DNA from: Pleomorphomonas carboxyditropha
GTDB taxonomy: Bacteria; Pseudomonadota; Alphaproteobacteria; Rhizobiales; Pleomorphomonadaceae
Direction of reading: 5' to 3'
Assembly (NCBI RefSeq): GCF_002770725.1
Contig: NZ_NQVN01000024.1
Span: 1-64,000 of the forward strand
Length of the DNA stretch: 64,000 nt
Shown: positions 1-64,000 of the stretch, piece by piece
Numbering within the stretch: position 1 is the stretch's first letter
Layout: each line of letters begins with the position of its first letter
Notes under the pieces: generated by a model
The model's database searches: none
Told to the model about the DNA's origin: nothing
Seen by the model: the letters and a program-made list of their open reading frames with translations, nothing else
Position numbers and translations under genes: made by a program

Positions 1-42
1 AACTTCGGTTCTTACCATCGCATGTCGCAGGAGCGGGACTGA
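1..42 (+). CDS. C-terminal end of an upstream gene (partial)
   Basis: Frame 1 is open from the window edge and reads NFGSYHRMSQERD before a TGA at 40-42. That stop overlaps the ATG of the next gene by one base (TGATG), the usual sign of translational coupling. The frame is too short to identify. It implies that the element's gene train continues to the left of the window in the same orientation. Confidence 0.5.
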   Translation, partial: NFGSYHRMSQERD

Positions 43-233
43 TGAAAAAGGTTTTGATTACACTGGCGATCTTCTTCGCCATGGCTGGGACTGCCAACGC
101 CGACCCGATTTTTACGCCGATTTTCACGTACCTATTTTCGGTTGCGGGATTCACCGGCGCCGCCCTCTCTTCCATTAGCCTTATCGCGACCGCTCGCGCG
201 ACTCGCCTGATCATTGGGAGGGGCCGGCAATGA
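42..233 (+). CDS. Small secreted or membrane protein, phage-associated, unknown
   Basis: This 63-residue protein starts with a clear signal sequence: MKK, a hydrophobic core, then an AxA-type site near ANA/DP at residues 19-22. A second hydrophobic stretch spans about residues 28-50, and the tail is basic (RATRLIIGRGRQ). An AGGAG sits 9 bases before the ATG. The ATG overlaps the stop of the upstream gene, and its own stop overlaps the next ATG (ATGA at 230-233), so the three genes are probably co-translated. The family was not recognised. A holin-like or envelope-directed role is possible from the topology alone, but this is a guess. Confidence 0.6.
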   Translation: MKKVLITLAIFFAMAGTANADPIFTPIFTYLFSVAGFTGAALSSISLIATARATRLIIGRGRQ

Positions 234-958
234 CGATGTGCAATGCTTGGCGGCGTGACGGCGACATCCTGCTGCTGACCGATACTGCGATGCTCCGCCA
301 GTCGGGCCGGGTTGCCAGCTTCGCGAACAAGGTGGCGACGTTCCCTCACTTCAATTCGGCGGTCGCCGTCCGTGGCAACGCAGCGCACTTGCCGAGTCTG
401 CTTAATTTCCTGACAAAACAGGACTTTCAAACATACTCTGAGTTCGAAAACGGTCTTGCCACCTGCCTTAAGCGACTGCCGCTGTTCCGATGGAGCGCCT
501 TTGATCTCGTCGTCGCACACGTCCCTAAAAAAGGCGGTGCTCGCCTATGGGGCCTCTCCAACCGCCCGGTCTTCGGCGTGCCCGCCTGGCAGTTGGCGCC
601 GCTACCCTGCATTTTCAACGAAGGCGAGGGCGACGACTTCAATGAGGACGCAACCAATCTCCCCTCACTGTACGACGAGGACGACGGCTCCTGCGTGAAG
701 TGGCTCGCCGCGACACAACGCAACGTGCTCAAGCCCTTCGGGTGGCAGCGCAAGCCGGTGGTGGCAACCATTGGCGGCAGCGTCGTTGCGACCACAGTGA
801 ACGCGACCGGCATTTATCAGCGGGAAGTCGGACGCTGGCCAGACGATCGCGTCGGCAAGCCACTTGATCCAGCCGCCGACTTCGTGCCGGCCAAGAACCG
901 CAAGTCCAAGCCGCCGCGCGAGCCGTCGTCGATCATGAACGGCATCAGCTTCGGCTGA
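230..958 (+). CDS. Phage-element protein, possible Ntn-hydrolase-like fold
   Basis: This 242-residue protein overlaps the upstream gene by 4 bases. No catalytic motif is certain. The N-terminal part (a DGDILLLTDTA stretch, then a basic Lys-containing segment, then AVAVRGNA and a helix) has the rhythm of proteasome-like Ntn hydrolases found in some phages: strand, DTA turn, Lys, G-rich turn. That resemblance is by eye and weak, because the Met-Thr start is not processed by any visible propeptide. The middle is acidic (GEGDDFNED) and the C-terminus is basic and Pro-rich. It lies just upstream of the HNH-terminase block in the same orientation. Function unknown. Confidence 0.55.
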   Translation: MTMCNAWRRDGDILLLTDTAMLRQSGRVASFANKVATFPHFNSAVAVRGNAAHLPSLLNFLTKQDFQTYSEFENGLATCLKRLPLFRWSAFDLVVAHVPKKGGARLWGLSNRPVFGVPAWQLAPLPCIFNEGEGDDFNEDATNLPSLYDEDDGSCVKWLAATQRNVLKPFGWQRKPVVATIGGSVVATTVNATGIYQREVGRWPDDRVGKPLDPAADFVPAKNRKSKPPREPSSIMNGISFG

Positions 959-1087
959 TTATCCTCTTGTCGGGCGGATGAAATGACGGCGAAGCGATAG
1001 CCGAACAACGGGAAGCTGCATCGGGCCGCCCGGGCCTAGTCTCCCCCGTCAATGCAGCAGGTCGCATCCATACCAGAAGGGCAGTCG

Positions 1088-1408
1088 ATGTCGCAGGAAC
1101 GAAGGGCGCCTTGGCGCGCGTGGTATCAAACGCCCGCGTGGGCAGCCATCCGCGCCCGTCGCAAGGCCAAGGAGCCGTATTGCCGCAAATGCGCGGCCGT
1201 GGGGCTCAAGACGCCGGTCGATATCGTCGACCACATCGAGCCGCATCGTGGCAGACGGGATCTGTTCTTCCGCTTCGAGAACACACAGTCATTGTGCAAG
1301 CGCTGCCACGACAGCACCAAGCAGCAGGCGGAGACGCTCGGATACTCGACTGAGATAGGCGCCGATGGTCTGCCAATCGATCCGCGGCACCCCTTCAACC
1401 GGTTCTGA
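1088..1408 (+). CDS. HNH endonuclease of the packaging module
   Basis: Translated from the ATG at 1088 this is 106 residues. I prefer that start to an in-frame ATG 36 bases upstream because AGAAGGG lies about 8 bases before it. The HNH core is visible as DHIEPHRGRRDLFFRFENTQ (His, then Asn) ending in SLCKRCHDS. Zinc-type CxxC pairs are present at CRKC and CKRC. In HK97-like phages an HNH protein next to terL assists terminase cleavage of cos DNA. Here it sits 94 bases before terL, with no recognisable small terminase gene between them. The packaging role is inferred from this position and from known phage systems. Confidence 0.88.
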   Translation: MSQERRAPWRAWYQTPAWAAIRARRKAKEPYCRKCAAVGLKTPVDIVDHIEPHRGRRDLFFRFENTQSLCKRCHDSTKQQAETLGYSTEIGADGLPIDPRHPFNRF

Positions 1409-1502
1409 CCGAGTGGGGAGGGCGGGTCAAAAGTCCGGACGCTCGCCGCCCTGACCGGCCGGTGTTCCCATCTCCAGAGTTAGTTTTGCGGCGAGGTAGC
1501 GA

Positions 1503-3152
1503 ATGGGGCTGCGGGGACCAGGTGCGCGACGTCTCGCTGACGCCCGCGCTGCAACTCCCGTGCGCCGACGCCGGATGCCGTGGGACGCGAAGGGGCTGAC
1601 GCGTGCCGAGCGGGTTATCAAGTTCGTCCAGTATTGCCCGGTGACAAAAGGCAAGCGCGCCGGCCGGAAGATGAAGCTGCTTCCGGGGCAGCGCGCGTTC
1701 CTTGAAGATCTCTACGGCCGGCCGGATAGCGAGCGAGTTCGGATCGCCGTCAAGAGCGAGCCTAGAGGCAACGGCAAGACCGGTCTGCTGGCAACCCTTA
1801 TTCTCTGCCATCTGATCGGGCCGGAAGCGGAACCACGCGGCGAGGTCTATGCAGCGGCTGTGGACCGCACACAGTCCGGGAAAATGTTCGACGAGGTGGA
1901 AGCGATCATTCTCGCGGTCCCGGCCTTCGCCGAACTGGTGAATATCCAGCGCTTCCACAAGAAGATCGAGGTCCTGAGCGGCCAAGGTGCCGGCTCGATA
2001 TTCGAGGCGATGAGCGCCGATGCGCGCAAGGGGCATGGCCTGGCGCCGTCCTTGTGGGTCTTCGACGAACTGGCGCGGGTGCCGTCGCGGGATCTTCTCG
2101 ACGCGCTGATGACGGCCCAGGGCAAGCGCAATCGGTCCCTTGGAATCATAATCAGCACGCAGGCGGCCGACGACGAGCACGCGCTTTCGCAGATCATCGA
2201 CGACGGGCTGAGCGGTGCCGACCCTTCGGTGTTGGTCCACCTCTTGGCGGCACCGGACGATGCGGACCCGTTCGACCCGGAAACACTTCGCGCGGTCAAT
2301 CCCGCGCTCGGCATCTTCCTCGATAAGGCGGACCTTCTCGTTGAGCAACAAAGGGCGAAGCGCCTGCCGTCCTTCGCGCCAGCGTTCATCAACCTGAGGC
2401 TCAACCGCCGAGTGGACTCGAGGGCTGAAGACCGGGTCCTGAACATTGGCGTCTGGAAGGAAGCGATGGGCACGGTTGATCGGGCATCGCTCCGCGGGCG
2501 GCGCTGCTTCGGCGGCCTCGACCTGTCGGGGCGTAACGATCTGTCGGCGCTGGTGCTCATCTTCCCCAGCGCTGGCGCGGATCCGAGCTTCGATATTCTG
2601 CCATTCGCGTGGACTCCGGCCGGCGCAATGCAGGAACGAACGGCGGTCGAGCGGGAACGTCTCAGGCAATGGATCCGAGAGGGACATCTCATCGAGGTTC
2701 CGGGGCCGACGATCCGTTACGGCTATATCGCCGCGGCGCTCGCTCAACTGTCGCAAGAATTCGACATTCGCGCCGTCGGCTACGATCGGTGGCGCATTGA
2801 CGATCTCAAGTCTGAACTCATCGACATCGGCTGCAATGTGCCACTGCAGGAGTTCGGCCAAGGCTTCAAGGACATGTCGCCGGCCGTCGAGCGGTTCGCC
2901 GAGCTCGCATTGTCCGGCAAGCTCAGGCACGGCTCCAACCCCGTTCTGAATGCTGCCGTTGCGGGGGCCATCACCGTTACCGACCCAGCCGGAAACATCA
3001 AGGTCGACAAGGAAAAATCCAACTCACGCGGGCCGGTGCGCATCGACCCGCTTGTTGCTCTCGTGATCGCGATCGGCACCGCCGCCCGCTTCGTCGAGCC
3101 GCCAAAACGCGACCTAAGCGGCTTCCTCTCGAAACCTATCATGGTGGTCTGA
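1503..3152 (+). CDS. terL: Phage terminase large subunit
   Basis: This 549-residue protein is the ATP-driven DNA-packaging motor and nuclease of a tailed phage. The ATPase shows a Walker A-like SEPRGNGKT at about residues 85-93 and a Walker B LWVFDE at about 184-189, followed by an ISTQ coupling segment. The C-terminal nuclease half begins at GGLDLSGRNDLSAL, with acidic residues in the expected place. Length and N-terminus (MGLRGPGARR, basic) agree with rhizobial HK97-type TerL proteins. The stop abuts the portal start directly (TGAATG). No TerS gene was recognised upstream in the window, so it may be diverged or located further left. Confidence 0.93.
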   Translation: MGLRGPGARRLADARAATPVRRRRMPWDAKGLTRAERVIKFVQYCPVTKGKRAGRKMKLLPGQRAFLEDLYGRPDSERVRIAVKSEPRGNGKTGLLATLILCHLIGPEAEPRGEVYAAAVDRTQSGKMFDEVEAIILAVPAFAELVNIQRFHKKIEVLSGQGAGSIFEAMSADARKGHGLAPSLWVFDELARVPSRDLLDALMTAQGKRNRSLGIIISTQAADDEHALSQIIDDGLSGADPSVLVHLLAAPDDADPFDPETLRAVNPALGIFLDKADLLVEQQRAKRLPSFAPAFINLRLNRRVDSRAEDRVLNIGVWKEAMGTVDRASLRGRRCFGGLDLSGRNDLSALVLIFPSAGADPSFDILPFAWTPAGAMQERTAVERERLRQWIREGHLIEVPGPTIRYGYIAAALAQLSQEFDIRAVGYDRWRIDDLKSELIDIGCNVPLQEFGQGFKDMSPAVERFAELALSGKLRHGSNPVLNAAVAGAITVTDPAGNIKVDKEKSNSRGPVRIDPLVALVIAIGTAARFVEPPKRDLSGFLSKPIMVV

Positions 3153-4376
3153 ATGTCTCTACGTGCATGGATCGGGAGGAAGATCGGCCTCTCGGACTCG
3201 AAGTTCTGGGCGGCTTTCTCCGGCCGGGAGAGCTACGCCGGCAAGTTCGTCACTGCCGACGCCGCGCTCCAGCTGGCGACCGTGTGGGCGTGCGTTCGCC
3301 TCACGGCGCAAGCCGTCTCGATGCTGCCGCTGCAACTGTTCGAGCGGACAAGCGGTGGACGGGTACCGGCGGTCTCTCATCCGCTTACTGACATCATCGC
3401 CGAAAGCCCGAACGACGAAATGACCGGGCTGGAACTCTGGGAAGCCGTTACCGCATGGCTATGCGTGAATGGCAACGCCTACGCCGAAAAAGCCTTCATG
3501 GGAAATCGCCTTGTCTCCCTCAACCTGATCGCTGCCGACCAGATGCAGGTGACGCGAAACACAGACGGCGAGCTCGTTTACCGTTTCAACGATCGTGGCC
3601 TCCCGGAGCAACTGCCGGCGTCGAAGATCTTCCACGTGAAGGGCTTTGGGTTCGGCGGCGACCTTGGCCTGTCGCCGATCCGCTTCGGCGTCCAGACGTT
3701 CGGCAGCGCGATCGCGACGGACGAAACCGCCGGCAAGATCTTCGACGGTGGCATGATGCCAGCCGGCGTGCTTACCGCAGACCAGGTGATCGACGACCCC
3801 CAACGGGAAGCCCTCACCAAGATCATGCAGTCGTTCGCAGGGTCGCGGAACGCGGGGAAGATGATGGTCCTCGAGGCAGGGCTCAAGTACCAGCAACTGA
3901 GCCTCGATCCCGAAACGACGCAGATGCTGGAGACCCGGCGCTTCCATGTCGAAGAGATCTGCCGATGGTTCGGAACGCCTCCTATCATCGTCGGCCACGC
4001 CGCCCAAGGACAGACGATGTGGGGAACCGGCGTTGAGGCCCTGCTGATCCAGTGGTTGACCACCGGCTTGAATCCGTTCCTCTCCCGCATCGAGCGCCGA
4101 ATCCGCAAGCAGCTCCTGACGCCGGAAGAGCGCGGCCGCTTCTATGCCGAGTTCAATCGTGAGGGTCTGCTGCAGGCCGACAGCGCGGCGAAAGCGGCCT
4201 TCCTGTCGACGATGGTTCAGAACGGCCTCATGGGTCGCATCGAGGCCCGCGCCAAGCTGAACCTACCGGCCACACCGCCCAACGGCGACCGCCTCACCGT
4301 CCAGACGAATCTCACCTTCCTCGACCAACTCGGCGCCGCTGCCGCGCCGGCCGCTCGCACGGAGCCAAAGCCATGA
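3153..4376 (+). CDS. Phage portal protein, HK97 family
   Basis: This 407-residue protein should form the dodecameric ring at the capsid vertex through which DNA enters and leaves. Family hallmarks are the early segment ATVWACVRLTAQAVSMLPL, the SPNDEMTGLELWE stretch and the C-terminal FGTPPIIVGHAA followed by ALLIQWLTTGLNPFLSRIE. Length is typical for HK97-type portals. Its ATG follows the terL stop with no gap, and its own stop overlaps the protease start (ATGA at 4373-4376), so the head genes form one translational unit. Confidence 0.93.
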   Translation: MSLRAWIGRKIGLSDSKFWAAFSGRESYAGKFVTADAALQLATVWACVRLTAQAVSMLPLQLFERTSGGRVPAVSHPLTDIIAESPNDEMTGLELWEAVTAWLCVNGNAYAEKAFMGNRLVSLNLIAADQMQVTRNTDGELVYRFNDRGLPEQLPASKIFHVKGFGFGGDLGLSPIRFGVQTFGSAIATDETAGKIFDGGMMPAGVLTADQVIDDPQREALTKIMQSFAGSRNAGKMMVLEAGLKYQQLSLDPETTQMLETRRFHVEEICRWFGTPPIIVGHAAQGQTMWGTGVEALLIQWLTTGLNPFLSRIERRIRKQLLTPEERGRFYAEFNREGLLQADSAAKAAFLSTMVQNGLMGRIEARAKLNLPATPPNGDRLTVQTNLTFLDQLGAAAAPAARTEPKP

Positions 4377-5047
4377 GCCTAAAAATTCGCGACTTCGATC
4401 TGTCCGTGAAAGCCGTCCAGCCAGACGGCTTTTTCTCTGGCTACGGCTCGGTGTTCGGCGTCGTCGACAGCTACAACGAGATCGTCGCTCCTGGCGCCTT
4501 CGCGTCGTCGCTCGCCGATCGCGCGGCGAAGGGGCGAAAGCTGCCGATCCTCTGGCAGCACCAATCCGACCGGCCGCTAGGGGTCTACGACCTCGTAAAG
4601 GAGGACAGTCGCGGCCTTTACCTAGAAGGCCAGCTTCTCGTCTCCGACGTTGCCCAGGCACGAGAAGCGCACGCCTTGATGAAGGCCGGCGCCATCTCCG
4701 GTCTATCGATCGGATATTGGCCGCGCGCCTCATCGCTCGACGACAAGACCGGCGTCCGCACCCTGACGGCAGTCGACCTCGATGAGGTGAGCATCGTCAC
4801 GCGTCCCGCCAACGATGAGGCGCGCATCGACGTCGTCAAGATGAAGCTCGCCCATGGCGGGCTTCCGACCCTTCCAGAATTCGAAAAGCTCCTGCGTGAG
4901 GCCGGCTTTTCAAAGACGCAGGCCGCGGTGATCGCCAACCGCGGCCTGTCCCATGTCCTTCGGCGAGAGGCCGAAGCCCCGGCGGAATCATCCGGAGGGT
5001 TGTCCGCAATCGCGGCTCATCTCCGTTCCTTCAACCTCGATATCTGA
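4373..5047 (+). CDS. Prohead (capsid maturation) protease, HK97 family
   Basis: This 224-residue serine protease (U35/HK97 gp4 type) cleaves the scaffolding region of the capsid protein during head assembly. Candidate catalytic residues are visible: His63 in WQHQSD, Ser112 in SGLSIGY, and an acidic residue in DLDEVSIVTRPAN. The N-terminal FSGYGSVFGVVDSYNEIVAPGAF is the usual family opening. It overlaps the portal gene by 4 bases and lies 9 bases before the capsid gene, the standard HK97 order. Confidence 0.93.
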   Translation: MSLKIRDFDLSVKAVQPDGFFSGYGSVFGVVDSYNEIVAPGAFASSLADRAAKGRKLPILWQHQSDRPLGVYDLVKEDSRGLYLEGQLLVSDVAQAREAHALMKAGAISGLSIGYWPRASSLDDKTGVRTLTAVDLDEVSIVTRPANDEARIDVVKMKLAHGGLPTLPEFEKLLREAGFSKTQAAVIANRGLSHVLRREAEAPAESSGGLSAIAAHLRSFNLDI

Positions 5048-5056
5048 GGTAACACC

Positions 5057-6304
5057 ATGTCGTTTCACACCAAGTCGGCGGAGTTCCGCCGGAAGAATGA
5101 AGCCATCGACCGCGCCGACGATCAGGCGTCCGTCGCCGAGATCATGCAGGCGCTTCAGCAGCGCGACGAGCAGATCAAGGCCTTCGCCACCAAGGCCGAC
5201 AGCGAGATCAAGTCCCATGGGCGCATCCTCGAGGAGACGAAGTCCGCCTTGGACAAGATCCTCTCCGAGGCCGGCGGCATGGCCGCTCGCCTCGTAGAAG
5301 TCGAGCAGAAGCTCGCCAAGCGCGCCGGCGGCGGAGTGCTGCAAGTCAAGTCGATCGGCGAGCAGTTCACCGCCACCACCGACTTCCTTGACCTGCAGAA
5401 GAAGGGCAAGGGCTTCGCCCGGCTCAATCTGAAGGCGGTGACGTCGATCACCTCGGCGACTACCGGCACTGGCGGCGTTGGTGACGCTATCCGCCCGGAT
5501 CGGCTCGCCGACATCGTGCGCGGTCCCGATCGGGTGATGACCATCCGCAACATGCTGGCACCCGGCCGGACGGCCTCGAACGCCATCGAGTACGTCAAAG
5601 AATCGGGCTTCCAGAACATGGCCGCGCCGGTGGCGGAGACCGCTGCCAAGCCTCAGTCGGATCTCGCTTTCGACCTCGTCACGACCAACGTTCGCACTAT
5701 CGCTCATTGGTTCCTGGCGTCGAAGCAGGTCCTGGAAGACGTCCCGGCGCTTCAGTCCTACATCGACACCCGCGCCCGCTACGGCCTCGCCTACAAAGAG
5801 GAAGAGCAGCTTCTCTCCGGCGACGGCACCGGGCAGAACCTCCACGGCCTCATCCCGCAGGCCACGGCCTTCGACGATGATCTCCGCAGCGTTGGCGACA
5901 CCCGGATCGACGTCCTTCGTCGCGCCATCCTGCAGGTCCGGATCGCCGAGTATCGCGCCTCCGGCATCGTCCTGAACCCGCTGGATTGGGCGGAAATCGA
6001 GCTGCTGAAGGACGACTCCGGAAAGTACATCTGGAGCAATCCCACCATCAACAACGGGCAGAACCTCTGGGGCCTGCCGGTGGTCGACACCAACGCCATG
6101 CCGGCCGGCAAGTTCATGGTCGGCGCCTTCAACATCGCGGCCCAGGTGTTCGACCGGGAAGACGCCGCCGTCGAAGTCTCCACCGAGGACTCGGACAACT
6201 TCCGGAAAAACATGATCACCATCCGCGCGGAGGAACGTCTCGCGCTGGCGGTGATGCGGCCGGAATCCTTCGTCCACGGGCCCTTTGTCGCCCCGACCCC
6301 GTAA
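5057..6304 (+). CDS. Major capsid protein, HK97 fold
   Basis: This 415-residue protein is the shell subunit. Residues about 1-100 are charged and helical (QALQQRDEQIKAFATKAD and following), the delta/scaffold domain normally removed by the prohead protease. The mature HK97-fold part follows, with a GVGDAIRPDRL start, the LDWAEIELLKD segment, the GLPVVDTNAMPAGKFMVG stretch and a terminal RAEERLALAVMRPESF. It is followed by a strong intrinsic terminator, as is common after capsid genes where transcription is stepped down. The capsid assignment is firm; the cleavage site was not located. Confidence 0.95.
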   Translation: MSFHTKSAEFRRKNEAIDRADDQASVAEIMQALQQRDEQIKAFATKADSEIKSHGRILEETKSALDKILSEAGGMAARLVEVEQKLAKRAGGGVLQVKSIGEQFTATTDFLDLQKKGKGFARLNLKAVTSITSATTGTGGVGDAIRPDRLADIVRGPDRVMTIRNMLAPGRTASNAIEYVKESGFQNMAAPVAETAAKPQSDLAFDLVTTNVRTIAHWFLASKQVLEDVPALQSYIDTRARYGLAYKEEEQLLSGDGTGQNLHGLIPQATAFDDDLRSVGDTRIDVLRRAILQVRIAEYRASGIVLNPLDWAEIELLKDDSGKYIWSNPTINNGQNLWGLPVVDTNAMPAGKFMVGAFNIAAQVFDREDAAVEVSTEDSDNFRKNMITIRAEERLALAVMRPESFVHGPFVAPTP

Positions 6305-6326
6305 CGCATCGATCTGAACGCGAGGG

Positions 6327-6353
6327 GGGGGCGGCTTCGGCTGCCCCCTTTTT
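6327..6353 (+). terminator. Intrinsic terminator after the capsid gene
   Basis: A 9-bp stem (GGGGGCGGC with GCTGCCCCC, one G-U pair) closes a TTCG tetraloop and is followed by five T residues. It starts 23 bases after the capsid stop and ends before the next start. The downstream head-tail genes run in the same direction, so it probably attenuates rather than fully stops transcription. Confidence 0.85.
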
Positions 6354-6370
6354 CTCTTGGAGATCCCCAT

Positions 6371-6952
6371 ATGCTCATTCGCACCACCGCGCCGGCTTCG
6401 CTCGCGACGCTGTTGCTGCCCGGCGTTCTCAGCCATCTCCATCTTGACGCCGACGACGGCGAGGTTCTGCCCAAGGTTAAAGCCGCAGTGGGCGCGCTCG
6501 ACGGGCCGAAAGGACGCCTCCGCCGCTGCCTGTTGACGCAGACCTGGCGCCTTGTCCTCGATGCCTTCCCCATGGAGCCGGAACCCCTGAGGCTTCCCTT
6601 GCCGCCTGTCGCGAGTGTCGCAGGCATCACCTATGCGGACGCAGACGGCGCCACCCAGACCCTGCCCACGTCCGATTATCAGGTGTTGGGCATCGGTTCG
6701 GATGAGGCCTCCGTGATCCCGGCCCGTGGCAAGGCGTGGCCGCAGGTGGTGCCTTGGCCAGAAACCGTCAAGGTGGACTTCGTCACGGGCTACGGCACGA
6801 CGTCGGACAGCTTGCCGGAACCCATCGTTGAGGCCGTGAAGCAGCTTGCTGCGCACCTCTATGTCAACCGACAGGCCGTCGATCTGACCTCAATGTCTGA
6901 GATCCCGCTGGGCATCCGCGATCTTCTCGCGCCCTATCGCGTCTTCGTCTGA
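6371..6952 (+). CDS. Head-tail connector protein (gp6 / phiE125 gp8-like)
   Basis: This 193-residue protein matches the general pattern of phiE125 gp8/HK97 gp6-type adaptors, which form the ring below the portal. It has an N-terminal helical part (LHLDADDGEVLPKVKAAVGA), a strand-rich middle carrying VDFVTGYG, and a C-terminal helix beginning PEPIVEAVKQLAAHLYVNRQ. It is first after the capsid terminator and 14 bases before the head-closure gene. Sequence identity across this family is low, so position carries much of the assignment. Confidence 0.8.
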   Translation: MLIRTTAPASLATLLLPGVLSHLHLDADDGEVLPKVKAAVGALDGPKGRLRRCLLTQTWRLVLDAFPMEPEPLRLPLPPVASVAGITYADADGATQTLPTSDYQVLGIGSDEASVIPARGKAWPQVVPWPETVKVDFVTGYGTTSDSLPEPIVEAVKQLAAHLYVNRQAVDLTSMSEIPLGIRDLLAPYRVFV

Positions 6953-6966
6953 AAGAGGGTCTCGAC

Positions 6967-7308
6967 ATGATCCGTGTCGGCTCAATGAACCGCCGCCTGA
7001 CGATCCTCCGGACCTCGCAGGGTGAGGAACGTGACGAATACGGAGTCCCCATTTCCACCACCTCCGAGGTGGCCACCGTCTGGGCAGAGCGCATCCCAAA
7101 GAGCGAGGACGAGGCCATGTCGAAAGTCGACATCGAGTTCGCTATCAGCGTTGTCACGTTTCGGATCTGGTTCCGCACCGACCTAAAGGCAACCGACGGG
7201 CTCCGCTGTGAGGGGGTAGACTACGACATCACCGGCATTCGGGAACTCGGCTTCCGCGAACGCCTCGAGGTGACCGCTGAGGCGCGCACCGCCCCTTGGG
7301 GAGCGTGA
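6967..7308 (+). CDS. Phage head closure / head-tail adaptor protein
   Basis: This 113-residue protein shows the SPP1 gp16-like head-closure pattern: MNRRLTILRTSQGEERDEYG, a VATVWAERIP strand, a WFRTDLKATDGLRCEGVDYDI stretch (quoted in part: LRCEGVDYDI) and a terminal GFRERLEVTAEA. Such proteins plug the connector channel after packaging. It lies between the gp6-like connector and the gp10-like neck protein, the usual position. Confidence 0.85.
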   Translation: MIRVGSMNRRLTILRTSQGEERDEYGVPISTTSEVATVWAERIPKSEDEAMSKVDIEFAISVVTFRIWFRTDLKATDGLRCEGVDYDITGIRELGFRERLEVTAEARTAPWGA

Positions 7309-7312
7309 AAGC

Positions 7313-7792
7313 ATGGCGAAGTCATCAGTGACCGGCGGTGCCGAAACGCGCGCCGCGTTGAAGGCCTTGCGCTCGGCCCTGGCAGGACCTTTGAACACCG
7401 CCAGCAAACGAGCTTGCGAGCCCATGCTCGACGAGGCCAAAGCGCGCTTGGCGGCCAACGGCTCGCGCAAGAGTGGTCGGCTCTACAAGATCCTGATCAT
7501 CAAACGAAACGGGAAACGATCAAGACCCCTGACGCCGGTCTATGAGATCGGGCCGGACGGGTCGGACCCTGCATATCGTGAGGCGCATCTGGTCGAGCTC
7601 GGTACGGCGCCGCACTGGCAACCGAAGAAAAAGCGGATGCATCCCGGCGCTGCGGCGAAGCCATTCCTTCGGCCGGCCTTCGACGCCGAGAAGGAAACAG
7701 CGGTCAAGGTGTTCGCTGACACCATCGGACCGGCCATCGAAGCCCAAGCCGCCCGGCTTGCCCGCCGCGCTGCCAAGAAGGGGAAATCATGA
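7313..7792 (+). CDS. HK97 gp10-like neck / tail-completion protein
   Basis: This 159-residue basic protein carries the gp10-family signature: a helical N-terminus, then YEIGPDGSDPAYREAHLVEL followed by GTAPHWQPKK, and HPGAAAKPFLRPAFDAEKE. These proteins join the head-completion ring to the tail. The ATG is 5 bases after the previous stop, and its own stop overlaps the following start (ATGA at 7789-7792). Confidence 0.87.
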   Translation: MAKSSVTGGAETRAALKALRSALAGPLNTASKRACEPMLDEAKARLAANGSRKSGRLYKILIIKRNGKRSRPLTPVYEIGPDGSDPAYREAHLVELGTAPHWQPKKKRMHPGAAAKPFLRPAFDAEKETAVKVFADTIGPAIEAQAARLARRAAKKGKS

Positions 7793-8184
7793 GCGCCATC
7801 GTCATCACGATAGCCGCACTCGCCGGGGCAGCGAACGTCGCGGCCATCGTCGGCGATCGCGTTGAGATTGAACCGGGCACCCCGTCGACGCCACCGCCGC
7901 GGATCACCGTTGCGTTGGTCGACGAGGAGGAGACTTACACCCTCTCCGGTGCAGGAAACTACCCAACTTCCCGCGTGTCGGTCATCTGTGTCGCCCTCAG
8001 TGCCGCTGATGCTCACCGCCTCGCCGCTGAGGTCAAGGCGGCTCTCAATGATTGCGACGGCGAGTTTTCTGGTTTCTACGCCACGTTCCGGAAGGCCGGG
8101 ACCGAGTACGCGGATTGGTCCGACGATCAAACCACGCATCGCGTCATTGTTGATTATCTGGTCGACTGGAAACCGGCCGGGTGA
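7789..8184 (+). CDS. DUF3168-type tail terminator protein
   Basis: This 131-residue protein fits the DUF3168 family, which corresponds to the tail-terminator/gpU-like ring at the head-proximal end of the tail. Supporting segments are the hydrophobic start, GDRVEIEPGTPSTPPPRITV and RVSVICVALSAADAHRLAAE. It overlaps the gp10-like gene by 4 bases. In ordinary siphophages the tail tube, assembly chaperone and tape-measure genes follow immediately; here they do not. This is the last recognisable structural gene of the element in the window. Confidence 0.82.
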   Translation: MSAIVITIAALAGAANVAAIVGDRVEIEPGTPSTPPPRITVALVDEEETYTLSGAGNYPTSRVSVICVALSAADAHRLAAEVKAALNDCDGEFSGFYATFRKAGTEYADWSDDQTTHRVIVDYLVDWKPAG

Positions 8185-8299
8185 TCCCCCTGCCGAGGCG
8201 GTGAGTCCGGGCGCGAGGGGCGTTGGTTGTCGCCAAAACGCTGACTCGACAACCATTCCGCGATTTGCTTGAGTTCCCCACGTGGCAACGGGGGAAATC

Positions 8300-8629
8300 A
8301 TGAAAAAGCTGACTATTGCGGCGCTGTGCCTCGCACTCGCCGGATGCGTGAACGTAAATAAGGAACTCGTGGCAACCGGCGGCAGCCGGGCAGACGGAAC
8401 GGTTGATCTGAGCTACGAGCAAGCCAGCATCGAGAACGTCAAGATCGACCCGGTTAAGGGTGTCGCTACGGCTCGTGAGCGCTGTCAGGCTTGGGGCTAC
8501 AAGGACGCGGCTCCGTTCGGTGGCGAGTCTCGAATGTGTCAGGTCTCAACCAATTACGGTTGCAATCAGTGGCTTGCCACGATCCGATATCAGTGCCTGG
8601 GCAGCGTGCCTGCCAGTCCTTCGAAATAA
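8300..8629 (+). CDS. YecR-like lipoprotein
   Basis: This 109-residue predicted outer-membrane or periplasmic lipoprotein has a signal sequence MKKLTIAALCLALAGC with an LAGC lipobox (Cys16). The mature part contains ELVATGGSRADGTVDLSYE and RERCQAWGYKDAAPFGG, close to what I recall of E. coli YecR (ATGGSRADG, RC.AWGY, AFGG). Four Cys lie in the second half. The start at 8300 has GGGGGA just upstream. YecR is flagella-coregulated in enterobacteria and its function is unknown; here it is probably an accessory (moron) gene after the head module. A strong terminator follows 30 bases downstream. Confidence 0.8.
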   Translation: MKKLTIAALCLALAGCVNVNKELVATGGSRADGTVDLSYEQASIENVKIDPVKGVATARERCQAWGYKDAAPFGGESRMCQVSTNYGCNQWLATIRYQCLGSVPASPSK

Positions 8630-8658
8630 TCATTCCAAGCGCAACCGCTTGCGCCTTC

Positions 8659-8687
8659 GCCGCTCCCTCACGGGGGCGGCTTTTTTT
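8659..8687 (+). terminator. Intrinsic terminator after the YecR-like gene
   Basis: A 9-bp stem (GCCGCTCCC with GGGGGCGGC, one T-G pair, 4-base loop TCAC) is followed by seven T residues. It ends the left-to-right transcription unit of the head genes and lipoprotein. Confidence 0.88.
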
Positions 8688-8689
8688 GC

Positions 8690-8719
8690 ATTTGCAAAGC
8701 CGCAATTGCTATTTGCAAA
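8690..8719. repeat. Pair of ATTTGCAAA sites
   Basis: ATTTGCAAA occurs at 8690-8698 and again at 8711-8719, 21 bases apart (two helical turns). The ATTTGC core recurs at 8788 and 8829 in the longer repeats downstream. Together with the low GC of this stretch, this suggests a protein-binding array. Confidence 0.5.
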
Positions 8720-8785
8720 ATTCAAATATGAGACGACGGGGGTATACCTCATATCAATCAATGACTTTCAAAGTTGATGTCATTT

Positions 8786-8852
8786 TCATTTGCGCAATTG
8801 ACGCAAAAAATGCAATTTAGAAATTATCATTTGCGCAATTGACGCAAAAAAT
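8786..8852. repeat. Two perfect 26-bp direct repeats with internal dyad
   Basis: The bases at 8786-8811 are repeated exactly at 8827-8852, with starts 41 bases apart. Each copy contains TTGCG and CGCAA arms around CAATTGA, so each is itself an imperfect palindrome centred on CAATTG. The second copy ends 5 bases before a good -35 element (8858). Smaller dyads lie just upstream: ATATGAG at 8726-8732 with CTCATAT at 8748-8754, ACTTTCAAAGT at 8764-8774, and ATGAC/GTCAT at 8761-8783. Two explanations fit: operator sites for a repressor or activator of the 61-residue gene, or iterons of a replication origin. Confidence 0.75.
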
Positions 8853-8857
8853 ACTGT

Positions 8858-8886
8858 TTGACACGATGTTTTGATACGATTAGAAC
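8858..8886 (+). promoter_or_regulatory. Sigma-70-type promoter for the 61-residue gene
   Basis: TTGACA at 8858-8863 is separated by 17 bases from TAGAAC at 8881-8886. The pair lies 25 bases upstream of the ATG at 8912, with AAGAGGTG as ribosome-binding site. The perfect -35 and ideal spacing are convincing; the -10 matches at 4 of 6 positions. It sits directly beside the 26-bp repeat, so transcription is probably controlled there. Confidence 0.6.
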
Positions 8887-8911
8887 TCATATCGTCATTA
8901 AGAGGTGCACC

Positions 8912-9097
8912 ATGCAACACAACGACGACGCATCAACGTTTATCGAACACTTAGGATATGCTGTTCGTGTCGGGCGAATGGCGATGATGGCGGCGATGAA
9001 CGAACGCGACATTGCTGCATCAGCCATCGAACTTCACTTCGCTGATATAGAAGACGCAATCGATTCCTGGCTCGATCGCCCCAAGGCCGCCGCCTGA
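8912..9097 (+). CDS. Small unknown protein at the element's right end
   Basis: This 61-residue acidic protein starts MQHNDDASTF and is predicted largely helical (VRVGRMAMMAAMNERDIAASAIELHF in part), ending in DSWLDRPKAAA. The start at 8912 is chosen for the AAGAGGTG six bases upstream; an in-frame ATG at 8858 would lie inside the promoter. It has its own promoter and repeat array upstream and its own terminator downstream, so it is an independent unit. No family was recognised. A small regulator of the element is a reasonable idea, but nothing in the sequence proves it. Confidence 0.6.
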   Translation: MQHNDDASTFIEHLGYAVRVGRMAMMAAMNERDIAASAIELHFADIEDAIDSWLDRPKAAA

Positions 9098-9145
9098 GGT
9101 GATCGAGCTAACCGCCCGCCATGGGCACCACACGAGGCCGCGATG

Positions 9146-9173
9146 CCCACTCCCTACCAAGGGAGTGGGTTTT
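9146..9173 (+). terminator. Intrinsic terminator after the 61-residue gene
   Basis: A perfect 9-bp stem (CCCACTCCC with GGGAGTGGG, 6-base loop) is followed by TTTT. It lies between the last element gene and the tRNA attachment region and shields the tRNA locus from read-through. Confidence 0.88.
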
Positions 9174-9251
9174 CTGTTACCCCACCCGTTACCCCCGAAG
9201 GGGTTGCCATTTTTAGCGGCCCGGCAGAGTCCATCAAGCCATTGAAAAGAT

Positions 9252-9300
9252 TGGTGAGCGCGATGGGACTCGAACCCATGACCCCATGATTAAAAGTCAC
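9252..9300. other. Probable attachment site (att) at the tRNA-Lys 3' half
   Basis: The phage-like gene train ends within 160 bases of the 3' end of the tRNA gene, and ordinary chromosomal genes start on the other side. Tyrosine integrases commonly recombine in the T arm or anticodon arm and regenerate the tRNA 3' half. The matching direct repeat should lie at the element's left end, which is not in the window, so the exact boundaries cannot be set. Confidence 0.4.
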
Positions 9301-9327
9301 GTGCTCTACCAACTGAGCTACGCGCTC
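9252..9327 (-). tRNA. tRNA-Lys (anticodon TTT)
   Basis: The minus strand folds as a 76-nt tRNA with encoded CCA. The acceptor stem GAGCGCG pairs with CGCGCTC, the D arm contains AGCTCAGTTGG, the anticodon loop ACTTTTAAT carries TTT (Lys), and the T arm contains GGGTTCGAGTCCC. A TATATT -10-like box lies at 9364-9369 on the same strand, about 37 bases upstream of the mature 5' end. The 3' end points at the phage-like element, the usual geometry for a tRNA used as integration site. Confidence 0.97.
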
Positions 9328-9633
9328 CCACCTTGATCGCAGCGGCGTTGCCGCTTCCTGCCGAATATAACCCGCGATCGGGCCGGCGCGAACGGGCTTT
9401 CACATACTCGACCGGAACCGACATGGCAACCGAGGGCAGGGCGCTTTTTCAAATCCCCTGCCGAGGCCGCGCGGCTTTCCGTGTGTCCGGAAGGGCACGG
9501 AGCCAGCGCGATCGTCAGCGAAGCCGGCCCAACCTTGGCGCCGGGCATTGCGCCGGATGTTTGAATCGTTTTATCGATCTCTTGTTGTCGCGCGCTCTCC
9601 CCTAGGCGGATCCGCGATATTTCCCATCGATCG
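9328..9633. other. Gene-free stretch between tRNA-Lys and the MFS gene
   Basis: The 306 bases hold the upstream region of the tRNA (TATATT box on the minus strand at 9364-9369) and the leader of the transporter gene. Short open frames here lack ribosome-binding sites and family features. I see no terminator or repeat. Confidence 0.5.
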
Positions 9634-10854
9634 GTGAGACCCGTGTTTACCGCCCTGCGCATCGGCACCCTTTACTTCGGCTCGTCGTTCCTCACGGCCA
9701 ACTGGCTGACGCGCATGCCGGACCTGCTCGCCCATCTCGGCGTCGACAAGGCGACCATGGGGCTTGCCCTGTTCCTGGGGCCGGTGGGGGCGCTGGTCAC
9801 GGCGCCCGTCGCCGGGCCGCTGATGGACCGCTTCGCCGCCGCCCGGGTCGGCGTCTGGGGCCTGGTGCTCGCGGCGATGATGGTGCTCGGCATCGGCCTT
9901 GCCGGTCATTGGACGATTCTCGCCGCCGTGCTGTTCTTCGCCGGCGTCGGCAACACGCTGTTCGAGATCGGCGGCAATGCCGGCGTCCAGCGCCTCGAGA
10001 CGACCACCGGCGGCAAGTACATGGCCCAGTGCCACGGCTACTGGAGCCTCGGCTTCGTCTGCGGCGCGCTGTCCGCCGGCCTGTTCGGCCAGTTCGGCGT
10101 GCCGCTCCCCTTGCATCTCGCCGCGATGGCGGCGCTGGGCGTCGTCGCCTGCGCCGGCATCGCCCGGCTGCTGCCGCGCCCCATGTACGAGCGCATTGCC
10201 CGTCCGGTCGACGTCGCCAAGCCGCCGCTGTTCACCCTGCCGAACGCCAGCCTGCTCGGCCTCTGCGTCATGGCCACCGGCGTGACGCTGGCCGAAGGCG
10301 CCGTCTACGACTGGGGCACGCTGTTCCTGCGCGAGCAGCTTCGGCCGAGCCCCTTCTGGACGTCGGTCGCCTACGGCACCTTCCCGCTCACCATGTTCGT
10401 CGGCCGGGTAGTCGGCGACTGGTTCCGGGCGCGCTACCGCGCGTCGAGCATCGTCCGCGTCTGCGCGGCGACCACCGCCGTCGGTCTCGCCGGCTTCATC
10501 TTCTCGCCGCACATCGCCATTTCCGGCCTTTCGCTGGCGCTGATGGGCGTCGGCGTGTCGCTGGTCATGCCGATCGGTGTGGCGGCGGCCGGCGACAAGC
10601 CGGGCGACGCGGCGCGCAATGTCGCGGCCATGTCGATGATCATCACCGCCATCTTCCTGCTGGCGCCGCCCGGCGTCGGCTTCGTCGCCGAGCACTTCGG
10701 CCTGACGGCGGCGTTCGTCATGATGCTGCCCTTCGTGGCGATGTCCGGTGTCTTCGCCCGGCAAGCCGATCCGCCGGCGGATCGGCTTGCCGGCCAACAA
10801 AAGATGATTGGCGAGCCTGCCGCCGTTGGTGGTACGAACGCATCGACCACATAA
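9634..10854 (+). CDS. MFS transporter, YbjJ-like
   Basis: This 406-residue inner-membrane protein has about 12 hydrophobic segments and the 12-TM layout of the major facilitator superfamily. The start FTALRIGTLYFGSSFLTANW, the GVDKATMGLALFLGPVGALV segment with the following PLMDR turn, and LFFAGVGNTLFEIGGNAGVQ resemble the YbjJ/fucose-permease-like branch. The start is GTG at 9634 or GTG at 9643; both lack a strong ribosome-binding site. The substrate cannot be read from the sequence. It is a single gene, followed by a stem-loop. Confidence 0.85.
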   Translation: MRPVFTALRIGTLYFGSSFLTANWLTRMPDLLAHLGVDKATMGLALFLGPVGALVTAPVAGPLMDRFAAARVGVWGLVLAAMMVLGIGLAGHWTILAAVLFFAGVGNTLFEIGGNAGVQRLETTTGGKYMAQCHGYWSLGFVCGALSAGLFGQFGVPLPLHLAAMAALGVVACAGIARLLPRPMYERIARPVDVAKPPLFTLPNASLLGLCVMATGVTLAEGAVYDWGTLFLREQLRPSPFWTSVAYGTFPLTMFVGRVVGDWFRARYRASSIVRVCAATTAVGLAGFIFSPHIAISGLSLALMGVGVSLVMPIGVAAAGDKPGDAARNVAAMSMIITAIFLLAPPGVGFVAEHFGLTAAFVMMLPFVAMSGVFARQADPPADRLAGQQKMIGEPAAVGGTNASTT

Positions 10855-10860
10855 CCGCTA

Positions 10861-10897
10861 GAGCGGCGGGCACCCGGACATATCCGGGCCGCCGCTC
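10861..10897. repeat. Stem-loop downstream of the MFS gene
   Basis: GAGCGGCGG pairs with CCGCCGCTC, and an inner CCCGGA pairs with TCCGGG around CATA. There is no T-run, so it may act as a weak or rho-assisted terminator or as half of a composite repeat with the palindrome that follows 14 bases later. Confidence 0.55.
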
Positions 10898-10910
10898 CAG
10901 TCTTTCGTTG

Positions 10911-10959
10911 GCGCATCGGATTTTGCCGAAAAGTGGACCCACTTTTCGGTCCGATGCGC
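10911..10959. repeat. Dispersed palindromic repeat, copy 1
   Basis: A 49-bp near-perfect palindrome with arms GCGCATCGGA and TCCGATGCGC; the inner part reads CCGAAAAGTGG on one side and CCACTTTTCGG on the other. A second copy, 45 bp in its core, lies at 57935-57979. Elements of this shape are common between genes in Rhizobiales. It sits between the MFS transporter and the oxidoreductase gene. Confidence 0.8.
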
Positions 10960-10981
10960 TAGATTTCCGGGAGTGAAGGCC

Positions 10982-11959
10982 ATGGTGAAGGCGATTGTCG
11001 TCCGCAAGACGGGTGGACCCGAGGTGATGGCTCTCGAGGACGTCGAGGTTGGCGCGCCCGGTCCGGGGGAGGTGCGCCTCAAGCACACGGCGATCGGCGT
11101 CAACTTCATCGACACCTATTACCGCAAGGGCCTTTATCCCGCCCCGGCCGGCCTGCCGTTCGTTCCCGGCGCCGAAGCCGTGGGCATCGTGGAAAAGGCG
11201 GGCGAGGGCGTTGCCCAGTTTCGCCCCGGCGACCGCGTCGCCTATGCCGGATCGGTCGGCGCCTACGCCGAGGCGCGCCTTATCTCGGCGCAGAAGCTCG
11301 TCCGCGTCCCCGACGACATCGACGGCTTCACGGTGGCGGCCAGCCTCCTCAAGGGCATGACGGTGCAGTATCTCCTGCGCCAGACCTTCAAGGTGACGCG
11401 CGACCACACCGTGCTGTTCCACGCCGGCGCCGGCGGCGTCGGCCAGATCGCCGGCCAGTGGCTGAAGGCGCTCGGCGCCACCTCCATCGCCACGGTCGGT
11501 TCGGAGGACAAGGCGGAAATCGCCCGCGCCTGCGGCTATAGCCACGTCATCAACTACCGCACCGAGGATTTCGTCGCCCGCGTCGCCGAGATCACCGGCG
11601 GCGCCAAATGCGACGTCGTCTACGATTCGGTCGGCAAGGACACGTTCCCGGCCTCGCTCGACTGCCTGAAGCCGCGCGGCCTGTTCGTCTCCTTCGGCAA
11701 TTCCTCGGGACCGGTGGCGGACTTCAATCTCGGCGTCCTGTCGCAGAAGGGATCGCTCTACGTCACGCGGCCGACGCTCGGCCACTACACGGCGACGCGC
11801 GCCGATCTCGACGCCTGCGCCGAGGATCTGTTCGAGCAGATCCGGACCGATGCGGTGACCATCAACGTCGGGCAGAAGTTCGCGCTGGCCGACGCGGTTG
11901 CCTGTCACCAGGCGATGGAGGCGCGGGAGACGGTCGGATCGACGCTGCTGACGGTATAG
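10982..11959 (+). CDS. qorA: NAD(P)H:quinone oxidoreductase (zeta-crystallin type)
   Basis: This 325-residue soluble protein belongs to the medium-chain dehydrogenase/reductase superfamily without structural zinc. The N-terminal catalytic domain carries GGPEVMALEDVEV, GVNFIDTYYRKGLY and PFVPGAEAVGIV. The Rossmann domain has the nucleotide motif HAGAGGVGQIAGQWLKALGA. These are the hallmarks of QorA, which reduces quinones with NADPH. I chose ATG 10982 because GGGAG lies 8 bases upstream; an in-frame GTG at 10973 overlaps that site. It converges with erpA, the stops being 9 bases apart. Confidence 0.9.
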   Translation: MVKAIVVRKTGGPEVMALEDVEVGAPGPGEVRLKHTAIGVNFIDTYYRKGLYPAPAGLPFVPGAEAVGIVEKAGEGVAQFRPGDRVAYAGSVGAYAEARLISAQKLVRVPDDIDGFTVAASLLKGMTVQYLLRQTFKVTRDHTVLFHAGAGGVGQIAGQWLKALGATSIATVGSEDKAEIARACGYSHVINYRTEDFVARVAEITGGAKCDVVYDSVGKDTFPASLDCLKPRGLFVSFGNSSGPVADFNLGVLSQKGSLYVTRPTLGHYTATRADLDACAEDLFEQIRTDAVTINVGQKFALADAVACHQAMEARETVGSTLLTV

Positions 11960-11968
11960 ACGGCGGAC

Positions 11969-12307
11969 TCAGACGGCGAACGACGTGCCGCAGCCGCAGC
12001 TCGAGGTGGCGTTCGGATTGTTGATCTTGAACGCCTGGCCCATCAGGTCGTCGACGAAGTCGATCTCGGAGCCGTCGATGAACGGCAGCGATACCGCATC
12101 GATCAGCACCGTCGCGCCATCGCGCGTCACCGCGAGGTCGTCGGCATTCTGGCCGTCGACAAGGTCGAAGCGATAGGAAAAGCCCGAGCAGCCGCCGCCC
12201 TCGACCGAAATGCGCAATGCGGTCTTGCCCGGCTGCTTCTCCAGAACCTTGGCGATGCGGCGGGCGGCGCTGGCGGTCATGCTGATATTGGCGGCGAGAG
12301 CTTCCAT
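11969..12307 (-). CDS. erpA: Iron-sulfur cluster insertion protein, ErpA/IscA (HesB) family
   Basis: This 112-residue A-type carrier passes Fe-S clusters to apoproteins. The three ligand cysteines are present: Cys40 in GGGCSGF, and Cys104 and Cys106 in SCGCGTSF. The start ATG at 12307 gives a short N-terminal extension before MTASAARRIAK; the internal Met10 is an alternative. The gene is divergent from dgt, an arrangement common in alphaproteobacteria. Such a carrier would be relevant to the many Fe-S proteins encoded further along, though it is not linked to them. Confidence 0.92.
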   Translation of the reverse strand: MEALAANISMTASAARRIAKVLEKQPGKTALRISVEGGGCSGFSYRFDLVDGQNADDLAVTRDGATVLIDAVSLPFIDGSEIDFVDDLMGQAFKINNPNATSSCGCGTSFAV

Positions 12308-12343
12308 GGCGGTCCCCAGGGGCTCGAATGACTTGAAAGTGTG

Positions 12344-12384
12344 ATGTCTGCTGACATACGTAAGGCAGCGGATGGCAAAGTCAA
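12344..12384 (-). promoter_or_regulatory. Candidate promoter and operator of erpA
   Basis: On the minus strand TTGACT (12379-12384) is followed after 16 bases by TACGTA (12357-12362), a weak -10. A perfect inverted repeat ATGTC-N4-GACAT (12344-12357) overlaps the expected start of transcription. The position is right for a repressor such as an Fe-S or iron regulator, but no known box is matched closely. Confidence 0.35.
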
Positions 12385-12448
12385 ATGACGGTTGCGAGAG
12401 CCCGGCATGCGGATTTGCCAAGGCTGGACAGGCTTTCGGGAGGCGATC

Positions 12449-13663
12449 GTGACAGGTCTCGGGTTTGGTACGGAACCGCTGGCGCCTTTCGCCGTCCACC
12501 CCGAGGACAGCCGCGGCCGGCGTTATCCCGAGCCGGCGAGCCCGACGCGCACGCCGTTCCAGCGCGACCGCGACCGCATCATCCACTCCACCACCTTCCG
12601 CCGCCTGAAGCACAAGACGCAGGTGTTCGTCTTTCACGAGGGCGACCATTACCGTACCCGTCTCACCCACACGCTGGAAGTGGCGCAGATCGGCCGGGCG
12701 CTGGCCCGCGCACTGCGGCTCAACGAGGACCTCGCCGAGGCGCTGGCGCTCGCCCACGACCTCGGCCACACGCCGTTCGGTCACACCGGCGAAGACGCGC
12801 TCGACGCCTGCCTCACGGGCTTCGGCGGCTTCGACCACAATGCCCAGTCGTTCCGGGCGGTCACCGAGCTCGAGCATTCCTATGCCGAGTTCGACGGTCT
12901 CAACCTGTCGTGGGAAACGCTGGAGGGCCTCGTCAAGCACAACGGGCCGCTGACCGACGCGGCCGACCATCCGACCGGCCGCCATGCCGAGCGAGGGTTG
13001 CCGGTAGCGCTCCTTGCCTATCCCGACCTCTATTCCCTCAAGCTCGACACGCATGCCAGCGCCGAGGCGCAGTGCGCGGCGATTGCCGACGACATCGCCT
13101 ACGACGCCCACGATATCGACGACGGGTTGCGCGCCGGGCTTTTTTCGATCGACGACCTCAGGCCGCTGCCGTTGATCGGCGGCTTCCTCGAAGCGATCGA
13201 GGCGAAATATCCCGGCCTCGACCGGCACCGCACCATCCACGAAATCACCCGCCGGCTGATCACCGCCATGGTCGAGGACGTGATCGCCGCCGCGCTCGCC
13301 CGGCTTGCCGAGCTCGATCCCGGCTCATCCGACGACATCCGGCGGGCCGGCCATACGGTGGTGACCTTTTCCGAGGAAATGGCTGCCGTCGACGCGGCCA
13401 TCAAGGGCTTCCTGTTTCCGCGCATGTACCGGCACCCCGAGGTGATGCGGGTGCGCCGCGACGCCGACCGCGTGGTGAAGGACCTGTTCGACAAGTATGT
13501 CACCCATCCCGACTTCATGCCGGAGGAGTGGCGGCGCGACCTCGATGCCGGCGACGAGGCGGCTCTCGCCCGGCGGGTGGGCGACTATATCGCCGGCATG
13601 ACCGACCGTTTCGCCATCCAGGAGCATCGCCGCTGGTTTGACGATACGCCGGAATTGCGCTAG
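12449..13663 (+). CDS. dgt: Deoxyguanosinetriphosphate triphosphohydrolase-like protein
   Basis: This 404-residue HD-domain enzyme hydrolyses dNTPs to nucleoside and triphosphate. The opening [20 protein letters not shown], the metal site [12 protein letters not shown] with [11 protein letters not shown], and [15 protein letters not shown] define the dGTPase family type 2. GTG 12449 is preferred because GGGAGG lies 5 bases before it; earlier TTG and ATG codons (12392, 12407) have no such site. It heads a long co-directional block and is followed 44 bases later by argS, its usual alphaproteobacterial neighbour. Confidence 0.92.
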
Positions 13664-13707
13664 GCCGCTCGCCGACCGGCCGGATTCCGGCTCCCACGAG
13701 GTACCCG

Positions 13708-15459
13708 ATGAATATCTTCCAGGTGTTCGGCGAGCGCATCCGCTCGGCCATCGCTTCCCTGCCGCTCGACGTACCGGCCGACGCGCTCGCCCGCATCGCC
13801 GTCGAGCCGCCGCGCGATGCCAGCCACGGCGATGTCGCCACCAACGCCGCCATGCTCCTGGCAAAGCCGCTGGGCAGGAAGCCGCGCGACCTCGCCGAGG
13901 AGATCGCCGCCGCGCTCCGGCAGGACGCCGATGTCGAGGCGGTCGAGGTCGCCGGGCCCGGTTTCATCAACCTCCGCCTGTCGCCGGCCTTCTGGACCGG
14001 CTTTCTGAAGACCTCTCTGGCTCAGGGGCTCGACGTCGGCGCGACCAGTCTCGGCGGCGGCCTCAAGGTCAACGTCGAATATGTCTCGGCCAACCCGACC
14101 GGCCCGATGCACGTCGGCCACTGCCGCGGCGCCGTGGTGGGCGACGCGCTGGCCCGGCTGCTGGCCAAGGCGGGTTTCGACGTCACCAAGGAGTATTACA
14201 TCAACGACGCCGGCGGCCAGATCGACGTGCTGGCCCGCTCCGCCTTCCTGCGTTACCGCGAAGCGCTGGGCGAGACGATCGAGATTCCGGAAGGGCTCTA
14301 TCCCGGCGATTACCTGAAGCCGGTCGGCGAGGCGCTGAAGGCGACATGGGGCGACCGGCTGCTGACCATGCCGGAGGCCGAGTGGCTGCCGGTCGTCAAG
14401 AAGCTCGCCGTCGACATGATGATGGACATGATCCGGGCCGACCTGGCGCTGCTCGGCGTCCGGCACGACCTGTTCTTCTCCGAGAAGACGCTGCACGATC
14501 CGCGCGGCAACGAGCCCTCCGAGATCGCCGAGATGATCGAGGAGCTCCGCCAGCGCGATCTCGTCTACGACGGCCGCCTGCCGCCGCCCAAGGGCCAGCT
14601 TCCCGAGGATTGGGAGGATCGCGAGCAGGTGCTGTTCCGCTCTTCGGCGGCCGGCGACGACGTCGACCGTCCCTTGGTCAAGTCGGACGGCAGCTACACC
14701 TATTTCGCCGCCGACGTCGCCTACATGCGCTCGAAGTACCAGCGCGGCTTCAAGCAGATGATCTTCATCCTCGGCGCCGACCACGGCGGTTACGTCAAGC
14801 GGCTCGAAGCGGTGGGCAATGCCATTTCCGGCGGCACCATCGAGGTGATCGTCCGGCTCTGCCAGTTGGTGAAGCTCTATCGGGGCGGCGAGCCCGTGAA
14901 GATGAGCAAGCGGTCCGGCGACTTCGTGACGCTGGCCGACGTCGTCGAGGAGGTCGGCCGCGACGCCGTGCGCTTCATGATGCTGATGCGCAAGAACGAT
15001 GCGCCGCTCGACTTCGACTTCGTCAAGGTGAAGGAGCAGAGCAAGGACAACCCGGTCTTCTACGTCCAGTATGCCCATGCCCGCTGTCATTCGATCCTGC
15101 GGCAGGCGCGCGAAACGGCGCCCGAAGTGGCGGCAGCCGACGAATCGGCGGCGCCGCTGCATCTGCTCGCCGATCCCGCCGAGCTGGCGCTGATCCGCAA
15201 GCTGGCGGAATTTCCCCGCGTCGTCGACGCCGCCGCCGACTCCCACGAGCCACACCGGATCGCTTTTTATTTGTATGAACTGGCTAGCGACTTCCACGGA
15301 CATTGGAACGCCGGCAAGGAAAATGTAGATTTGCGTTTTGTTAACCCTGTTGAACCACTGTTGACCCACGCGCGCTTGGCTCTGGTCAAGGCCGTCAGGA
15401 ATGTTCTCGCGTCGGGCCTTGAGGTTCTTGGCGTCAATGCGCCCCAAGAGATGAGGTAG
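13708..15459 (+). CDS. argS: Arginyl-tRNA synthetase
   Basis: This 583-residue class I synthetase charges tRNA-Arg. It has the N-terminal Arg-tRNA-binding domain, the HIGH motif as HVGH within [31 protein letters not shown], and the KMSKS loop as [13 protein letters not shown]-terminal DALR anticodon-binding domain ends at GVNAPQEMR. Length is as expected. The gene is complete and essential in bacteria. Confidence 0.97.
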
Positions 15460-15518
15460 CCGCATCGTCGGAACGTCTGGTTCTGGCGGGGCGAAGAAAA
15501 ACGGGAAGAGCGACGCCG

Positions 15519-17045
15519 ATGGTTAGGAGCAGCGCAGCCGAACAGTCACCGATGCGGCCTGCCGTGTCCGATGGCGATGAGCGTCTCACCGACGAGGAGC
15601 GCTTCTACGAGGATCTTCTCAGCGGCCGCGAAGCCAGCGATGCCGATATGGATCAGTTCGTCGATGCCCTGGCTGCCGAACTGGAGCAGGACATCGCCTC
15701 GATGAATCCCGTCGACGTTCGCACCGGCCAGGTCTACAAGCCGGCCAGTGCGCGCAAGAAGAGCCAGGCTTACGATCCCTGGGACGATCAGGCTCTCGAC
15801 GAGTTCATGGCCGAGTTCGAGCGCGACGGCGTCGATCCGGTCGTTGACGAATTCGGCGTTCTTCCGCCGCATGCCGGCGAGGCGGAGGCCGAGCCTGCCT
15901 CCCCGCACGGTCGCCGCCGCCTTATGACCGCCGCCGCCGCGGCGGTATTTCTCGTGGCCGCCGGTTTCGCCGGCTGGGCCTTCTTCGGCGGTTCGGCCGG
16001 CTTCGGCGAGGCCGTGGTGGTGCGGGCGCCCGACGGGCCCTACAAGGTCAAGCCCGATCCCAACGCCCAGGAAGTCGTCGCTTCTTCCGAAGGCACCTCC
16101 GTCTACGATACCGTCGGCGGCACCCCGCCCAAGAGCGAGGAGCGGCTGGTCGCCCGCAGCGGCGATGTGCCCGAGCTGCCGGCCGTCACGCCGCACGTCT
16201 CGCGGATCACCCTTCCCGATGGCCAGGAGGTGGAGGCCGAGCTTCCGACCGGCTTCGACCCCAACGAAACCGGACCCCGCCGCGTTCGCACCGTGCTGGT
16301 GCGGCCCGACGGCTCGCTGATCGAGACCCCGGCCGACAAGACGGCCGGCACGCCGGCCGCCGCCCCGTTGCCGAGCGATGGGGCCGGCCAGATCATCGCC
16401 CGCAGCGAGGGCGATGCCGCGACCGACGATGCCGAGGGTGGCACGGGCCTTCCTCCGCTCGCTCCGACCAATCAGACCGTGGCCGCCGATACCGCGCAGG
16501 TTACGCCTCAAGGGCTGCCGCCGAGCAATCTGACCGACGCTTCCGGCCAGCCGATGCCGATCAACCTCGCCGCCGTGGCCGACGCCGCGTCGGATGCCTC
16601 CGTCGAGACGACGGCCTCCGTACCGACCCAGGCGTCGGCGCCGCTGCCGCCCGAAAAGCCGGTGGCGCCCGCCGCCGCGCCGTCATCCGGCCCGCTCGAC
16701 CTGACGGCCGCGGCCGCGCTGCCCGCCGCGCCGACGCAAGTGGCAAGCCTGCCCGCGGCCACCCAGGCCGCTCCGGCGGCGGCGGCGGCAGCCAGCGGCA
16801 GCGCCGGCGCTTACGTGCAGTTGTCGTCCCAGCGCAGCGAGGAAGCGGCGCGTTCCGCCTTCACCGCGCTGCAGCGGAAATTCCCGTCGGTCCTCGGTTC
16901 GTCGGTGGTCGACATCCAGCAGGCCGATCTCGGCAGCAAGGGCGTCTACTACCGGGCGCGCGTCGGTGCGCCGACCAAGGAAGCCGCCGTGGCGCTCTGC
17001 GAACAGCTTCGCGCCGCCGGTGGCGACTGCCTGATCGCCCGCTGA
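15519..17045 (+). CDS. SPOR-domain membrane protein
   Basis: This 508-residue bitopic inner-membrane protein has an acidic cytoplasmic region (about 1-130), one TM segment (RRLMTAAAAAVFLVAAGFAG and onward, about 130-155), and a long Pro/Ala-rich periplasmic linker. A C-terminal SPOR domain (about 427-508) starts GAYVQLSSQRSEEAARSAF and ends RAAGGDCLIAR. SPOR domains bind denuded septal glycan strands, so a role at the division site is likely. It lies between argS and nagZ, the latter also acting on cell-wall material, and a strong hairpin follows. Confidence 0.9.
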   Translation: MVRSSAAEQSPMRPAVSDGDERLTDEERFYEDLLSGREASDADMDQFVDALAAELEQDIASMNPVDVRTGQVYKPASARKKSQAYDPWDDQALDEFMAEFERDGVDPVVDEFGVLPPHAGEAEAEPASPHGRRRLMTAAAAAVFLVAAGFAGWAFFGGSAGFGEAVVVRAPDGPYKVKPDPNAQEVVASSEGTSVYDTVGGTPPKSEERLVARSGDVPELPAVTPHVSRITLPDGQEVEAELPTGFDPNETGPRRVRTVLVRPDGSLIETPADKTAGTPAAAPLPSDGAGQIIARSEGDAATDDAEGGTGLPPLAPTNQTVAADTAQVTPQGLPPSNLTDASGQPMPINLAAVADAASDASVETTASVPTQASAPLPPEKPVAPAAAPSSGPLDLTAAAALPAAPTQVASLPAATQAAPAAAAAASGSAGAYVQLSSQRSEEAARSAFTALQRKFPSVLGSSVVDIQQADLGSKGVYYRARVGAPTKEAAVALCEQLRAAGGDCLIAR

Positions 17046-17064
17046 TCGCAAGTTTGCGACTTTC

Positions 17065-17105
17065 GGCCGCGTCGGGATGCCGGATGGCATCCGGCGCGGC
17101 CTTTC
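17065..17105 (+). terminator. Hairpin terminator after the SPOR gene
   Basis: GGCCGCG-TCGGGATGCC pairs with GGCATCCGGCGCGGCC around a GGAT loop with one bulge, followed by TTT. The short T-run and the nearness of the nagZ start (17122) suggest partial termination. Confidence 0.65.
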
Positions 17106-17121
17106 CTATGGAGAACCATCG

Positions 17122-18138
17122 ATGTCTCGCGCCTTCGTGACCGGCCTCAGGGGAACGGCGCTTTCCGCCGATGAGCGCGCCTTCCTGGCCGACGCGGCGC
17201 CCTGGGGTCTCATCCTGTTCCGCCGCAATGTCGAGAGCCCCGACCAGGTGAGGCGCCTGACCGGCGACTTCCGCGATGCCCTCGGCTGGAAGGCGCCGGT
17301 GCTGATCGACCAGGAGGGCGGACGCGTCCAGCGGCTGACGGCGCCGCACTGGCGCACATATCCCTCGGGCCGGCAGCTCGCCGGGGCGGCGGCCGTCGCC
17401 GGCGACCTCGAGCTGATTGAAGACGTCGCCCGCCTGATCGGCGACGATCTCGCCGCCGTCGGCATCGACGTCGACTGCGCGCCCTGCCTCGACATCGCCA
17501 CCCCCGGCATGACGCCGGCCATCGGCGACCGCAGCTACGGCGAACGGCCGGACCGGGTGGCGGCCGCCGGCCGCGCCTTCGCCAACGGACTGACGGCCGC
17601 CGGCGTGCTGCCGGTGATCAAGCACGTGCCTGGTCACGGCCGCGCCCGGGTCGACAGCCATCACGAACTGCCGGTGGTCGACGCCGATCTCGACAGTCTC
17701 GCTGCGACGGATTTTGCGCCCTTCGCCGCGCTGGCCGACCTGCCGGCGGCGATGACCGCCCATCTCGTCTATACGGCGATCGACGCGGATCGGCCGGCCA
17801 CCCAATCGCCGATCGTCATCGAAAGGATCATCCGCGATCGCATCGGATTCGACGGCCTGCTGTTCTCGGACGACCTTTCCATGAACGCCCTGAAGGGCAC
17901 GCTCGCCGAACGGGCACGGGCTACGCTGGCCGCCGGCTGCGACATCGCGCTCCATTGCTCGGGCGACATGGGCGAGATGGTCGCCGTCGCCGCCGAGGCG
18001 CCCGAACTCGTGGGAAAAGCGGCGGCACGGGCGGAAAGGGCATTGAAGGGGCGCGCCGGATCGCCGCATGATGACGCCGACGGCGTCCTCGCCCGGCTCG
18101 ATGCCGCGCTGGCCGCCTTTGATGTCGCCGGCGTGTGA
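17122..18138 (+). CDS. nagZ: Beta-N-acetylhexosaminidase (peptidoglycan recycling)
   Basis: This 338-residue cytoplasmic family 3 glycoside hydrolase removes GlcNAc from muropeptides during cell-wall recycling. NagZ signatures are GLILFRRNVESPDQVRRLT, VLIDQEGGRVQRL, the catalytic His loop KHVPGHGRARVDSHHELP and the nucleophile Asp in LLFSDDLSMNAL. ATG 17122 has GGAG 8 bases upstream; the frame is open further left but the extension overlaps the terminator hairpin. ScpA and ScpB follow, as in many alphaproteobacteria. Confidence 0.95.
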   Translation: MSRAFVTGLRGTALSADERAFLADAAPWGLILFRRNVESPDQVRRLTGDFRDALGWKAPVLIDQEGGRVQRLTAPHWRTYPSGRQLAGAAAVAGDLELIEDVARLIGDDLAAVGIDVDCAPCLDIATPGMTPAIGDRSYGERPDRVAAAGRAFANGLTAAGVLPVIKHVPGHGRARVDSHHELPVVDADLDSLAATDFAPFAALADLPAAMTAHLVYTAIDADRPATQSPIVIERIIRDRIGFDGLLFSDDLSMNALKGTLAERARATLAAGCDIALHCSGDMGEMVAVAAEAPELVGKAAARAERALKGRAGSPHDDADGVLARLDAALAAFDVAGV

Positions 18139-18168
18139 GCCGGCGCAACGCGGGGTAACGGCCTTCCG

Positions 18169-18984
18169 ATGGCGACGACCGACGAGTGGAGCGACAGCCG
18201 GCTCGACATCGACCCGACGGCCGACGAGGCCTTCGTGGTCGATCTCGAAGGCTTCGAAGGGCCGCTGGATCTGCTGCTGACGCTCGCCCGCAACCAGAAG
18301 GTCGACCTGGCGCGCATCTCCATCCTCGCCCTCGCCAACCAGTATCTTGCCTTCATCGAGCGGCTGGGCGAGCGCCGGCTGGAGCTGGCCGCCGACTATC
18401 TGGTCATGGCCGCCTGGCTCGCCTATCTCAAGTCGCGGCTGATGTTGCCGCCCGACGAGGCGCCGGGGGACGAGCCTTCGGCCGAAGAGCTCGCCGGCAT
18501 GCTGGCCATGCGGCTGAAGCGCCTCGAGGGCATCCGCATCCTGGCCGGCCGGCTCATCGACCGCTCCCGGCTCGGCCGCGACGTGCTGCCGCGCGGCGCA
18601 CCCGAGGAAACCGGCCTGGTGCGGCGCTCGCTGTGGGAGGCGAGCCTGTTCGACCTGCTCGACGCTTACGGTCGGCAGCGCCAGCGCGACATGGTGCGCG
18701 TCCACACCGTCCGCAAGCGGCAGGTCTGGGCGCTGGCCGACGCCCGCGACCTCCTGGAGCGGCTGATCGGCACGATTGCCGACTGGGCGCCGATCGACGA
18801 CTATCTCATCCACTACATGACCGGCCCGGAATCGCGGGCCACGGTCCGCGCTTCGGCCTTTTCGGCCTCGCTGGAGCTGGTGCGCGAGGGACGGATGGAA
18901 CTGATGCAATCCGGGCCGTTCGCGCCGCTTTACCTGCGCAAGGGGCAGGGCAGGCCCGACACATCCGAGGAGGACGGCGCATGA
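18169..18984 (+). CDS. scpA: Segregation and condensation protein A
   Basis: This 271-residue kleisin subunit of the SMC-ScpAB complex compacts and segregates the chromosome. The N-terminal SMC-binding part has VDLEGFEGPLDLLLTLARNQ and KVDLARISILALANQYL; the C-terminal winged-helix end has FSASLELVREGRMELMQ. Its stop overlaps the scpB start (ATGA, 18981-18984). Confidence 0.95.
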   Translation: MATTDEWSDSRLDIDPTADEAFVVDLEGFEGPLDLLLTLARNQKVDLARISILALANQYLAFIERLGERRLELAADYLVMAAWLAYLKSRLMLPPDEAPGDEPSAEELAGMLAMRLKRLEGIRILAGRLIDRSRLGRDVLPRGAPEETGLVRRSLWEASLFDLLDAYGRQRQRDMVRVHTVRKRQVWALADARDLLERLIGTIADWAPIDDYLIHYMTGPESRATVRASAFSASLELVREGRMELMQSGPFAPLYLRKGQGRPDTSEEDGA

Positions 18985-19703
18985 ACCGTTCGGGCTTCAC
19001 CGACGAAACGCCGCATGGCCAGCTCCGGTTGTTCGCCGGCGACCGCGATCCGGCGGAATACGAGGCCTGGATGACGGCGATCCGCGGCGCCGAGGCGATC
19101 CTGTTCGCCTCCGCCCAGCCGGTCGGCGCCGAGGAGCTTGCCGAGCGCCTGGCGCCCGGCACGGATATTCCGCAGGTTCTGTCCGACCTTCGCACCATCT
19201 ATGCCTCGCGCGGCGTCAACCTCGTCGAGGTGGCCGGCAAGTGGATGTTCCGCACGGCGCCCGATCTTGCCCACCTTTTGACGCGCGAGCAGGTCGAGCC
19301 GAAAAAGCTGTCGCGGGCCGCGCTGGAGACGCTGGCGATCATCGCCTACCACCAGCCGGTCACCCGGGCCGAGATCGAGGAGATCAGAGGCGTCTCCACC
19401 AACAAGGGCACCCTCGACGTGCTGATGGAGACCGGCTGGATCAGGATGCGCGGCCGCCGCCGCACGCCGGGGCGGCCGCTCACCTACGGCACCACCGAGG
19501 CCTTTCTGGTCCACTTCGGCCTGGAAGCGGTGACCGATCTGCCGGGCGTCGACGACCTCAAGGCGGCGGGCTTCCTGGAAGGAGCCGTACCGCCCGGCTT
19601 CCGCGTGCCGATTCCCAACGCTTCCGACACCCTGATGCCCGACGAGGATCCTTTGACCGAGCTCGATTTCCAAGATTACCAGCCGCTGCCGCCCGAGGAA
19701 TGA
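18981..19703 (+). CDS. scpB: Segregation and condensation protein B
   Basis: This 240-residue protein dimerises through two winged helices and binds ScpA. The family core includes AILFASAQPVGAEELAERL, LSRAALETLAIIAYHQPVTR, EIEEIRGVSTNKGTLDVLME, and GRPLTYGTTEAFLVHFGLE. The frame stays open well upstream inside scpA, but the ATG at 18981 gives the expected length and coupling to scpA. The acidic tail (DEDPLTELDFQDYQPLPPEE) is typical of rhizobial ScpB. Confidence 0.95.
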   Translation: MNRSGFTDETPHGQLRLFAGDRDPAEYEAWMTAIRGAEAILFASAQPVGAEELAERLAPGTDIPQVLSDLRTIYASRGVNLVEVAGKWMFRTAPDLAHLLTREQVEPKKLSRAALETLAIIAYHQPVTRAEIEEIRGVSTNKGTLDVLMETGWIRMRGRRRTPGRPLTYGTTEAFLVHFGLEAVTDLPGVDDLKAAGFLEGAVPPGFRVPIPNASDTLMPDEDPLTELDFQDYQPLPPEE

Positions 19704-19842
19704 GGCTTTTGCCGGGTTGGCCGGCCCGAATCTTGAGAAAGCCGGAATTCCTCCATAGCCTTGCCGCGGTTTCTTGCGACGGGGCGTGCGTTGTGCGACA
19801 GTGCCGCCACTTTTGGGCGGGCTACGCCCTCTGGAGACAAAA

Positions 19843-20040
19843 ATGGGTTCGTTGAGCATCTGGCACTGGCTGATCGTCTTGGTCGTTGTCCTCATTCTGT
19901 TTGGCGGTCGGGGCAAGATTCCCGAGCTGATGGGCGACTTCGCCAAGGGCATCAAGAACTTCAAGAAGGGCATGTCCGACGACGACGAAACGCCGCCGAA
20001 GCCCACCGAGAACAAGACCGACGACTCGCCCAGAGTCTGA
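19843..20040 (+). CDS. tatA: Sec-independent protein translocase TatA
   Basis: This 65-residue protein forms the Tat pore component. It has one N-terminal TM helix ([18 protein letters not shown]), the conserved FG followed by [20 protein letters not shown] as amphipathic helix, and a charged tail. ATG 19843 has TGGAG 8 bases upstream. Together with tatB and tatC it exports folded proteins such as the HupS-HupL hydrogenase encoded later, whose small subunit has an RR signal. Confidence 0.95.
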
Positions 20041-20119
20041 TCGATCCTCGTATCTTGCGTTCATCCATAGGGCGTCGCGCCTGATGGCGCGGTGTGCGCC
20101 GATGGCAGGCGAGTGAGCG

Positions 20120-20647
20120 ATGTTTGAAGTCGGCTGGACGGAAATCCTGGTGATCGCCATCGTGGCGCTCATTGTCTTTCCCACCAAGGATCTGCCGCGT
20201 CTCCTCAGGACGGTCGGCCAGTTGGTCGGCAAGGCGCGGCGCATGGCCGGCGACATGCAGGCGCAGTTCAATCAGGCGCTGCGCGAGGCGGAGCGCGAGG
20301 CCGATCTTTCCGACCTCAAGAACAGCATCCAGAACGCCAATCCGCTGACCGACATCAAGAAAACCCTCGATCCCGTTCGTACCTTCGGCGACGATCTGAA
20401 GAAATCGGTGACGGCACCGATTCCGCCGCAGGCTGCCGAATCGGCGCCTGCGCCGACCCCGACCGATACTCCGGCCCCGACCGACGCCTCGCTTCCCGCG
20501 GCGGCGGAGACGCCGGTCGACGGACCGGCGCCGGTCGAGGTCGCTCGCCCGGCGGAAACGCCGCCGCCGGCCGGGACGGAGAAGCCGGTTGAGGGACGGG
20601 CTCCCGAGGCTTCGTCCTCGGACGGCAAGGAGGGGAGCGCCGCATGA
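20120..20647 (+). CDS. tatB: Sec-independent protein translocase TatB
   Basis: This 175-residue substrate-receptor partner of TatC starts MFEVGWTEILVIAIVALIVF, with the TatB-type Glu after the TM start. An amphipathic helix (DLPRLLRTVGQLVGKARRMA) and a long Pro/Ala-rich tail (about residues 90-175) follow. The tail ends in an overlap with tatC (ATGA, 20644-20647). Confidence 0.93.
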   Translation: MFEVGWTEILVIAIVALIVFPTKDLPRLLRTVGQLVGKARRMAGDMQAQFNQALREAEREADLSDLKNSIQNANPLTDIKKTLDPVRTFGDDLKKSVTAPIPPQAAESAPAPTPTDTPAPTDASLPAAAETPVDGPAPVEVARPAETPPPAGTEKPVEGRAPEASSSDGKEGSAA

Positions 20648-21447
20648 GCACCAAGGAAGAAGATGACGAGATCGAGGCGTCCAAGGCGCCGCTCATCGAG
20701 CACCTTGCCGAATTGCGGTCGCGTCTCCTCAAATCGGTGGTGGCGATTTTCGTCTGCTTCCTGATCTGCTTCTTCTTCGCCCAGGATATTTTCAACATCC
20801 TGGTCATCCCCTACGAGCGGGCGGCGGGCGAGGCGCAGAACGTGCGGCTGATCTACACCGCGCCGCAGGAGTATTTCTTCACCCAGCTCAAACTGGCCCT
20901 GTTCGGCGCCCTGTTCATCGCCTTTCCGGTGATCGCCAACCAGATCTACATGTTCGTGGCGCCGGGCCTCTACAAGCACGAGCGGCAGGCCTTCCTGCCG
21001 TTCCTGATCGCCACGCCGATCCTGTTCCTGCTCGGCGCGCTGATGGTGTTCTTCTTCGTCATGCCGGCCATCATGATGTTCTTCCTGTCGATGCAGCAGG
21101 CCGGCGGGCCGGGGCAGGCGGCGATCGAGCTCTTGCCCAAGGTGTCGGAATACCTCGGCCTGATCATGACGCTGATCTTCGCCTTCGGCATCGTGTTTCA
21201 GCTTCCGGTGGTGCTGACGCTGCTCGGCCGCATCGGCGTCGTCACCGAGGCAGGGCTGAAGTCCTGGCGTCGCTACGCCATCCTGCTGTCCTTCGTGGTG
21301 GCCGCCGTGCTGACGCCGCCCGACCCGATGAGCCAAATCCTGCTTGCGGTTCCGACGATGGTTCTCTACGAAGTGTCCATCATTGCCGTCAGGTATATCA
21401 ACAAGCGCGGCGAGTCCCGGGACGTCTCCACCACCACCGAAGGCTGA
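20644..21447 (+). CDS. tatC: Sec-independent protein translocase TatC
   Basis: This 267-residue six-TM protein is the twin-arginine signal receptor. The N-terminus carries [20 protein letters not shown], the conserved [19 protein letters not shown] and the family loop [13 protein letters not shown]. Its 4-base overlap with tatB shows a single operon. serS follows 39 bases later. Confidence 0.96.
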
Positions 21448-21486
21448 TGCGAGGGCTCCGGCGGACGTGCCGCGCGGGGAAAGCCA

Positions 21487-22782
21487 ATGCTCGACATCAA
21501 GTGGATTCGCGACAATCCGGAAGCCCTGAAGCACGCCCTGATGCGGCGCGGCCAGTCGGCGGACCTCGCCGAAGCCACTGCGTCGGAGGCTGTCCGCCTC
21601 GACGACGCACGCCGGGCCAATATCAAGTCGCTGCAGGAGGCGCAGGAGCGCCGCAATGCCGCCTCCAAGGAGATCGGCAAGGCCAAGGCCGGCAAGGACG
21701 AAGCCCGCGCCGCCGAGCTGATGGAAGAGGTGGCGCGCATCAAGTCGTTCATTCAGGACGGCGAGGCGAAGGAACGCGAGCTCGACGCCGCCCTCGACGC
21801 GGCATTGTCGGTGATTCCCAACCCGCCGCTCGACGACGTGCCCGACGGGCCGGACGAGAGCGCCAACATCGAGCACCACCGGTTCGGCGAGCCGCGCCAA
21901 TTCAATTGGGCGAAGGAGCATTTCGAGCTCGGCGAGGGGCTCGGCATGATGGACTTCGAGCGTGCCGCCAAGCTGGCCGGCGCCCGCTTCACCGTGGTGA
22001 AGGGCCATCTCGCCCGCCTCGAGCGCGCCCTCGGCCAGTTCATGATCAACCTTCACACCATCGAGCACGGCTACACGGAAGTGATTCCGCCGCTGATGGT
22101 GCGCGACGAGGTGATGTACGGCACCGGCCAGTTGCCGAAGTTCGCCGAAGACCTGTTCCGGACCACCGATGGCCGCTGGCTGATCCCGACGGCGGAGGTG
22201 CCGCTCACCAATCTCGTCCGCGAGGAAATCCTCGAGGAGAAGGACCTGCCGCTGCGCTTCACGGCGCTGACACCCTGCTTCCGGTCGGAAGCCGGCTCGG
22301 CCGGCCGCGACGTGCGCGGCATGCTGCGCCAGCATCAGTTCAACAAGGTGGAGCTCGTCTCGATCACCGCGCCGGAGAAATCGCTCGACGAGCACGAGCG
22401 CATGCTCGCCTGCGCCGAGGAGGTGCTGAAGCGGCTCGGGCTCGCCTACCGTGTCGTGACGCTGTGCACCGGCGACATGGGTTTCGGCAGCCGCAAGACC
22501 TACGACATCGAGGTGTGGCTGCCCGGCCAGAAGAAATTCCGCGAGATTTCCTCCTGCTCGGTCTGCGGCGATTTCCAGGGGCGCCGGATGAACGCCCGTT
22601 TCCGCCCGGTCGGCGAGCCGAAGGGCACGCGCTTCGTGCATACGCTCAACGGCTCGGGCGTCGCCGTCGGCCGCGCCCTCATTGCCGTCATGGAAACCTG
22701 GCAGAACGAGGACGGCTCCGTGACGGTGCCGGACGTATTGCTGCCGCTGATGGGCGGCGTTACGCGTATCGAGAAAGCCTGA
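21487..22782 (+). CDS. serS: Seryl-tRNA synthetase
   Basis: This 431-residue class II synthetase has an N-terminal antiparallel coiled-coil arm (about residues 30-105, [18 protein letters not shown]) that binds the long variable arm of tRNA-Ser. The catalytic core contains [37 protein letters not shown] (motif 2) and [20 protein letters not shown] (motif 3). It is complete. The tatC-serS-surE order is usual in Rhizobiales. Confidence 0.97.
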
Positions 22783-22805
22783 ACACAGGAACGGAAGAAC
22801 CGGCC

Positions 22806-23561
22806 ATGCGAATCCTGATTTCCAACGATGACGGTATTCATGCGCCGGGCCTCGTGGCACTCGAGAATATCGCCCGCGCGCTCAGCGACGACGTCTGGGT
22901 GGTGGCCCCCGAAACCGACCAGTCCGGCTTCGCCCATTCGCTGACGCTGCACGACCCGCTCCGGGCGCGCAAGATCGACGAGCGCCGCTTCGCCGTGCGC
23001 GGCACCCCCACCGACTGCGTCATCATGGGAGTCCGCCACATCCTGCCCGGCCGGCCGGACCTGGTGCTGTCCGGCGTCAACGCCGGCACCAACATGGCCG
23101 ACGACGTCACCTATTCCGGCACGGTCGCCTGCGCCATCGAGGCGACCTTGCTCGGCATCCCCGCCGTGGCGCTCAGCCAGGCCTACGAGGATTTCGTCGG
23201 CCGTATTCCGTTCGAGACCGCCGAGGCGCTGGGACCGGACATCCTCAGGAAGCTGACGGGGCAGGGGATCGCCCACGGCACGTTCATCAACGTCAACTTC
23301 CCCAATTGCCCGCCGTCCGAAGTGGCCGGCGTCGAGGTGACGCGGCAGGGCAACTTCGCCTACGACCATGGCATCGACGTCGAGAAGCGCATCGACGCCC
23401 GCCACAAGCCTTATTACTGGCTGACCTTCCGGCGCGGCGAGATGCTGTGTGCGGGAGGGACGGACGCCTTCGCCATCTCGCGCAACAAGATTTCGGTCAG
23501 CCCGCTCCGCCTCGACCTCACCGACAATGCCACCATGGAAAAACTACAGGCACTGTTTTGA
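22806..23561 (+). CDS. surE: 5'/3'-nucleotidase SurE
   Basis: This 251-residue metal-dependent survival-protein nucleotidase starts [20 protein letters not shown], whose NDD provides metal ligands. It then has the family segments [36 protein letters not shown], and [20 protein letters not shown] with its SGxN motif. It is followed by pcm and an nlpD-like gene, the same surE-pcm-nlpD order as in gammaproteobacteria but without rpoS. Confidence 0.96.
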
Positions 23562-23654
23562 CGGAAACGCTTTTTCAAGGCTGTTTGTCTTACTTTTGAC
23601 ACCTCCGTCATAAATGCAGCGTCACAATTCAAGTTTGTGGCATTGCGTGAGAGA

Positions 23655-24314
23655 ATGGTGTCGATGAGGCCTTTCGAGCCGGACAAGGTGGCGATCGCGG
23701 AGCTGACCATGAAGCTCCGCGGCATGGGTGTCACCGATACCCGGCTGCTGCGCGCCCTTGAGCGTGTGCCGCGCCGCATGTTCGTCGCCGCCGCCCATCA
23801 GGCGAGCGCCTATCTCGATCGGTCCCTGCCCATCGAATGTGGCCAGACCATCAACGCCCCCTCCACCGTGGCATTGATGGTGTCCGCCCTGGCCATCGAG
23901 CCGGAGGACAAGGTGCTCGAGGTCGGTTGCGGCTCGGGTTTCCAGGCGGCCATTCTCGCCCACCTCGCCGCGCAGGTCGTGACGATGGACAGGTTTCGCA
24001 GCCTGATCGACATCGCCGAGGATCGCCTGTCGGCCTTGAAGATCACCAACGTCACCACGCTGCTCGGCGACGGCCTCGAAGGCTTTACCCGCTACGCGCC
24101 CTACAACCGCATCCTGGTCGACGGCGCGGTCGAAAAGGTGCCGACGGCGCTGCTCGACCAGCTCGCCGACAGGGGAACGCTGGTTGCCCCCGTCGGAACC
24201 GGCCACACGCAGACCCTGGTGCGAATCTCCCGCGACGGTCGGCTGTTCCACCGCGCCGAACTCGGCACCATCCGGCAGTTCCCGTTGACGGAAGGCGTGG
24301 CGCGGCGGCTGTGA
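23655..24314 (+). CDS. pcm: Protein-L-isoaspartate O-methyltransferase
   Basis: This is a protein of about 219 residues that repairs isoaspartyl residues with S-adenosylmethionine. The SAM-binding loop is VLEVGCGSGFQAAIL; other markers are RVPRRMFVAAAHQ, CGQTINAPSTVALM and NRILVDGAVEKVP. The start is uncertain: GTG 23637, ATG 23655 and ATG 23664 are all in frame and none has a strong ribosome-binding site. The QTIN rather than QTIS motif is a minor variant. Confidence 0.9.
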   Translation: MVSMRPFEPDKVAIAELTMKLRGMGVTDTRLLRALERVPRRMFVAAAHQASAYLDRSLPIECGQTINAPSTVALMVSALAIEPEDKVLEVGCGSGFQAAILAHLAAQVVTMDRFRSLIDIAEDRLSALKITNVTTLLGDGLEGFTRYAPYNRILVDGAVEKVPTALLDQLADRGTLVAPVGTGHTQTLVRISRDGRLFHRAELGTIRQFPLTEGVARRL

Positions 24315-24476
24315 GTCCCGGCGACGGGCTCGGCGCCTTCGCCAAAAGTCTTGCGGAAAGCCGCCGTTTCCCCTGGATTTCGCGTTGTTGCCCGGCCGGT
24401 TGCTTTGTCGCTTTAAACCTTTGTCAACGTTACTGCGGCTTAATCATTGCAGTTGAAGTCGAGCAGGCGAGACCTG

Positions 24477-25763
24477 ATGATCATGAGTAACCTAGCGATC
24501 TGCCGGACCTCCCGCTTCCTGGCCCAGGTTGCCGCCGTTGCCATTCTGGCGGGCTTTTCGGCCGGCTGCAGCGGCGACGTGGGCCGTTTCGGAAACGTGT
24601 TTGCCGAGACGGACAACCAGGACCAGATCATCGGCCGCGCCGATCCGATGCCGACCGGATCCATAAACGCCCAGGCGAATTACGCGCAGCCCGCCTATGC
24701 GCAACCGGCCTACACGCAGCAGACCTATGCCGCGCCGGCCTCCACCTATCCCTCGGGCGCCGTGTCCTCCAGCGCGCTGCCGCCGGCGCCGGGCGCCGTC
24801 GTCAACAACGGCGCCTACGTCCGGCCGGCCCAGACCGCCGGCCTGCCGCCTCCGACCGGTGCGGCGCCGGCCGCCGCCCAGCCCTGGACGCCCTCGAACG
24901 GCACGTCCATCACCGTCAAGCCGGGCGACAGCGTGCAGGTGCTCGCCCGCCGCTACGGGGTCGCCGAATCGTCGCTGCTCGCCGCCAACGGTCTGGTTGC
25001 CGGCGCCCAGTTGACGCCCGGCCAGAGTATCGTCATCCCGGCCTACGGTCAGCAGAGCGCCGTTGCCGCGCCGCCGGCTGCCTCGGCCACCGCGCCTGGT
25101 CCGCAGATCCTCGGCCAGTTGCCGCCCACCAAGCCGCCGGTCCCGAGATCGGTGTCGGGCGACGTGGCGGCCGCCGCACCGGGCAAGCCCGCCGCGCCGG
25201 CGACCACGACGGTCGCCATGGCGAATTCCACCTCGACCGCCACCGACGCCACGCCGGGCCTGCTGCCGCCGGCCGGCAACAAGCCCGCCCAGCAAGCGAG
25301 CCAGCAGGCGGCGCTGGCTCCAAGCCAGACCCAGCCGAGCGTCAAGGCGGCCACTCCGGCTTCCACCGGCGTCGAAAGCGCCGCCGACGGCAGCTTCCGC
25401 TGGCCGGTGCGCGGCCGCGTCATTTCCGGCTTCGGCGTCAAGCCGGGCGGCGAGCGCAACGACGGCATCAATATCGAAGTGCCCGAGGGCACGCCGATCA
25501 AGGCGGCCGAGGGCGGCCAGGTGATCTACGCCGGCAACGAGCTGAAGGGCTTCGGCAACCTGGTGCTGGTGAAGCATTCCAATGGTTTCGTGTCGGCCTA
25601 TGCCCACGCCAGCGAGGTGCTGGTCCAGCGCGGCGACAGCATCCTGCGCGGCCAGACCATCGCCAAGGTCGGCGCCACCGGCAACGTCAGCCGGCCGCAG
25701 CTTCACTTCGAGATCCGCAACGGCAACCGTCCGGTCGATCCGCTGCCCTACCTCAGCGGCTGA
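24477..25763 (+). CDS. nlpD: LysM/M23 lipoprotein, NlpD-like (probably non-catalytic)
   Basis: This is an envelope protein of about 428 residues. A lipoprotein signal ends in SAGC, followed by a low-complexity Gln/Ala/Tyr-Pro region. A LysM domain (SITVKPGDSVQVLARRYGVA to QSIVIPAY, about 142-190), a Pro/Ala linker and a C-terminal M23 domain (from RWPVRGRVISGFGVKPGG) follow. In active M23 peptidases the first metal site is HxxxD; here the segment reads NDGINIEVP, lacking both ligands. It is therefore probably an amidase activator like E. coli NlpD rather than an enzyme. A strong terminator follows. Confidence 0.88.
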   Translation: MIMSNLAICRTSRFLAQVAAVAILAGFSAGCSGDVGRFGNVFAETDNQDQIIGRADPMPTGSINAQANYAQPAYAQPAYTQQTYAAPASTYPSGAVSSSALPPAPGAVVNNGAYVRPAQTAGLPPPTGAAPAAAQPWTPSNGTSITVKPGDSVQVLARRYGVAESSLLAANGLVAGAQLTPGQSIVIPAYGQQSAVAAPPAASATAPGPQILGQLPPTKPPVPRSVSGDVAAAAPGKPAAPATTTVAMANSTSTATDATPGLLPPAGNKPAQQASQQAALAPSQTQPSVKAATPASTGVESAADGSFRWPVRGRVISGFGVKPGGERNDGINIEVPEGTPIKAAEGGQVIYAGNELKGFGNLVLVKHSNGFVSAYAHASEVLVQRGDSILRGQTIAKVGATGNVSRPQLHFEIRNGNRPVDPLPYLSG

Positions 25764-25796
25764 CGGTCGATCGTCCGAGACAGCACAATCCTGCAA

Positions 25797-25824
25797 CCGG
25801 CGGCCTCGGCCGCCGGCTTTTTTT
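25797..25824 (+). terminator. Intrinsic terminator after nlpD
   Basis: A perfect 8-bp stem (CCGGCGGC with GCCGCCGG, loop CTCG) is followed by C and seven T residues. It ends the surE-pcm-nlpD unit. Confidence 0.9.
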
Positions 25825-25975
25825 CATCCGCTTGATGCCCGCTGGTGAATCGCAAGGGCGATGATCGGCGCATTGCATTATCCGGCATCCGGGATGCCTG
25901 TGCATATATCGATTTCCAGTTTCCCGGGCGTGTTGTAGCGTTGACGCTCATAGGCACGATGACCGGGAATGGAAC

Positions 25976-27001
25976 ATGTCTCATTTGGAAAACCGCCGGA
26001 TAGTACTGGCCGCCCGCCCGAAGGGTGAACCCAGGATTTCCGATTTCCGATTGGAAACAGTGGCTGTTGCAGAACCTGCTGATGGCCAGGTTCTGCTCGA
26101 AATCCTCTATCTTTCACTTGATCCCTATATGCGCGGGCGCATGAGCGCGGCAAAATCCTACGCAAGGCCGGTTGAGATCGGCGAGGTCATGGAAGGTGGA
26201 ACCGTGGCGCGGGTGATCGCCTCGCGTCATCCGGACTTCGGCAAGGGGGATATCGTCTGTTCTTATTCCGGCTGGCAGAGCCTTGCCATTTCCGATGGTT
26301 CGGATCTGCGCAAGCTCGATCCGTCGCTTGCGCCACCGAGCACTGCGCTCGGCGTGCTGGGAATGCCGGGTTTCACGGCCTATTCCGGCCTTCTGACGAT
26401 CGGCAAGCCTGCGGCGGGAGAAACGGTTGTGGTCGCCGCCGCCAGCGGTGCCGTGGGCTCGGCGGTGGGCCAGATCGCCAGGATCAAGGGTGCGCGTGCG
26501 GTCGGCATTGCCGGCGGTCCGGAAAAGTGTGCTTTCGCGAGGGATGAACTCGGATTCGATGCCGTTGTCGATCATCGTGCCGGGAATCTTGCCGAACAGC
26601 TTGCCGACGCCTGTCCGGATGGGATCGATGTGTATTTCGAAAATGTCGGCGGCGCCGTCTGGGGCGCCGTATTCCCGCTTCTGAATGAATTTGCGCGCAT
26701 TCCCGTTTGCGGTCTGATTGCGCACTACAACGACGAAGGAACGGCTCCTTCCGGGCCGGATCGTCTGCCGGGCCTCATGCGTGCGATCCTGACGAAAAGC
26801 CTGACGATCCGTGGGTTCATTCAGCGTGAATTCGCCGATCAGCGACCTGCATTTTACAGAGAAGCGACCGAATGGCTCGCCTCGGGAAAGCTGCGTTACA
26901 AGGAAGACATCGTGGACGGCCTGGAAAACGCGCCCGACGCCTTTATCGGCCTGCTCAAAGGCCGGAATTTCGGAAAACTCGTCGTCCGTGTCGCCGCCTG
27001 A
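25976..27001 (+). CDS. NADP-dependent oxidoreductase, CurA/YncB-like MDR protein
   Basis: This 341-residue medium-chain reductase of the leukotriene B4 dehydrogenase/curcumin reductase branch is recognised by LSLDPYMRGRMSAAKSYARP, the ALGVLGMPGFTAYSGL hinge, the nucleotide loop AASGAVGSAVGQIARIKGA, and DVYFENVGGAVWGAVFPLL. Such enzymes reduce alpha,beta-unsaturated carbonyls with NADPH; the substrate here is unknown. Its base composition is visibly less GC-rich than its neighbours, with many A/T-ending codons. It interrupts the common nlpD-to-yajC neighbourhood, suggesting acquisition by transfer. Confidence 0.88.
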   Translation: MSHLENRRIVLAARPKGEPRISDFRLETVAVAEPADGQVLLEILYLSLDPYMRGRMSAAKSYARPVEIGEVMEGGTVARVIASRHPDFGKGDIVCSYSGWQSLAISDGSDLRKLDPSLAPPSTALGVLGMPGFTAYSGLLTIGKPAAGETVVVAAASGAVGSAVGQIARIKGARAVGIAGGPEKCAFARDELGFDAVVDHRAGNLAEQLADACPDGIDVYFENVGGAVWGAVFPLLNEFARIPVCGLIAHYNDEGTAPSGPDRLPGLMRAILTKSLTIRGFIQREFADQRPAFYREATEWLASGKLRYKEDIVDGLENAPDAFIGLLKGRNFGKLVVRVAA

Positions 27002-27091
27002 TGGCGTGGCGCCCCGAAGGCCGCGCCTCGGCCATCGATCGCTCTTTCCTGGCAAGATCGCCGTCCGGCCTTGCCGGACGAAGGCGAGGGG

Positions 27092-27571
27092 TCAACGCCA
27101 GCCGCGCGGAATGATCCGCTCGTCGTCGGTGACGCAGGCGAGCGAGGCGGCCGGCGCCTGAGTGTCGCGACCGGCCAGGTAGGCCGTTTTCGCGTCGCCG
27201 CCGCAAATCGGCTTGGCAATGACGTCGAAGCCGGACCGGCGCAGGCAGCTGCCGATATAGCGCTCCCGCAATTCGGCATTGACGTCGCGCGTGCGACTGC
27301 TGCCGGGATAGAAAAATCCGCCGGTCTCGCGGCAGTAGCGGCGGCCGCTGACCGGATCGTGCCGGCATTCGGTAAAGCCGGGGCTGTATTCCGGCGGCCG
27401 ATATTCGGTGACCATCGCTTGCGGAATCTTCGCAAGCGATTCGATGCGGCACTGGTCGGCCACCGCCTGCCGCTCAGCAAAGCTCGATCCGGTCTTGTGG
27501 ACGACCGGCACCGGCGCCGACACGCAGCCGGCCAGCAGGGCAAGCGCGCCCACCGCCACGACACGCTTCAT
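27092..27571 (-). CDS. Putative lipoprotein, unknown function
   Basis: This 159-residue protein has a lipoprotein signal MKRVVAVGALALLAGC (Cys16). The mature part contains several Cys (DQCRIES, TECRHDP, RYCRETGG, GSCLRRSGF, PICGGD, LACVTDD) that could form disulfides in the periplasm. GGAGGAG lies upstream of the ATG at 27571. It lies downstream of, and co-directional with, the DUF815 ATPase gene, 31 bases away. No named family was recognised. Confidence 0.7.
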   Translation of the reverse strand: MKRVVAVGALALLAGCVSAPVPVVHKTGSSFAERQAVADQCRIESLAKIPQAMVTEYRPPEYSPGFTECRHDPVSGRRYCRETGGFFYPGSSRTRDVNAELRERYIGSCLRRSGFDVIAKPICGGDAKTAYLAGRDTQAPAASLACVTDDERIIPRGWR

Positions 27572-27602
27572 CTTTCTCTCCTCCGGACCCGACGGCCGGC
27601 CG

Positions 27603-28481
27603 TCACTCCTCGAGCTGCAACCGGCCGGCCAGGTCCTGCACATATTGCCAGGCGACGCGGCCCGACCGCGCGCCGCGCGTCCGCTCCCATTCGAGCGCTT
27701 CCGCCCGCAGCACCTCCGGATCGACATCGAGCTTCAGCGCTGCGACATAGCCACGCACCATCTCGAGATAGTCATCCTGCGAACAGTTGTGGAAGCCGAT
27801 CCAGAGGCCGAAGCGGTCCGATAGCGATACCTTTTCCTCGACCGCCTCGCCAGGATTGATCGCCGTCGCCCGCTCGTTCTCCATCATGTCGCGCGGCAGC
27901 AGGTGGCGCCGGTTGGATGTCGCATAGAAGACGACATTGTCCGGCCGCCCCTCGATGCCGCCTTCCAGCACCGCCTTCAGCGACTTGTAGGAGGTGTCGC
28001 CGTGATCGAAGGAGAGGTCGTCGCAGAACAGGACGAAGCGATGGCCGCTGTCGCGCAGCATCTTCATCAGAATGGGCAGGCTCTCGATATCCTCGCGATG
28101 AATCTCGATCAGCTTGAGCGGCGTGAAGCCCGGATGACCGGCGAGGCGCCGGTTGACCTCCGCCTGGGCGGCCTTCACCAGCGACGACTTGCCCATGCCG
28201 CGCGCGCCCCACAACAGCACGTTGTTGGCCGGCAGGCCGCGGGCGAAGCGCTCGGTGTTGGCGACGATCATGTCGCGGTTGCGATCGATGCCCTTGAGAA
28301 GGCCGATCTCCACGCGGTTGACCCGCCGGACCGGTTGCAGCGACACCGGTTCGGCAATGAACACGAAGGCATCGGCCGCCGCAAAATCCGGTGTCTCGGG
28401 CAGGGGCGGCGCCAACCGCTCGAGAAGCCCGGCGATCCGTTCTAGATGGGCGTTCAGGGTCTCGATGGCGGATGCGCTCAT
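27603..28481 (-). CDS. DUF815 AAA-like ATPase
   Basis: This 292-residue predicted cytoplasmic P-loop protein has Walker A GARGMGKSSLVKA and Walker B FVLFCDDLSFD, followed by the family stretch YKSLKAVLEGGIEGRPDNVV, YATSNRRHLLPRDMME and sensor-like NRRH. The frame extends further upstream, but GGAGGA lies just before ATG 28481 and the longer N-terminus is not family-like. DUF815 proteins occur next to yajC-secDF in many alphaproteobacteria, and their role is not established. Confidence 0.88.
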   Translation of the reverse strand: MSASAIETLNAHLERIAGLLERLAPPLPETPDFAAADAFVFIAEPVSLQPVRRVNRVEIGLLKGIDRNRDMIVANTERFARGLPANNVLLWGARGMGKSSLVKAAQAEVNRRLAGHPGFTPLKLIEIHREDIESLPILMKMLRDSGHRFVLFCDDLSFDHGDTSYKSLKAVLEGGIEGRPDNVVFYATSNRRHLLPRDMMENERATAINPGEAVEEKVSLSDRFGLWIGFHNCSQDDYLEMVRGYVAALKLDVDPEVLRAEALEWERTRGARSGRVAWQYVQDLAGRLQLEE

Positions 28482-28653
28482 ATCCGTCCTCCTGTTGGTC
28501 GATTGCGTACCGGTTGGTACTGTCGCCGTATTCTCTAGGCCGTCAGGCGTGCCGATGCAAACCACGCAAGGCCGTTTGCGGTACGCTTTGCGGCGATTCC
28601 TGCCGGAGACTACCTAGAGGACCGCCCGGAGAGCGCCCGCACGTAGCTTTGGT

Positions 28654-28681
28654 TTGCAAAGTCCTGCGGCCTAGGTATATT
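28654..28681 (+). promoter_or_regulatory. Promoter of the yajC-secD-secF operon
   Basis: TTGCAA (28654-28659), 16 bases, then TATATT (28676-28681), about 100 bases before the yajC start. It lies in the divergent 300-base gap between the DUF815 gene and yajC, which holds no other gene that I can see. Confidence 0.45.
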
Positions 28682-28781
28682 CCGGCCACTTTCGAGCGGG
28701 CGGTACGCCGTCCTCCCTTCGATGTCTCAATGCCTCGTCGGTCCGGCTTGCGGGCGGCGGCGGGCCGATGGAGTTGACCCG

Positions 28782-29129
28782 ATGTTCGTGACCCCAGCCT
28801 TCGCCCAGGCGGCCGGTGCCGCCCCCGGCGGTACCGACTTCCTGATCCAGTTCGCGCCGTTCATCCTGATCTTCGTGATCATGTATTTTCTGCTGATCCG
28901 GCCGCAGCAGCGCAAGGCCAAGGATCATCGGGACATGCTGAAGAATCTGCGCCGCGGCGACGTGGTGGTGATGCAGGGTGGCCTGATCGGCAAGATCGTC
29001 AAGGTCATCGACGACAACGAGCTGCTGCTCGACGTGGGCGACGGCACCAACAAGGTGCAGGTCCGAGTCGCCTCCGGCCTCGTGCAGCAGCTCCGCACCA
29101 AGGGCGAGCCCGTCAAGGAAGGCAACTGA
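28782..29129 (+). CDS. yajC: Preprotein translocase subunit YajC
   Basis: This 115-residue bitopic protein is part of the SecDF-YajC auxiliary complex. It starts MFVTPAFAQAAGAAPGG, has one TM helix (FLIQFAPFILIFVIMYFLLI) and then the signature RPQQRKAKDHRDMLKNLRRG and a soluble beta-rich tail. ATG 28782 has TGGAG upstream. secD follows 74 bases later. Confidence 0.94.
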   Translation: MFVTPAFAQAAGAAPGGTDFLIQFAPFILIFVIMYFLLIRPQQRKAKDHRDMLKNLRRGDVVVMQGGLIGKIVKVIDDNELLLDVGDGTNKVQVRVASGLVQQLRTKGEPVKEGN

Positions 29130-29203
29130 CCGAACGGTCGGCACAAGATGGAAGGCGGGCAGCCCGGCTGCCCGCTTTCGGCCAATGAGGTCCGAGGCAG
29201 CAA

Positions 29204-30817
29204 ATGCTCTATTTTTCCCGCTGGAAAGTAACCGCGATCCTTCTGACGATCTTCGTCGCCCTCGTGGTTCTAGTTCCCAACTACCTGAGCTCGGACCAGA
29301 TCAAGAACCACTGGCCATCGTGGCTTCCCGGCCGCCAGGTGGTTCTCGGCCTCGACCTGCAAGGCGGCGTCTACCTGCTCTACCAGGTCGACGTGGACGA
29401 CTATAAGCAGAAGCGGCTCAAGGCGCTCGAAGGCGACATCCGTCAGGCGATGCGCGACGAGCCGCGCATCGGCTATACCGGCCTCGGCATCCAGGGCGAC
29501 GTCGTCCAGCTGAAGATCCGCGACGCCGACAAGGTGACCGAGGCGGCAAAGCGCCTCGGCAATCTGCTCAATCCGCTGTCGACCGGCGCCCTCGGCGGCG
29601 CTGCCGTCAGCGAGTTCCAGCTCGATCAGGGCTCCGACGGTCTGATGCGCCTCGGCTTCTCCGAGGCTGGCCTCGACAAGCGGCTCGGTACCGTCGTTCA
29701 GCAGTCGATCGAGGTCATCCGCCGCCGCGTCGACCAGATGGGCGCCGTCGAGCCGTCGATCCAGCGCCAGGGGTCCGACCGCATCCTGGTCGAGGCGCCG
29801 GGCGAGAAGGATCCGGAGCGCCTCAAGAACATCATCGGCCGCACCGCCCAGATGACCTTCCATCTCGTCGACCTCAACGTCTCGCCCGACGAGGCCGCCA
29901 AGGGCAACCTGCCGCCCGGCGAAATCCTCCTGAAGCAGAAGGAGGAGGGCGGCATCCCGATGGTGGTCGACGAGACACCGCTGATGACCGGCGAGGACCT
30001 CACCGACGCCCAGACCTCCTTCCAGAGCCAGACCAACGAACCGGTGGTGTCCTTCCGCCTGTCGACGTCGGGCGCCCGCAAGTTCGCACAGGTAACCACC
30101 GACAACGTCGGCCGGCTGTTCGCCATCGTGCTCGACGACGAGATCATCTCGGCGCCGCGCATCAACGAGCCGATCACCCAAGGGTCCGGTCAGATTTCCG
30201 GCCACTTCACCGTCGAGAGCGCCAACGACCTCGCCGTGCTGCTCCGGGCCGGCGCCCTGCCGGCCAAGCTCGCCGTCGCCGAGGAGCGCACCGTCGGCCC
30301 CGGCCTCGGCGCTGATTCGATCGCCGCCGGCGAACGCGCCGCGCTGATCGGCACCGTCGCCGTCGTCATCTTCATGCTGGCGGCCTACGGCCTGTTCGGC
30401 GTGTTCGCCAACGTCGCCCTGGTGGTCAACCTGATCCTGATCATGGCGATCATCACCATCCTGCAGGCGACGCTGACGCTTCCCGGCATCGCCGGCATCG
30501 TGCTCACCATGGGCATGGCGGTCGACAGCAACGTGCTGATCTACGAGCGCATCCGCGAGGAGCAGCGGCTCGGCCGATCGCCGGTCTCGGCCATCGACGC
30601 CGGTTTCCGCCGCGCCTTCGGCACCATTCTCGACGCCAACATCACCACGCTGATCGCCGCCGTCGTGCTGTTCCAGATGGGCTCCGGCCCGGTGAAGGGC
30701 TTCGCGGTGACCCACGTCATCGGCATCGTCACCACCATGTTCACGGCCATCACCTTCACCCGTTTGGTGGTGGCGACCTGGGTCCGCTATCGGCGGCCGT
30801 CCGTCGTTCCGCTCTGA
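29204..30817 (+). CDS. secD: Protein translocase subunit SecD
   Basis: This 537-residue RND-type inner-membrane protein uses the proton gradient to finish protein export. It has TM1 near the N-terminus, GLDLQGGVYLLYQVD, a large periplasmic P1 domain and the typical APRINEPITQGSGQISGHF. Five more TM helices follow, with GMAVDSNVLIYERIREE in TM4-TM5. Length is typical. The gene lies between yajC and secF. Confidence 0.96.
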   Translation: MLYFSRWKVTAILLTIFVALVVLVPNYLSSDQIKNHWPSWLPGRQVVLGLDLQGGVYLLYQVDVDDYKQKRLKALEGDIRQAMRDEPRIGYTGLGIQGDVVQLKIRDADKVTEAAKRLGNLLNPLSTGALGGAAVSEFQLDQGSDGLMRLGFSEAGLDKRLGTVVQQSIEVIRRRVDQMGAVEPSIQRQGSDRILVEAPGEKDPERLKNIIGRTAQMTFHLVDLNVSPDEAAKGNLPPGEILLKQKEEGGIPMVVDETPLMTGEDLTDAQTSFQSQTNEPVVSFRLSTSGARKFAQVTTDNVGRLFAIVLDDEIISAPRINEPITQGSGQISGHFTVESANDLAVLLRAGALPAKLAVAEERTVGPGLGADSIAAGERAALIGTVAVVIFMLAAYGLFGVFANVALVVNLILIMAIITILQATLTLPGIAGIVLTMGMAVDSNVLIYERIREEQRLGRSPVSAIDAGFRRAFGTILDANITTLIAAVVLFQMGSGPVKGFAVTHVIGIVTTMFTAITFTRLVVATWVRYRRPSVVPL

Positions 30818-30838
30818 TCCGGACCCTGAGGCTCCATC

Positions 30839-31792
30839 ATGCGCCTGCTTCGCCTGTTTCCCGACGACACCAAGATCCCCTTCATGAAATGGAGGAAGTG
30901 GAGCTTTCTCTTTTCCGGCCTGGCGTCGGTGCTCTGCTTCGTGGTGCTCTACACGCATGGCATGAACACCGGCATCGATTTCCAGGGCGGCACGCTCATG
31001 GAAATCCAGACCAAGTCTGGACCGGCCAATCTCGAGGAAATCCGCAGCACTCTAGACGGGCTCGGTCTCGGCGAAGTGCAGGTGCAATCCTTCGGCGCCG
31101 ACGACGACGTCCTAATCCGCATCGCTCGCCAGGAGGGCGGAGACGAGGCGCAGACCGCCGTGGTCGGCAAGGTCCAGGCTGCGTTCGGTGACAGCGTCGA
31201 CTATCGCCGAACCGAAGTGGTCGGACCGCGCGTCTCCGGCGAACTGGCCGAGAACGGCATCCTGGGCATTATCTCGGCCCTGGCCCTGATCATGGTCTAC
31301 GTCTGGTTCCGCTTCGAGTGGCAGTATTCCCTCGGCGCGGTGATCGCCACGCTGCACGACGTGGTGATGACTGTCGGCTTTTTCGCCATTACGCAGGTGG
31401 AATTCAATCTGTCGTCGATCGCAGCCATCCTGACCATCGTCGGCTATTCGCTGAACGATACGGTCGTGGTCTACGACCGAATTCGCGAGATGCGGCGCAA
31501 GTACAAGCGTCTCAACCTCGTCGTCCTGCTCGATCTCGCCATCAACCAGACGCTGACCCGCACCACCAACACCGCGCTCACCACGCTCATCGCGCTGGCC
31601 GCGCTGGTGATCTTCGGCGGCGAGGTGATCCGCTCGTTCACCGCGTCGATGCTGTTCGGCGTGTTGATCGGCACCTATTCGTCGATCTTCATCGCAGCGC
31701 CGATCCTGATCTTCCTCGACCCGCAGTTGGCCGGCGACAAATCGGCAAAAAAGGTCGAGGATGACGGCGAGGAGGCCGCCGAACCGGCGTGA
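30839..31792 (+). CDS. secF: Protein translocase subunit SecF
   Basis: This 317-residue partner of SecD shows TGIDFQGGTLMEIQTKSG, a periplasmic domain, RRTEVVGPRVSGELAENG, and TM4-TM5 with GYSLNDTVVVYDRIREMRRK followed by a QTLTRTTNTALTTL stretch. It ends in an acidic cytoplasmic tail (VEDDGEEAAEPA). The operon continues into two complex I assembly-factor homologues. Confidence 0.96.
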   Translation: MRLLRLFPDDTKIPFMKWRKWSFLFSGLASVLCFVVLYTHGMNTGIDFQGGTLMEIQTKSGPANLEEIRSTLDGLGLGEVQVQSFGADDDVLIRIARQEGGDEAQTAVVGKVQAAFGDSVDYRRTEVVGPRVSGELAENGILGIISALALIMVYVWFRFEWQYSLGAVIATLHDVVMTVGFFAITQVEFNLSSIAAILTIVGYSLNDTVVVYDRIREMRRKYKRLNLVVLLDLAINQTLTRTTNTALTTLIALAALVIFGGEVIRSFTASMLFGVLIGTYSSIFIAAPILIFLDPQLAGDKSAKKVEDDGEEAAEPA

Positions 31793-31823
31793 GTTCGGGC
31801 GTATCTCCGCGGGAGCAACGCCG

Positions 31824-32231
31824 ATGAAACTGTTCGGGCCGCGAAGCCGCCCCCTGGAACGGCGCGAGCAGCACCTGCCGGAGCAGTTGCCGGTCGATGC
31901 CTACGGCAACGGCGGCTTCCGCTTCGGCGGCATGTCGCACCGCGGATCGATTCTGATCCTGCCGTCCGGCGTGCACGGCTGGTCCGCCGTCGCGCCGGCC
32001 GACATCACCGCCGACAGTCTCGCTCAGGTTCTCGAAGAAGCCGCCGATGTCGACATGCTGCTGGTCGGCACCGGACGCGACCTCGTTCCCGTCAAGCGGG
32101 AGGTTGCCGAGGCGTTGCGCGAACGCGGCATCAAACACGAGGCGATGTCGACCGGCGCCGCCGTTCGCCTGTTCAACGTCATGCTCGACGAGCGGCGCAA
32201 GTTCGCCGCCGCCATTCTGGCCGTCGACTGA
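31824..32231 (+). CDS. Mth938-like domain protein (DUF498), NDUFAF3 homologue
   Basis: This 135-residue protein has the Mth938 fold shared with mitochondrial NDUFAF3, a complex I assembly factor. Diagnostic stretches are VDAYGNGGFRFGGMSHRGSI, ILPSGVHGWSA and DMLLVGTGRDLVPVKREVAE. ATG 31824 has GGGAG about 10 bases upstream. The stop overlaps the next ATG (TGATG, 32229-32233), so it is coupled to the NDUFAF6-like gene. Assembly of respiratory complex I is the inferred role; the bacterial function is not proven by sequence. Confidence 0.88.
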   Translation: MKLFGPRSRPLERREQHLPEQLPVDAYGNGGFRFGGMSHRGSILILPSGVHGWSAVAPADITADSLAQVLEEAADVDMLLVGTGRDLVPVKREVAEALRERGIKHEAMSTGAAVRLFNVMLDERRKFAAAILAVD

Positions 32232-33082
32232 TGGTTCCTGCTGCCCGCCTCGAAGACGCCTACCGCTACTGCGACGATCTCGTTCGCGACCATGACCGCG
32301 ATCGCTGGCTGGCCGACGGATTGCTTTCCGAGCAAAAGCGCCGGCATGCCCTGGCCATCCATGCCTTCTCCTATGAGGCCGCGCGCATCCGCGAAACCAT
32401 TCACGAGGCGATGCCCGGCGAGATTCGCCTGCAATGGTGGGTCGATGCCATCGAGGGTGAGGCGCGCGGCGACGTCGCCGGCCATCCGGTGGCGGCGGCG
32501 CTGATCGATACCATCCGCCGCTTCTCGCTGCGCCGGTCGGGCTTCGTCAATCTCCTGGAAGCGCGCCGCTTCGACCTTTACGACGACGCCATGCCGACGC
32601 TCAACGACTTCGAAGGTTACGCCGGCGAGACGGCGTCGGTGCTGTTCCTCGAAGTGGCGCAGGTGCTTTGCAACGGCGCCGATCCGCAGGCGGCCGACGC
32701 CGCCGGCCACGCCGGCGTCGCCTATGCCCTGACCGGATTGATGCGGGCGCTGCCGATCCACGCGCGCCGCAATCAGGTCTACCTGCCCGCCGACCTCCTG
32801 AAAGCCGCGGGGATGGATCCGGACGACCTGCGTCACGGTCGCAAGGCCGAACAACTGGCCGGCGTTCTCGCCGATCTCAGGGAGCACGTCGCCGGACATC
32901 TCGACAAGGCGCTTGCCGCCCTCGCGGCGGCGGATCCGCGCACCAGGCCGGCCTTCCTGCCGCTCGCCTTCGTCAGGCCCTACCTGAAGGCGCTCGCCAA
33001 GGCGCAGCCCTATGGTCCGGTGGCCGAGCTGGCGAACTGGCGGAAGCCGCTGATCCTCTGGCGGTTCGGCCGGCGGCTTTAG
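32231..33082 (+). CDS. Squalene/phytoene synthase-fold protein without catalytic Asp motifs, NDUFAF6-like
   Basis: This 283-residue protein keeps the fold markers of squalene/phytoene synthases (RLQWWVDAIEG, FEGYAGETASVLFLEVAQ, YALTGLMRALPIHARRNQVY). Where phytoene synthase has its second DxxxD (DVGED before ARRGRVYLP) this protein has ALPIH, and the first Asp motif region reads HAFSYEAARIRE. Both metal-binding motifs are therefore missing, as in the complex I assembly factor NDUFAF6. A prenyl-transfer reaction is unlikely. It overlaps the upstream NDUFAF3-like gene by one base, and its 3' end overlaps by a few bases the convergent small-subunit gene of the Ehr module. Confidence 0.85.
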   Translation: MVPAARLEDAYRYCDDLVRDHDRDRWLADGLLSEQKRRHALAIHAFSYEAARIRETIHEAMPGEIRLQWWVDAIEGEARGDVAGHPVAAALIDTIRRFSLRRSGFVNLLEARRFDLYDDAMPTLNDFEGYAGETASVLFLEVAQVLCNGADPQAADAAGHAGVAYALTGLMRALPIHARRNQVYLPADLLKAAGMDPDDLRHGRKAEQLAGVLADLREHVAGHLDKALAALAAADPRTRPAFLPLAFVRPYLKALAKAQPYGPVAELANWRKPLILWRFGRRL

Positions 33083-33600
33083 CCCCTGGCGCTGGCCTCT
33101 ACGAGGCCGATCAGTCCCTTCAGCATGTCGATCGGCTCCGGCGGGCAACCGGGGATGACGAGATCGACCGGGATCACCGCCGACACCGATCCGATCACCG
33201 CGTAGCTCTTGCGGAACACGCCGCAGCCGGCGGCGCAGTCGCCGACCGCCACCACCCACTTGGGAGCCGGCGTCGCCGCGTAGGTGCGTTCGAGGCCCTC
33301 GCGCATGTTGGCCGTCACCGGCCCGGTCACCATCAGCAGGTCGGCATGGCGCGGCGAGGCGACGAAGCGCAAGCCGAAGCGCTCGACGTCGTAGTAGCTG
33401 TTGTTGAGGGCGTGGATTTCCAGTTCGCAGCCGTTGCACGAGCCGGCGTCGACCTCGCGGATCGACAGGCTGCGGCCGAGCCGCGCCTTCGCGGCCACGC
33501 CGAGCCGCTCGGCCAGCGCCTCGATTTCGGCGTCGGCGACCGTCGGCGACCCTTCGGTCACCGGCCGTCGGAACAGGCCTTCGAGCAGCATTCTACGCAT
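33079..33600 (-). CDS. hyfI: Ehr/hydrogenase-4-like small subunit (HyfI/NuoB homologue)
   Basis: This 173-residue membrane-peripheral electron-transfer subunit holds the proximal (N2-type) 4Fe-4S cluster. All expected ligands are present: CNGC at Cys55 and Cys58, then Cys122 (with Cys126 nearby) in VGDCAAGCGVF, and Cys152 in IPGCPPEP. It is the last gene of the hyfBCEFGI-like operon, 15 bases after the large-subunit gene. The intact cluster site contrasts with the altered large subunit, so electron transfer is probably retained. The symbol is by homology only. Confidence 0.9.
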   Translation of the reverse strand: MRRMLLEGLFRRPVTEGSPTVADAEIEALAERLGVAAKARLGRSLSIREVDAGSCNGCELEIHALNNSYYDVERFGLRFVASPRHADLLMVTGPVTANMREGLERTYAATPAPKWVVAVGDCAAGCGVFRKSYAVIGSVSAVIPVDLVIPGCPPEPIDMLKGLIGLVEASARG

Positions 33601-33615
33601 GATCGGTCATCCGCA

Positions 33616-35178
33616 TCAGAGATCGTGCCCGGAATAGGAACAGTTGAACGACTTGTTGCACAGCGGGAAGTCGGCGACGATGTTGCCCTCGATCGCCGCC
33701 TCCAGGAGCGGCCATTGGAAGACCGACGGGTCGCGCACGGCCCCCCGCAGCACGCGGCCGGTTTCGTCGGTCCTGAGCCAGACCAGCACGTCGCCGCGGA
33801 AGCCCTCGACCATGGCGAGCCCCTCGGTGGCGCTGTCGCGCGGCTCATGGGCAAGGCCGCCGGCCTGTGGCACCCGCCGCTCGCGCAACGCCGGTGCCAG
33901 CGGATAGGCGATCGGCCCGGCCGGCAGCCGGTCGACGATCTGCTCGATCAGTTCGAGGCTCTCGTAGACCTCGTCGATGCGCACCCAGATGCGGGCGTCG
34001 ACATCGCCGTCTTCCCGCGTCGCCATCTTGAAGTCGAGGTCGCCGTAAGGCGGATAGCCCGGTGCCTTGCGGGCGTCGAAGGCGCGGCCCGAGGCGCGGC
34101 CGACCGGCCCGCCGGTCCCGAAACGGCGGGCAAGCTCCGGCGTAAGATGGCCCGTGGCGACGGTGCGGTTCTGCAGCGACGCGGTATTGTCGTAGAGTTC
34201 GACCAGGCGGGGGAAGCGCTGGCGAATGCGCGCGGTCAGCGCCTTGATCGGCGCGGCATCAGACAGGTCTGAGGCGACGCCGGCCGGAACGATGCGGTCC
34301 ATCATCAACCGGTGGCCGAAGGCGACCTTGGACGCGCGCAGCACCTCTTCGCGCAGCATGCCGCAGTGAGCCAGCATCAGCGCGAAGGCGGCGTCGTTGC
34401 AGATGGCGCCGATGTCGCCGAGGTGGTTGGCGAGCCGTTCGAGTTCGGCCATCAGCGCGCGCAGCCAGACCGCCCGCTGCGGCACGGCGACGCCCAGCGC
34501 CGCCTCGGCCGCTCTGGCGAAGGCCAGGGAATAGGCCACCGTGCTGTCGCCGGACACGCGGGCGACCACCTTGGCCGCCGCCTCCAGCGTCGTGTCCGCC
34601 AGCAGCCCCTCGATGCCCTTGTGGACATAGCCGAGCCGCTCCTCCAGCCGCACGACGATCTCGCCGTTGGCCGAGAAGCGGAAGTGGCCAGGCTCGATGA
34701 TGCCGGCGTGCACCGGGCCGACGGCGATCTGATGCAGCGGCGGCCCCTCGGCCTTCAGGAAGGGGTAGGGCGCGCCATCGGCCGGCACCTTGTCGGCCGC
34801 GCCGAGCGGAGCACGGACGCCCCAACGGTCGTGGTCGAGCCAGCGGCGGTCGTCCGGCATGCCCTCCGGGATGAGGCCGTGGAGATCGGCGATCGCCCGT
34901 TCGAGGCGCTGGGCCGGCGGGTGCGTCAGGCCGACCGACGGGAAACGGCCGTCGGGGGCCGCGAGCGTCAGCACCATCAGCGCGCCATCCTCGTCGTCGA
35001 GCACCGCCATGTGCACGGCGCCGGGCTCGGCCCACAGGCCGGCCAGGGTGGCGTTGCCGGCGGCGATCGCCAGCGTCGCCTGGCGCCAGGTATCGGCGTC
35101 GACGGTGATGCGCGGCCAGGGCTTCTGCTCTTCGATGGTCAGCGCGGCGTTGAGAAGGGCGGTGCGGAGCGTGCTCAT
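33616..35178 (-). CDS. hyfG: Ehr-type large subunit, NuoC-NuoD fusion lacking NiFe ligands (HyfG/HycE-like)
   Basis: This 520-residue protein has an N-terminal NuoC-like domain (about 1-130) joined to a NuoD/hydrogenase large-subunit-like domain (about 150-520). The L1 position where HycE has RVCGICGFAHS reads RVSGDSTVAYS, with Ser209 and Ser212 replacing both cysteines. At the C-terminus the DPCxxC motif is replaced by DFPLCNKSFNCSYSGHDL, with Cys507 and Cys513 five residues apart and no C-terminal peptide for a maturation protease. It should therefore bind no NiFe site. This is the hallmark of Ehr complexes (energy-converting hydrogenase related). Reaction partner unknown; quinone or proton chemistry is possible. 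Confidence 0.88.
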   Translation of the reverse strand: MSTLRTALLNAALTIEEQKPWPRITVDADTWRQATLAIAAGNATLAGLWAEPGAVHMAVLDDEDGALMVLTLAAPDGRFPSVGLTHPPAQRLERAIADLHGLIPEGMPDDRRWLDHDRWGVRAPLGAADKVPADGAPYPFLKAEGPPLHQIAVGPVHAGIIEPGHFRFSANGEIVVRLEERLGYVHKGIEGLLADTTLEAAAKVVARVSGDSTVAYSLAFARAAEAALGVAVPQRAVWLRALMAELERLANHLGDIGAICNDAAFALMLAHCGMLREEVLRASKVAFGHRLMMDRIVPAGVASDLSDAAPIKALTARIRQRFPRLVELYDNTASLQNRTVATGHLTPELARRFGTGGPVGRASGRAFDARKAPGYPPYGDLDFKMATREDGDVDARIWVRIDEVYESLELIEQIVDRLPAGPIAYPLAPALRERRVPQAGGLAHEPRDSATEGLAMVEGFRGDVLVWLRTDETGRVLRGAVRDPSVFQWPLLEAAIEGNIVADFPLCNKSFNCSYSGHDL

Positions 35179-35182
35179 GGTT

Positions 35183-36652
35183 TCATCCCAGCATGCGCGC
35201 GACGTTCTGGAACCAGGCGACCAGCGGCCCCGGCAGGTAGAGGCCGGCGATCAGCACCAGAACGAGATGGACGATCAGCGGCAGCATCGACGGCCGCCGT
35301 CCGGCGTCGACGACGCTCGGCGACGGCTTGCCGAAGGCGATGCCGGTGAGCCGCCAGACGAGAGCGCCGAAGGCCAGGAGCAGGCCGAACACCAGCGGTA
35401 TGGCCAGCAGCGGCTCACGGGCGAAGGTGGAGCTCACCAGCAGGAACTCGCTGGTGAAGATGCCCATCGGCGGCAGGCCGGCGATGGCGGCGACGCCGAC
35501 GACGAGGCTCCAGCCGAGCGTCGGGTGGCTCTCGGTGAGGCCGCGGATGTCGGCGATCTTCTGCGTCCCCTTCACCTGCGCCACCTGGCCGACCGCGAAG
35601 AAGATCGCCGACTTGGTCAGCGAATGCATGGTCATGTGCAGGAGGCCGGCGAAATTGGCGAGCGGTCCGCCCATGCCGAAGGCGAAGGCGATGAGGCCCA
35701 TGTGCTCGATCGACGAGTAGGCGAACAGCCGCTTGATGTCGCGCCGGAGGTACAGCATGAAGCCGGCGAAGATCAGCGACACCAGGCCGAGCGTCACCAG
35801 GAGAGGCCCGGGCGCCACCGCGAAGGGATTGGCGGCGAGCAGCATCTTGAAGCGCAGGAGCGCGTAGAGCGCCACGTTGAGCAACAGGCCCGACAGCACC
35901 GCCGAGATCGGCGTCGGGCCCTCGGCATGGGCGTCGGGCAGCCAGGCGTGCAGCGGCGCCAGGCCGACCTTGGTGCCGTAGCCGAGCATCAGGAACACGA
36001 AGGCGACGTTGAGCAGCTCCGGGCTGAGGGCAGCGGCGTTGGCGATCAGCGTCGTCCACACCATGGCGTCGTGGCCCTCGCCGATCACCGGCCGGGCGGC
36101 CATGTAGATCAGGATGGTGCCGAACAGGGCGAGCGCGATGCCCACCGATCCCAGGATGAAGTATTTCCAGGCCGCTTCCAGCGCCGCCTGCGTGCGGTAG
36201 AGGCCGACCATCAGCACGGTGGTCAGCGTGGCGAGCTCGACCGCCACCCACATCAGGCCGACGTTGTTGGCGGTCAGCCCGAGGTTCATCGAGAAGCTGA
36301 GCGCCTGGTACATGCCGTGATAGAAACGGATGTAGCCCGGCTTCAGCCGGCCGATTTCGATCTCGTGGCCGATATAGCTCGCCGAGAAGATCGACGTGGT
36401 GAAGCCGACGAAAGTGCCGAGCACGATGAAGACGACGTTGAGGTCGTCGACGAACAGGAAGCTCACCGTCGGATCGGGCCGCTCGACGAGCAGCGTCAGC
36501 GCGAACAGGAACGTGAGGCCCGAGGCCAGCATGTTGACGCGGGCGCCGAGCCGGTATTGCGGGATCAGCGCCAGGATAAACGCGGCGACGCCGGGCACCA
36601 CCAGCACGGCGTCGATGGGGGCGAAGGGCAGGAGATGCAGTAACGCGCTCAT
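35183..36652 (-). CDS. hyfF: Ehr/hydrogenase-4-like antiporter subunit (HyfF/NuoN homologue)
   Basis: This 489-residue proton/ion-antiporter-type membrane protein has about 14 TM helices. Conserved features are the TM5 Glu in MWVAVELATLTTVLM, the TM7-loop GYGTKVGLAPLHAWLPDAHA, and FAYSSIEHMGLIAFAFGMGG. In TM8, Asn replaces the Lys often found in this family (GLLLNVALYALL), a feature worth noting for the ion path. It overlaps the HyfE-like gene by 4 bases. Confidence 0.9.
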   Translation of the reverse strand: MSALLHLLPFAPIDAVLVVPGVAAFILALIPQYRLGARVNMLASGLTFLFALTLLVERPDPTVSFLFVDDLNVVFIVLGTFVGFTTSIFSASYIGHEIEIGRLKPGYIRFYHGMYQALSFSMNLGLTANNVGLMWVAVELATLTTVLMVGLYRTQAALEAAWKYFILGSVGIALALFGTILIYMAARPVIGEGHDAMVWTTLIANAAALSPELLNVAFVFLMLGYGTKVGLAPLHAWLPDAHAEGPTPISAVLSGLLLNVALYALLRFKMLLAANPFAVAPGPLLVTLGLVSLIFAGFMLYLRRDIKRLFAYSSIEHMGLIAFAFGMGGPLANFAGLLHMTMHSLTKSAIFFAVGQVAQVKGTQKIADIRGLTESHPTLGWSLVVGVAAIAGLPPMGIFTSEFLLVSSTFAREPLLAIPLVFGLLLAFGALVWRLTGIAFGKPSPSVVDAGRRPSMLPLIVHLVLVLIAGLYLPGPLVAWFQNVARMLG

Positions 36653-37311
36653 TCCCGACCCTCCCGGAAGTCGTCGAGGGCCTGGGTGTCGATGGTGTCG
36701 AAGCGTTCGCGGATGCGGAACAGGAACACGCCGATGACGATGAAGGCGACCAGCACCGAGAAGGCGACGGAGATTTCCACCACCAGCGGCATGCCGCGGG
36801 CGCCGGTGGCGGCCAGCACCAGACCGTTTTCGAGGCTCATGAAGCCGACGATCTGGCTGATGGCGTTCTGGCGCGTCACCATCATCAGCAGGCCGAGCAG
36901 GATGACCGACAGGGCCAGCGCCAGGTCTTCGCGGGCGATCGGGTCGGCCTCGGCGGCGGCCGGCAGCATGACCACCATGGAGAGGGCGACGAGGCCGATG
37001 CCCATCAGCATGGTCGGGCCGATGCCGCCCACCGTCTCGATGTCGCGGTGGACGCCGAGCCGCACCACCATGTGATGCAGCGCCACCGGGATGATGATCG
37101 CCTTCAGGATCAGCGCGATGGCGGCGGTGACGAACAGATGCGGCGCCGACTGGATATAGGCCTGCCAGGCGACCGACAGCGACAGCACCACGGCGTGCGC
37201 CGCGAACACGTTGAGCAGGCCGAGGATGCGGTTCTGGTAGAGCATCATGAAGCTCACCAGCACCATGCCTCCGGCCAGAAGATGCGCGGCGTCGAGGGAA
37301 AAGCGCTCCAT
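36649..37311 (-). CDS. hyfE: Ehr/hydrogenase-4-like HyfE subunit (NuoK-related)
   Basis: This 220-residue membrane protein has about six or seven TM helices. The C-terminal half is NuoK-like, with SQIVGFMSLENGLVLAATGA carrying the conserved Glu. It couples to the HyfF-like gene by overlap (ATGA) and abuts the HyfC-like gene (its ATG overlaps that stop by one base). A Lys in the TM loop IALILKAIIIPVALHH is conserved in HyfE proteins. Confidence 0.88.
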   Translation of the reverse strand: MERFSLDAAHLLAGGMVLVSFMMLYQNRILGLLNVFAAHAVVLSLSVAWQAYIQSAPHLFVTAAIALILKAIIIPVALHHMVVRLGVHRDIETVGGIGPTMLMGIGLVALSMVVMLPAAAEADPIAREDLALALSVILLGLLMMVTRQNAISQIVGFMSLENGLVLAATGARGMPLVVEISVAFSVLVAFIVIGVFLFRIRERFDTIDTQALDDFREGRE

Positions 37312-38264
37312 CAGAAGCTCCGCGAAACGAACAGCAGCAACGTGCCGAGGAAGCCGAGCATCAGCGCGCCGCCGACGAATTCGGGCACGCGGAACACCCG
37401 CATCTTAGCGATCGCCGTCTCGAACACCACCATCAGGAAGCCGCCGACGGCGAGCTTGCCGACCCAGGTGACGACGCCCAGCGTCATGCCGAGGAGGCCG
37501 TCGTCCTGGCGGGCGATGCCCCAGGGCGTGAAGATGCAGGCGATCAGCGAAATGTAGAGCAGGAGCTTCAGCGCCGCCGCCAGCTCGATCACCGCCAGGT
37601 GGCGGCCGGAATATTCCAGCACCATCGCCTCGTGCACCATGGTGAGCTCGAGGTGCGTCGCCGGATTGTCGACCGGCACGCGGGCGTTCTCGGTCAGCGC
37701 CACGATGATCAGGCCGATCAGCGCCAGGCCGAGCGACACGCGCAGCGTGCCGTGATCGACCATGAACTCGGCCACCGTCGAGAGCTGCGTCGAGCCGGCG
37801 ACCAGGGCCACGGTGAACACGATCATGATCATCGCCGGCTCGGCCAGCGTGGCGAACAGCATCTCGCGGCTCGATCCGATGCCGCCGAAGGCCGTTCCGA
37901 TGTCCATGCCGGCCAGCGCCAGGAAGAAGCGGGCCGAGCCGAGCAGCGCGGTGATGGCGATGAGATCGGCTGCCCAGGAGAAATGCAGGCCGGCCGCGAA
38001 GGTCGGCACCAGCGCCGCCGCCACCCAGGTGGTGGCGAAGATCAGGTAGGGCGCGTTGCGGAACAGCCAGGAGGCATTGTCGGCCAGCACCGCCTCCTTG
38101 CGCACCAGGCGCAGGAGGTCGCGATAGGGCTGGAGGATGGACGGTCCCCGCCGGCGCAGCAGGCGCGCCTTCACCTTGCGCGTGAAGCCGACGAGGCCGG
38201 GCGCCAGCGCCAGCACCAGCACCATCTGGAGGCCCTGGACGAGAATGGCGAGGATCAGGCCCAT
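37311..38264 (-). CDS. hyfC: Ehr/hydrogenase-4-like HyfC subunit (NuoH homologue)
   Basis: This 317-residue membrane subunit connects the soluble arm to the antiporter modules. It has about eight TM helices and the NuoH/HyfC signatures RLLRRRGPSILQPYRDLLRL, AGMDIGTAFGGIGSSREML, and ENARVPVDNPATHLELTMVH followed by EAMVLEYSG. ATG 38264 gives the normal length; the frame stays open upstream inside hyfB. It overlaps the HyfB-like gene by 10 bases. Confidence 0.93.
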   Translation of the reverse strand: MGLILAILVQGLQMVLVLALAPGLVGFTRKVKARLLRRRGPSILQPYRDLLRLVRKEAVLADNASWLFRNAPYLIFATTWVAAALVPTFAAGLHFSWAADLIAITALLGSARFFLALAGMDIGTAFGGIGSSREMLFATLAEPAMIMIVFTVALVAGSTQLSTVAEFMVDHGTLRVSLGLALIGLIIVALTENARVPVDNPATHLELTMVHEAMVLEYSGRHLAVIELAAALKLLLYISLIACIFTPWGIARQDDGLLGMTLGVVTWVGKLAVGGFLMVVFETAIAKMRVFRVPEFVGGALMLGFLGTLLLFVSRSF

Positions 38265-40279
38265 GTTGCCACCAGAACGAGGAGGAGGACCAGCGCCGCA
38301 AAGACCAGGCTGAGGTAGCTGCGGATGGTCAGGAACTGCAGGACGTTGAGCCGCTCGGCCGCATAGAGCACGGCGCCTTCCAGCGGCTCGTAGATGAACT
38401 CCCAGATCAGATCGCGCAGAGACAGCGTCAGCCGGGCGGGCGCCAGGTCGCCGGGCGGCGGCATGGTCTGGCTGACCTTGGCCCGGAAGGCGATCGGCCC
38501 GAACACCCGGCGGACCGGCTGGGCGAAGCTGTCGGCGGTGTATTGCGTTGCCGGCGAGGCGTCGGGGAAGCCGCAATCCCAGGGCGGCGCGCGGCGCACG
38601 GCGCGCGAGGCGAAGTTATGGATGACGCGGATGGCCGCCCAGTTCGCCATCAGGATGAAGAAGAACACCAGGAAGCCGGAGTAGGAGCTGCGGCTCTCGG
38701 AGATCGGGATGATGGCGAGATGCGGCAGGAGCGGCTGCTTCGGCATGGCGCCGCCCACCAGCATCTGCGACACCGGCGACAGCGCATCGAGGAACGGTCC
38801 CGGGAAGATGCCGGCGACGAGGCAGACGGCGAGGAGGGCGTACATCGCCCTGATCTGCCAGCGGCCGACCTCCCGCGCCGTTTCGGCGGCCGGCGAGCGC
38901 GGCCGGCTCAGGAAGGTGATGCCGAAGGCCCGGACGAAGCAGGCGGCGGCCAGCGCGGCGGCCAGCGCCAGCATGGCCCCCGACGCCGGTATCAGGAAAC
39001 GCAGCGCCCATTGCGGCAGGTCGGGGCTGATGAGGATCGCCTGCAGGATCAGCCATTCGGAGACGAAGCCGTTGAGCGGCGGCAGCGCCGAAATGGCGAG
39101 GCAGCCGCCGAGGAACAGGTAGGCGGTCTCCGGCATGCGGTGGACGAGGCCGCCGAGCTTCTCGATGTCGCGCTCGCCGGCGCCGGTGAGCACGTTGCCG
39201 GCGCCGAAGAACAGCAGGCTCTTGAACAGCGAATGGTTGAAGGCGTGGAAGATCGCGGCGGTGACGGCCAGCGCCGCCGCGCCGGCCATGTCGTTGGTCT
39301 TGAAGGCGAGGCCGAGGCCGAGGCCGATGAAGACGATGCCGACGTTCTCGACCGTCGAATAGGCCAGGAGCCGCTTGAGGTCGCGCTGCAGCACGGCATG
39401 CAGCACGCCGAGCACCGCCGATCCCGCCCCGAGGATCAGCACCACCACCGCCCACCACCAGGCCGGCTCGCCGGCAAGGTCGAAGACCACGCGGATGAAG
39501 CCGTAGACCGCCACCTTGGTCATCACGCCGGACATCAGCGCCGACACGTGGCTCGGCGCCGCCGGATGGGCCAGCGGCAGCCAGACGTGCAGCGGCACGA
39601 GGCCGGCCTTGGAGCCGGCGCCGAGCAGCATCAGCACCAGCACGAGCCCGGAGAGCCAGGGCGCGTGCCCGGCGGCCCGGATCGACGCGAAGGCATAGCC
39701 GCCGTCCGGCCCGGCCAGCAGGCCGAAGGCGAGCAGCAGCATCAGCGTGCCGAACGACGCCATCAGCAGGTAGACGTAGCCGGCGCGGCGGTTCTCGGCG
39801 TCGTGGTGGTGAGCCATCACCAGCGCCCAGGAACTGAGCGACATGAACTCCCAGGCGACGAGGAACCCGAAGGCATCGGCCGACAGCACCACCAGGTTCA
39901 TGCCGGCGAGGAAGGCCGGATAGAACGGCAGGACACGGCCCGGCTCCTCCTCGTGGGCGCCATAGCCGATGGCGTAGAACGACGCCACCACGGCGCCGAA
40001 ATCGACGATGACGAGGAAGGCGGCGCCGAGCGGATCGAGGGCGAAATGCGCGCCGATCCACGGCAGGCCGATCGGCAGGTGAACGTTGCCCTGGAAGGCG
40101 CTGCCGCCCAGAAGCGCCAGGAGGCCCGAGAGGAGCAGCACGGCGGCGAAGGCGAGGCTCGCGCCGTAGACGGCGGGCGTCGCCCAGTTGACGCGCCGGG
40201 CCACGAGGATCGGCGCCGCCACGGCAACGCCGGCGAGGCCAGCGATACTCAGAAGGGCCGCTACGATCGGCATTGTCAC
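38255..40279 (-). CDS. hyfB: Ehr/hydrogenase-4-like antiporter subunit (HyfB/NuoL homologue)
   Basis: This 674-residue protein of about 16 TM helices has the NuoL/Mrp-type antiporter core. TM5 Glu is seen in GFLVAWEFMSLSSWALVM, the TM7 Lys in LLGAGSKAGLVPLHVWLPLA, and the TM8 Lys in SGVMTKVAVYGFIRV; YSTVENVGIVFIGLGLGLAF follows. Start GTG 40279 is preferred over ATG 40273 because GGGGA lies 7 bases before it. It is the first gene of the six-gene Ehr operon. There is no hyfD, hyfA or hyfH gene, so the complex has two antiporter-like subunits and lacks the ferredoxin-like subunit. Confidence 0.92.
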   Translation of the reverse strand: MTMPIVAALLSIAGLAGVAVAAPILVARRVNWATPAVYGASLAFAAVLLLSGLLALLGGSAFQGNVHLPIGLPWIGAHFALDPLGAAFLVIVDFGAVVASFYAIGYGAHEEEPGRVLPFYPAFLAGMNLVVLSADAFGFLVAWEFMSLSSWALVMAHHHDAENRRAGYVYLLMASFGTLMLLLAFGLLAGPDGGYAFASIRAAGHAPWLSGLVLVLMLLGAGSKAGLVPLHVWLPLAHPAAPSHVSALMSGVMTKVAVYGFIRVVFDLAGEPAWWWAVVVLILGAGSAVLGVLHAVLQRDLKRLLAYSTVENVGIVFIGLGLGLAFKTNDMAGAAALAVTAAIFHAFNHSLFKSLLFFGAGNVLTGAGERDIEKLGGLVHRMPETAYLFLGGCLAISALPPLNGFVSEWLILQAILISPDLPQWALRFLIPASGAMLALAAALAAACFVRAFGITFLSRPRSPAAETAREVGRWQIRAMYALLAVCLVAGIFPGPFLDALSPVSQMLVGGAMPKQPLLPHLAIIPISESRSSYSGFLVFFFILMANWAAIRVIHNFASRAVRRAPPWDCGFPDASPATQYTADSFAQPVRRVFGPIAFRAKVSQTMPPPGDLAPARLTLSLRDLIWEFIYEPLEGAVLYAAERLNVLQFLTIRSYLSLVFAALVLLLVLVATWA

Positions 40280-40319
40280 GTTCGTTCCCCAGACGGGTTT
40301 CGGGCCGCTTTGGGCGGCT

Positions 40320-40457
40320 TCATGAGGCCAACGCGCGGCGATGCGCGCGCATCCGCCCGTTGAGGGCGTCGATCGACGCCGGTGAACCCGCTCCGAGCGG
40401 TGCGGGAGCCGCGATCCCGGCGCGACCGGTGTCGGCGTCGGACGAGGCGGCTGTCAT
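40320..40457 (-). CDS. Possible small leader ORF before the Ehr operon
   Basis: An ATG at 40457 opens 45 codons beginning MTAASSDADTGRAG and ending RAHRRALAS, 40 bases before hyfB and downstream of the candidate promoter. No good ribosome-binding site is visible and the composition (Ala, Gly, Arg, Asp) could arise by chance in GC-rich DNA. Listed as a candidate only. Confidence 0.2.
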   Translation of the reverse strand: MTAASSDADTGRAGIAAPAPLGAGSPASIDALNGRMRAHRRALAS

Positions 40458-40508
40458 GGAAGACTCAAGGATTGGCCGGGAGCATAGCGGCTCGCCGACG
40501 CCACCGAA

Positions 40509-40536
40509 ATTATTTGTTGGTATTCAATCCTTTCAG
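40509..40536 (-). promoter_or_regulatory. Candidate promoter of the Ehr (hyf-like) operon
   Basis: On the minus strand CTGAAA (40531-40536), 16 bases, then AATAAT (40509-40514), a 5 of 6 match to the -10 consensus in one of the few AT-rich spots of the region. It would start transcription about 220 bases before hyfB and make the module independent of hup-hyp. Confidence 0.35.
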
Positions 40537-40584
40537 ATCGGCCGACGCCGCGCCGCTGTTGCACGGATGTCGCGGCGACGCCGG

Positions 40585-41631
40585 TCAGCAGATGCGCGGC
40601 AACTGCTCGCCGGCCAGCCAGTCGACGATGCGGCCGCCGCCGAAGCCGGTGGTCATCTGCACGAAGCGCTGGTCGTCCTCGACCGCCTCGCCGATGATCG
40701 CCGCGTCCGCCCCCAGCGGATGCGACCGCATGGCCGCCACCAATGCCTCCGCCGCCTCGGCCGCCACCACGGCGACGAGCTTGCCCTCGTTGGCGACGTT
40801 GAGCGGATCGAGGCCCAGGAGCTCGCAGGCGGCGGCGACCTGCCGCTTGATCGGGATGTGGTCCTCGACGATGCGGAAGCCGACGCCCGACTGGTGGGCG
40901 AGCTCGTTGAGCGTCGCCGCGAGTCCGCCGCGCGTCGGATCGCGCATCAGCCGCAAATGCGGGCCGGCCGCCGTCACCATCGCCTCGACGAGGCCGTTGA
41001 GCGGCGCGCTGTCGGACAGGATTTCCGTCTCGAAGGTGAGGTTCTCGCGGCTCGACATGATGGCGACGCCATGGTCGCCCATCGAGCCGGAGACGATCAC
41101 CCTGTCGCCGGGCCGCGCCCGATCGCCGGACAGCGCGAGGCCGTCCGGCACCACGCCGACGCCGGCCGTCGAGATGAACACGCCGTCCGCCTTGCCGCGG
41201 TCCACCACCTTGGTATCGCCGGTGACGATCAGCACGCCGGCCGCCCTGGCCGCCGCGCCCATCGAGTCGGCGATGCGCTTCAGGTCGCCGAGCGGAAAGC
41301 CTTCCTCGATGATGTAGCTCGCCGACAGATAGAGCGGCTTCGCCCCGGCCATGGCGAGATCGTTGACCGTGCCGTGGACGGCCAGCGAGCCGATATCGCC
41401 GCCCGGAAAGAAGATCGGCGACACCACATAGCCGTCGGTGGTCATCACCATGCGGCCGCCGGCCGGCGTCGGGAAGCTCGCCTGGTCGTTGCCCTGTTCG
41501 AGCAGCTCGTTGCCGAAGGCGTCCTTGAAGATCGCCGCGATCAGCTCGGCCATGGCGCGGCCGCCGGCGCCGTGGCTCATGTCGACGCGGCCGGCCTTCA
41601 GGTCGAGCTTGCGGCGGAAGGTCTTGCTCAT
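40585..41631 (-). CDS. hypE: Hydrogenase maturation protein HypE
   Basis: This 348-residue ATP-dependent dehydratase turns the carbamoyl group on its C-terminal Cys into thiocyanate, the source of the CN ligands of NiFe. The C-terminus ends PRIC as required. Family stretches are DMSHGAGGRAMAELI, FFPGGDIGSLAVHGTVNDLA, and RDPTRGGLAATLNELA. ATG 41631 overlaps the hypD stop (ATGA); the open frame upstream lies inside hypD. Confidence 0.97.
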   Translation of the reverse strand: MSKTFRRKLDLKAGRVDMSHGAGGRAMAELIAAIFKDAFGNELLEQGNDQASFPTPAGGRMVMTTDGYVVSPIFFPGGDIGSLAVHGTVNDLAMAGAKPLYLSASYIIEEGFPLGDLKRIADSMGAAARAAGVLIVTGDTKVVDRGKADGVFISTAGVGVVPDGLALSGDRARPGDRVIVSGSMGDHGVAIMSSRENLTFETEILSDSAPLNGLVEAMVTAAGPHLRLMRDPTRGGLAATLNELAHQSGVGFRIVEDHIPIKRQVAAACELLGLDPLNVANEGKLVAVVAAEAAEALVAAMRSHPLGADAAIIGEAVEDDQRFVQMTTGFGGGRIVDWLAGEQLPRIC

Positions 41632-42782
41632 GCGCTTTTCCTGAGGCCGGCGTCGGTCTGGTGATGGCGGAAGCGGCCGTAGGTCCAGTGGGCGGCGCAG
41701 GCGCCTTCCGACGACACCATGCAGGCGCCGGTCGGCGTCTCCGGCGTGCAGACGGTGCCGAACAGACGGCAGTCGGCCGGCCGTTTCTGACCGCGCAGGA
41801 TGGCGCCGCATTCGCAGGCCGGATTGTCCTCGGCCGGCTGCGTCTCCACGGTGAAGCGCTTCTCAGCGTCGTAGAAGGCGTAGGCGTCCCTGAGCTTCAG
41901 CGCGCTCCGCGGCACGACGCCGAGGCCGCGCCATTCGAAGCTGTCGCGCAGCTCGAACACCTCGTCGCAGAGGTCGATGGCGACGGGGTTGCCCTCCGTC
42001 CTGACGGCGCGGATATACTGGTTCTCCACCTCGGCCCGCTGCTCGTTGACCTGCCGCACCAGCATCAGGATGGCGTACATCACGTCCAGCGGCTCGAAGC
42101 CGGCGATCACCACCGGCTTGCGGTAGTCGCGGGCGAACACCCGGTAGGGCTCCATGCCGATGATGGTCGAGACGTGCGATGGCCCGACGAAGCCCTCGAT
42201 GGCGATCGGCGGCTCGTCCGGCGTCGGCGTCCTGTCGAGGATGGCCCGCATGGCGACCGGCGTCAGCACGTGGTTGCAGTAGATCGAGAAGTTCTTCAGA
42301 TCCTTGGCTTCGGCCGTCTTCAGCGCCACGGCGGTCGGCGGCGTCGTCGTCTCGAAGCCGATGGCGAAGAACACCACCTGCCGCTCGGGATTGGCCTCGG
42401 CGATGCGGATGGCGTCGAGCGAGGAATAGACCATGCGGATGTCGGCGCCGGCCGCCTTGGCCTTCATCAGGCTGAGGCCGCCGGAGGCCGGCACGCGCAT
42501 CAGGTCGGCATAGGTGCAGAGCGTCACCTCCGGCCGCCTCGCCAGACGGATGGCGTCGTCGATGCGGCCGATCGGCAGCACGCAGACCGGGCAGCCGGGG
42601 CCGTGGATCATCCTGACGTTCTTCGGCAGCAGGTCCTCGATGCCGTAGCGGGAGATCGCGTGGGTATGACCGCCGCAGAACTCCATGAAGGCGTAGGAGC
42701 GATCGGGCCGCACCTCCGCGGCGATGGCGGCGGCGAGCGCACGCGCCTTGTCGCCGTCGCGATATTCGTCGACGTATTTCAT
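41628..42782 (-). CDS. hypD: Hydrogenase maturation protein HypD
   Basis: This 384-residue Fe-S protein forms with HypC the scaffold on which Fe(CN)2CO is built. Conserved motifs are FMEFCGGHTHAI (Cys), GPGCPVCVLP, FAIGFETTTPPTAVAL and the C-terminal cluster cysteines CECGAILRG, DCRLFGTVCTP and GACMVSSEGACAAH. It overlaps hypC and hypE by 4 bases each. Confidence 0.97.
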   Translation of the reverse strand: MKYVDEYRDGDKARALAAAIAAEVRPDRSYAFMEFCGGHTHAISRYGIEDLLPKNVRMIHGPGCPVCVLPIGRIDDAIRLARRPEVTLCTYADLMRVPASGGLSLMKAKAAGADIRMVYSSLDAIRIAEANPERQVVFFAIGFETTTPPTAVALKTAEAKDLKNFSIYCNHVLTPVAMRAILDRTPTPDEPPIAIEGFVGPSHVSTIIGMEPYRVFARDYRKPVVIAGFEPLDVMYAILMLVRQVNEQRAEVENQYIRAVRTEGNPVAIDLCDEVFELRDSFEWRGLGVVPRSALKLRDAYAFYDAEKRFTVETQPAEDNPACECGAILRGQKRPADCRLFGTVCTPETPTGACMVSSEGACAAHWTYGRFRHHQTDAGLRKSA

Positions 42783-43021
42783 CGGGCAGCTCCCACGGCA
42801 AGCGGCACGCCGCGCGCTTCATCGAGCAGATCGAGCGTCCGCCGCGCCTCGTCCGGATCGACCTTGGAAAGAGCGTAGCCGACGTGGACGATGACGTAGT
42901 CGCCGACGGCGACGTTCTTGACCAGCGCCACGGAAATGGTCATCGACACGCCGTCGAGGCTGATCTTGGCCATGTTGTCGGGCAGAAGCTCGGTGACGAG
43001 GGCGGGAACGGCAAGACACAT
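42779..43021 (-). CDS. hypC: Hydrogenase maturation chaperone HypC
   Basis: This 80-residue protein starts MCLAVPALV with the essential Cys2 that binds the iron precursor; ISVALVKNVAVGDYVIVHVG is the family core. It delivers the Fe(CN)2CO group to the large-subunit precursor with HypD. A second member of the family, hupF, lies further upstream and is thought to serve HupL specifically. Confidence 0.96.
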   Translation of the reverse strand: MCLAVPALVTELLPDNMAKISLDGVSMTISVALVKNVAVGDYVIVHVGYALSKVDPDEARRTLDLLDEARGVPLAVGAAR

Positions 43022-43024
43022 GGG

Positions 43025-45289
43025 TCAGATCTCCGAGAAGGCTCGGCGGGCGAGGACGGCCTGCCCGAAGGAAAGGCCGCCATCGTTGGCCGGCAGGCGC
43101 CGGGCGAGGAGGGGGGTAAGGTCGGATTTGGCGAGCGCCGCCGAAAGCCCTTCGGCCAGCACGCGGTTCATCAGGCAACCGCCGCCGAGCGCGACCGACC
43201 CGAGGCCGGTCGTCGCGGCGCCATGGCGGGCGAGGGCGGCGAGCCCGTCGACGAGCGTGCCGTGAAACAGCGACGCGCCGGTGTGGGCATCCGGTCGGAT
43301 GACGGCGAAGTGGGCGAGAAGCGGCGCGAACGACAGAACGCCGTCCGCGAGCGCGAAGCCATCGGCCAGCGCCACCGGCTCGTCGACCAGCGCCTCCAGC
43401 TCCATCGCCGCCTGTCCCTCGTAGTCCTGCACGGCGCGCACGCCGAGCAGCGCCGCAACGGCATCGAACAGCCGGCCGAGCGAGGTGGTGGCGAGCCGGT
43501 CGGCGCCCGAGGCGACGCGGCCGGCGATCGGCCCGACCAGCGGCCGATCGGGGAAGAAGGTGGCTGCGAGATCGGCCCGACCGAGAGCGGCGAGCGCCCC
43601 GGCGCCCATCCGCCACGGTTCGCGGGCGGCGCGGTCGCCGCCGGGCAGCGGCAGCGGTGCCAGATGGCCGAGGCGGCGGTGCGCCGCGCCCTCCACCAGC
43701 AGCAGCTCGCCGCCCCAAGCGCCGCCGTCATCGCCGAGGCCGTGGCCGTCGAGGGCAAGGCCGAGCGCCGGACCCTCATGTCCCGCCTCCGCCGCCACGG
43801 CCGCCACATGCGCGACGTGGTGCTGGACACGGACGACGGGCAGGCCGAACGCTTCGGCCATCTGGCTGGAGCGATAGTCGGGATGGAGATCGCAAGCCAC
43901 CAGCTCCGGCTGGACGCCGACGATGTCAATGAGATGCTGGATCGTCTCGCGGTAGAATTTCAGCGTCTCGGCGGTATCGAGGTCGCCGACGTGCTGGGAA
44001 ACGAAGGCCTCGCGGCCGCGCGTCAGCGTCACCGTGGCCTTGAGATGGGCGCCGAGCGCCAGCGTCGCCGGTCCGTCTTCGGCAAGGGCGATCGGCTCGG
44101 GCACATAGCCGCGCGCCCGGCGCAGCAAGCTCGGCGCGCTGGCGATCACCTGGGCGACGCTGTCGTCGGCGCGTACGACGATGGCGCGGTCGTGGGTGAC
44201 GATCAGGTCGGCGATGCCGGCGAGGCGGCGGGTGGCGTCGGCATCATCGACCACCAGCGGCTCGCCACCGGGATTGGCCGAGGTGGCGACCAGCACGAAA
44301 TCGTTGGCGGCGTGCGGATCATGGCCGGCGAAATCACGGCCGGCCAGCGCCGCGAACAGCAGATGGTGGACCGGCGCATAGGCCAGCATGACGCCGACGC
44401 GGCGAAGACCGGGCGACACGGCCGGCGCCAGCACGCCGGGTTTTGCCCGCATCAGCACGATCGGCCGGGCGACCGACGAACAGAGCGCCTGCTCCTGCGG
44501 CGACGCCTCGGCGACCGCAGCGATCGAGGCGGCGTTGGCCAGCATCACCGCGAAGGGCTTGAATTCGCGCGCCTTCCTCGTCCGGAGCGCCGCGACCGCC
44601 TCGGCATTACGACCATCGCAGATGAGATGGAAGCCGCCGATGCCCTTCAGCGCCACGATACGGCCGGCCCGGATCGCCGCGGCGATCTCCGGAATGGGAT
44701 GGCTGAGCTTCGGCCCACAGGCGGGACAGGCGACCGGCTCGGCGTGGAAGCGCCGGTCGCGCACGTCCTTATAGGCAGCGGCGCAGTCCGGGCACATCGG
44801 AAAATCGGCCATCGACGTCTGCCGCCGGTCGTAGGGCAGGCGGCGGGTGATGGTGTAGCGCGGACCGCAATGGGTGCAGTTGACGAAGGGGTAGGCGAAG
44901 TAGCGGCTCGCCGGATCGAACAGCTCGGCGAGGCAGGCGTCGCAGGTGGCGGCGTCGGCGACGATGCGCGTCGTCGTCTCGCCGCCGAGGCTCTCGCGGA
45001 TGACGAACTCGTCGCCGCCGGCGAGCGGAAGTTCCGCGCGCTGAACCGTGTCGATGCGGGCGAGCGGCGGCGCCTCCGACGTCAGGCGCCGCACGAATTC
45101 CTCGACGCGAGCGCCCTCGACCTCGATGGTGACGCCATCGGCGCCGTTGCGGACGTAGCCGGCAAGGCCGCACTCGGTGGCGAGCCGATGCACGAACGGC
45201 CGCATGCCCACGCCCTGCACGGCGCCGTTCACCTTCAGGAAGAGGCGCGCCGCGGGGGCGAAGGCGTCGGGGGCGGGCACGGCGGTCAT
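43025..45289 (-). CDS. hypF: Carbamoyltransferase HypF
   Basis: This 754-residue protein makes the carbamoyl group for the cyanide ligands from carbamoyl phosphate. Domains in order are acylphosphatase (VNGAVQGVGMRPFVHRLA), two zinc fingers (CDACLAELFD, NCTHCGPRY, MCPDCAAAY, ACPACGPKL), YrdC-like (about 200-380) and a Kae1-like C-terminal domain with VQHHVAHVAAVAAEAG. ATG 45289 is used; the long open frame upstream overlaps hypB and is not family-like. It sits between hypB and hypC. Confidence 0.96.
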   Translation of the reverse strand: MTAVPAPDAFAPAARLFLKVNGAVQGVGMRPFVHRLATECGLAGYVRNGADGVTIEVEGARVEEFVRRLTSEAPPLARIDTVQRAELPLAGGDEFVIRESLGGETTTRIVADAATCDACLAELFDPASRYFAYPFVNCTHCGPRYTITRRLPYDRRQTSMADFPMCPDCAAAYKDVRDRRFHAEPVACPACGPKLSHPIPEIAAAIRAGRIVALKGIGGFHLICDGRNAEAVAALRTRKAREFKPFAVMLANAASIAAVAEASPQEQALCSSVARPIVLMRAKPGVLAPAVSPGLRRVGVMLAYAPVHHLLFAALAGRDFAGHDPHAANDFVLVATSANPGGEPLVVDDADATRRLAGIADLIVTHDRAIVVRADDSVAQVIASAPSLLRRARGYVPEPIALAEDGPATLALGAHLKATVTLTRGREAFVSQHVGDLDTAETLKFYRETIQHLIDIVGVQPELVACDLHPDYRSSQMAEAFGLPVVRVQHHVAHVAAVAAEAGHEGPALGLALDGHGLGDDGGAWGGELLLVEGAAHRRLGHLAPLPLPGGDRAAREPWRMGAGALAALGRADLAATFFPDRPLVGPIAGRVASGADRLATTSLGRLFDAVAALLGVRAVQDYEGQAAMELEALVDEPVALADGFALADGVLSFAPLLAHFAVIRPDAHTGASLFHGTLVDGLAALARHGAATTGLGSVALGGGCLMNRVLAEGLSAALAKSDLTPLLARRLPANDGGLSFGQAVLARRAFSEI

Positions 45290-45296
45290 CGTCTCG

Positions 45297-46217
45297 TCAG
45301 GCCCGAACGACGGCGGCGGCGCGGGAAAGGGCGGCGCGCGCCTCGATCCAGGCATAGAAGGCGGCCATGCCTTCGCCGGTCTCTGCCGAGACCACCAGCG
45401 TCTGGAGATGCGGATTGACCCTGAGCGCGGCCGCCAGGCACTTGCCGACATCGAATCTCAGATGCGGCAACAGATCGGCCTTGTTGAGGAGCAACAGGTC
45501 GGCGACGGCGAACATGTCGGGATATTTCAGCGGCTTGTCTTCCCCTTCGGTAACCGACAGCACCACGACCTTGTGCGCTTCCCCAAGGTCGAAGCCGGCC
45601 GGGCAAACGAGATTGCCGACGTTCTCGATGAACAGCAGGCCGCCCGGCTCGGACCTGATGTCGTCGAGCGCGGCGCCGACCATGCCCGCTTCGAGGTGGC
45701 AGCCCTTGCCGGTATTGATCTGAACGGCGCGGGCGCCGGTCGCCCGGATACGCTCGGCGTCATTGTCGGTCTGCTGGTCGCCTTCGATGACGGCGATCGG
45801 AAACTTCGCCTTGAGGTCTTCGATGGCGCGGACCAGCAGCGTCGTCTTGCCCGAACCGGGCGACGACATCAGGTTGAGCGCCAGCGTGCCGGTGGCTGCG
45901 AGGCGGGCGCGGTTCTGCCGCGCGGCGTCGTTGTTCCTGGCGAGAATATCGCGCTCGATGCGGATCACCCGCTCGCCGTCGACGCCGGGCTGATGCACGG
46001 CGGCCAGCGGCGCCGCATGCACATGGTGATGATGCCCGTGATCATGGGCATGCCCATGGTCATGAGAATGCTCGTGCGAATGATCGTGGTCGTGATGGTC
46101 GTGATCATGATCATGCGGGTGATCATGGTCATGCGCATGGCCGTGCAGTTCCGCCGGTGTCTTGCCGTTGATCCGGTAGCCGGTGCCGCCCGAGCCGCAG
46201 CCGCAATCCTTGCACAT
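45297..46217 (-). CDS. hypB: Nickel-insertion GTPase HypB, His-rich
   Basis: This 306-residue GTPase inserts nickel into HupL. The N-terminus [11 protein letters not shown] carries the CxxCGC nickel site. Residues about 25-67 are a long His/Asp run of the kind that stores nickel in rhizobial HypB. The P-loop is [11 protein letters not shown] (about 118), followed by [13 protein letters not shown] and NKADLL. ATG 46217 shares one base with the hypA stop (TGATG); a GTG one codon earlier is possible. Confidence 0.97.
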
Positions 46218-46558
46218 CACTCCACCTCCAGTTCGCGCAGCCTGAGCTCGTCGCCTTGCGTCATCTGCACGTGGCGGCGCCCGCAGTCGGGGCAGGCGCC
46301 GAAGTGTTCGGTCATCGGCACCGTCTTAGCACAGTCGAGGCACCAGCCACTGCCGGCAACGCGCTCGACGACCAGCCTTGCATTCTCCGCAAGGGTGCCG
46401 CGGCTGACGGCGGAAAAGCAGAAAACCAAGGCGTCGGGATCGACGTGGCCGAGCACGCCCACCTCGACAATCACCGCCCGAATCCGCGCGGCGCCGTTCT
46501 TCCTCGCTTCCTCGACGGCGATCTCGACCACCGCCTCGCAAAGCGACATCTCATGCAT
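46217..46558 (-). CDS. hypA: Nickel metallochaperone HypA
   Basis: This 113-residue protein begins [18 protein letters not shown], where His2 and Glu3 bind nickel. The zinc site uses CLDC (WCLDCAKT) and CPDC (GACPDCGRR). ATG 46558 lies inside the hupK 3' end (8-base overlap). It works with HypB. Confidence 0.96.
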
Positions 46559-47534
46559 CGGCCGGCCCTTTCGGGACGACGTCCACCGCAACACAGGGAG
46601 AGAATTGCGCCGCCAGCCGGGCGATCGCCGTCACGGTATCGCCGTCCGGCCGGAACCCTGCGAGGGCGCGCGCAAACGGTCCATCGGGATGGAAGTTCCA
46701 TTCCGTGGGAGCGACGACGCGGGCGTCTCGGAGCCGTCCATCTCCTTGCACCACGGCAAAATAATATAACCTGCCGCGTGGACTTTCCACTGAGGCGTAT
46801 CCCGTATTGGTCTGCGTCCGGCTTGCGGCGAGCCAGGCGGTGAAATCCCGGTCGTTACCGGCGCCGTTCAGGAGAATGCCGAGCGCCTCCTCCGCCTCGA
46901 CGAGGCGGGCCGCATCGGTGGCGCCTGCCACCGATGCCGACCAGCCGAGGCGGACGGCCGGTCCGGTTTCCGGGTGCCGGCCGGGAAGAAACGGTCGAGA
47001 GGCAAAATCGGCGTCGCTCTCCAGGGCGGCCACGACGGCGGCATCGTCGTCGACGGTCAGCGCATCCGGCGGGGAGGGGTGTCCCGGCAGCGCCGGCAAC
47101 CAGTCCGGCACCAGGCCGAAGGCCGTGCCGATGGTGCGGATATCGTCGCCGACGATACCTGTCCGCGCCGCCTTGCGCGCGGCGTCGAGGGCATCGCGCA
47201 CGATCGGGAAGGCGGCGACCGGCGCGAGACGCACCAGTTCGCGCAGATGCTCGGCGATGCGCTCCGCCGCCAGACGAATCCGCCAGCGTTCCGCCTCCTC
47301 CCGTCCGATGGTGCGATTGCCCGCCGCCGCGGCGGCGAAAGTCAGCGCGGCGGCATGCGACACGCCGCAAACCGCGTTGACGAGGCCGACCGCCTCGACC
47401 GCCTGTTCGATTGGGCGGCCGGCAAAGCGCGAGGCCAGCGACAAGGGCCGCGCCGAGCCGATCGACGCCTCGGTGACCACGCCATCGGTCAGGGAGAACC
47501 GGACGGTGATCCGGCCGGGATCGAAGCCGCTCAT
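46551..47534 (-). CDS. hupK: Hydrogenase expression/formation protein HupK
   Basis: This 327-residue protein is a degenerate relative of the hydrogenase large subunit. The L1-like motif reads AVCGVSHAAAL (Cys56, His60, second Cys replaced by Ser or lost), and the end carries a single Cys in FSPCVAVDVVP, like half of DPCxxC. HupK is thought to be a scaffold or storage protein during Fe-group transfer in membrane-bound group 1 hydrogenases. It overlaps hupJ (4 bases) and hypA (8 bases). Confidence 0.88.
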   Translation of the reverse strand: MSGFDPGRITVRFSLTDGVVTEASIGSARPLSLASRFAGRPIEQAVEAVGLVNAVCGVSHAAALTFAAAAAGNRTIGREEAERWRIRLAAERIAEHLRELVRLAPVAAFPIVRDALDAARKAARTGIVGDDIRTIGTAFGLVPDWLPALPGHPSPPDALTVDDDAAVVAALESDADFASRPFLPGRHPETGPAVRLGWSASVAGATDAARLVEAEEALGILLNGAGNDRDFTAWLAASRTQTNTGYASVESPRGRLYYFAVVQGDGRLRDARVVAPTEWNFHPDGPFARALAGFRPDGDTVTAIARLAAQFSPCVAVDVVPKGPADA

Positions 47535-48028
47535 TGCCCGCTCTCCGGCGCGCCGCGTCCGAAACCGAGAAGACGCCGGCGATCGAGGTTGATGGTCAGG
47601 GAATCGATTTCCGACGGCTCGGCGTCACGCAGCAGCTCGTCGAGCGCCGCGAAGGCGACCTCTTCGGCGGCTAGCTGATCGTCGAATGCGTCCATCGGCG
47701 AGAACAGCGATGCGGCACCGTAGCGGCTGCCGCCCTCCATCGACGCCACCACGAAATCGACGTCGCCGGCCGGCAGCTCCAGCCGCAGCGTGACACCGTC
47801 CGGCGGCAGCTCGATGCCGGGATCGGGCACGGCGACGACGTTCATGCACCAGGGCGTCACCACCGCGGCGAAGCGGAAGCGGCCGAAGCGCCGGACCGGC
47901 GTCGCCATGACGGCGAGCGCCGGATTGTGAACGGCAAGGCCGGCCATGCGGCCATCGACGGCCCGCCAGAAGCCTTCGAGGCGACCGGCGAGTTCCTCGT
48001 CATCGAGGCTGGACGCATCAGCGGTCAT
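47531..48028 (-). CDS. hupJ: Hydrogenase assembly protein HupJ (HybE family)
   Basis: This 165-residue protein corresponds to the HupJ/HybE chaperone family. VHNPALAVMATPVRRFGRFR followed by AAVVTPWCMNVVAVPDP is the recognised core, with a GSRYGAASLFSPM segment. These proteins assist small- or large-subunit maturation before Tat export. It overlaps hupI by 11 bases. Confidence 0.88.
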   Translation of the reverse strand: MTADASSLDDEELAGRLEGFWRAVDGRMAGLAVHNPALAVMATPVRRFGRFRFAAVVTPWCMNVVAVPDPGIELPPDGVTLRLELPAGDVDFVVASMEGGSRYGAASLFSPMDAFDDQLAAEEVAFAALDELLRDAEPSEIDSLTINLDRRRLLGFGRGAPESGQ

Positions 48029-48203
48029 CGTCGATCCTCAGGAACTTGAGCTTCGGCCCGTCGCAGTTGGGGCAGCGCCAGTCGTCCGGCAGCACCTGAA
48101 AGGGCGTGCCCGGCGGCACCTCCGCCACGTCGTCGCCGATCGCCGGATCGTAGACCGTCCAGCAGACGCCGCACTCCCAGCGATCTCCAGGTCCGCCGGT
48201 CAT
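48018..48203 (-). CDS. hupI: Rubredoxin HupI
   Basis: This 61-residue rubredoxin has two CxxC iron sites, ECGVCW (Cys11, Cys14) and RCPNCDGPK (Cys44, Cys47), and the family middle EVPPGTPFQVLPDDW. In hup clusters it is needed for hydrogenase biosynthesis in the presence of oxygen. ATG 48203 overlaps the hupH stop; the frame upstream is inside hupH. Confidence 0.94.
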   Translation of the reverse strand: MTGGPGDRWECGVCWTVYDPAIGDDVAEVPPGTPFQVLPDDWRCPNCDGPKLKFLRIDDDR

Positions 48204-49003
48204 CGGAAGTAGGCCTCGCCGATTTCGCGGAGACGGACGGCCGAGTCGCGGAAATCCTCGACGGCCGCCTGGGCGGCGGCGGGCACGTCGCCGATCTCGA
48301 TGGTGTCGAGCAGGATGGCGTCCATGGCGTTGAAGAACTGTACCGACCAGACATTGTGGATCGCCGTCGCCTGGATGCGGCAACTGCCGTAGCCGCGCGA
48401 GACGATTTTCACCGGCCCGGTGCCGAGCCGGTCGACGAGAAGGTCGAGATCCTCCGGCAGCATGGGCATCAGCGTCAGGGAGACGACGTGGTTGGCCGCT
48501 CCGAACTTGTAATGCCCGGCACGGTCGGCGATCTCGGCCAGGACGGCCGGCGCGTTCATCACGCCTTGAGGCAAGGCTCCGAGGTCGAGGCGCGGCAGCG
48601 TCATCGCCGCGGCGCGGCGCACCGCCTGCGGCACGGCCGATACCTCGGCGTAATCGGCGAGGATCGCGTTGTCGGCGCCCAGGAAGCGGACGCGCCAGAG
48701 GCCGGCGAACACGCTTTCGACGATCTCCGCCACCACGCCGTCCGGCAGCGCCACCGTGGCCGCCACCTCGCCCTCGCCGAGGATTTCGCTCAGCAGCAAA
48801 CGCTCGTCATCCGTGAGAGGAGCGAGATCGAACAGCAGCCCGGGCGCCGTCGCGGTCTGGCGTTCGAGGGCGTCCGCCATCTCCGGCAGGAGGCGTGCGA
48901 CGCCGGGACAGCGGGCGATCAGCGCCTCGGCGTCGGTCGCCGCCAGGAAGGCGAGGGTGCCCGTACCGGTGGTTCGGCCGGGAGACGGGAAGTCCATCGT
49001 CAT
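48200..49003 (-). CDS. hupH: Hydrogenase expression/formation protein HupH
   Basis: This 267-residue HupH family protein (HyaF-like) has LLLSEILGEGEVAATVALPD, ESVFAGLWRVRFL and a C-terminal RGYGSCRIQATAIHNVWSVQ with QFFNAMDAILLDTIEIG. It is needed for small-subunit maturation in rhizobia. Overlaps of 4 bases with hupG and hupI. Confidence 0.92.
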   Translation of the reverse strand: MTMDFPSPGRTTGTGTLAFLAATDAEALIARCPGVARLLPEMADALERQTATAPGLLFDLAPLTDDERLLLSEILGEGEVAATVALPDGVVAEIVESVFAGLWRVRFLGADNAILADYAEVSAVPQAVRRAAAMTLPRLDLGALPQGVMNAPAVLAEIADRAGHYKFGAANHVVSLTLMPMLPEDLDLLVDRLGTGPVKIVSRGYGSCRIQATAIHNVWSVQFFNAMDAILLDTIEIGDVPAAAQAAVEDFRDSAVRLREIGEAYFR

Positions 49004-49440
49004 GCGTCGGCCCTCCGGACAGATGTGGTGACCTCGACGCGGCTCGGAGCGGAAAATGCCGGCGCATCCGGCCTCAGCGTCGCCCCGAGGCGATCGATAT
49101 ATTCGCTCCAGTCGCGGATGCGTGGCAACACGTCGAGCACGATAGGCCCGCCAAGCACGACCAAAGAGGGAAAGACCTCGACCCGGCAGCGTATCTTCAG
49201 CGCCGCCTCGGCCGAACGGGCGACCACGCCGGCCCGGAACCGGCCGGGAAAGGCGGCGATGAGCTCTGGCAGCACCACGGCGACGTCGCCGCTGTCGGCC
49301 CGCTGGTCGGGATCGCCGGTAAAGAACAGCAGCGCATGGTCCGGCTCGCCGGCGGCCGGCGCCAGGAAGGCATCGATGCTGTCGGCATCGACGACCGGCA
49401 GGCCGTGGCGGGCGGTGAGGGCGGCGATCAACGCGGACAT
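49000..49440 (-). CDS. hupG: Hydrogenase chaperone HupG (HyaE/thioredoxin-like)
   Basis: This 146-residue thioredoxin-fold protein without a CxxC active site has ALLFFTGDPDQRADSGDVAV, GVVARSAEAALKIRCRVEVF and PSLVVLGG. The HyaE/HupG family binds Tat signal peptides of hydrogenase small subunits and acts as a proofreading chaperone. It overlaps hupF by 13 bases. Confidence 0.9.
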   Translation of the reverse strand: MSALIAALTARHGLPVVDADSIDAFLAPAAGEPDHALLFFTGDPDQRADSGDVAVVLPELIAAFPGRFRAGVVARSAEAALKIRCRVEVFPSLVVLGGPIVLDVLPRIRDWSEYIDRLGATLRPDAPAFSAPSRVEVTTSVRRADA

Positions 49441-49739
49441 GGTTGTTTCGTCCTCAGGTGCTCAGGCAGTTCCGGCTCGCGGTCGATCAGGTCGGCGAAC
49501 AGGTGCTCGAAGGCTCGCCCTTCGCTCGCCGCCGCCAGGCCGTCGAGTGCGCGATCGATCGCCTCGGCCTCGTCCGCATCGAGTACCCGCACGGCGCTGT
49601 CGAGATGGACGAGCAGCCGCGCGCCCGCCGCCTGCCGGCCAACGAGCAGCGTCGACACGCGCCGCCGCTCGCCGTGCCGTTCGCAGACAGCGGAGAAGTC
49701 GTCGCCGTCGATGACGGTCATCGGCAGGCCGAGGCACAT
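49428..49739 (-). CDS. hupF: HypC-like hydrogenase chaperone HupF
   Basis: This 103-residue paralogue of HypC begins MCLGLPMTVIDGDDFSAVC with the essential Cys2 and has the extended C-terminus of HupF (FADLIDREPELPEHL). HupF is considered specific for HupL and helps protect it under oxygen. It lies between the protease gene hupD and hupG. Confidence 0.93.
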   Translation of the reverse strand: MCLGLPMTVIDGDDFSAVCERHGERRRVSTLLVGRQAAGARLLVHLDSAVRVLDADEAEAIDRALDGLAAASEGRAFEHLFADLIDREPELPEHLRTKQPCPR

Positions 49740-49751
49740 GGGTTGGCTCCC

Positions 49752-50318
49752 TTAACCGGCATCGACGCGCGGCCGCTCGTAGGCGGCCCGATCGATGTCA
49801 TTGGCCAGCAGACCGTTTTCGGGCGGCAGGGGGTCCGCGCGCCGGGCCGGCGCGACGCCCCAGCCGGCGAGAACGTCGACGGCCGCCGCCAGCGCCGGCT
49901 CGATGCTCGCCGCCATCGGCCCCGTCAACGGGCCGCCCCAGTCCTCGAGGTCGAGCGGCTGGCAGCCGATCAACGCGATGTCGCGCGGCGGGCGGCCCAG
50001 GAGGTCGGCCGCCGACAGCACCTCCTGAAACCCGGTCTGATGCAGGCTCATCTTCTTGGCGCCGGTGAACTTCGGCACCTCGTCGCCCCGCACCACCTTC
50101 AGCGTGCCGGGCTTGAGGCCGTAGTCGATGGCGTCAAACACCAGGAGGCGCTCCGCCTCGGCGACACGGTTGACGAGATAGAGCCCCTGCGTGCCGCCGT
50201 CGAGCAGGTCGACGCCGTCCGCCATGGCATAGAGCCGGTGAAAGGCCTCGACGGCGCGGACGCCGAAGCCCTCGTCGGCCCAGAGGATATTGCCGATTCC
50301 CAACACCAGCACCGTCAT
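49752..50318 (-). CDS. hupD: Hydrogenase maturation protease HupD
   Basis: This 188-residue endopeptidase removes the C-terminal tail of HupL after nickel insertion. Nickel-sensing acidic residues are seen in GNILWADEGFGVRAVEAFH (Glu16) and DAIDYGLKPG (Asp), with a His in KMSLHQTGFQEVL. The target, HupL, has the matching cleavage motif. It lies 4 bases after hupC. Confidence 0.95.
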   Translation of the reverse strand: MTVLVLGIGNILWADEGFGVRAVEAFHRLYAMADGVDLLDGGTQGLYLVNRVAEAERLLVFDAIDYGLKPGTLKVVRGDEVPKFTGAKKMSLHQTGFQEVLSAADLLGRPPRDIALIGCQPLDLEDWGGPLTGPMAASIEPALAAAVDVLAGWGVAPARRADPLPPENGLLANDIDRAAYERPRVDAG

Positions 50319-50322
50319 GCGC

Positions 50323-51054
50323 TCAGCCCTCGCGCTCGTCGCGGAACTGCCGCTCGCCGGAGATCATGGTCGAGATCATGGTCTGCCGGCTCATGATATC
50401 CTCGCGCACCGCCGCGTAGATATGGATGATGGCGAAGATGACGATCACCCACATGCCGAGATGGTGCAGGGTGTGGACATCCTGTGAATTGGGCCAGATG
50501 TCGAACACCCAGCCGAAGAGCTTGGCCGGCCAGCTGTCGCGGCCGGCGCCCTCCGAATAGAGCGCGAAACCGGTGATGATCATGCCGAGATTGAACAGCG
50601 TGAACATCGCGAACATCGCCGTATGGGCCAGCGGGTTGTGGCCGATGTATTTGTAGGGCTCCTTCTCGAGGAACAGGTACCAGCGCGCCTCGCGAAGGAC
50701 GCCCCGCCACCATGTCTTCTCCCAGACCGGCAGGTAGAAGATCTGGCGCGAGTACTTGTTGCCCCAGAAGGCCCAGAGGATGCGGGCGAGGAAGGCGACG
50801 GCCAGCACCTGCCCGGCGGCGAAATGGGCGAAGCGGATGTAGCCGAACAGGAAGCTGCCCGACGCCTCGCCCGGCATGGTCGGCGGCGGCGAGCCTATGA
50901 AATAGCCGGTCACCGCCAGAATGGTGATGCAGAGGGCGTTGCCCCAGTGCCAGAGGCGGACCGGCGCCTCGTAGACGTAGATGGACGGGCCGGTGACGAT
51001 GACGTCGTCGCTGGCGTCCATCACGCCGGTGAGCATCTTCGCGTCGTGTGCCAT
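50323..51054 (-). CDS. hupC: Ni/Fe-hydrogenase b-type cytochrome subunit HupC
   Basis: This 243-residue inner-membrane cytochrome b anchors HupSL and passes electrons to the quinone pool. It has four TM helices with heme-ligand histidines in VRLWHWGNALCITILAVTGY, YIRFAHFAAGQVLAVAFLAR and TLHHLGMWVIVIFAIIHIYA. It lies 10 bases after hupL, the normal hupSLC order. Confidence 0.96.
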   Translation of the reverse strand: MAHDAKMLTGVMDASDDVIVTGPSIYVYEAPVRLWHWGNALCITILAVTGYFIGSPPPTMPGEASGSFLFGYIRFAHFAAGQVLAVAFLARILWAFWGNKYSRQIFYLPVWEKTWWRGVLREARWYLFLEKEPYKYIGHNPLAHTAMFAMFTLFNLGMIITGFALYSEGAGRDSWPAKLFGWVFDIWPNSQDVHTLHHLGMWVIVIFAIIHIYAAVREDIMSRQTMISTMISGERQFRDEREG

Positions 51055-51064
51055 GGCAATGCCC

Positions 51065-52855
51065 TCAGCGAACGGTGACGGTGGCCATGTCCTGGCCGTC
51101 TTCGCTCATCACATGGGTGGAGCAGGCAAGGCAGGGGTCGAAGGAGTGCAGCGTCCTCAGGATCTCCAGCGGCTTCTCGGGGTCGGCCATCGGCGTGTCG
51201 AGCAGCGCCGCCTCGAAGGCGCCGATGTTGCCGGCCGGATCGCGCGGGGAGCCGTTCCATGTGGTCGGCACCACCGCCTGGTAGTTGTCGATCTTGCCGT
51301 CCTTGATGCGGATCCAGTGGCCGAGCGCGCCGCGCGGCGCCTCGGTGAAGCCGACGCCCTTGGCCTCCTTCGGCCAGGTATCCGGCGTCCACTTGTCGGT
51401 GTTGGCAGTGGAGAGATCGCCGGCCTTGATGTTGGCCACCAGCTTGTCCTGGAAATAGCGGAGCTGATGCGCCGCCCACTGGCATTCGAGCGCCCGCGCC
51501 GCCGTGCGGCCGAGCGTCGAGAATAGCGCGGTGAGCGGCAGGCCGAGGTCGGTGAGCAGCCTGTCGACCGGCTCCTTGAACTCGGCCTTGCCCTGCGCGT
51601 AGCCGATGACGTAGCGGGCCAGCGGCCCGACCTCGACGGCGTGGCCTTTCCAGCGCGGCGACTTGATGAAGGAATATTTCGCCGCCTCGTCCAGCGCCTC
51701 GATGTTGGTCTTGGTGCCGCGGGCGTTGGGACCGAGCTCGAAATGCGGCTCGGTGACGCCGTCCCAGGGGTGCAGGCCGCGGGTCTCGTCGGGATATTTG
51801 TACCAGGAGTGGGTGACGAACTCCTGCACCTCGTCGGGGTCGGTCAGGTCGATCGGCTGGATGTCGTCGAGCTTGCCGTCGAGGATGACGCCGCGCGGCA
51901 GCTTCAGCGAGGCTTCCGAATAGTCGTTGGCGTGCTCGGGGATGTCGCCGTAGCTCATCACCGAGGTCGACGACAGGCCGCCGCCGTAGAGCCAGTCCTT
52001 GTAGAAGGAGCCGATCGCCTTGAGGTCGGGCAGGTAGACCTGCTCGGTGAAGGCGATCGTCTGGTCGATGATCGACGAGACGAGGTTGAGCCGCTCCATG
52101 TTGATGGCGCCGACCGCGCCGGTGCCGTCGACGTTGATCGGCGACGGCACGCCGCCCACCAGCCAGTTGGGATGCGGATTCTTGCCGCCGTAGACGGTGT
52201 GGATCTTGACGATCTCCTTCTGGAAGTCGAGCGCTTCCAGATAGTGGGCGACCGCCATCAGGTTGGCTTCCGGCGGCAGCTTGTAGGCGGCGTGGCCCCA
52301 GTAGCCGTTCTTGAACGGGCCGAGCTGGCCGCTTTCCACGAATTTCTTCAGCCGGCCCTGCAGATCGCGGAAATAGCCGGGCGAGGAAAGGGGCCAGTCG
52401 GAAATCGACTGGGCCAGCGCGCTGGTCGCCTTGGGATCGGCCGACAGGGCCGAGACGACGTCCACCCAGTCGAGCGCATGCAGGTGATAGAAATGCACGA
52501 GATGGTCGTGCACCTGCAGCGTCAGCTGCATGATGTTGCGGATCGAATTGGCGTTTTCCGGAATGTCGATGCCGAGGGCATTCTCGACGGCGCGCACCGA
52601 GGTCAGGGCGTGCGTGCCGGTGCAGACGCCACAGATGCGCTCGGTGAAGGCCCAGGCGTCGCGCGGATCGCGGCCCTTCAGGATCACCTCGATGCCGCGC
52701 CACATGGTGCCGGTGGAGACGGCGTTGCGGATGACGTTGTCGGCGTCGACGTTCACCTCGACGCGCATGTGGCCTTCGATGCGCGTCACCGGGTCGACGA
52801 CGATGCGGCGGCCGGCGTTATCGAGCTTGAAGCCGTTGGGGGTTTCGATACCCAT
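51065..52855 (-). CDS. hupL: Uptake [NiFe]-hydrogenase large subunit
   Basis: This 596-residue catalytic subunit oxidises H2. NiFe ligands are complete: L1 [10 protein letters not shown] (Cys75, Cys78) and L2 DPCLACSTH (Cys575, Cys578). After His581 a 15-residue tail [15 protein letters not shown] is the substrate of HupD. Features and length fit membrane-bound group 1 enzymes. It follows hupS by 59 bases and is exported with it as a folded pair by Tat. Confidence 0.98.
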
Positions 52856-52914
52856 GGCGATATGTCCTGTGGCTGGTCAGGCCGGCGGGGCGCAAGGCGC
52901 CCGCGCGCCGGCTG

Positions 52915-54021
52915 TTACTGCTGGTCGTGCGGTTCGTTGCGGCGGTGGTGGTCGTGCTTGCTGGTCAGGCGCTTGACGGCGGTCGCCGCCGTGTGCACCG
53001 CCACGCCGGCCACCACGGCGCCGGCGGCGGCAAGGCCGATCTGGTCGGCCGTCGCCTCGACCCCGAACTGCCGGATGGTGGTCAGCCGGTCGTAGAACGA
53101 GCCCTTGTCCCAGAAGCCCTCTTCCGAGCAGCCGATGCAGCCGTGGCCCGACTGGATCGGGAAGGAGACGCCGCCGTTCCAGCGGACCGTCGAGCAGGCG
53201 TTGTAGGTGGTCGGCCCCTTGCAGCCCACCTTGTAGAGGCAGTAGCCCTTGCGCGCGCTGTCGTCGTCCCAGCTCTCGACGAACTGGCCGGCGTCGAAAT
53301 GCGGCCGGCGGTAGCATTTGTCGTGGATGCGCTGCGAATAGAACATCTTCGGCCGACCCTGGCGGTCGAGCTCGGGCATCTTGCCGAAGGTGACGATGTA
53401 GCTGATGACGCCGGTCATCACCTCGGCGATCGGCGGGCAGCCCGGCACCTTGATGATCGGCTTGTCGCGGATCACCTTGTCGATCGGCACCGCCTGCGTC
53501 GGATTGGGCTTGGCGGCCTGCACGCAGCCCCAGGAGGCGCAGGCGCCCCAGGCGATCACCGCCATGGCATCGCCGGCCATTTCCCTGAGCTTCTCGACGA
53601 ACGGCCGGCCGCCGTCGATGCAGTACATGCCGTCCTCGTTGAGCGGCGGATTGCCCTCGACGGCGAGGATATAGCCGCCCTTGTATTTTTCGCGGGTTTC
53701 CTGAAGGATTTCATCGGCCTGGTGGCCGGCCGCCGCCATGAGGGTGTCGTCGTAGTCGAGCGACACCATCGACAGGACGACGTCCTTGACCAGCGGATGC
53801 GCCGAACGGATGAAGCTTTCGGAGCAGCAGGTGCATTCAAGACCGTGCATCCAGATGACCGGAATGCGCGGCTTGGTCTCCAGCGCCCGCGCCATCTCGG
53901 TCGCCGCCACCGGGCCGAGCCCGAGGCTCGCCGCGGTCAGGTTGCAGAACTTGACGAAACTCCGCCGCGTGATCCCCTGCCGGCGGATCACGTCATAAAA
54001 GGTCTCGGTCGCCGAACCCAT
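52915..54021 (-). CDS. hupS: Uptake [NiFe]-hydrogenase small subunit
   Basis: This 368-residue electron-transfer subunit has a Tat signal [10 protein letters not shown] (residues 18-27) and, after it, the proximal-cluster CTCCSE. Group 1 features include [15 protein letters not shown] (the extra Cys next to CxxC as in O2-tolerant enzymes), [34 protein letters not shown] and [10 protein letters not shown]-terminal TM helix ([18 protein letters not shown]) and a His-rich tail follow. ATG 54021 has GGGGGA upstream. First gene of the hup operon. Confidence 0.98.
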
Positions 54022-54118
54022 GCCATTCCCCCGAAAAGCGTGCCAACGCTCGAAAATGGCCGGTCGGACGGCTGAAATACATGCCGGCCCGCGACTCTCG
54101 AACATTAGCAAACGCTCA

Positions 54119-54134
54119 TGCAGCTTATGCCCCA
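54119..54134 (-). promoter_or_regulatory. Candidate sigma-54 (-24/-12) promoter of hupSL
   Basis: On the minus strand TGGGGC, 5 bases, then CTGC (54119-54134) keeps the invariant GG and GC spaced as in TGGCAC-N5-TTGC. It would start transcription about 85-90 bases before hupS. Sigma-54 with a HoxA- or NifA-type activator is known for hup genes in several rhizobia. The match is partial, so this is a candidate only. Confidence 0.35.
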
Positions 54135-54151
54135 GTTCAGAATGGGTCCAG

Positions 54152-54175
54152 ATCACAAATCGTAGTGATGACTAC
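54152..54175. promoter_or_regulatory. Overlapping inverted repeats between hupS and the arsC-like gene
   Basis: Two overlapping dyads lie here: ATCAC-N8-GTGAT (54152-54169) and the perfect GTAGT-N4-ACTAC (54162-54175). They sit just upstream of the candidate hup promoter in the divergent region. Likely a regulator-binding site; the regulator is unknown. Confidence 0.4.
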
Positions 54176-54310
54176 ACGAGCCGGGTTTTCGCCGTTGAAA
54201 TAAAGGGATAGGCTGGAGGCGACGAGGGCGGTCTACGTGTCTTGCCGTATGAAACCGACCCTGGCGCCGGCTTCAGGAGAGCGGGCCGGCCACAACCAAG
54301 AGGTAAAGCG

Positions 54311-54682
54311 ATGCCCGTTACCATCTATGGAATCAAGAACTGCGACACCATGAAAAAGGCCTTTGCCTGGCTCGACGAGCACGGCGTCGCCTACAGTTTT
54401 CACGACTACAAGAAATCCGGCATCGCGGCCGACAAGCTCGCGAACTGGATATCGCGCGCCGGCGGCTGGGAGCACGTGGTCAACAAGAGCGGCCTCACGT
54501 TTCGCGGCCTGCCGGAAACCACCAAGGGAAGCCTCGACGACGAGCGCGCCATCGCCCTGATGATCGAGAAGCCGAGCATGATCCGCCGGCCGATCATCGA
54601 AGCCGACGGCGGCAAGCTGATCATCGGCTTTTCGGACGAATCGTTCGTCGCCAGCTTCGACCGGTCCAACCCCGCGCCCTGA
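54311..54682 (+). CDS. ArsC/Spx-family protein (YffB-like)
   Basis: This 123-residue thioredoxin-fold protein starts MPVTIYGIKNCDTMKKAFAW with a single active-site-like Cys11. HDYKKSGIAADKLANWI, RGLPETTKGSLDDERAIALM and PSMIRRPIIEADGGKLIIGF are family features. YffB proteins are distantly related to arsenate reductase; glutathione-dependent reductase activity is suspected but not shown. ATG 54311 has AGAGG upstream. It converges with selO. Confidence 0.88.
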   Translation: MPVTIYGIKNCDTMKKAFAWLDEHGVAYSFHDYKKSGIAADKLANWISRAGGWEHVVNKSGLTFRGLPETTKGSLDDERAIALMIEKPSMIRRPIIEADGGKLIIGFSDESFVASFDRSNPAP

Positions 54683-54699
54683 GCGGCGCCGGGCGCCCG

Positions 54700-56178
54700 T
54701 CAGGTCCCGCAGAAGGTCGCCGCCACGCGTTCCTCGGGACGCGGTGGCGACGCGAGGTCGGCATCCTCCGGCCGATCCTCGAACGGGCGCGTCACCGCCT
54801 GCAGCAGACGAATGTAGGCGGAGCCGTCGCTTCCGTCGATGATGGCGTCGAGCGCCTTCTCCACCTGATGGTTGCGCGGAATGATCGCCGGATTGACCGC
54901 CCGCATCGCCGCCGCGGCTTCGCCGGCAGAGCGGCTGCCCGCTGCCAGCCTTTGCCGCCAGCTCGTCAGCCAGGGCTCGACGCCGGCATTCCCGCCGAAC
55001 AGCGACAGGAAGGGTTCGGTATCCGCCTCCGGATCGACGAGATCGGCGAGGCGGCGGAAGGCGAGGGTAAAGTCGGCCCGCCCCATCTGCATGACGGCGA
55101 GCAGGCCGGTCACCAGGTCGCGGTCGCCCGGCCGCTCGTCGGCGATGCCGAGCTTTTCCAGGAAGCGGCCGAAATAGGCGGTCTCGAATTCACCGGCGAA
55201 GCCGCTCAGCCGCTCCACCACCAGCTCGACCGCCTTGTCGCGGTCGTCCGAGAGCAGCGGCAGCAGGCACTCGCCGAAGCGGGCGAGGTTCCACTGGGCG
55301 ATCTGCGGCTGCCGGCCATAGGCGTAGCGACCCTGGCGGTCGATGGAACTCAGCACCATGGCGGGGTCATAGGCATCTAGGAAGGCGCAGGGGCCGTAAT
55401 CGATGGTCTCGCCGGAAATCGCCATGTTGTCGGTGTTCATCACGCCATGGACGAAGCCGACCGACAGCCAGAGGGCGATCAGTCTCGCCTGCCGCCGGAC
55501 GACGCTTTCGAACAAGGCGGCATAAGGCGCGTCCGTCCCGGCAATCTCCGGGTAGAGCCGCTCGATCACGTAGTCGGCGAGGCGGCGGATGCCGTCCTCG
55601 TCGGAGCGGTGGGCGAAATACTGGAAGGTGCCGACCCTAACGTGGCTCGCCGCGACGCGGGTCAGCACGGCGCCAGGCAGCGGCCGTTCCCGCAGAACCG
55701 TCTCGCCGGTCGCCACCGCGGCGAGCGAGCGCGTCGTCGGAATGCCGAAGGCCGCCATCGCCTCGCTGACGAGATACTCGCGCAGCACCGGCCCCACCGC
55801 CGCCTTGCCGTCGCCGCGCCGCGAGAACACCGTACGGCCGGAGCCCTTCAGTTGCAGGTCCAGGCGCCGGCCGTCACGGGCGACCACCTCGCCGAGCAAC
55901 ACCGCCCGGCCGTCGCCGAGCGCCGGCACGAACTGGCCGAACTGGTGGCCGGCATAGGCGAGGGCGATCGGGTCGGCGCCGGCCGGCACCGCCGCGCCCG
56001 ACAATGCGGCGACGCCCTCGGGCGAGGCGAGCGCCTCGGCGTCGAGGCCGAGTTCCCCGGCCAGCGTCGTGTTGAGCACCAGGAGCCCCGGCGACGGCGC
56101 CACCTCGGGACGCACGCGCTCGTAGAAACGGGCGGGCAGGCGGGCATAGCTGTTGTCGAAGGCGATGGAGAGCGGCAA
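54700..56178 (-). CDS. selO: Protein adenylyltransferase SelO (YdiU/UPF0061)
   Basis: This 492-residue pseudokinase-fold enzyme transfers AMP to Ser/Thr/Tyr of target proteins in redox control. Markers are FDNSYARLPARFYERV, AYAGHQFGQFVPALGDGRAV, QLKGSGRTVFSRRGDGKAAV, HGVMNTDNMAISGETIDYGP and the C-terminal FCGT with Cys at the place of selenocysteine in eukaryotic SelO. The start is taken as TTG 56178 because GAGGAG lies 6 bases upstream and the protein then opens like other SelO members; the frame runs to a GTG at 56235. Confidence 0.93.
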   Translation of the reverse strand: MPLSIAFDNSYARLPARFYERVRPEVAPSPGLLVLNTTLAGELGLDAEALASPEGVAALSGAAVPAGADPIALAYAGHQFGQFVPALGDGRAVLLGEVVARDGRRLDLQLKGSGRTVFSRRGDGKAAVGPVLREYLVSEAMAAFGIPTTRSLAAVATGETVLRERPLPGAVLTRVAASHVRVGTFQYFAHRSDEDGIRRLADYVIERLYPEIAGTDAPYAALFESVVRRQARLIALWLSVGFVHGVMNTDNMAISGETIDYGPCAFLDAYDPAMVLSSIDRQGRYAYGRQPQIAQWNLARFGECLLPLLSDDRDKAVELVVERLSGFAGEFETAYFGRFLEKLGIADERPGDRDLVTGLLAVMQMGRADFTLAFRRLADLVDPEADTEPFLSLFGGNAGVEPWLTSWRQRLAAGSRSAGEAAAAMRAVNPAIIPRNHQVEKALDAIIDGSDGSAYIRLLQAVTRPFEDRPEDADLASPPRPEERVAATFCGT

Positions 56179-56259
56179 GAACGGCTCCTCGAATCCCGAC
56201 CGCAAGCGACGGTCTCGGCAACGTGGGGCGGTCACCGGACAATTGGCCGGCTCATATAT

Positions 56260-56273
56260 ACTCTACGTAGAGT
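56260..56273. promoter_or_regulatory. Perfect 14-bp palindrome upstream of selO
   Basis: ACTCTACGTAGAGT is a perfect palindrome next to TATATA, about 80 bases before the preferred selO start. It has the form of a repressor operator. No known box is matched with certainty. Confidence 0.45.
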
Positions 56274-56963
56274 TCTGGATAAGGCGGTGCAAGAGCCTGC
56301 CTATCCGGATCCATTGACCGGCGCGCCCGGGCACCACCAGCCTGATTCCAATAGAAACAATAGATTGCGACCAGTTTCTCAATTGAAAAATGAGCATACG
56401 AACAAATCAAATCCTCAAATATAAGGTGAAAAACACGAATCAACGCATTGATATATAAAGGGGAATTATAATCGACCATAGACGGCCTCTGCTTCACGAC
56501 CTTCTCGATGGGAACTCGGGCATTCCCCGACCAACTTCCGGATTTGCCCGTCCAAGGCAGGCATGTCTCGGCCGAGTCTTCTTCGGCCGGCAAGCACTTT
56601 TGGGGCGCGATCAGAGAATCGCCGCCCGGTCGAACCGGCGCAATGCGAGCCGGAAAGGTTATCCGCGCCGACCCGCGGCCCGGGCCGCACCAGGCATCAG
56701 CATTGCCATCCGATTTTGGCCGCCACTGCCTGTGATGATTCCGCAACAGCGCAGTCAAACTCGCGGAAGCAGAATTCATTAGGCATAAATTGCCCCTATT
56801 CAGCCATAAACGAACCTGACCTTATCGCTGTAAAACAAGCGTGGGAAAGCGTGGCGTGGCCGTTGCCACGTGGCTGATGTTCTCACGGAGGTTCGTGGGA
56901 TGGGCGCGATGCTCCTGGCATCGCCGACCGGAAAGCGGGCGGGGCGGAACGCCGAGAGTGAAC
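56274..56963. other. AT-rich, gene-poor stretch before exoR
   Basis: About 690 bases lie between the selO upstream region and the exoR start. The part at 56380-56480 is strikingly AT-rich for this genome. Several open frames cross it, including one of 175 codons on the minus strand (56252-56779), but none has a ribosome-binding site, family motif or normal codon use. It may be the regulatory region of exoR, decayed DNA, or foreign DNA. Confidence 0.5.
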
Positions 56964-57848
56964 ATGTCGGGTGTCTGTGTCAGAAATGTCTGCAAGGTCT
57001 CCGTCGCCCTGTCGCTGGGGGTGATGTTCGGCTCGCAGGCCTTGGCCTTCGATCCGCAGGCCGCCACGAAGCAGGATGCGTGCTGCGATGCCGCGACCAT
57101 GTCCACCTTGCGCGAAGCGACCCGAGCCTACTATTCGGGCGACAAGCGCGAGGCGGTAACCGGGCTGCTCGCCGCCGCGCAGAGCGGTCACCCGGCCGCC
57201 CAGTGGAAGCTCGGGCGCATGTACGCCAAGGGCGACGGCGTGGCCGAAGACGACATGAAGGCTTTCGAGTTCTTCAGCCAGTTGATCTCCGCCCATGGCG
57301 AGGACTCGCCGTCCTCTCCGGACGCGCCGTTCGTTTCCAGCGCCTTCGTTGAGGTCGGATCCTACTATCTGACGGGCATCGCCGATTCGGCCATCGTGCC
57401 CAACGTCAACCGCGCCCGCGAGATCTTCACCTACGCCGCTTCCTATTTCGGCGATGCGCTGGCCCAGTTGAAGCTCGGCAGCATGTATCTCGACGGGGTC
57501 GGCGTGGACCAGGATCCTCGCCAGGCGGCCCGCTGGTTCCTGCTCGCCGCCCGCAAGGGCCAGATCGACGCCCAGGCCAAACTCGGCGAGATGCTGGTCA
57601 GGGGCGACCAGATCGAACCCAATCCGGTGCATGGCCTGATGTGGCTGACCATCGCCCTGAAGCGCGCCGAACTCGCGCATCACGACGACGCCGGCATCCG
57701 CGCCGCCCATGAGGAGGCCTTCTCGCTGGCCAGCGAGGACGAGCGCCGCAAGGCCATCGCCCTGGCCGACCAGTGGCTCGTCGACAACGACGCCGCCTTC
57801 ACCCAGGCCTATTCGGAACGCGCCATCGAGGCCTCGACCACCCGCTGA
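56964..57848 (+). CDS. exoR: ExoR-like periplasmic Sel1-repeat regulator
   Basis: This 294-residue protein has a signal sequence (VSVALSLGVMFGSQALAFDP) and then Sel1-type repeats: HPAAQWKLGRMYAKGDGVAE, DALAQLKLGSMYLDGVGVDQ and AQAKLGEMLVRGD. The C-terminus EEAFSLASEDERRKAIALAD closely follows the pattern of rhizobial ExoR, the periplasmic inhibitor of the ExoS-ChvI sensor pair controlling exopolysaccharide and motility. ATG 56964 gives a proper signal peptide. No exoS/chvI genes are nearby. Confidence 0.87.
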   Translation: MSGVCVRNVCKVSVALSLGVMFGSQALAFDPQAATKQDACCDAATMSTLREATRAYYSGDKREAVTGLLAAAQSGHPAAQWKLGRMYAKGDGVAEDDMKAFEFFSQLISAHGEDSPSSPDAPFVSSAFVEVGSYYLTGIADSAIVPNVNRAREIFTYAASYFGDALAQLKLGSMYLDGVGVDQDPRQAARWFLLAARKGQIDAQAKLGEMLVRGDQIEPNPVHGLMWLTIALKRAELAHHDDAGIRAAHEEAFSLASEDERRKAIALADQWLVDNDAAFTQAYSERAIEASTTR

Positions 57849-57934
57849 CGGCACAGGCGCCGCCGGCTGAGTCGCCGCGCTAGATCGCCATGCGCCCTGA
57901 CGGACGCAAAGTGACGATCCGGTCCTTTGTTATC

Positions 57935-57979
57935 GCATCGGATTTTCCGAAAACCGGTTCCCACTTTTCGGTCCGATGC
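57935..57979. repeat. Dispersed palindromic repeat, copy 2
   Basis: A 45-bp palindrome with arms GCATCGGA and TCCGATGC, the same outer arms and the same CCCACTTTTCGG inner right arm as the copy at 10911-10959. It ends two bases before the xthA stop and separates the convergent genes exoR and xthA, so it may also act as a bidirectional terminator. Confidence 0.8.
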
Positions 57980-57980
57980 C

Positions 57981-58763
57981 CTAGGCCCGAATCTCCACCA
58001 CCACCGGCACATGGTCGGACGGCTTCTCCCAATCGCGGACGTCGTCCTCGATCTCCACGCCCGCGACCCGGTCGGCCGCCTGCGGCGACGCCAGGATATG
58101 GTCGATGCGGATTCCCCAGTTCCGCTGCCGCGCGCCTGCCTGATAGTCCCAGAAGGTATAGCGGCCCGGCCGGTCGTCGACGGAACGCAAAGCGTCCGTC
58201 CAGCCGAGGTTGACGATCGACCGGAAGGCGGCGCGGCTCCGCGGCAGGAACAGCGCGTCGCCGGCCCAGACGGCCGGATCGTGACAGTCGCGCGGCTCGG
58301 GAATGATATTGTAGTCGCCGCAGAGCAGGGTGGCTTCCTCGAGCGCCAGAAGGCCGGCGGCGTACCGCCTGAGCCGCTCCATCCAGGCGAGCTTGTAGAC
58401 GTATTTGTCGCTGTCCGGCGGATTGCCGTTGGGCAGGTAGATGGATGCGACGCGCAGGCTGCCGTCAGGCACCGACACCACCGCCTCGATGTAGCGCGAC
58501 TGCATGTCCCCGTCGTCTCCCGGAAGGCCGCGCCGGACCTCGTCGAGCGGCAGCAGCGACAGGATGGCGACACCGTTGAAGCCCTTCTGGCCGCTCAGGG
58601 CGACGTTGTAGCCGAGGCGCTCGAACGGTTCCGACGGGAAGGCCTCGTCGACGCACTTGATCTCCTGCAGGCAGACGATATCGGGCCGGCTTTTTTCCAG
58701 CCAGGCCGACGCCGTCTCGATCCGGGCGCGGACGCCGTTGATGTTCCAGGTGGCGATGCGCAT
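57981..58763 (-). CDS. xthA: Exodeoxyribonuclease III
   Basis: This 260-residue AP endonuclease/3' exonuclease of base-excision repair starts MRIATWNINGVRARIE. Active-site stretches are IVCLQEIKCVDEAFP (Glu), LCGDYNIIPEP (Asp, Asn), and the terminal SDHVPVVVEI (Asp-His). ATG 58763 has GGAGGAA upstream. Complete and typical in length. Confidence 0.96.
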   Translation of the reverse strand: MRIATWNINGVRARIETASAWLEKSRPDIVCLQEIKCVDEAFPSEPFERLGYNVALSGQKGFNGVAILSLLPLDEVRRGLPGDDGDMQSRYIEAVVSVPDGSLRVASIYLPNGNPPDSDKYVYKLAWMERLRRYAAGLLALEEATLLCGDYNIIPEPRDCHDPAVWAGDALFLPRSRAAFRSIVNLGWTDALRSVDDRPGRYTFWDYQAGARQRNWGIRIDHILASPQAADRVAGVEIEDDVRDWEKPSDHVPVVVEIRA

Positions 58764-58864
58764 GCAAACTTCCTCCGGCCGCCGTCTCGACGCTGGCGAT
58801 TCCCACATTTCCGCCGCGCGAATCCTTCTCACACGCATGGGAACGTTACAAGAACTATTGTATT

Positions 58865-58878
58865 TTGATCTAGGTTAA
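58865..58878. promoter_or_regulatory. Imperfect FNR/FixK-type box
   Basis: TTGAT-CTAG-GTTAA resembles the anaerobox TTGAT-N4-ATCAA with two mismatches in the right half. It lies between the divergent xthA and the small membrane-protein gene, about 67 bases before the latter. Weak evidence. Confidence 0.25.
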
Positions 58879-58944
58879 GGGCATGCTTGACGAACGAACA
58901 AAGTTAGAACAATATGAGCCCCAACGCAGAACGAGGGGGTGAGG

Positions 58945-59247
58945 ATGACTGTCATAAGTGCCAAGCTTTCCATTGGGGAAATCGAATGCATGGTCGGCGT
59001 CCGCTACAACCAGGCATCGCACGATAAGAACAAAACGGGATCATTGGCGCGTTCCGGCCAGGTTTTGCCCGGATTTTCAAGGGAAGAGGCGCCGACGGTC
59101 CGCGATTTCACGCTGTCGCCGCGCGAGCGTCTCGCCTCGGCGATTGCCTCGGCGGCCATTGTGCGCGACGTGGCGGCCCTCGGCGCCCTCGTGCTGTTCG
59201 GCACCATGCTGGTACTGGTGCTGAGCTCGGCCGACATGCTGGTCTGA
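58945..59247 (+). CDS. Small single-TM protein, unknown
   Basis: This 100-residue protein has a charged N-terminal part (about 1-70) with FTLSPRERLASAIASAAIVR, and one C-terminal TM helix (VAALGALVLFGTMLVLVLSS). ATG 58945 follows GGGGGTGAGG closely. The family was not recognised. A position-conserved tail-anchored protein is possible. Base composition at the 5' end is lower in GC than the rest. Confidence 0.65.
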   Translation: MTVISAKLSIGEIECMVGVRYNQASHDKNKTGSLARSGQVLPGFSREEAPTVRDFTLSPRERLASAIASAAIVRDVAALGALVLFGTMLVLVLSSADMLV

Positions 59248-59384
59248 CCCTCGCGGCGGGCAGGCGAGTTTTCCACAAGCCGCCGGCGTCGCCACGAAAC
59301 CACTCCGATCGCCTGGCCGGATGCGATAGCCTGTCGTCTCCGATCCGCCCGCGCGGTGGGTCGGCCTCCAACCGGAACAGGACG

Positions 59385-62300
59385 ATGATCGGCGACGTCG
59401 GCTTCATTCACCTGCGCGTTCACAGCGCCTATTCGCTGCTCGAAGGGGCTCTGCCGCTCGTCAAGGCGCTGAAGCTGGCGGTGGCCGACAATCAGCCGGC
59501 GCTCGCCATCACCGACAGCGGCAATCTTTTCTGCGCCCTCGAATTCTCCGAAAAGGCCATCGAGAAGGGGCTGCAGCCGATCATCGGTTGCCAGATGGCC
59601 GTCGATTTCGGCGACGACAGCGCCGACCGCCGCCGCCCCGGCGGACTGCCGCAGGCGCTGCCCTCCATCGTGCTGCTGGCGGCGACGGCGGAAGGCTTCG
59701 CCAACCTGACGGTGCTGATGTCCCGCTCCTTTCTCGAATCGGAGCCGGGTGCGCCCGCCAATCTGCCGATCGGCCGTTTCGAGGGACTGACCGGCGGCAT
59801 CATCGCGCTGACCGGCGGCCCCGGCGGTCCGGTCGACAAGGCGATCGCCGCCGGATTGATGCCGCAGGCCGAAAGCCGTCTTTCGCTGCTCGAGGAATTG
59901 TTCGGCGACCGCCTCTACGTCGAGCTGCAGCGGCACGGCACGCCTGAGGAGGTGATGGTCGAGCCGCATCTCGTCGAACTCGCCTATGCGCGCGGCCTGC
60001 CGCTGGTCGCCACCAACGAATGCTATTTCCCGACACGCGCCGACTACGAGGCGCATGACGCGCTGATCGCCATTTCCGAAGGGCGCATGGTCGCCGAGGA
60101 CGATCGCCGCCGCCTTACCGAGGAGCATTATTTCAAGTCGCGCGCCGAGATGCAGACGCTGTTCGCCGACCTGCCGGAAGCGCTGGAAAACACCATCGAG
60201 ATCGCCCGCCGCTGCACCGTCAGGGCGCCGAAGCGCAAGCCGCTGCTGCCGCGCTTCGCCGGCGCCGACGTCGACGACGTTGCGGCGGCCGAGGCGGCCG
60301 AGGCGGCCGAGCTGGCCCGCCAGGCCTGGGAGGGGCTCGCCCACCGTATCGAGAGCCACGGCCTTGCGCCGGGGCTGGCGCTCGAGGACTATCACAAGCG
60401 GCTCGAATTCGAGCTCGGCATCATCACCCGCATGAAGTTCCCCGGCTACTTCCTGATCGTGGCCGACTTCATCAAATGGGCCAAGGCGCACGGCATTCCC
60501 GTCGGGCCGGGCCGCGGCTCGGGCGCCGGCTCGCTGGTGGCCTTCTCGCTCACCATCACCGACCTCGACCCTCTCAGGTTCGCCCTGCTGTTCGAGCGCT
60601 TCCTCAATCCCGAGCGCGTGTCGATGCCCGACTTCGACATCGACTTCTGCCAGGACCGCCGCGAGGAGGTGATCCGCTACGTACAGGACAAGTATGGCCG
60701 CGGCCAGGTGGCGCAGATCATCACCTTCGGTTCGCTGCAGGCGCGCGCCGTGCTGCGCGACGTCGGTCGCGTGCTGCAGATGTCCTACGGCCAGGTCGAC
60801 AAGCTCTGCAAGCTGGTGCCGCAGAACCCGGCCCATCCGGTGACACTGGTGCAGGCGCTCGAGGACGAGCCGCGGCTCAAAGAGGCGCGGGAGGATCCGG
60901 TGGTCGATCGGCTGATCGATATCTCGATCAAGCTCGAAGGCCTCTACCGCCACGCCTCGACGCACGCCGCCGGCATCGTCATCGGCGACCGGCCGCTCGA
61001 CCAGTTGGTGCCGCTCTACCGGGACCCGCGCTCGGACATGCCGGTCACCCAGTACAACATGAAATGGGTGGAAAGCACCGGCCTCATCAAGTTCGACTTT
61101 CTCGGCCTCAAGACGCTGACGGTGCTGAGACGCGCCGTCGACCTCATCGAGCGCAAGGGCGTGAAGATCGACCTGTCGGCGCTGCCGCTCGACGACCCCA
61201 AGACCTACGAGCTGCTCACCCGCGGCGAGACGGTCGGCGTGTTCCAGCTGGAAAGCATGGGCATGCGCAAGGCCATCTCGGACATCAAGCCGGACCGCTT
61301 CGAGGACATCATCGCCCTCGTCGCGCTCTACCGGCCCGGCCCGATGGCCAACATCCCCGTCTACGGCGCCCGCAAGTTCGGCCTGGAGAAGCCGGACTAC
61401 CTGTATCCCTCCATCGAGCCGGTGCTGAAGGAGACCTACGGCATCATCGTCTACCAGGAACAGGTGATGCAGATCGCCCAGATCCTGTCGGGCTATTCGC
61501 TCGGCGAAGCTGACCTGCTGCGCCGCGCCATGGGCAAGAAGATCAAGGCGGAGATGGACAAGCAGCGGGTCCGCTTCGTCGACGGCGCCGTCGAACGCGG
61601 CGTCGACAAGGCGCTCGCCGACACCATCTTCGACCTCCTGGCCAAGTTCGCCGACTACGGCTTCAACAAGAGCCACGCCGCCGCCTACGCGCTGGTCGCC
61701 TACCAGACCGCCTATCTCAAGGCCAACCATCCCGTCGAGTTCATGGCGGCGTCGATGACGCTCGAACTGACCAACACCGACAAGCTCAACGACTTCCGGC
61801 GCGAGGCGATCCGCCTCGGCATCACCGTCGAGCCGCCGTCGGTCAACCGCTCCGACGTGGTGTTCGAGGTGGACGGCAAGCATATTCTCTACGCGCTGGC
61901 CGCCGTCAAGGGCGTCGGCCAGGCGGCGGTCGAGCATATCGTCGCCGAGCGGGGCGACAAGCCGTTCCGGTCGATCTCCGATTTCGCCAGCCGCATCAAT
62001 CCCAAGGCGATGAACAAGCGCATCCTGGAGGCGCTGACGTCGGCCGGCGCCTTCGATTGCCTGGAGCCGAACCGCAACCGGCTGTTCCAGGGGCTCGACG
62101 GCGTGATGGCCGCCGCCGCCCATCGGCTCGAGCAGCAGGAGAGCGGCCAGAACGAGCTGTTCGGCGGGGGAGGCGAGCCGGAGCCGGTCCGCCTGCCGGC
62201 CGTTGCCAACTGGCTACCCGAGGAAAAGCTGCAGCGCGAGCACACGGCGATCGGCTTCTACCTGTCCGCCCACCCCCTCGACGCCTATGAGGCGCTGCTC

Positions 62301-62837
62301 GGCCGTCTCCGGGTGCAGACCTGGGCCCAGTTCTCGGCTTCGGTGAAGCGGGGGGCGGCGGCCGGCCGGCTCGCCGGCACCATCGTCGCCAAGCAGGAAC
62401 GCAAGACGCGCACCGGCAACAAGATGGGCATCATCGGCATTTCCGATCCGACGGGCCAGTACGAGGCGGTGATCTTCTCGGAAGGCCTTGCCCATTTCCG
62501 CAGCCTGCTCGAGCCCGGGCAGTCGGTGATCCTCCTGGTCAACGCCGAGGACAAGCCGGAAGGCATCTCGGTGCGCATCGACTCCGTGGAGCCTCTCGAC
62601 CAGGCGGCCGGCAAGTTGCAGAACGCCCTGCGCATCTTCCTGCGCGGCGCCGAGCCGCTGGCCGCGCTCCGCGACGTGCTGAAGCCCGGCGGGGAGGGCG
62701 ACGTGTCGCTGATCGTGCTCGGCGACCAGGGGCGGGGCGAGGTCGAGGTAAAGCTGCCGGGCGGCTACCGGGTGTCGCCGCAGCTCGCCGGCGCGCTCAG
62801 GGCGGTCGACGGCGTGGTGGATGTCGAGCTGGCCTGA
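59385..62837 (+). CDS. dnaE: DNA polymerase III alpha subunit
   Basis: This 1150-residue replicative polymerase has domains in order: PHP (FIHLRVHSAYSLLEGALPLV), polymerase palm with catalytic Asp in PDFDIDFCQDRREEVI and PVGPGRGSGAGSLVAFSL, fingers with YGIIVYQEQVMQIAQILSGY, tandem HhH, and a C-terminal OB fold (AGTIVAKQERKTRTGNKMGI). Length is normal for alphaproteobacterial DnaE1, and the lack of an ImuB/ImuA neighbour argues against DnaE2. Confidence 0.97.
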   Translation: MIGDVGFIHLRVHSAYSLLEGALPLVKALKLAVADNQPALAITDSGNLFCALEFSEKAIEKGLQPIIGCQMAVDFGDDSADRRRPGGLPQALPSIVLLAATAEGFANLTVLMSRSFLESEPGAPANLPIGRFEGLTGGIIALTGGPGGPVDKAIAAGLMPQAESRLSLLEELFGDRLYVELQRHGTPEEVMVEPHLVELAYARGLPLVATNECYFPTRADYEAHDALIAISEGRMVAEDDRRRLTEEHYFKSRAEMQTLFADLPEALENTIEIARRCTVRAPKRKPLLPRFAGADVDDVAAAEAAEAAELARQAWEGLAHRIESHGLAPGLALEDYHKRLEFELGIITRMKFPGYFLIVADFIKWAKAHGIPVGPGRGSGAGSLVAFSLTITDLDPLRFALLFERFLNPERVSMPDFDIDFCQDRREEVIRYVQDKYGRGQVAQIITFGSLQARAVLRDVGRVLQMSYGQVDKLCKLVPQNPAHPVTLVQALEDEPRLKEAREDPVVDRLIDISIKLEGLYRHASTHAAGIVIGDRPLDQLVPLYRDPRSDMPVTQYNMKWVESTGLIKFDFLGLKTLTVLRRAVDLIERKGVKIDLSALPLDDPKTYELLTRGETVGVFQLESMGMRKAISDIKPDRFEDIIALVALYRPGPMANIPVYGARKFGLEKPDYLYPSIEPVLKETYGIIVYQEQVMQIAQILSGYSLGEADLLRRAMGKKIKAEMDKQRVRFVDGAVERGVDKALADTIFDLLAKFADYGFNKSHAAAYALVAYQTAYLKANHPVEFMAASMTLELTNTDKLNDFRREAIRLGITVEPPSVNRSDVVFEVDGKHILYALAAVKGVGQAAVEHIVAERGDKPFRSISDFASRINPKAMNKRILEALTSAGAFDCLEPNRNRLFQGLDGVMAAAAHRLEQQESGQNELFGGGGEPEPVRLPAVANWLPEEKLQREHTAIGFYLSAHPLDAYEALLGRLRVQTWAQFSASVKRGAAAGRLAGTIVAKQERKTRTGNKMGIIGISDPTGQYEAVIFSEGLAHFRSLLEPGQSVILLVNAEDKPEGISVRIDSVEPLDQAAGKLQNALRIFLRGAEPLAALRDVLKPGGEGDVSLIVLGDQGRGEVEVKLPGGYRVSPQLAGALRAVDGVVDVELA

Positions 62838-62867
62838 GCCGGTGGCAGGCCGTTGTCCCCTCAGGAG

Positions 62868-63548
62868 TCAGCGGCCGTCGAGATCCTGCCGCACGGCGGC
62901 GAAGACGGCGCGGAACATCTCCGGCGTCAAGACGCCGGTGCTCGTGTTGTAGCGCGAGCAGTGATAGCTGTCGTAGAGGCGGACGCCGGGCAGGCCGTCG
63001 AGCGTATGGACGGCGCCATGGGCAAACTTGTGGCGGGCAAGCGGCACCCGCAGCGTCTTCAGCAACTGGTCGTGGGCGATCTTGCCGAGGGCTATGATGG
63101 CGGAAAGCCGCGAGAAGCTCGCCATCGTCGCGGCAAAGAAGCGCCGGCAGGTGTTGATCTCGTCGGTGGTCGGCTTGTTCTCCGGCGGCACGCAGCGCAC
63201 GGCGTTGCAGATGGCGGCATCGATCAGCTCGAGGCCGTCATCGGGATCGGCGCGATAGACGCCGCGCGCAAAGCCGAAGTCGATCATGGTGTCGTAGAGA
63301 AGATCGCCGGCGTAATCGCCCGTGAATGGCCTGCCTGTACGGTTGGCGCCGCGAAGCCCCGGGGCAAGCCCGGCGATCAGCAAACGGGCGTCCGACGTTC
63401 CGAAGGTCGGAACCGGCGCATTGAACCAGTCGGGATGGGCGGCCCGCTGGACATGCCGAAAACCGGCGAGGCGAGGGCACAGGCCACAGTCCCGGTCGGG
63501 CTCCACCGGCTGCCCCGCGTATTCGGCAAGCGTTCCACGGCTCAGCAT
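62868..63548 (-). CDS. Uracil-DNA glycosylase, family 5-like
   Basis: This 226-residue repair enzyme has a CGLCPRLAGFR opening with Fe-S-type cysteines. Motif A is LIAGLAPGLRGANRTGRPFT with Ala-Pro-Gly instead of the Asp/Asn of other families, and then GDYAGDLLYDTMID. AICNAVRCVPPENKP and DSYHCSRYNTSTGVLTPEMF carry further cysteines and the motif B region. These are features of type 5 UDG (UdgB). ATG 63548 has AGGAG upstream. Convergent with dnaE. Confidence 0.88.
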   Translation of the reverse strand: MLSRGTLAEYAGQPVEPDRDCGLCPRLAGFRHVQRAAHPDWFNAPVPTFGTSDARLLIAGLAPGLRGANRTGRPFTGDYAGDLLYDTMIDFGFARGVYRADPDDGLELIDAAICNAVRCVPPENKPTTDEINTCRRFFAATMASFSRLSAIIALGKIAHDQLLKTLRVPLARHKFAHGAVHTLDGLPGVRLYDSYHCSRYNTSTGVLTPEMFRAVFAAVRQDLDGR

Positions 63549-63779
63549 GCGAATCTCCTGCGCCCTGCTTCGGCAAGGCAGCGGGTATATAGCGCTTCCA
63601 CGGCGGCGGCGCGAAAAACCGCGCGCCCGTCGCAGAACGCGGGGGCGAAGATTGCGACGACTGGCGTTTGTCCGGGAAATGACCGGTGTCCAACCGCCGT
63701 CACCGACGACGGCAAAGCGTCGGCGCGGGACCGGCAGCAGCCCGAAATGCCGGACGACAAGCATCCGGCACTTCAGCCT

Positions 63780-64000
63780 TTAGTCCTCGTCGTTCGCTCC
63801 CGACCGCTCGACAGGGCGGGCCGGCCGCTCGTTGGGGTCGCGGCTGATACGCGCGGCGAGATTGGCGAGGTCGATGAAATGATCGGCCTGGCGGCGCAAC
63901 TCGTCGGCCACCATCGCCGGCTGAGTCTGCAACGTCGAGACGACCGAAACCTTACGCCCCTTGCGCTGGATGGCCTCAACCAGCGAGCGAAAATCGCCGT
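63780..64000 (-). CDS. NYN-domain (LabA-like/PIN-related) protein, C-terminal part
   Basis: The minus strand is open from the window edge to a TAA at 63780-63782, encoding 72 residues. It starts GDFRSLVEAIQRKGRKVSVV and continues with STLQTQPAMVADELRRQADH and FIDLANL. GDF near a SLV helix followed by a G-K-V strand is the third acidic motif of NYN/LabA domains, a predicted metal-dependent RNase fold. The tail is polar (RDPNERPARPVERSGANDED). The rest lies beyond the right edge. Confidence 0.8.
   Translation of the reverse strand, partial: GDFRSLVEAIQRKGRKVSVVSTLQTQPAMVADELRRQADHFIDLANLAARISRDPNERPARPVERSGANDED

Follow-up and report, generated by a model that had tools for sequence, protein, structure and literature searches.

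The six-gene operon at 33079-40279 (minus strand) of the window, the 64,000-bp stretch of Pleomorphomonas carboxyditropha DNA analyzed here, encodes an Ehr complex; judged by its sequence, the complex is homologous to group 4 hydrogenases but has ceased to act on H2. That the complex is not a hydrogenase was considered almost certain, and a role as a redox-driven ion pump was considered probable; electron transfer from a carrier to a quinone was put forward tentatively. The explanation as a whole, a carrier-fed redox ion pump, was given a probability of about 0.5.

The energy-converting (Ech) hydrogenase-related complexes (Ehr) are a published family (excerpts of PMC6349859, PMC4378227, PMC12342949, PMC10284858, and PMC5037454), known from Geobacter, where the genes are GSU0739-0745, and from Sulfobacillus, Nitrospirales, Margulisbacteria, and Methylacidiphilum, and the non-hydrogenase claim is therefore not new. 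Their function was stated as unknown in the excerpts of PMC4378227, PMC12342949, and PMC10284858, and the HydDB classifier was trained to leave them out as a non-H2 family (excerpt of PMC5037454).

Organization and Relatives of the Operon

An earlier note on this DNA had proposed homologues of HyfB, C, E, F, G, and I. The ORF map and the NCBIfam and Pfam profiles agreed with this: six ORFs lie on one strand, abutting or overlapping, with HyfB and HyfF over their cut-offs and the NuoH, NuoD, and NuoB families matching C, G, and I. The operon and its upstream region were as follows:

40585-45316, minus strand: hypE, hypD, hypC, and hypF, immediately upstream, adjoining and outside the complex (NCBIfam matches)
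40280-40584, minus strand: hypE-hyfB gap, 305 bases, with a sigma-70-like match
38255-40279, minus strand: hyfB-like antiporter-like subunit, 674 aa (NF005086, 848 bits; cut-off 667)
37311-38267, minus strand: hyfC/nuoH-like membrane anchor, 318 aa (PF00146, E 7e-39; HycD 7z0s_D, E 7e-43)
36649-37311, minus strand: hyfE-like membrane subunit, 220 aa (NF008556, 81 bits, under the cut-off of 136)
35183-36652, minus strand: hyfF-like antiporter subunit, 489 aa (NF005043, 838 bits; cut-off 533)
33616-35178, minus strand: hyfG-like large subunit, NuoC-like plus NuoD-like, 520 aa, without NiFe ligands (HycE 7z0s_E)
33079-33600, minus strand: hyfI/nuoB-like small subunit, 173 aa, with one 4Fe-4S site (PF01058, E 3e-31)

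The best solved homologue of HyfG, by sequence and by fold, was HycE (7z0s_E, E 3.9e-59; TM 0.85), and the operon was carried by all 14 Pleomorphomonas genomes; with this E value and this prevalence, the observation is not a chance one. In the loci compared, the six-gene unit was self-contained and had no HyfH gene. Ehr complexes were widespread among the genomes searched, and their genes were frequently annotated as hydrogenase-4 or NADH-quinone oxidoreductase. In Rhizobium johnstonii 3841, the complex is encoded on pRL11.

The definition of Ehr was taken from excerpts of PMC6349859 and PMC10284858; the relatives compared came from genome contigs, plasmid records, and genomes, and published Ehr complexes were likened by description. 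On that basis, the operon shares with them a large subunit that is homologous to that of group 4 hydrogenases but devoid of NiFe ligands, encoded together with Mrp/Nuo antiporter-like membrane subunits. Six syntenic genes also lie near each large subunit in Sulfobacillus (excerpt of PMC4378227). The alphaproteobacterial rows differ in mostly bearing C507 and C513 of the large subunit, the published sequences being known by description.

Loss of the NiFe Ligands in HyfG

The two ligand regions of the large subunit were located as follows:

34543-34560, minus strand: L1 region, residues 207-212 (RVSGDS), CxxC replaced by S209/S212 (alignments)
33628-33657, minus strand: L2 region, residues 508-517 (NKSFNCSYSG), CxxC replaced by S514/G517 (alignments)

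Alignment of HyfG with HycE and NuoD upheld the loss of all NiFe ligands that the earlier note had claimed and amended the register of L2, which was set gaplessly against HycE, a true Hyf of Rhodovastum, two ECH enzymes of the same genome, and its own NuoD. None of the four [NiFe] Cys ligands was found in HyfG, their places being taken by Ser209 and Ser212 in L1 and by Ser514 and Gly517 in L2; both ECH enzymes retain the two CxxC pairs. The reading of L1 as SGDS was correct (R207-V-S209-G210-D211-S212). For L2, the Cys ligands are gone as stated, but the pairing of LCNKSFNC with DPCxxC was out of register: DPCxxC pairs with N512-C513-S514-Y515-S516-G517, and C513 takes the proline position. 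The cleavable tail is absent, also as stated; this is weak evidence, because both ECH large subunits are tailless too.

HyfG holds four Cys in total, retained in 56 (C260), 39 (C272), 51 (C507), and 52 (C513) rows of a 60-row alignment. No Cys in this alignment was invariant and none stood at the ligand columns of HyfG, so the loss of the NiFe site stands against the possibility, raised in the earlier note, of other cysteines there. The Ehr rows examined showed no CxxC pair in either L1 or L2.

The former metal site carries a nearly invariant polar motif in the Ehr alignments, RxSGDS ... NKSFNxSYxG. R207, D211, H157, E162, and D262 were present in 80/80 rows, and N508, K509, S510, N512, Y515, and G517 in 79/79; the charged residues R207, D211, and K509 were also present in every row of the 60-row alignment. 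The quinone-site His and Tyr of complex I, in NuoD/49-kDa, correspond to Ile161 and Gly210 of HyfG in the gapless alignment with its own NuoD, which argues against a complex I-like quinone site. The first AlphaFold model of HyfG, built on 15 rows, had a pLDDT of 71.8; the second, good overall, reached 86.3, with most of residues 142-182, including the GPVH loop, and residues 517-520 below 50.

Small Subunit and Ion-Channel Residues

The 4Fe-4S ligands of HyfI are Cys 55, 58, 122, and 152, kept as the earlier note had reported; all four were present in 76/76 named loci and in 20/21 divergent Ehr rows. In Allomeiothermus, none of the four remains in the small subunit, so at least one relative lacks the 4Fe-4S site; the Allomeiothermus protein bears an N-terminal CxxCxxC, which might hold a cluster.

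The key Glu and Lys residues were retained in the alignments of the membrane subunits: E144, K224, K255, and E408 in HyfB; E193, E213, and E218 in HyfC; K70 and E161 in HyfE; and E139, K228, and E402 in HyfF, whose TM8 Lys is replaced by Asn259, as it is in two of the three true HyfF proteins compared. HyfB E144 was found in 92/92 and HyfF K228 in 98/100 non-gap rows. These residues fit the ion translocation proposed earlier, and pumping is predicted from them.

Neighboring Genes and Electron Entry

No HyfH-type ferredoxin gene is present among the six ORFs, in agreement with the earlier note. A ferredoxin-motif ORF was absent in 79/81 Ehr rows and present in 3/3 true Hyf loci; the scan covered the pattern CxxCxxCx3-4C[PA] within the stretch of each locus, 15 of the 81 stretches being incomplete. 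Both ORFs in the remaining two rows lay outside the six-gene operon. Beyond the Nuo and two ECH operons, no strong-scoring orphan NuoI/HyfH-type subunit was detected in the P. carboxyditropha genome.

Clustering by blastp of the neighborhoods of 80 named loci and the window showed no conserved neighbor except an XRE regulator, upstream on the same strand in 34/81 rows; the window copy has none. A dedicated partner in the neighborhood was therefore rejected, and the formate dehydrogenase partner proposed in PMC6349859 (excerpt) was supported neither by the Ehr neighborhoods nor by the ferredoxin-motif scan. At one Variovorax locus, a gene annotated as a 4Fe-4S binding protein, truncated by the end of the stretch covered, lies 3.4 kb upstream and scores as small-subunit-like.

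The 305-base hypE-hyfB gap contains one sigma-70-like match (40536-40509; 0.1 expected) and no terminator-like site, and co-transcription of the Ehr operon with the hyp genes is possible. The hypD-hyfG distance was 7.6-8.2 kb in 13 of the 14 Pleomorphomonas genomes; the other, 86% complete, had no hypD match.

Co-occurrence in the Order and a Reduced Genome

The Ehr+ set of the order comprised 53 of 55 matches; G166 and G180 (30-32% identity, hydrogenase-like) were left out, and G330 was retained on a partial 65% match. A hypD match (E <= 1e-60) was absent from 21/53 Ehr+ genomes, of which 17 were at least 97% complete, spread over 9 genera; on genome evidence, [NiFe] maturation is thus not required. 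Together with the missing CxxC pairs, this bears out the earlier statement that the complex is not a hydrogenase. Outside Pleomorphomonas, hypD was commoner in Ehr+ genomes (19/39 versus 68/344 Ehr-, kinship ignored), so that some link to hydrogen users is possible.

FixX matches were likewise enriched outside Pleomorphomonas (18/39 Ehr+ versus 22/344 Ehr-, kinship ignored) and, among nifH+ genomes there, occurred in 14/14 Ehr+ versus 20/37 Ehr- genomes. A FixX match here means NF011993 at E <= 1e-8 (1e-6 for 12 diverse carriers of the phylum), always below the curated cut-off; matches were unsorted by frame length (7/41 lay in open frames longer than 300 aa), and of FixABCX the search covered FixX alone. 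No FixX match was found in 13/14 Pleomorphomonas genomes, P. carboxyditropha included, nor in 10 of the 12 diverse carriers. FixABCX was thus refuted as a general electron source, and a FixABCX partner is not obligate. A nitrogenase link was also rejected: nifH over the cut-off was enriched outside Pleomorphomonas (14/39 Ehr+ versus 37/344 Ehr-, kinship ignored), yet missing from 25/39 Ehr+ genomes.

The idea of FixABCX came from G553, a 0.94-Mb alphaproteobacterial genome and one of the two FixX-positive diverse carriers. Its complex I survives only as nuoB/C/D fragments, while Ehr B, E, F, G, and I are full-length, which suggests that Ehr may be strong enough to replace complex I. G553 retains FixABCX-like genes and an NfnAB-like fusion, families that use low-potential carriers; motif scans detected no oxidase or bc1 motif and no free ferredoxin or flavodoxin.

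Proposed Mechanism and Alternatives

A soluble low-potential carrier of the ferredoxin or flavodoxin type would hand electrons straight to the HyfI cluster, left exposed by the absence of HyfH. Electrons would then pass to an acceptor bound within HyfG by the residues of its polar pocket (R207, S209, D211, N508, K509, N512, Y515). Most simply, this acceptor would be a quinone bound in an altered way or a different small polar molecule, and the redox step would power ion translocation via C/E and the antiporter subunits B and F.

The lack of an electron-entry subunit in the operon, the relatedness of B and F to Mrp antiporter subunits, and the Allomeiothermus relative without FeS Cys would also suit an Mrp-like exchanger or antiporter of ions that works without redox chemistry, its soluble arm structural or regulatory and its FeS site a relic. 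This was judged improbable, given how consistently the FeS Cys are retained in the named loci and divergent rows and that the pocket beside the cluster is conserved like a catalytic site; the Allomeiothermus CxxCxxC, moreover, might bind a cluster. Low odds were also given to a redox pump whose dedicated partner in trans, either a formate dehydrogenase or FixABCX, docks at the place of HyfH in formate hydrogenlyase. Such a partner would account for the FixX enrichment and the FixABCX-like genes of G553, and a formate dehydrogenase-Ehr pairing was proposed for Margulisbacteria (excerpt of PMC6349859). However, most Pleomorphomonas and diverse carriers had no FixX match, every match was below the curated cut-off in counts that ignore kinship, the XRE regulator was the only conserved neighbor, and no formate dehydrogenase-type ferredoxin-motif ORF was tied to the operon.

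The pocket might instead act on a small molecule other than quinone, for instance CO2/bicarbonate or the kind of sulfur compound used by MBX/MBS, but this seems unlikely as well. The pocket has neither NiFe nor quinone ligands, yet R207, D211, and K509 are invariant, as this reading would have it; no conserved neighbor gene hints at a substrate, and both CxxC pairs are gone, unlike in MBX. A functional hydrogenase with an altered metal site is scarcely credible. HycE is the closest solved homologue and fold, and hyp genes adjoin the operon within Pleomorphomonas, but no Cys ligand and no invariant Cys is left, many carriers have no hypD match, and Ehr expression in Nitrospira moscoviensis was not raised by H2 (excerpt of PMC12342949).

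With the carrier-fed ion pump as the preferred reading, it is conceivable, though doubtful, that Ehr adds to the complex I/hydrogenase superfamily a third kind of active site, distinct from those for NiFe and for quinone, in the form of a conserved polar pocket (S-G-D-S / N-K-S-x-N-x-S-Y-x-G) by one FeS cluster in a pump able to replace complex I. The named pocket residues offer targets for mutation, the hypD-less carriers offer backgrounds without [NiFe] maturation, and in G553 nature provides a case in which complex I was lost and Ehr retained. Should Ehr prove to be an ion pump driven by such a carrier, it would fill a gap in the energy conservation of rhizobia, purple bacteria, and nitrifiers, and would give studies of redox-to-pumping coupling in complex I a stripped-down model system.

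Comparison with Known Complexes

HyfG, B, and C match best in hydrogenase-4/FHL (Hyf, Hyc), and the shared genes are in the same order; the Ehr operon lacks HyfA, D, and H, the NiFe ligands, and HycH/HycI (compare control locus L127). The four Cys ligands, the HyfH-type 2x4Fe-4S subunit, and the Hyp dependence of hydrogenase-4/FHL were not found. With complex I (NuoB/CD/H/L/M/N/K), the operon shares the soluble and membrane core, the FeS site, and the ion-channel residues; it has neither the NADH module (NuoEFG) nor NuoI, and the quinone His/Tyr are replaced by I161/G210. In contrast to the Mrp antiporter, the Ehr complex has a redox arm, G and I, with conserved FeS ligands. Pyrococcus MBX/MBS, like Ehr, are hydrogenase-derived non-hydrogenases; they reduce polysulfide or sulfane at a site with one CxxC. 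One CxxC pair is retained in MBX, which also comprises a larger number of Mrp-type subunits. HyfG has no CxxC, and 6u8y_L matches it at E 5e-21.

Locus and gene order

The genome containing the window comprised 5.88 Mb in 80 contigs. As the earlier note had claimed, homologues of HyfB, C, E, F, G and I formed an operon of six packed genes, encoding a group 4 hydrogenase-related complex (Ehr). The features of the locus were as follows.

40279 down to 33079, minus strand: hyfB-C-E-F-G-I, six tightly packed genes
Upstream of hyfB, same (minus) strand: hypF-C-D-E
47531–54033, beyond hypF-C-D-E: group 1 uptake hydrogenase set

The uptake set included a small and a large subunit, cytochrome b, a HupD/HyaD-type protease and a HybE-like chaperone. 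A single promoter-like match lay in the 305-base gap between hypE and hyfB, where no terminator-like site was found. At 1–8629, a plus-strand gene run resembled phage head genes (portal, protease, capsid) as read from the ORF list alone.

Gene order was compared in 81 rows, namely 80 named loci and the window; a named close relative was Pleomorphomonas sp. NRK KF1 (large subunit 90% identical). The full B-C-E-F-G-I order was present in 66 rows, and the remaining 15, without some members, were all cut by a contig end according to coordinates. An XRE-type regulator gene preceded hyfB, in the same orientation, in 34 of the 81 rows (e.g., the small gene L045:4585–4890); in R. johnstonii 3841 the two genes shared 4 bases. 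The window copy had no such regulator. No other conserved neighbour was found in the 80 named loci and the window. Judged by gene order, the six Ehr genes are a stand-alone unit.

Of 28 further loci, 19 had the full six-gene order and three were true Hyf; a Rhodococcus locus had I placed first, the operon of L166 was broken off by its contig, and L167 and L168 were of a different Cys-less type. This type (L167:7953–9488; L168:7102–8634), from two alphaproteobacteria of 2–2.5 Mb, had a very long-branched large subunit without Cys, an SSFGILSTG-type C-terminus and a NuoB-like gene. No small-subunit gene was found within 4 kb downstream of G in the L182 operon (genome G651, contig 7). An Alicyclobacillus plasmid carried a lone large-subunit homologue (L125:8668–10164), and the other five genes were not found in its 19-kb stretch. 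At L181:1–4183, a tandem pair of hyfB-like genes preceded an otherwise standard Ehr operon.

Metal site of the large subunit

Among solved structures, HyfG, the large subunit, was closest to HycE (E 3.9e-59), from the formate hydrogenlyase of E. coli. The same chain was the best fold match (TM-score 0.85) of a HyfG model (60-row alignment, pLDDT 86.3), with NuoCD next. The register was set by gapless alignment with HycE, a true Hyf of Rhodovastum, and the two ECH enzymes (RVCSLCSNSH...DPCISCTER and RICSLCSNSH...DPCLSCTER) and NuoD of the own genome. At the four metal-Cys positions HyfG had Ser209, Ser212, Ser514 and Gly517, which bore out the proposed loss of all NiFe ligands and the two serines named for the L1 region. 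The L2 region had been misplaced at LCNKSFNC; DPCxxC aligned instead with NCSYSG. HyfG had four Cys in total, kept in 56 (C260), 39 (C272), 51 (C507) and 52 (C513) of the 60 rows; none is invariant, because each was missing from some rows. The positions of the His and Tyr that we take to serve the quinone site of complex I were occupied by Ile161 and Gly210. With the metal Cys gone and the quinone His and Tyr replaced, the site in HyfG is therefore not that of a hydrogenase, nor is it a standard quinone site.

Besides Ehr, contigs 22 (L007) and 55 (L008) of the same genome each encoded a group 4 enzyme whose CxxC pairs were intact. Their neighbours, named by reading, included a Ni-CODH-like gene at one and hypA/hypB-like genes at the other.

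The view that the complex is not a hydrogenase was upheld by the loss of the four Cys and by 21 of 53 Ehr carriers in the order without a hypD match (17 of the 21 at least 97% complete; 9 genera); we put its probability at roughly 0.95. By gene content, hypD is not needed for Ehr. Outside the genus, hypD was matched in 19 of 39 carriers vs 68 of 344 non-carriers, together more than expected by chance; in the genus it adjoined Ehr (7.6–8.2 kb) in the 13 of 14 genomes that had a hypD match. Shared habitat or regulation is therefore possible. In published work, H2 did not raise Ehr expression in N. moscoviensis (PMC12342949), and Ehr subunits were more abundant in a Geobacter coculture than in pure culture (PMC8691401).

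Conserved pocket motif

H157, E162, R207, G210, D211, H252, D262 and R290 were each present in 80/80 named relatives, S209 in 79/80 (one Cys) and S212 in 75/80. Near the C-terminus, N508, K509, S510, N512, Y515, G517 and D519 were each kept in 79/79 (one row ends early) and S514 in 78/79. Such strict conservation of residues is unlike that of decayed subunits. Among 22 divergent Ehr rows, N508-K509-S510 was kept in 21, the exception being L170 (LKS), and CxxC was found at L1 or L2 in none; L169 had a single Cys at 209. The SGDS part was more variable there (GGEP in L124; SADS in L171 and L174; AGDS in L177). The GPVH loop of the L170 large subunit (L170:7466–9067) was altered (GPVFGGVEASSQFLF).

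Electron and ion paths

The small subunit HyfI kept its claimed 4Fe-4S ligands, with Cys 55, 58, 122 and 152 and E59 in 76/76 named loci; the four Cys were present in 20/21 divergent rows. In Allomeiothermus silvanus (L124:11269–12141) all four were lost, and an N-terminal extension carried CxxCxxC. The six-gene operon had no HyfH-type gene, consistent with the earlier note: a ferredoxin-motif ORF occurred in 2 of the 81 Ehr rows, both times outside the operon. Among 27 further loci, such ORFs occurred in exactly the three true Hyf loci. Strong-scoring NuoI/HyfH-type matches in the own genome belonged to complex I and the two ECH operons; five more were weak (22–27 bits). Upstream of the Variovorax Ehr operon, a gene annotated '4Fe-4S binding protein' (L121:1–416) was small-subunit-like by profile, and two places in that record matched the large subunit.

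The key Glu/Lys residues noted earlier in the antiporter subunits were likewise retained, in counts that leave out gap rows and may include a few paralogous rows: HyfB E144 92/92, K224 91/92, K255 84/92 and E408 93/94; HyfF E139 98/99, K228 98/100 and E402 99/101; and, in the other membrane subunits, HyfC E193 94/94 and HyfE K70 94/94. HyfF had Asn259 at the NuoM Lys position, as did 2/3 true HyfF.

We infer that Ehr would be an ion pump driven by a redox step, in which a low-potential carrier would deliver electrons at the HyfI cluster, in that direction, to an acceptor in the polar pocket. The acceptor is the main doubt, as the least certain element of this mechanism.

By the features compared, in alignments built from sequences other than the published Ehr ones, the complex appears to be an Ehr member. 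As a kind it is already known: PMC6349859, PMC4378227, PMC12342949, PMC10284858 and PMC5037454 describe a family of unknown function. Neither the corrected L2 placement nor the counts for the motif were found in the consulted passages of the Ehr literature, nor were a hypD test or the case of G553 (below); that literature was searched in general rather than point by point.

Distribution and phylogeny

The large subunit was matched in 14/14 genomes of the genus and 0/6 of other genera of the family (E ≤ 1e-60); at the same threshold, 61 of the 72,556 plasmid records searched held a match. In the order, 55 of 397 genomes matched (E ≤ 1e-40), 53 once two hydrogenase-like matches were dropped. A wider Ehr profile matched 89 of 349 genomes in a phylum sample; 61 scored at least 536 bits and were Ehr-like, and the rest, below a score gap (≤ 342 bits), were mostly hydrogenase-like. 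Of 20 phylum-sample loci inspected, 16 were Ehr. In the tree, Proteobacterial Ehr was split from Hyf, ECH and NuoD with support of 100/99. L123–L125 (Actinomycetota, Deinococcota, Bacillota) came out on the opposite side of this split and were long-branched, so that their placement is unsure.

FixABCX and the reduced genome G553

FixX matches, all below the family's curated cut-off and counted without regard to kinship, occurred outside the genus in 18/39 carriers vs 22/344 non-carriers, and among nifH-positive genomes there in 14/14 vs 20/37. None was found in 13 of 14 genus genomes, the own genome included, or in 10 of 12 diverse carriers, one of the two positives being G553. These absences ruled out FixABCX as general donor; it may feed Ehr in some lineages.

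A NuoD search covered 27 genomes (25 Ehr carriers and two odd ones, G431 and G655). NuoD exceeded the cut-off in 26; only a fragment was found in G553, a 0.94-Mb alphaproteobacterium listed as 100% complete. Its contig 5 carried nuoD, nuoC and nuoB fragments in a row, and a search for NuoH returned HyfC parts only. Its Ehr genes (L186, L187) were intact for B (665 aa, near the end of contig 5) and for E (226), F (499), G (500) and I (184) on contig 21; hyfC was split across two contig ends, which probably meet. By gene content, G553 shows Ehr kept where complex I was lost; replacement of complex I by Ehr is not implied. Pattern scans, whose limits may account for the result, detected no oxidase, bc1, free ferredoxin or flavodoxin in G553. 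By best family, its genes included FixABCX-like ones (all below curated cut-offs), a Wolinella-like FrdABC, GlpABC, a membrane pyrophosphatase and a fusion resembling NfnAB.
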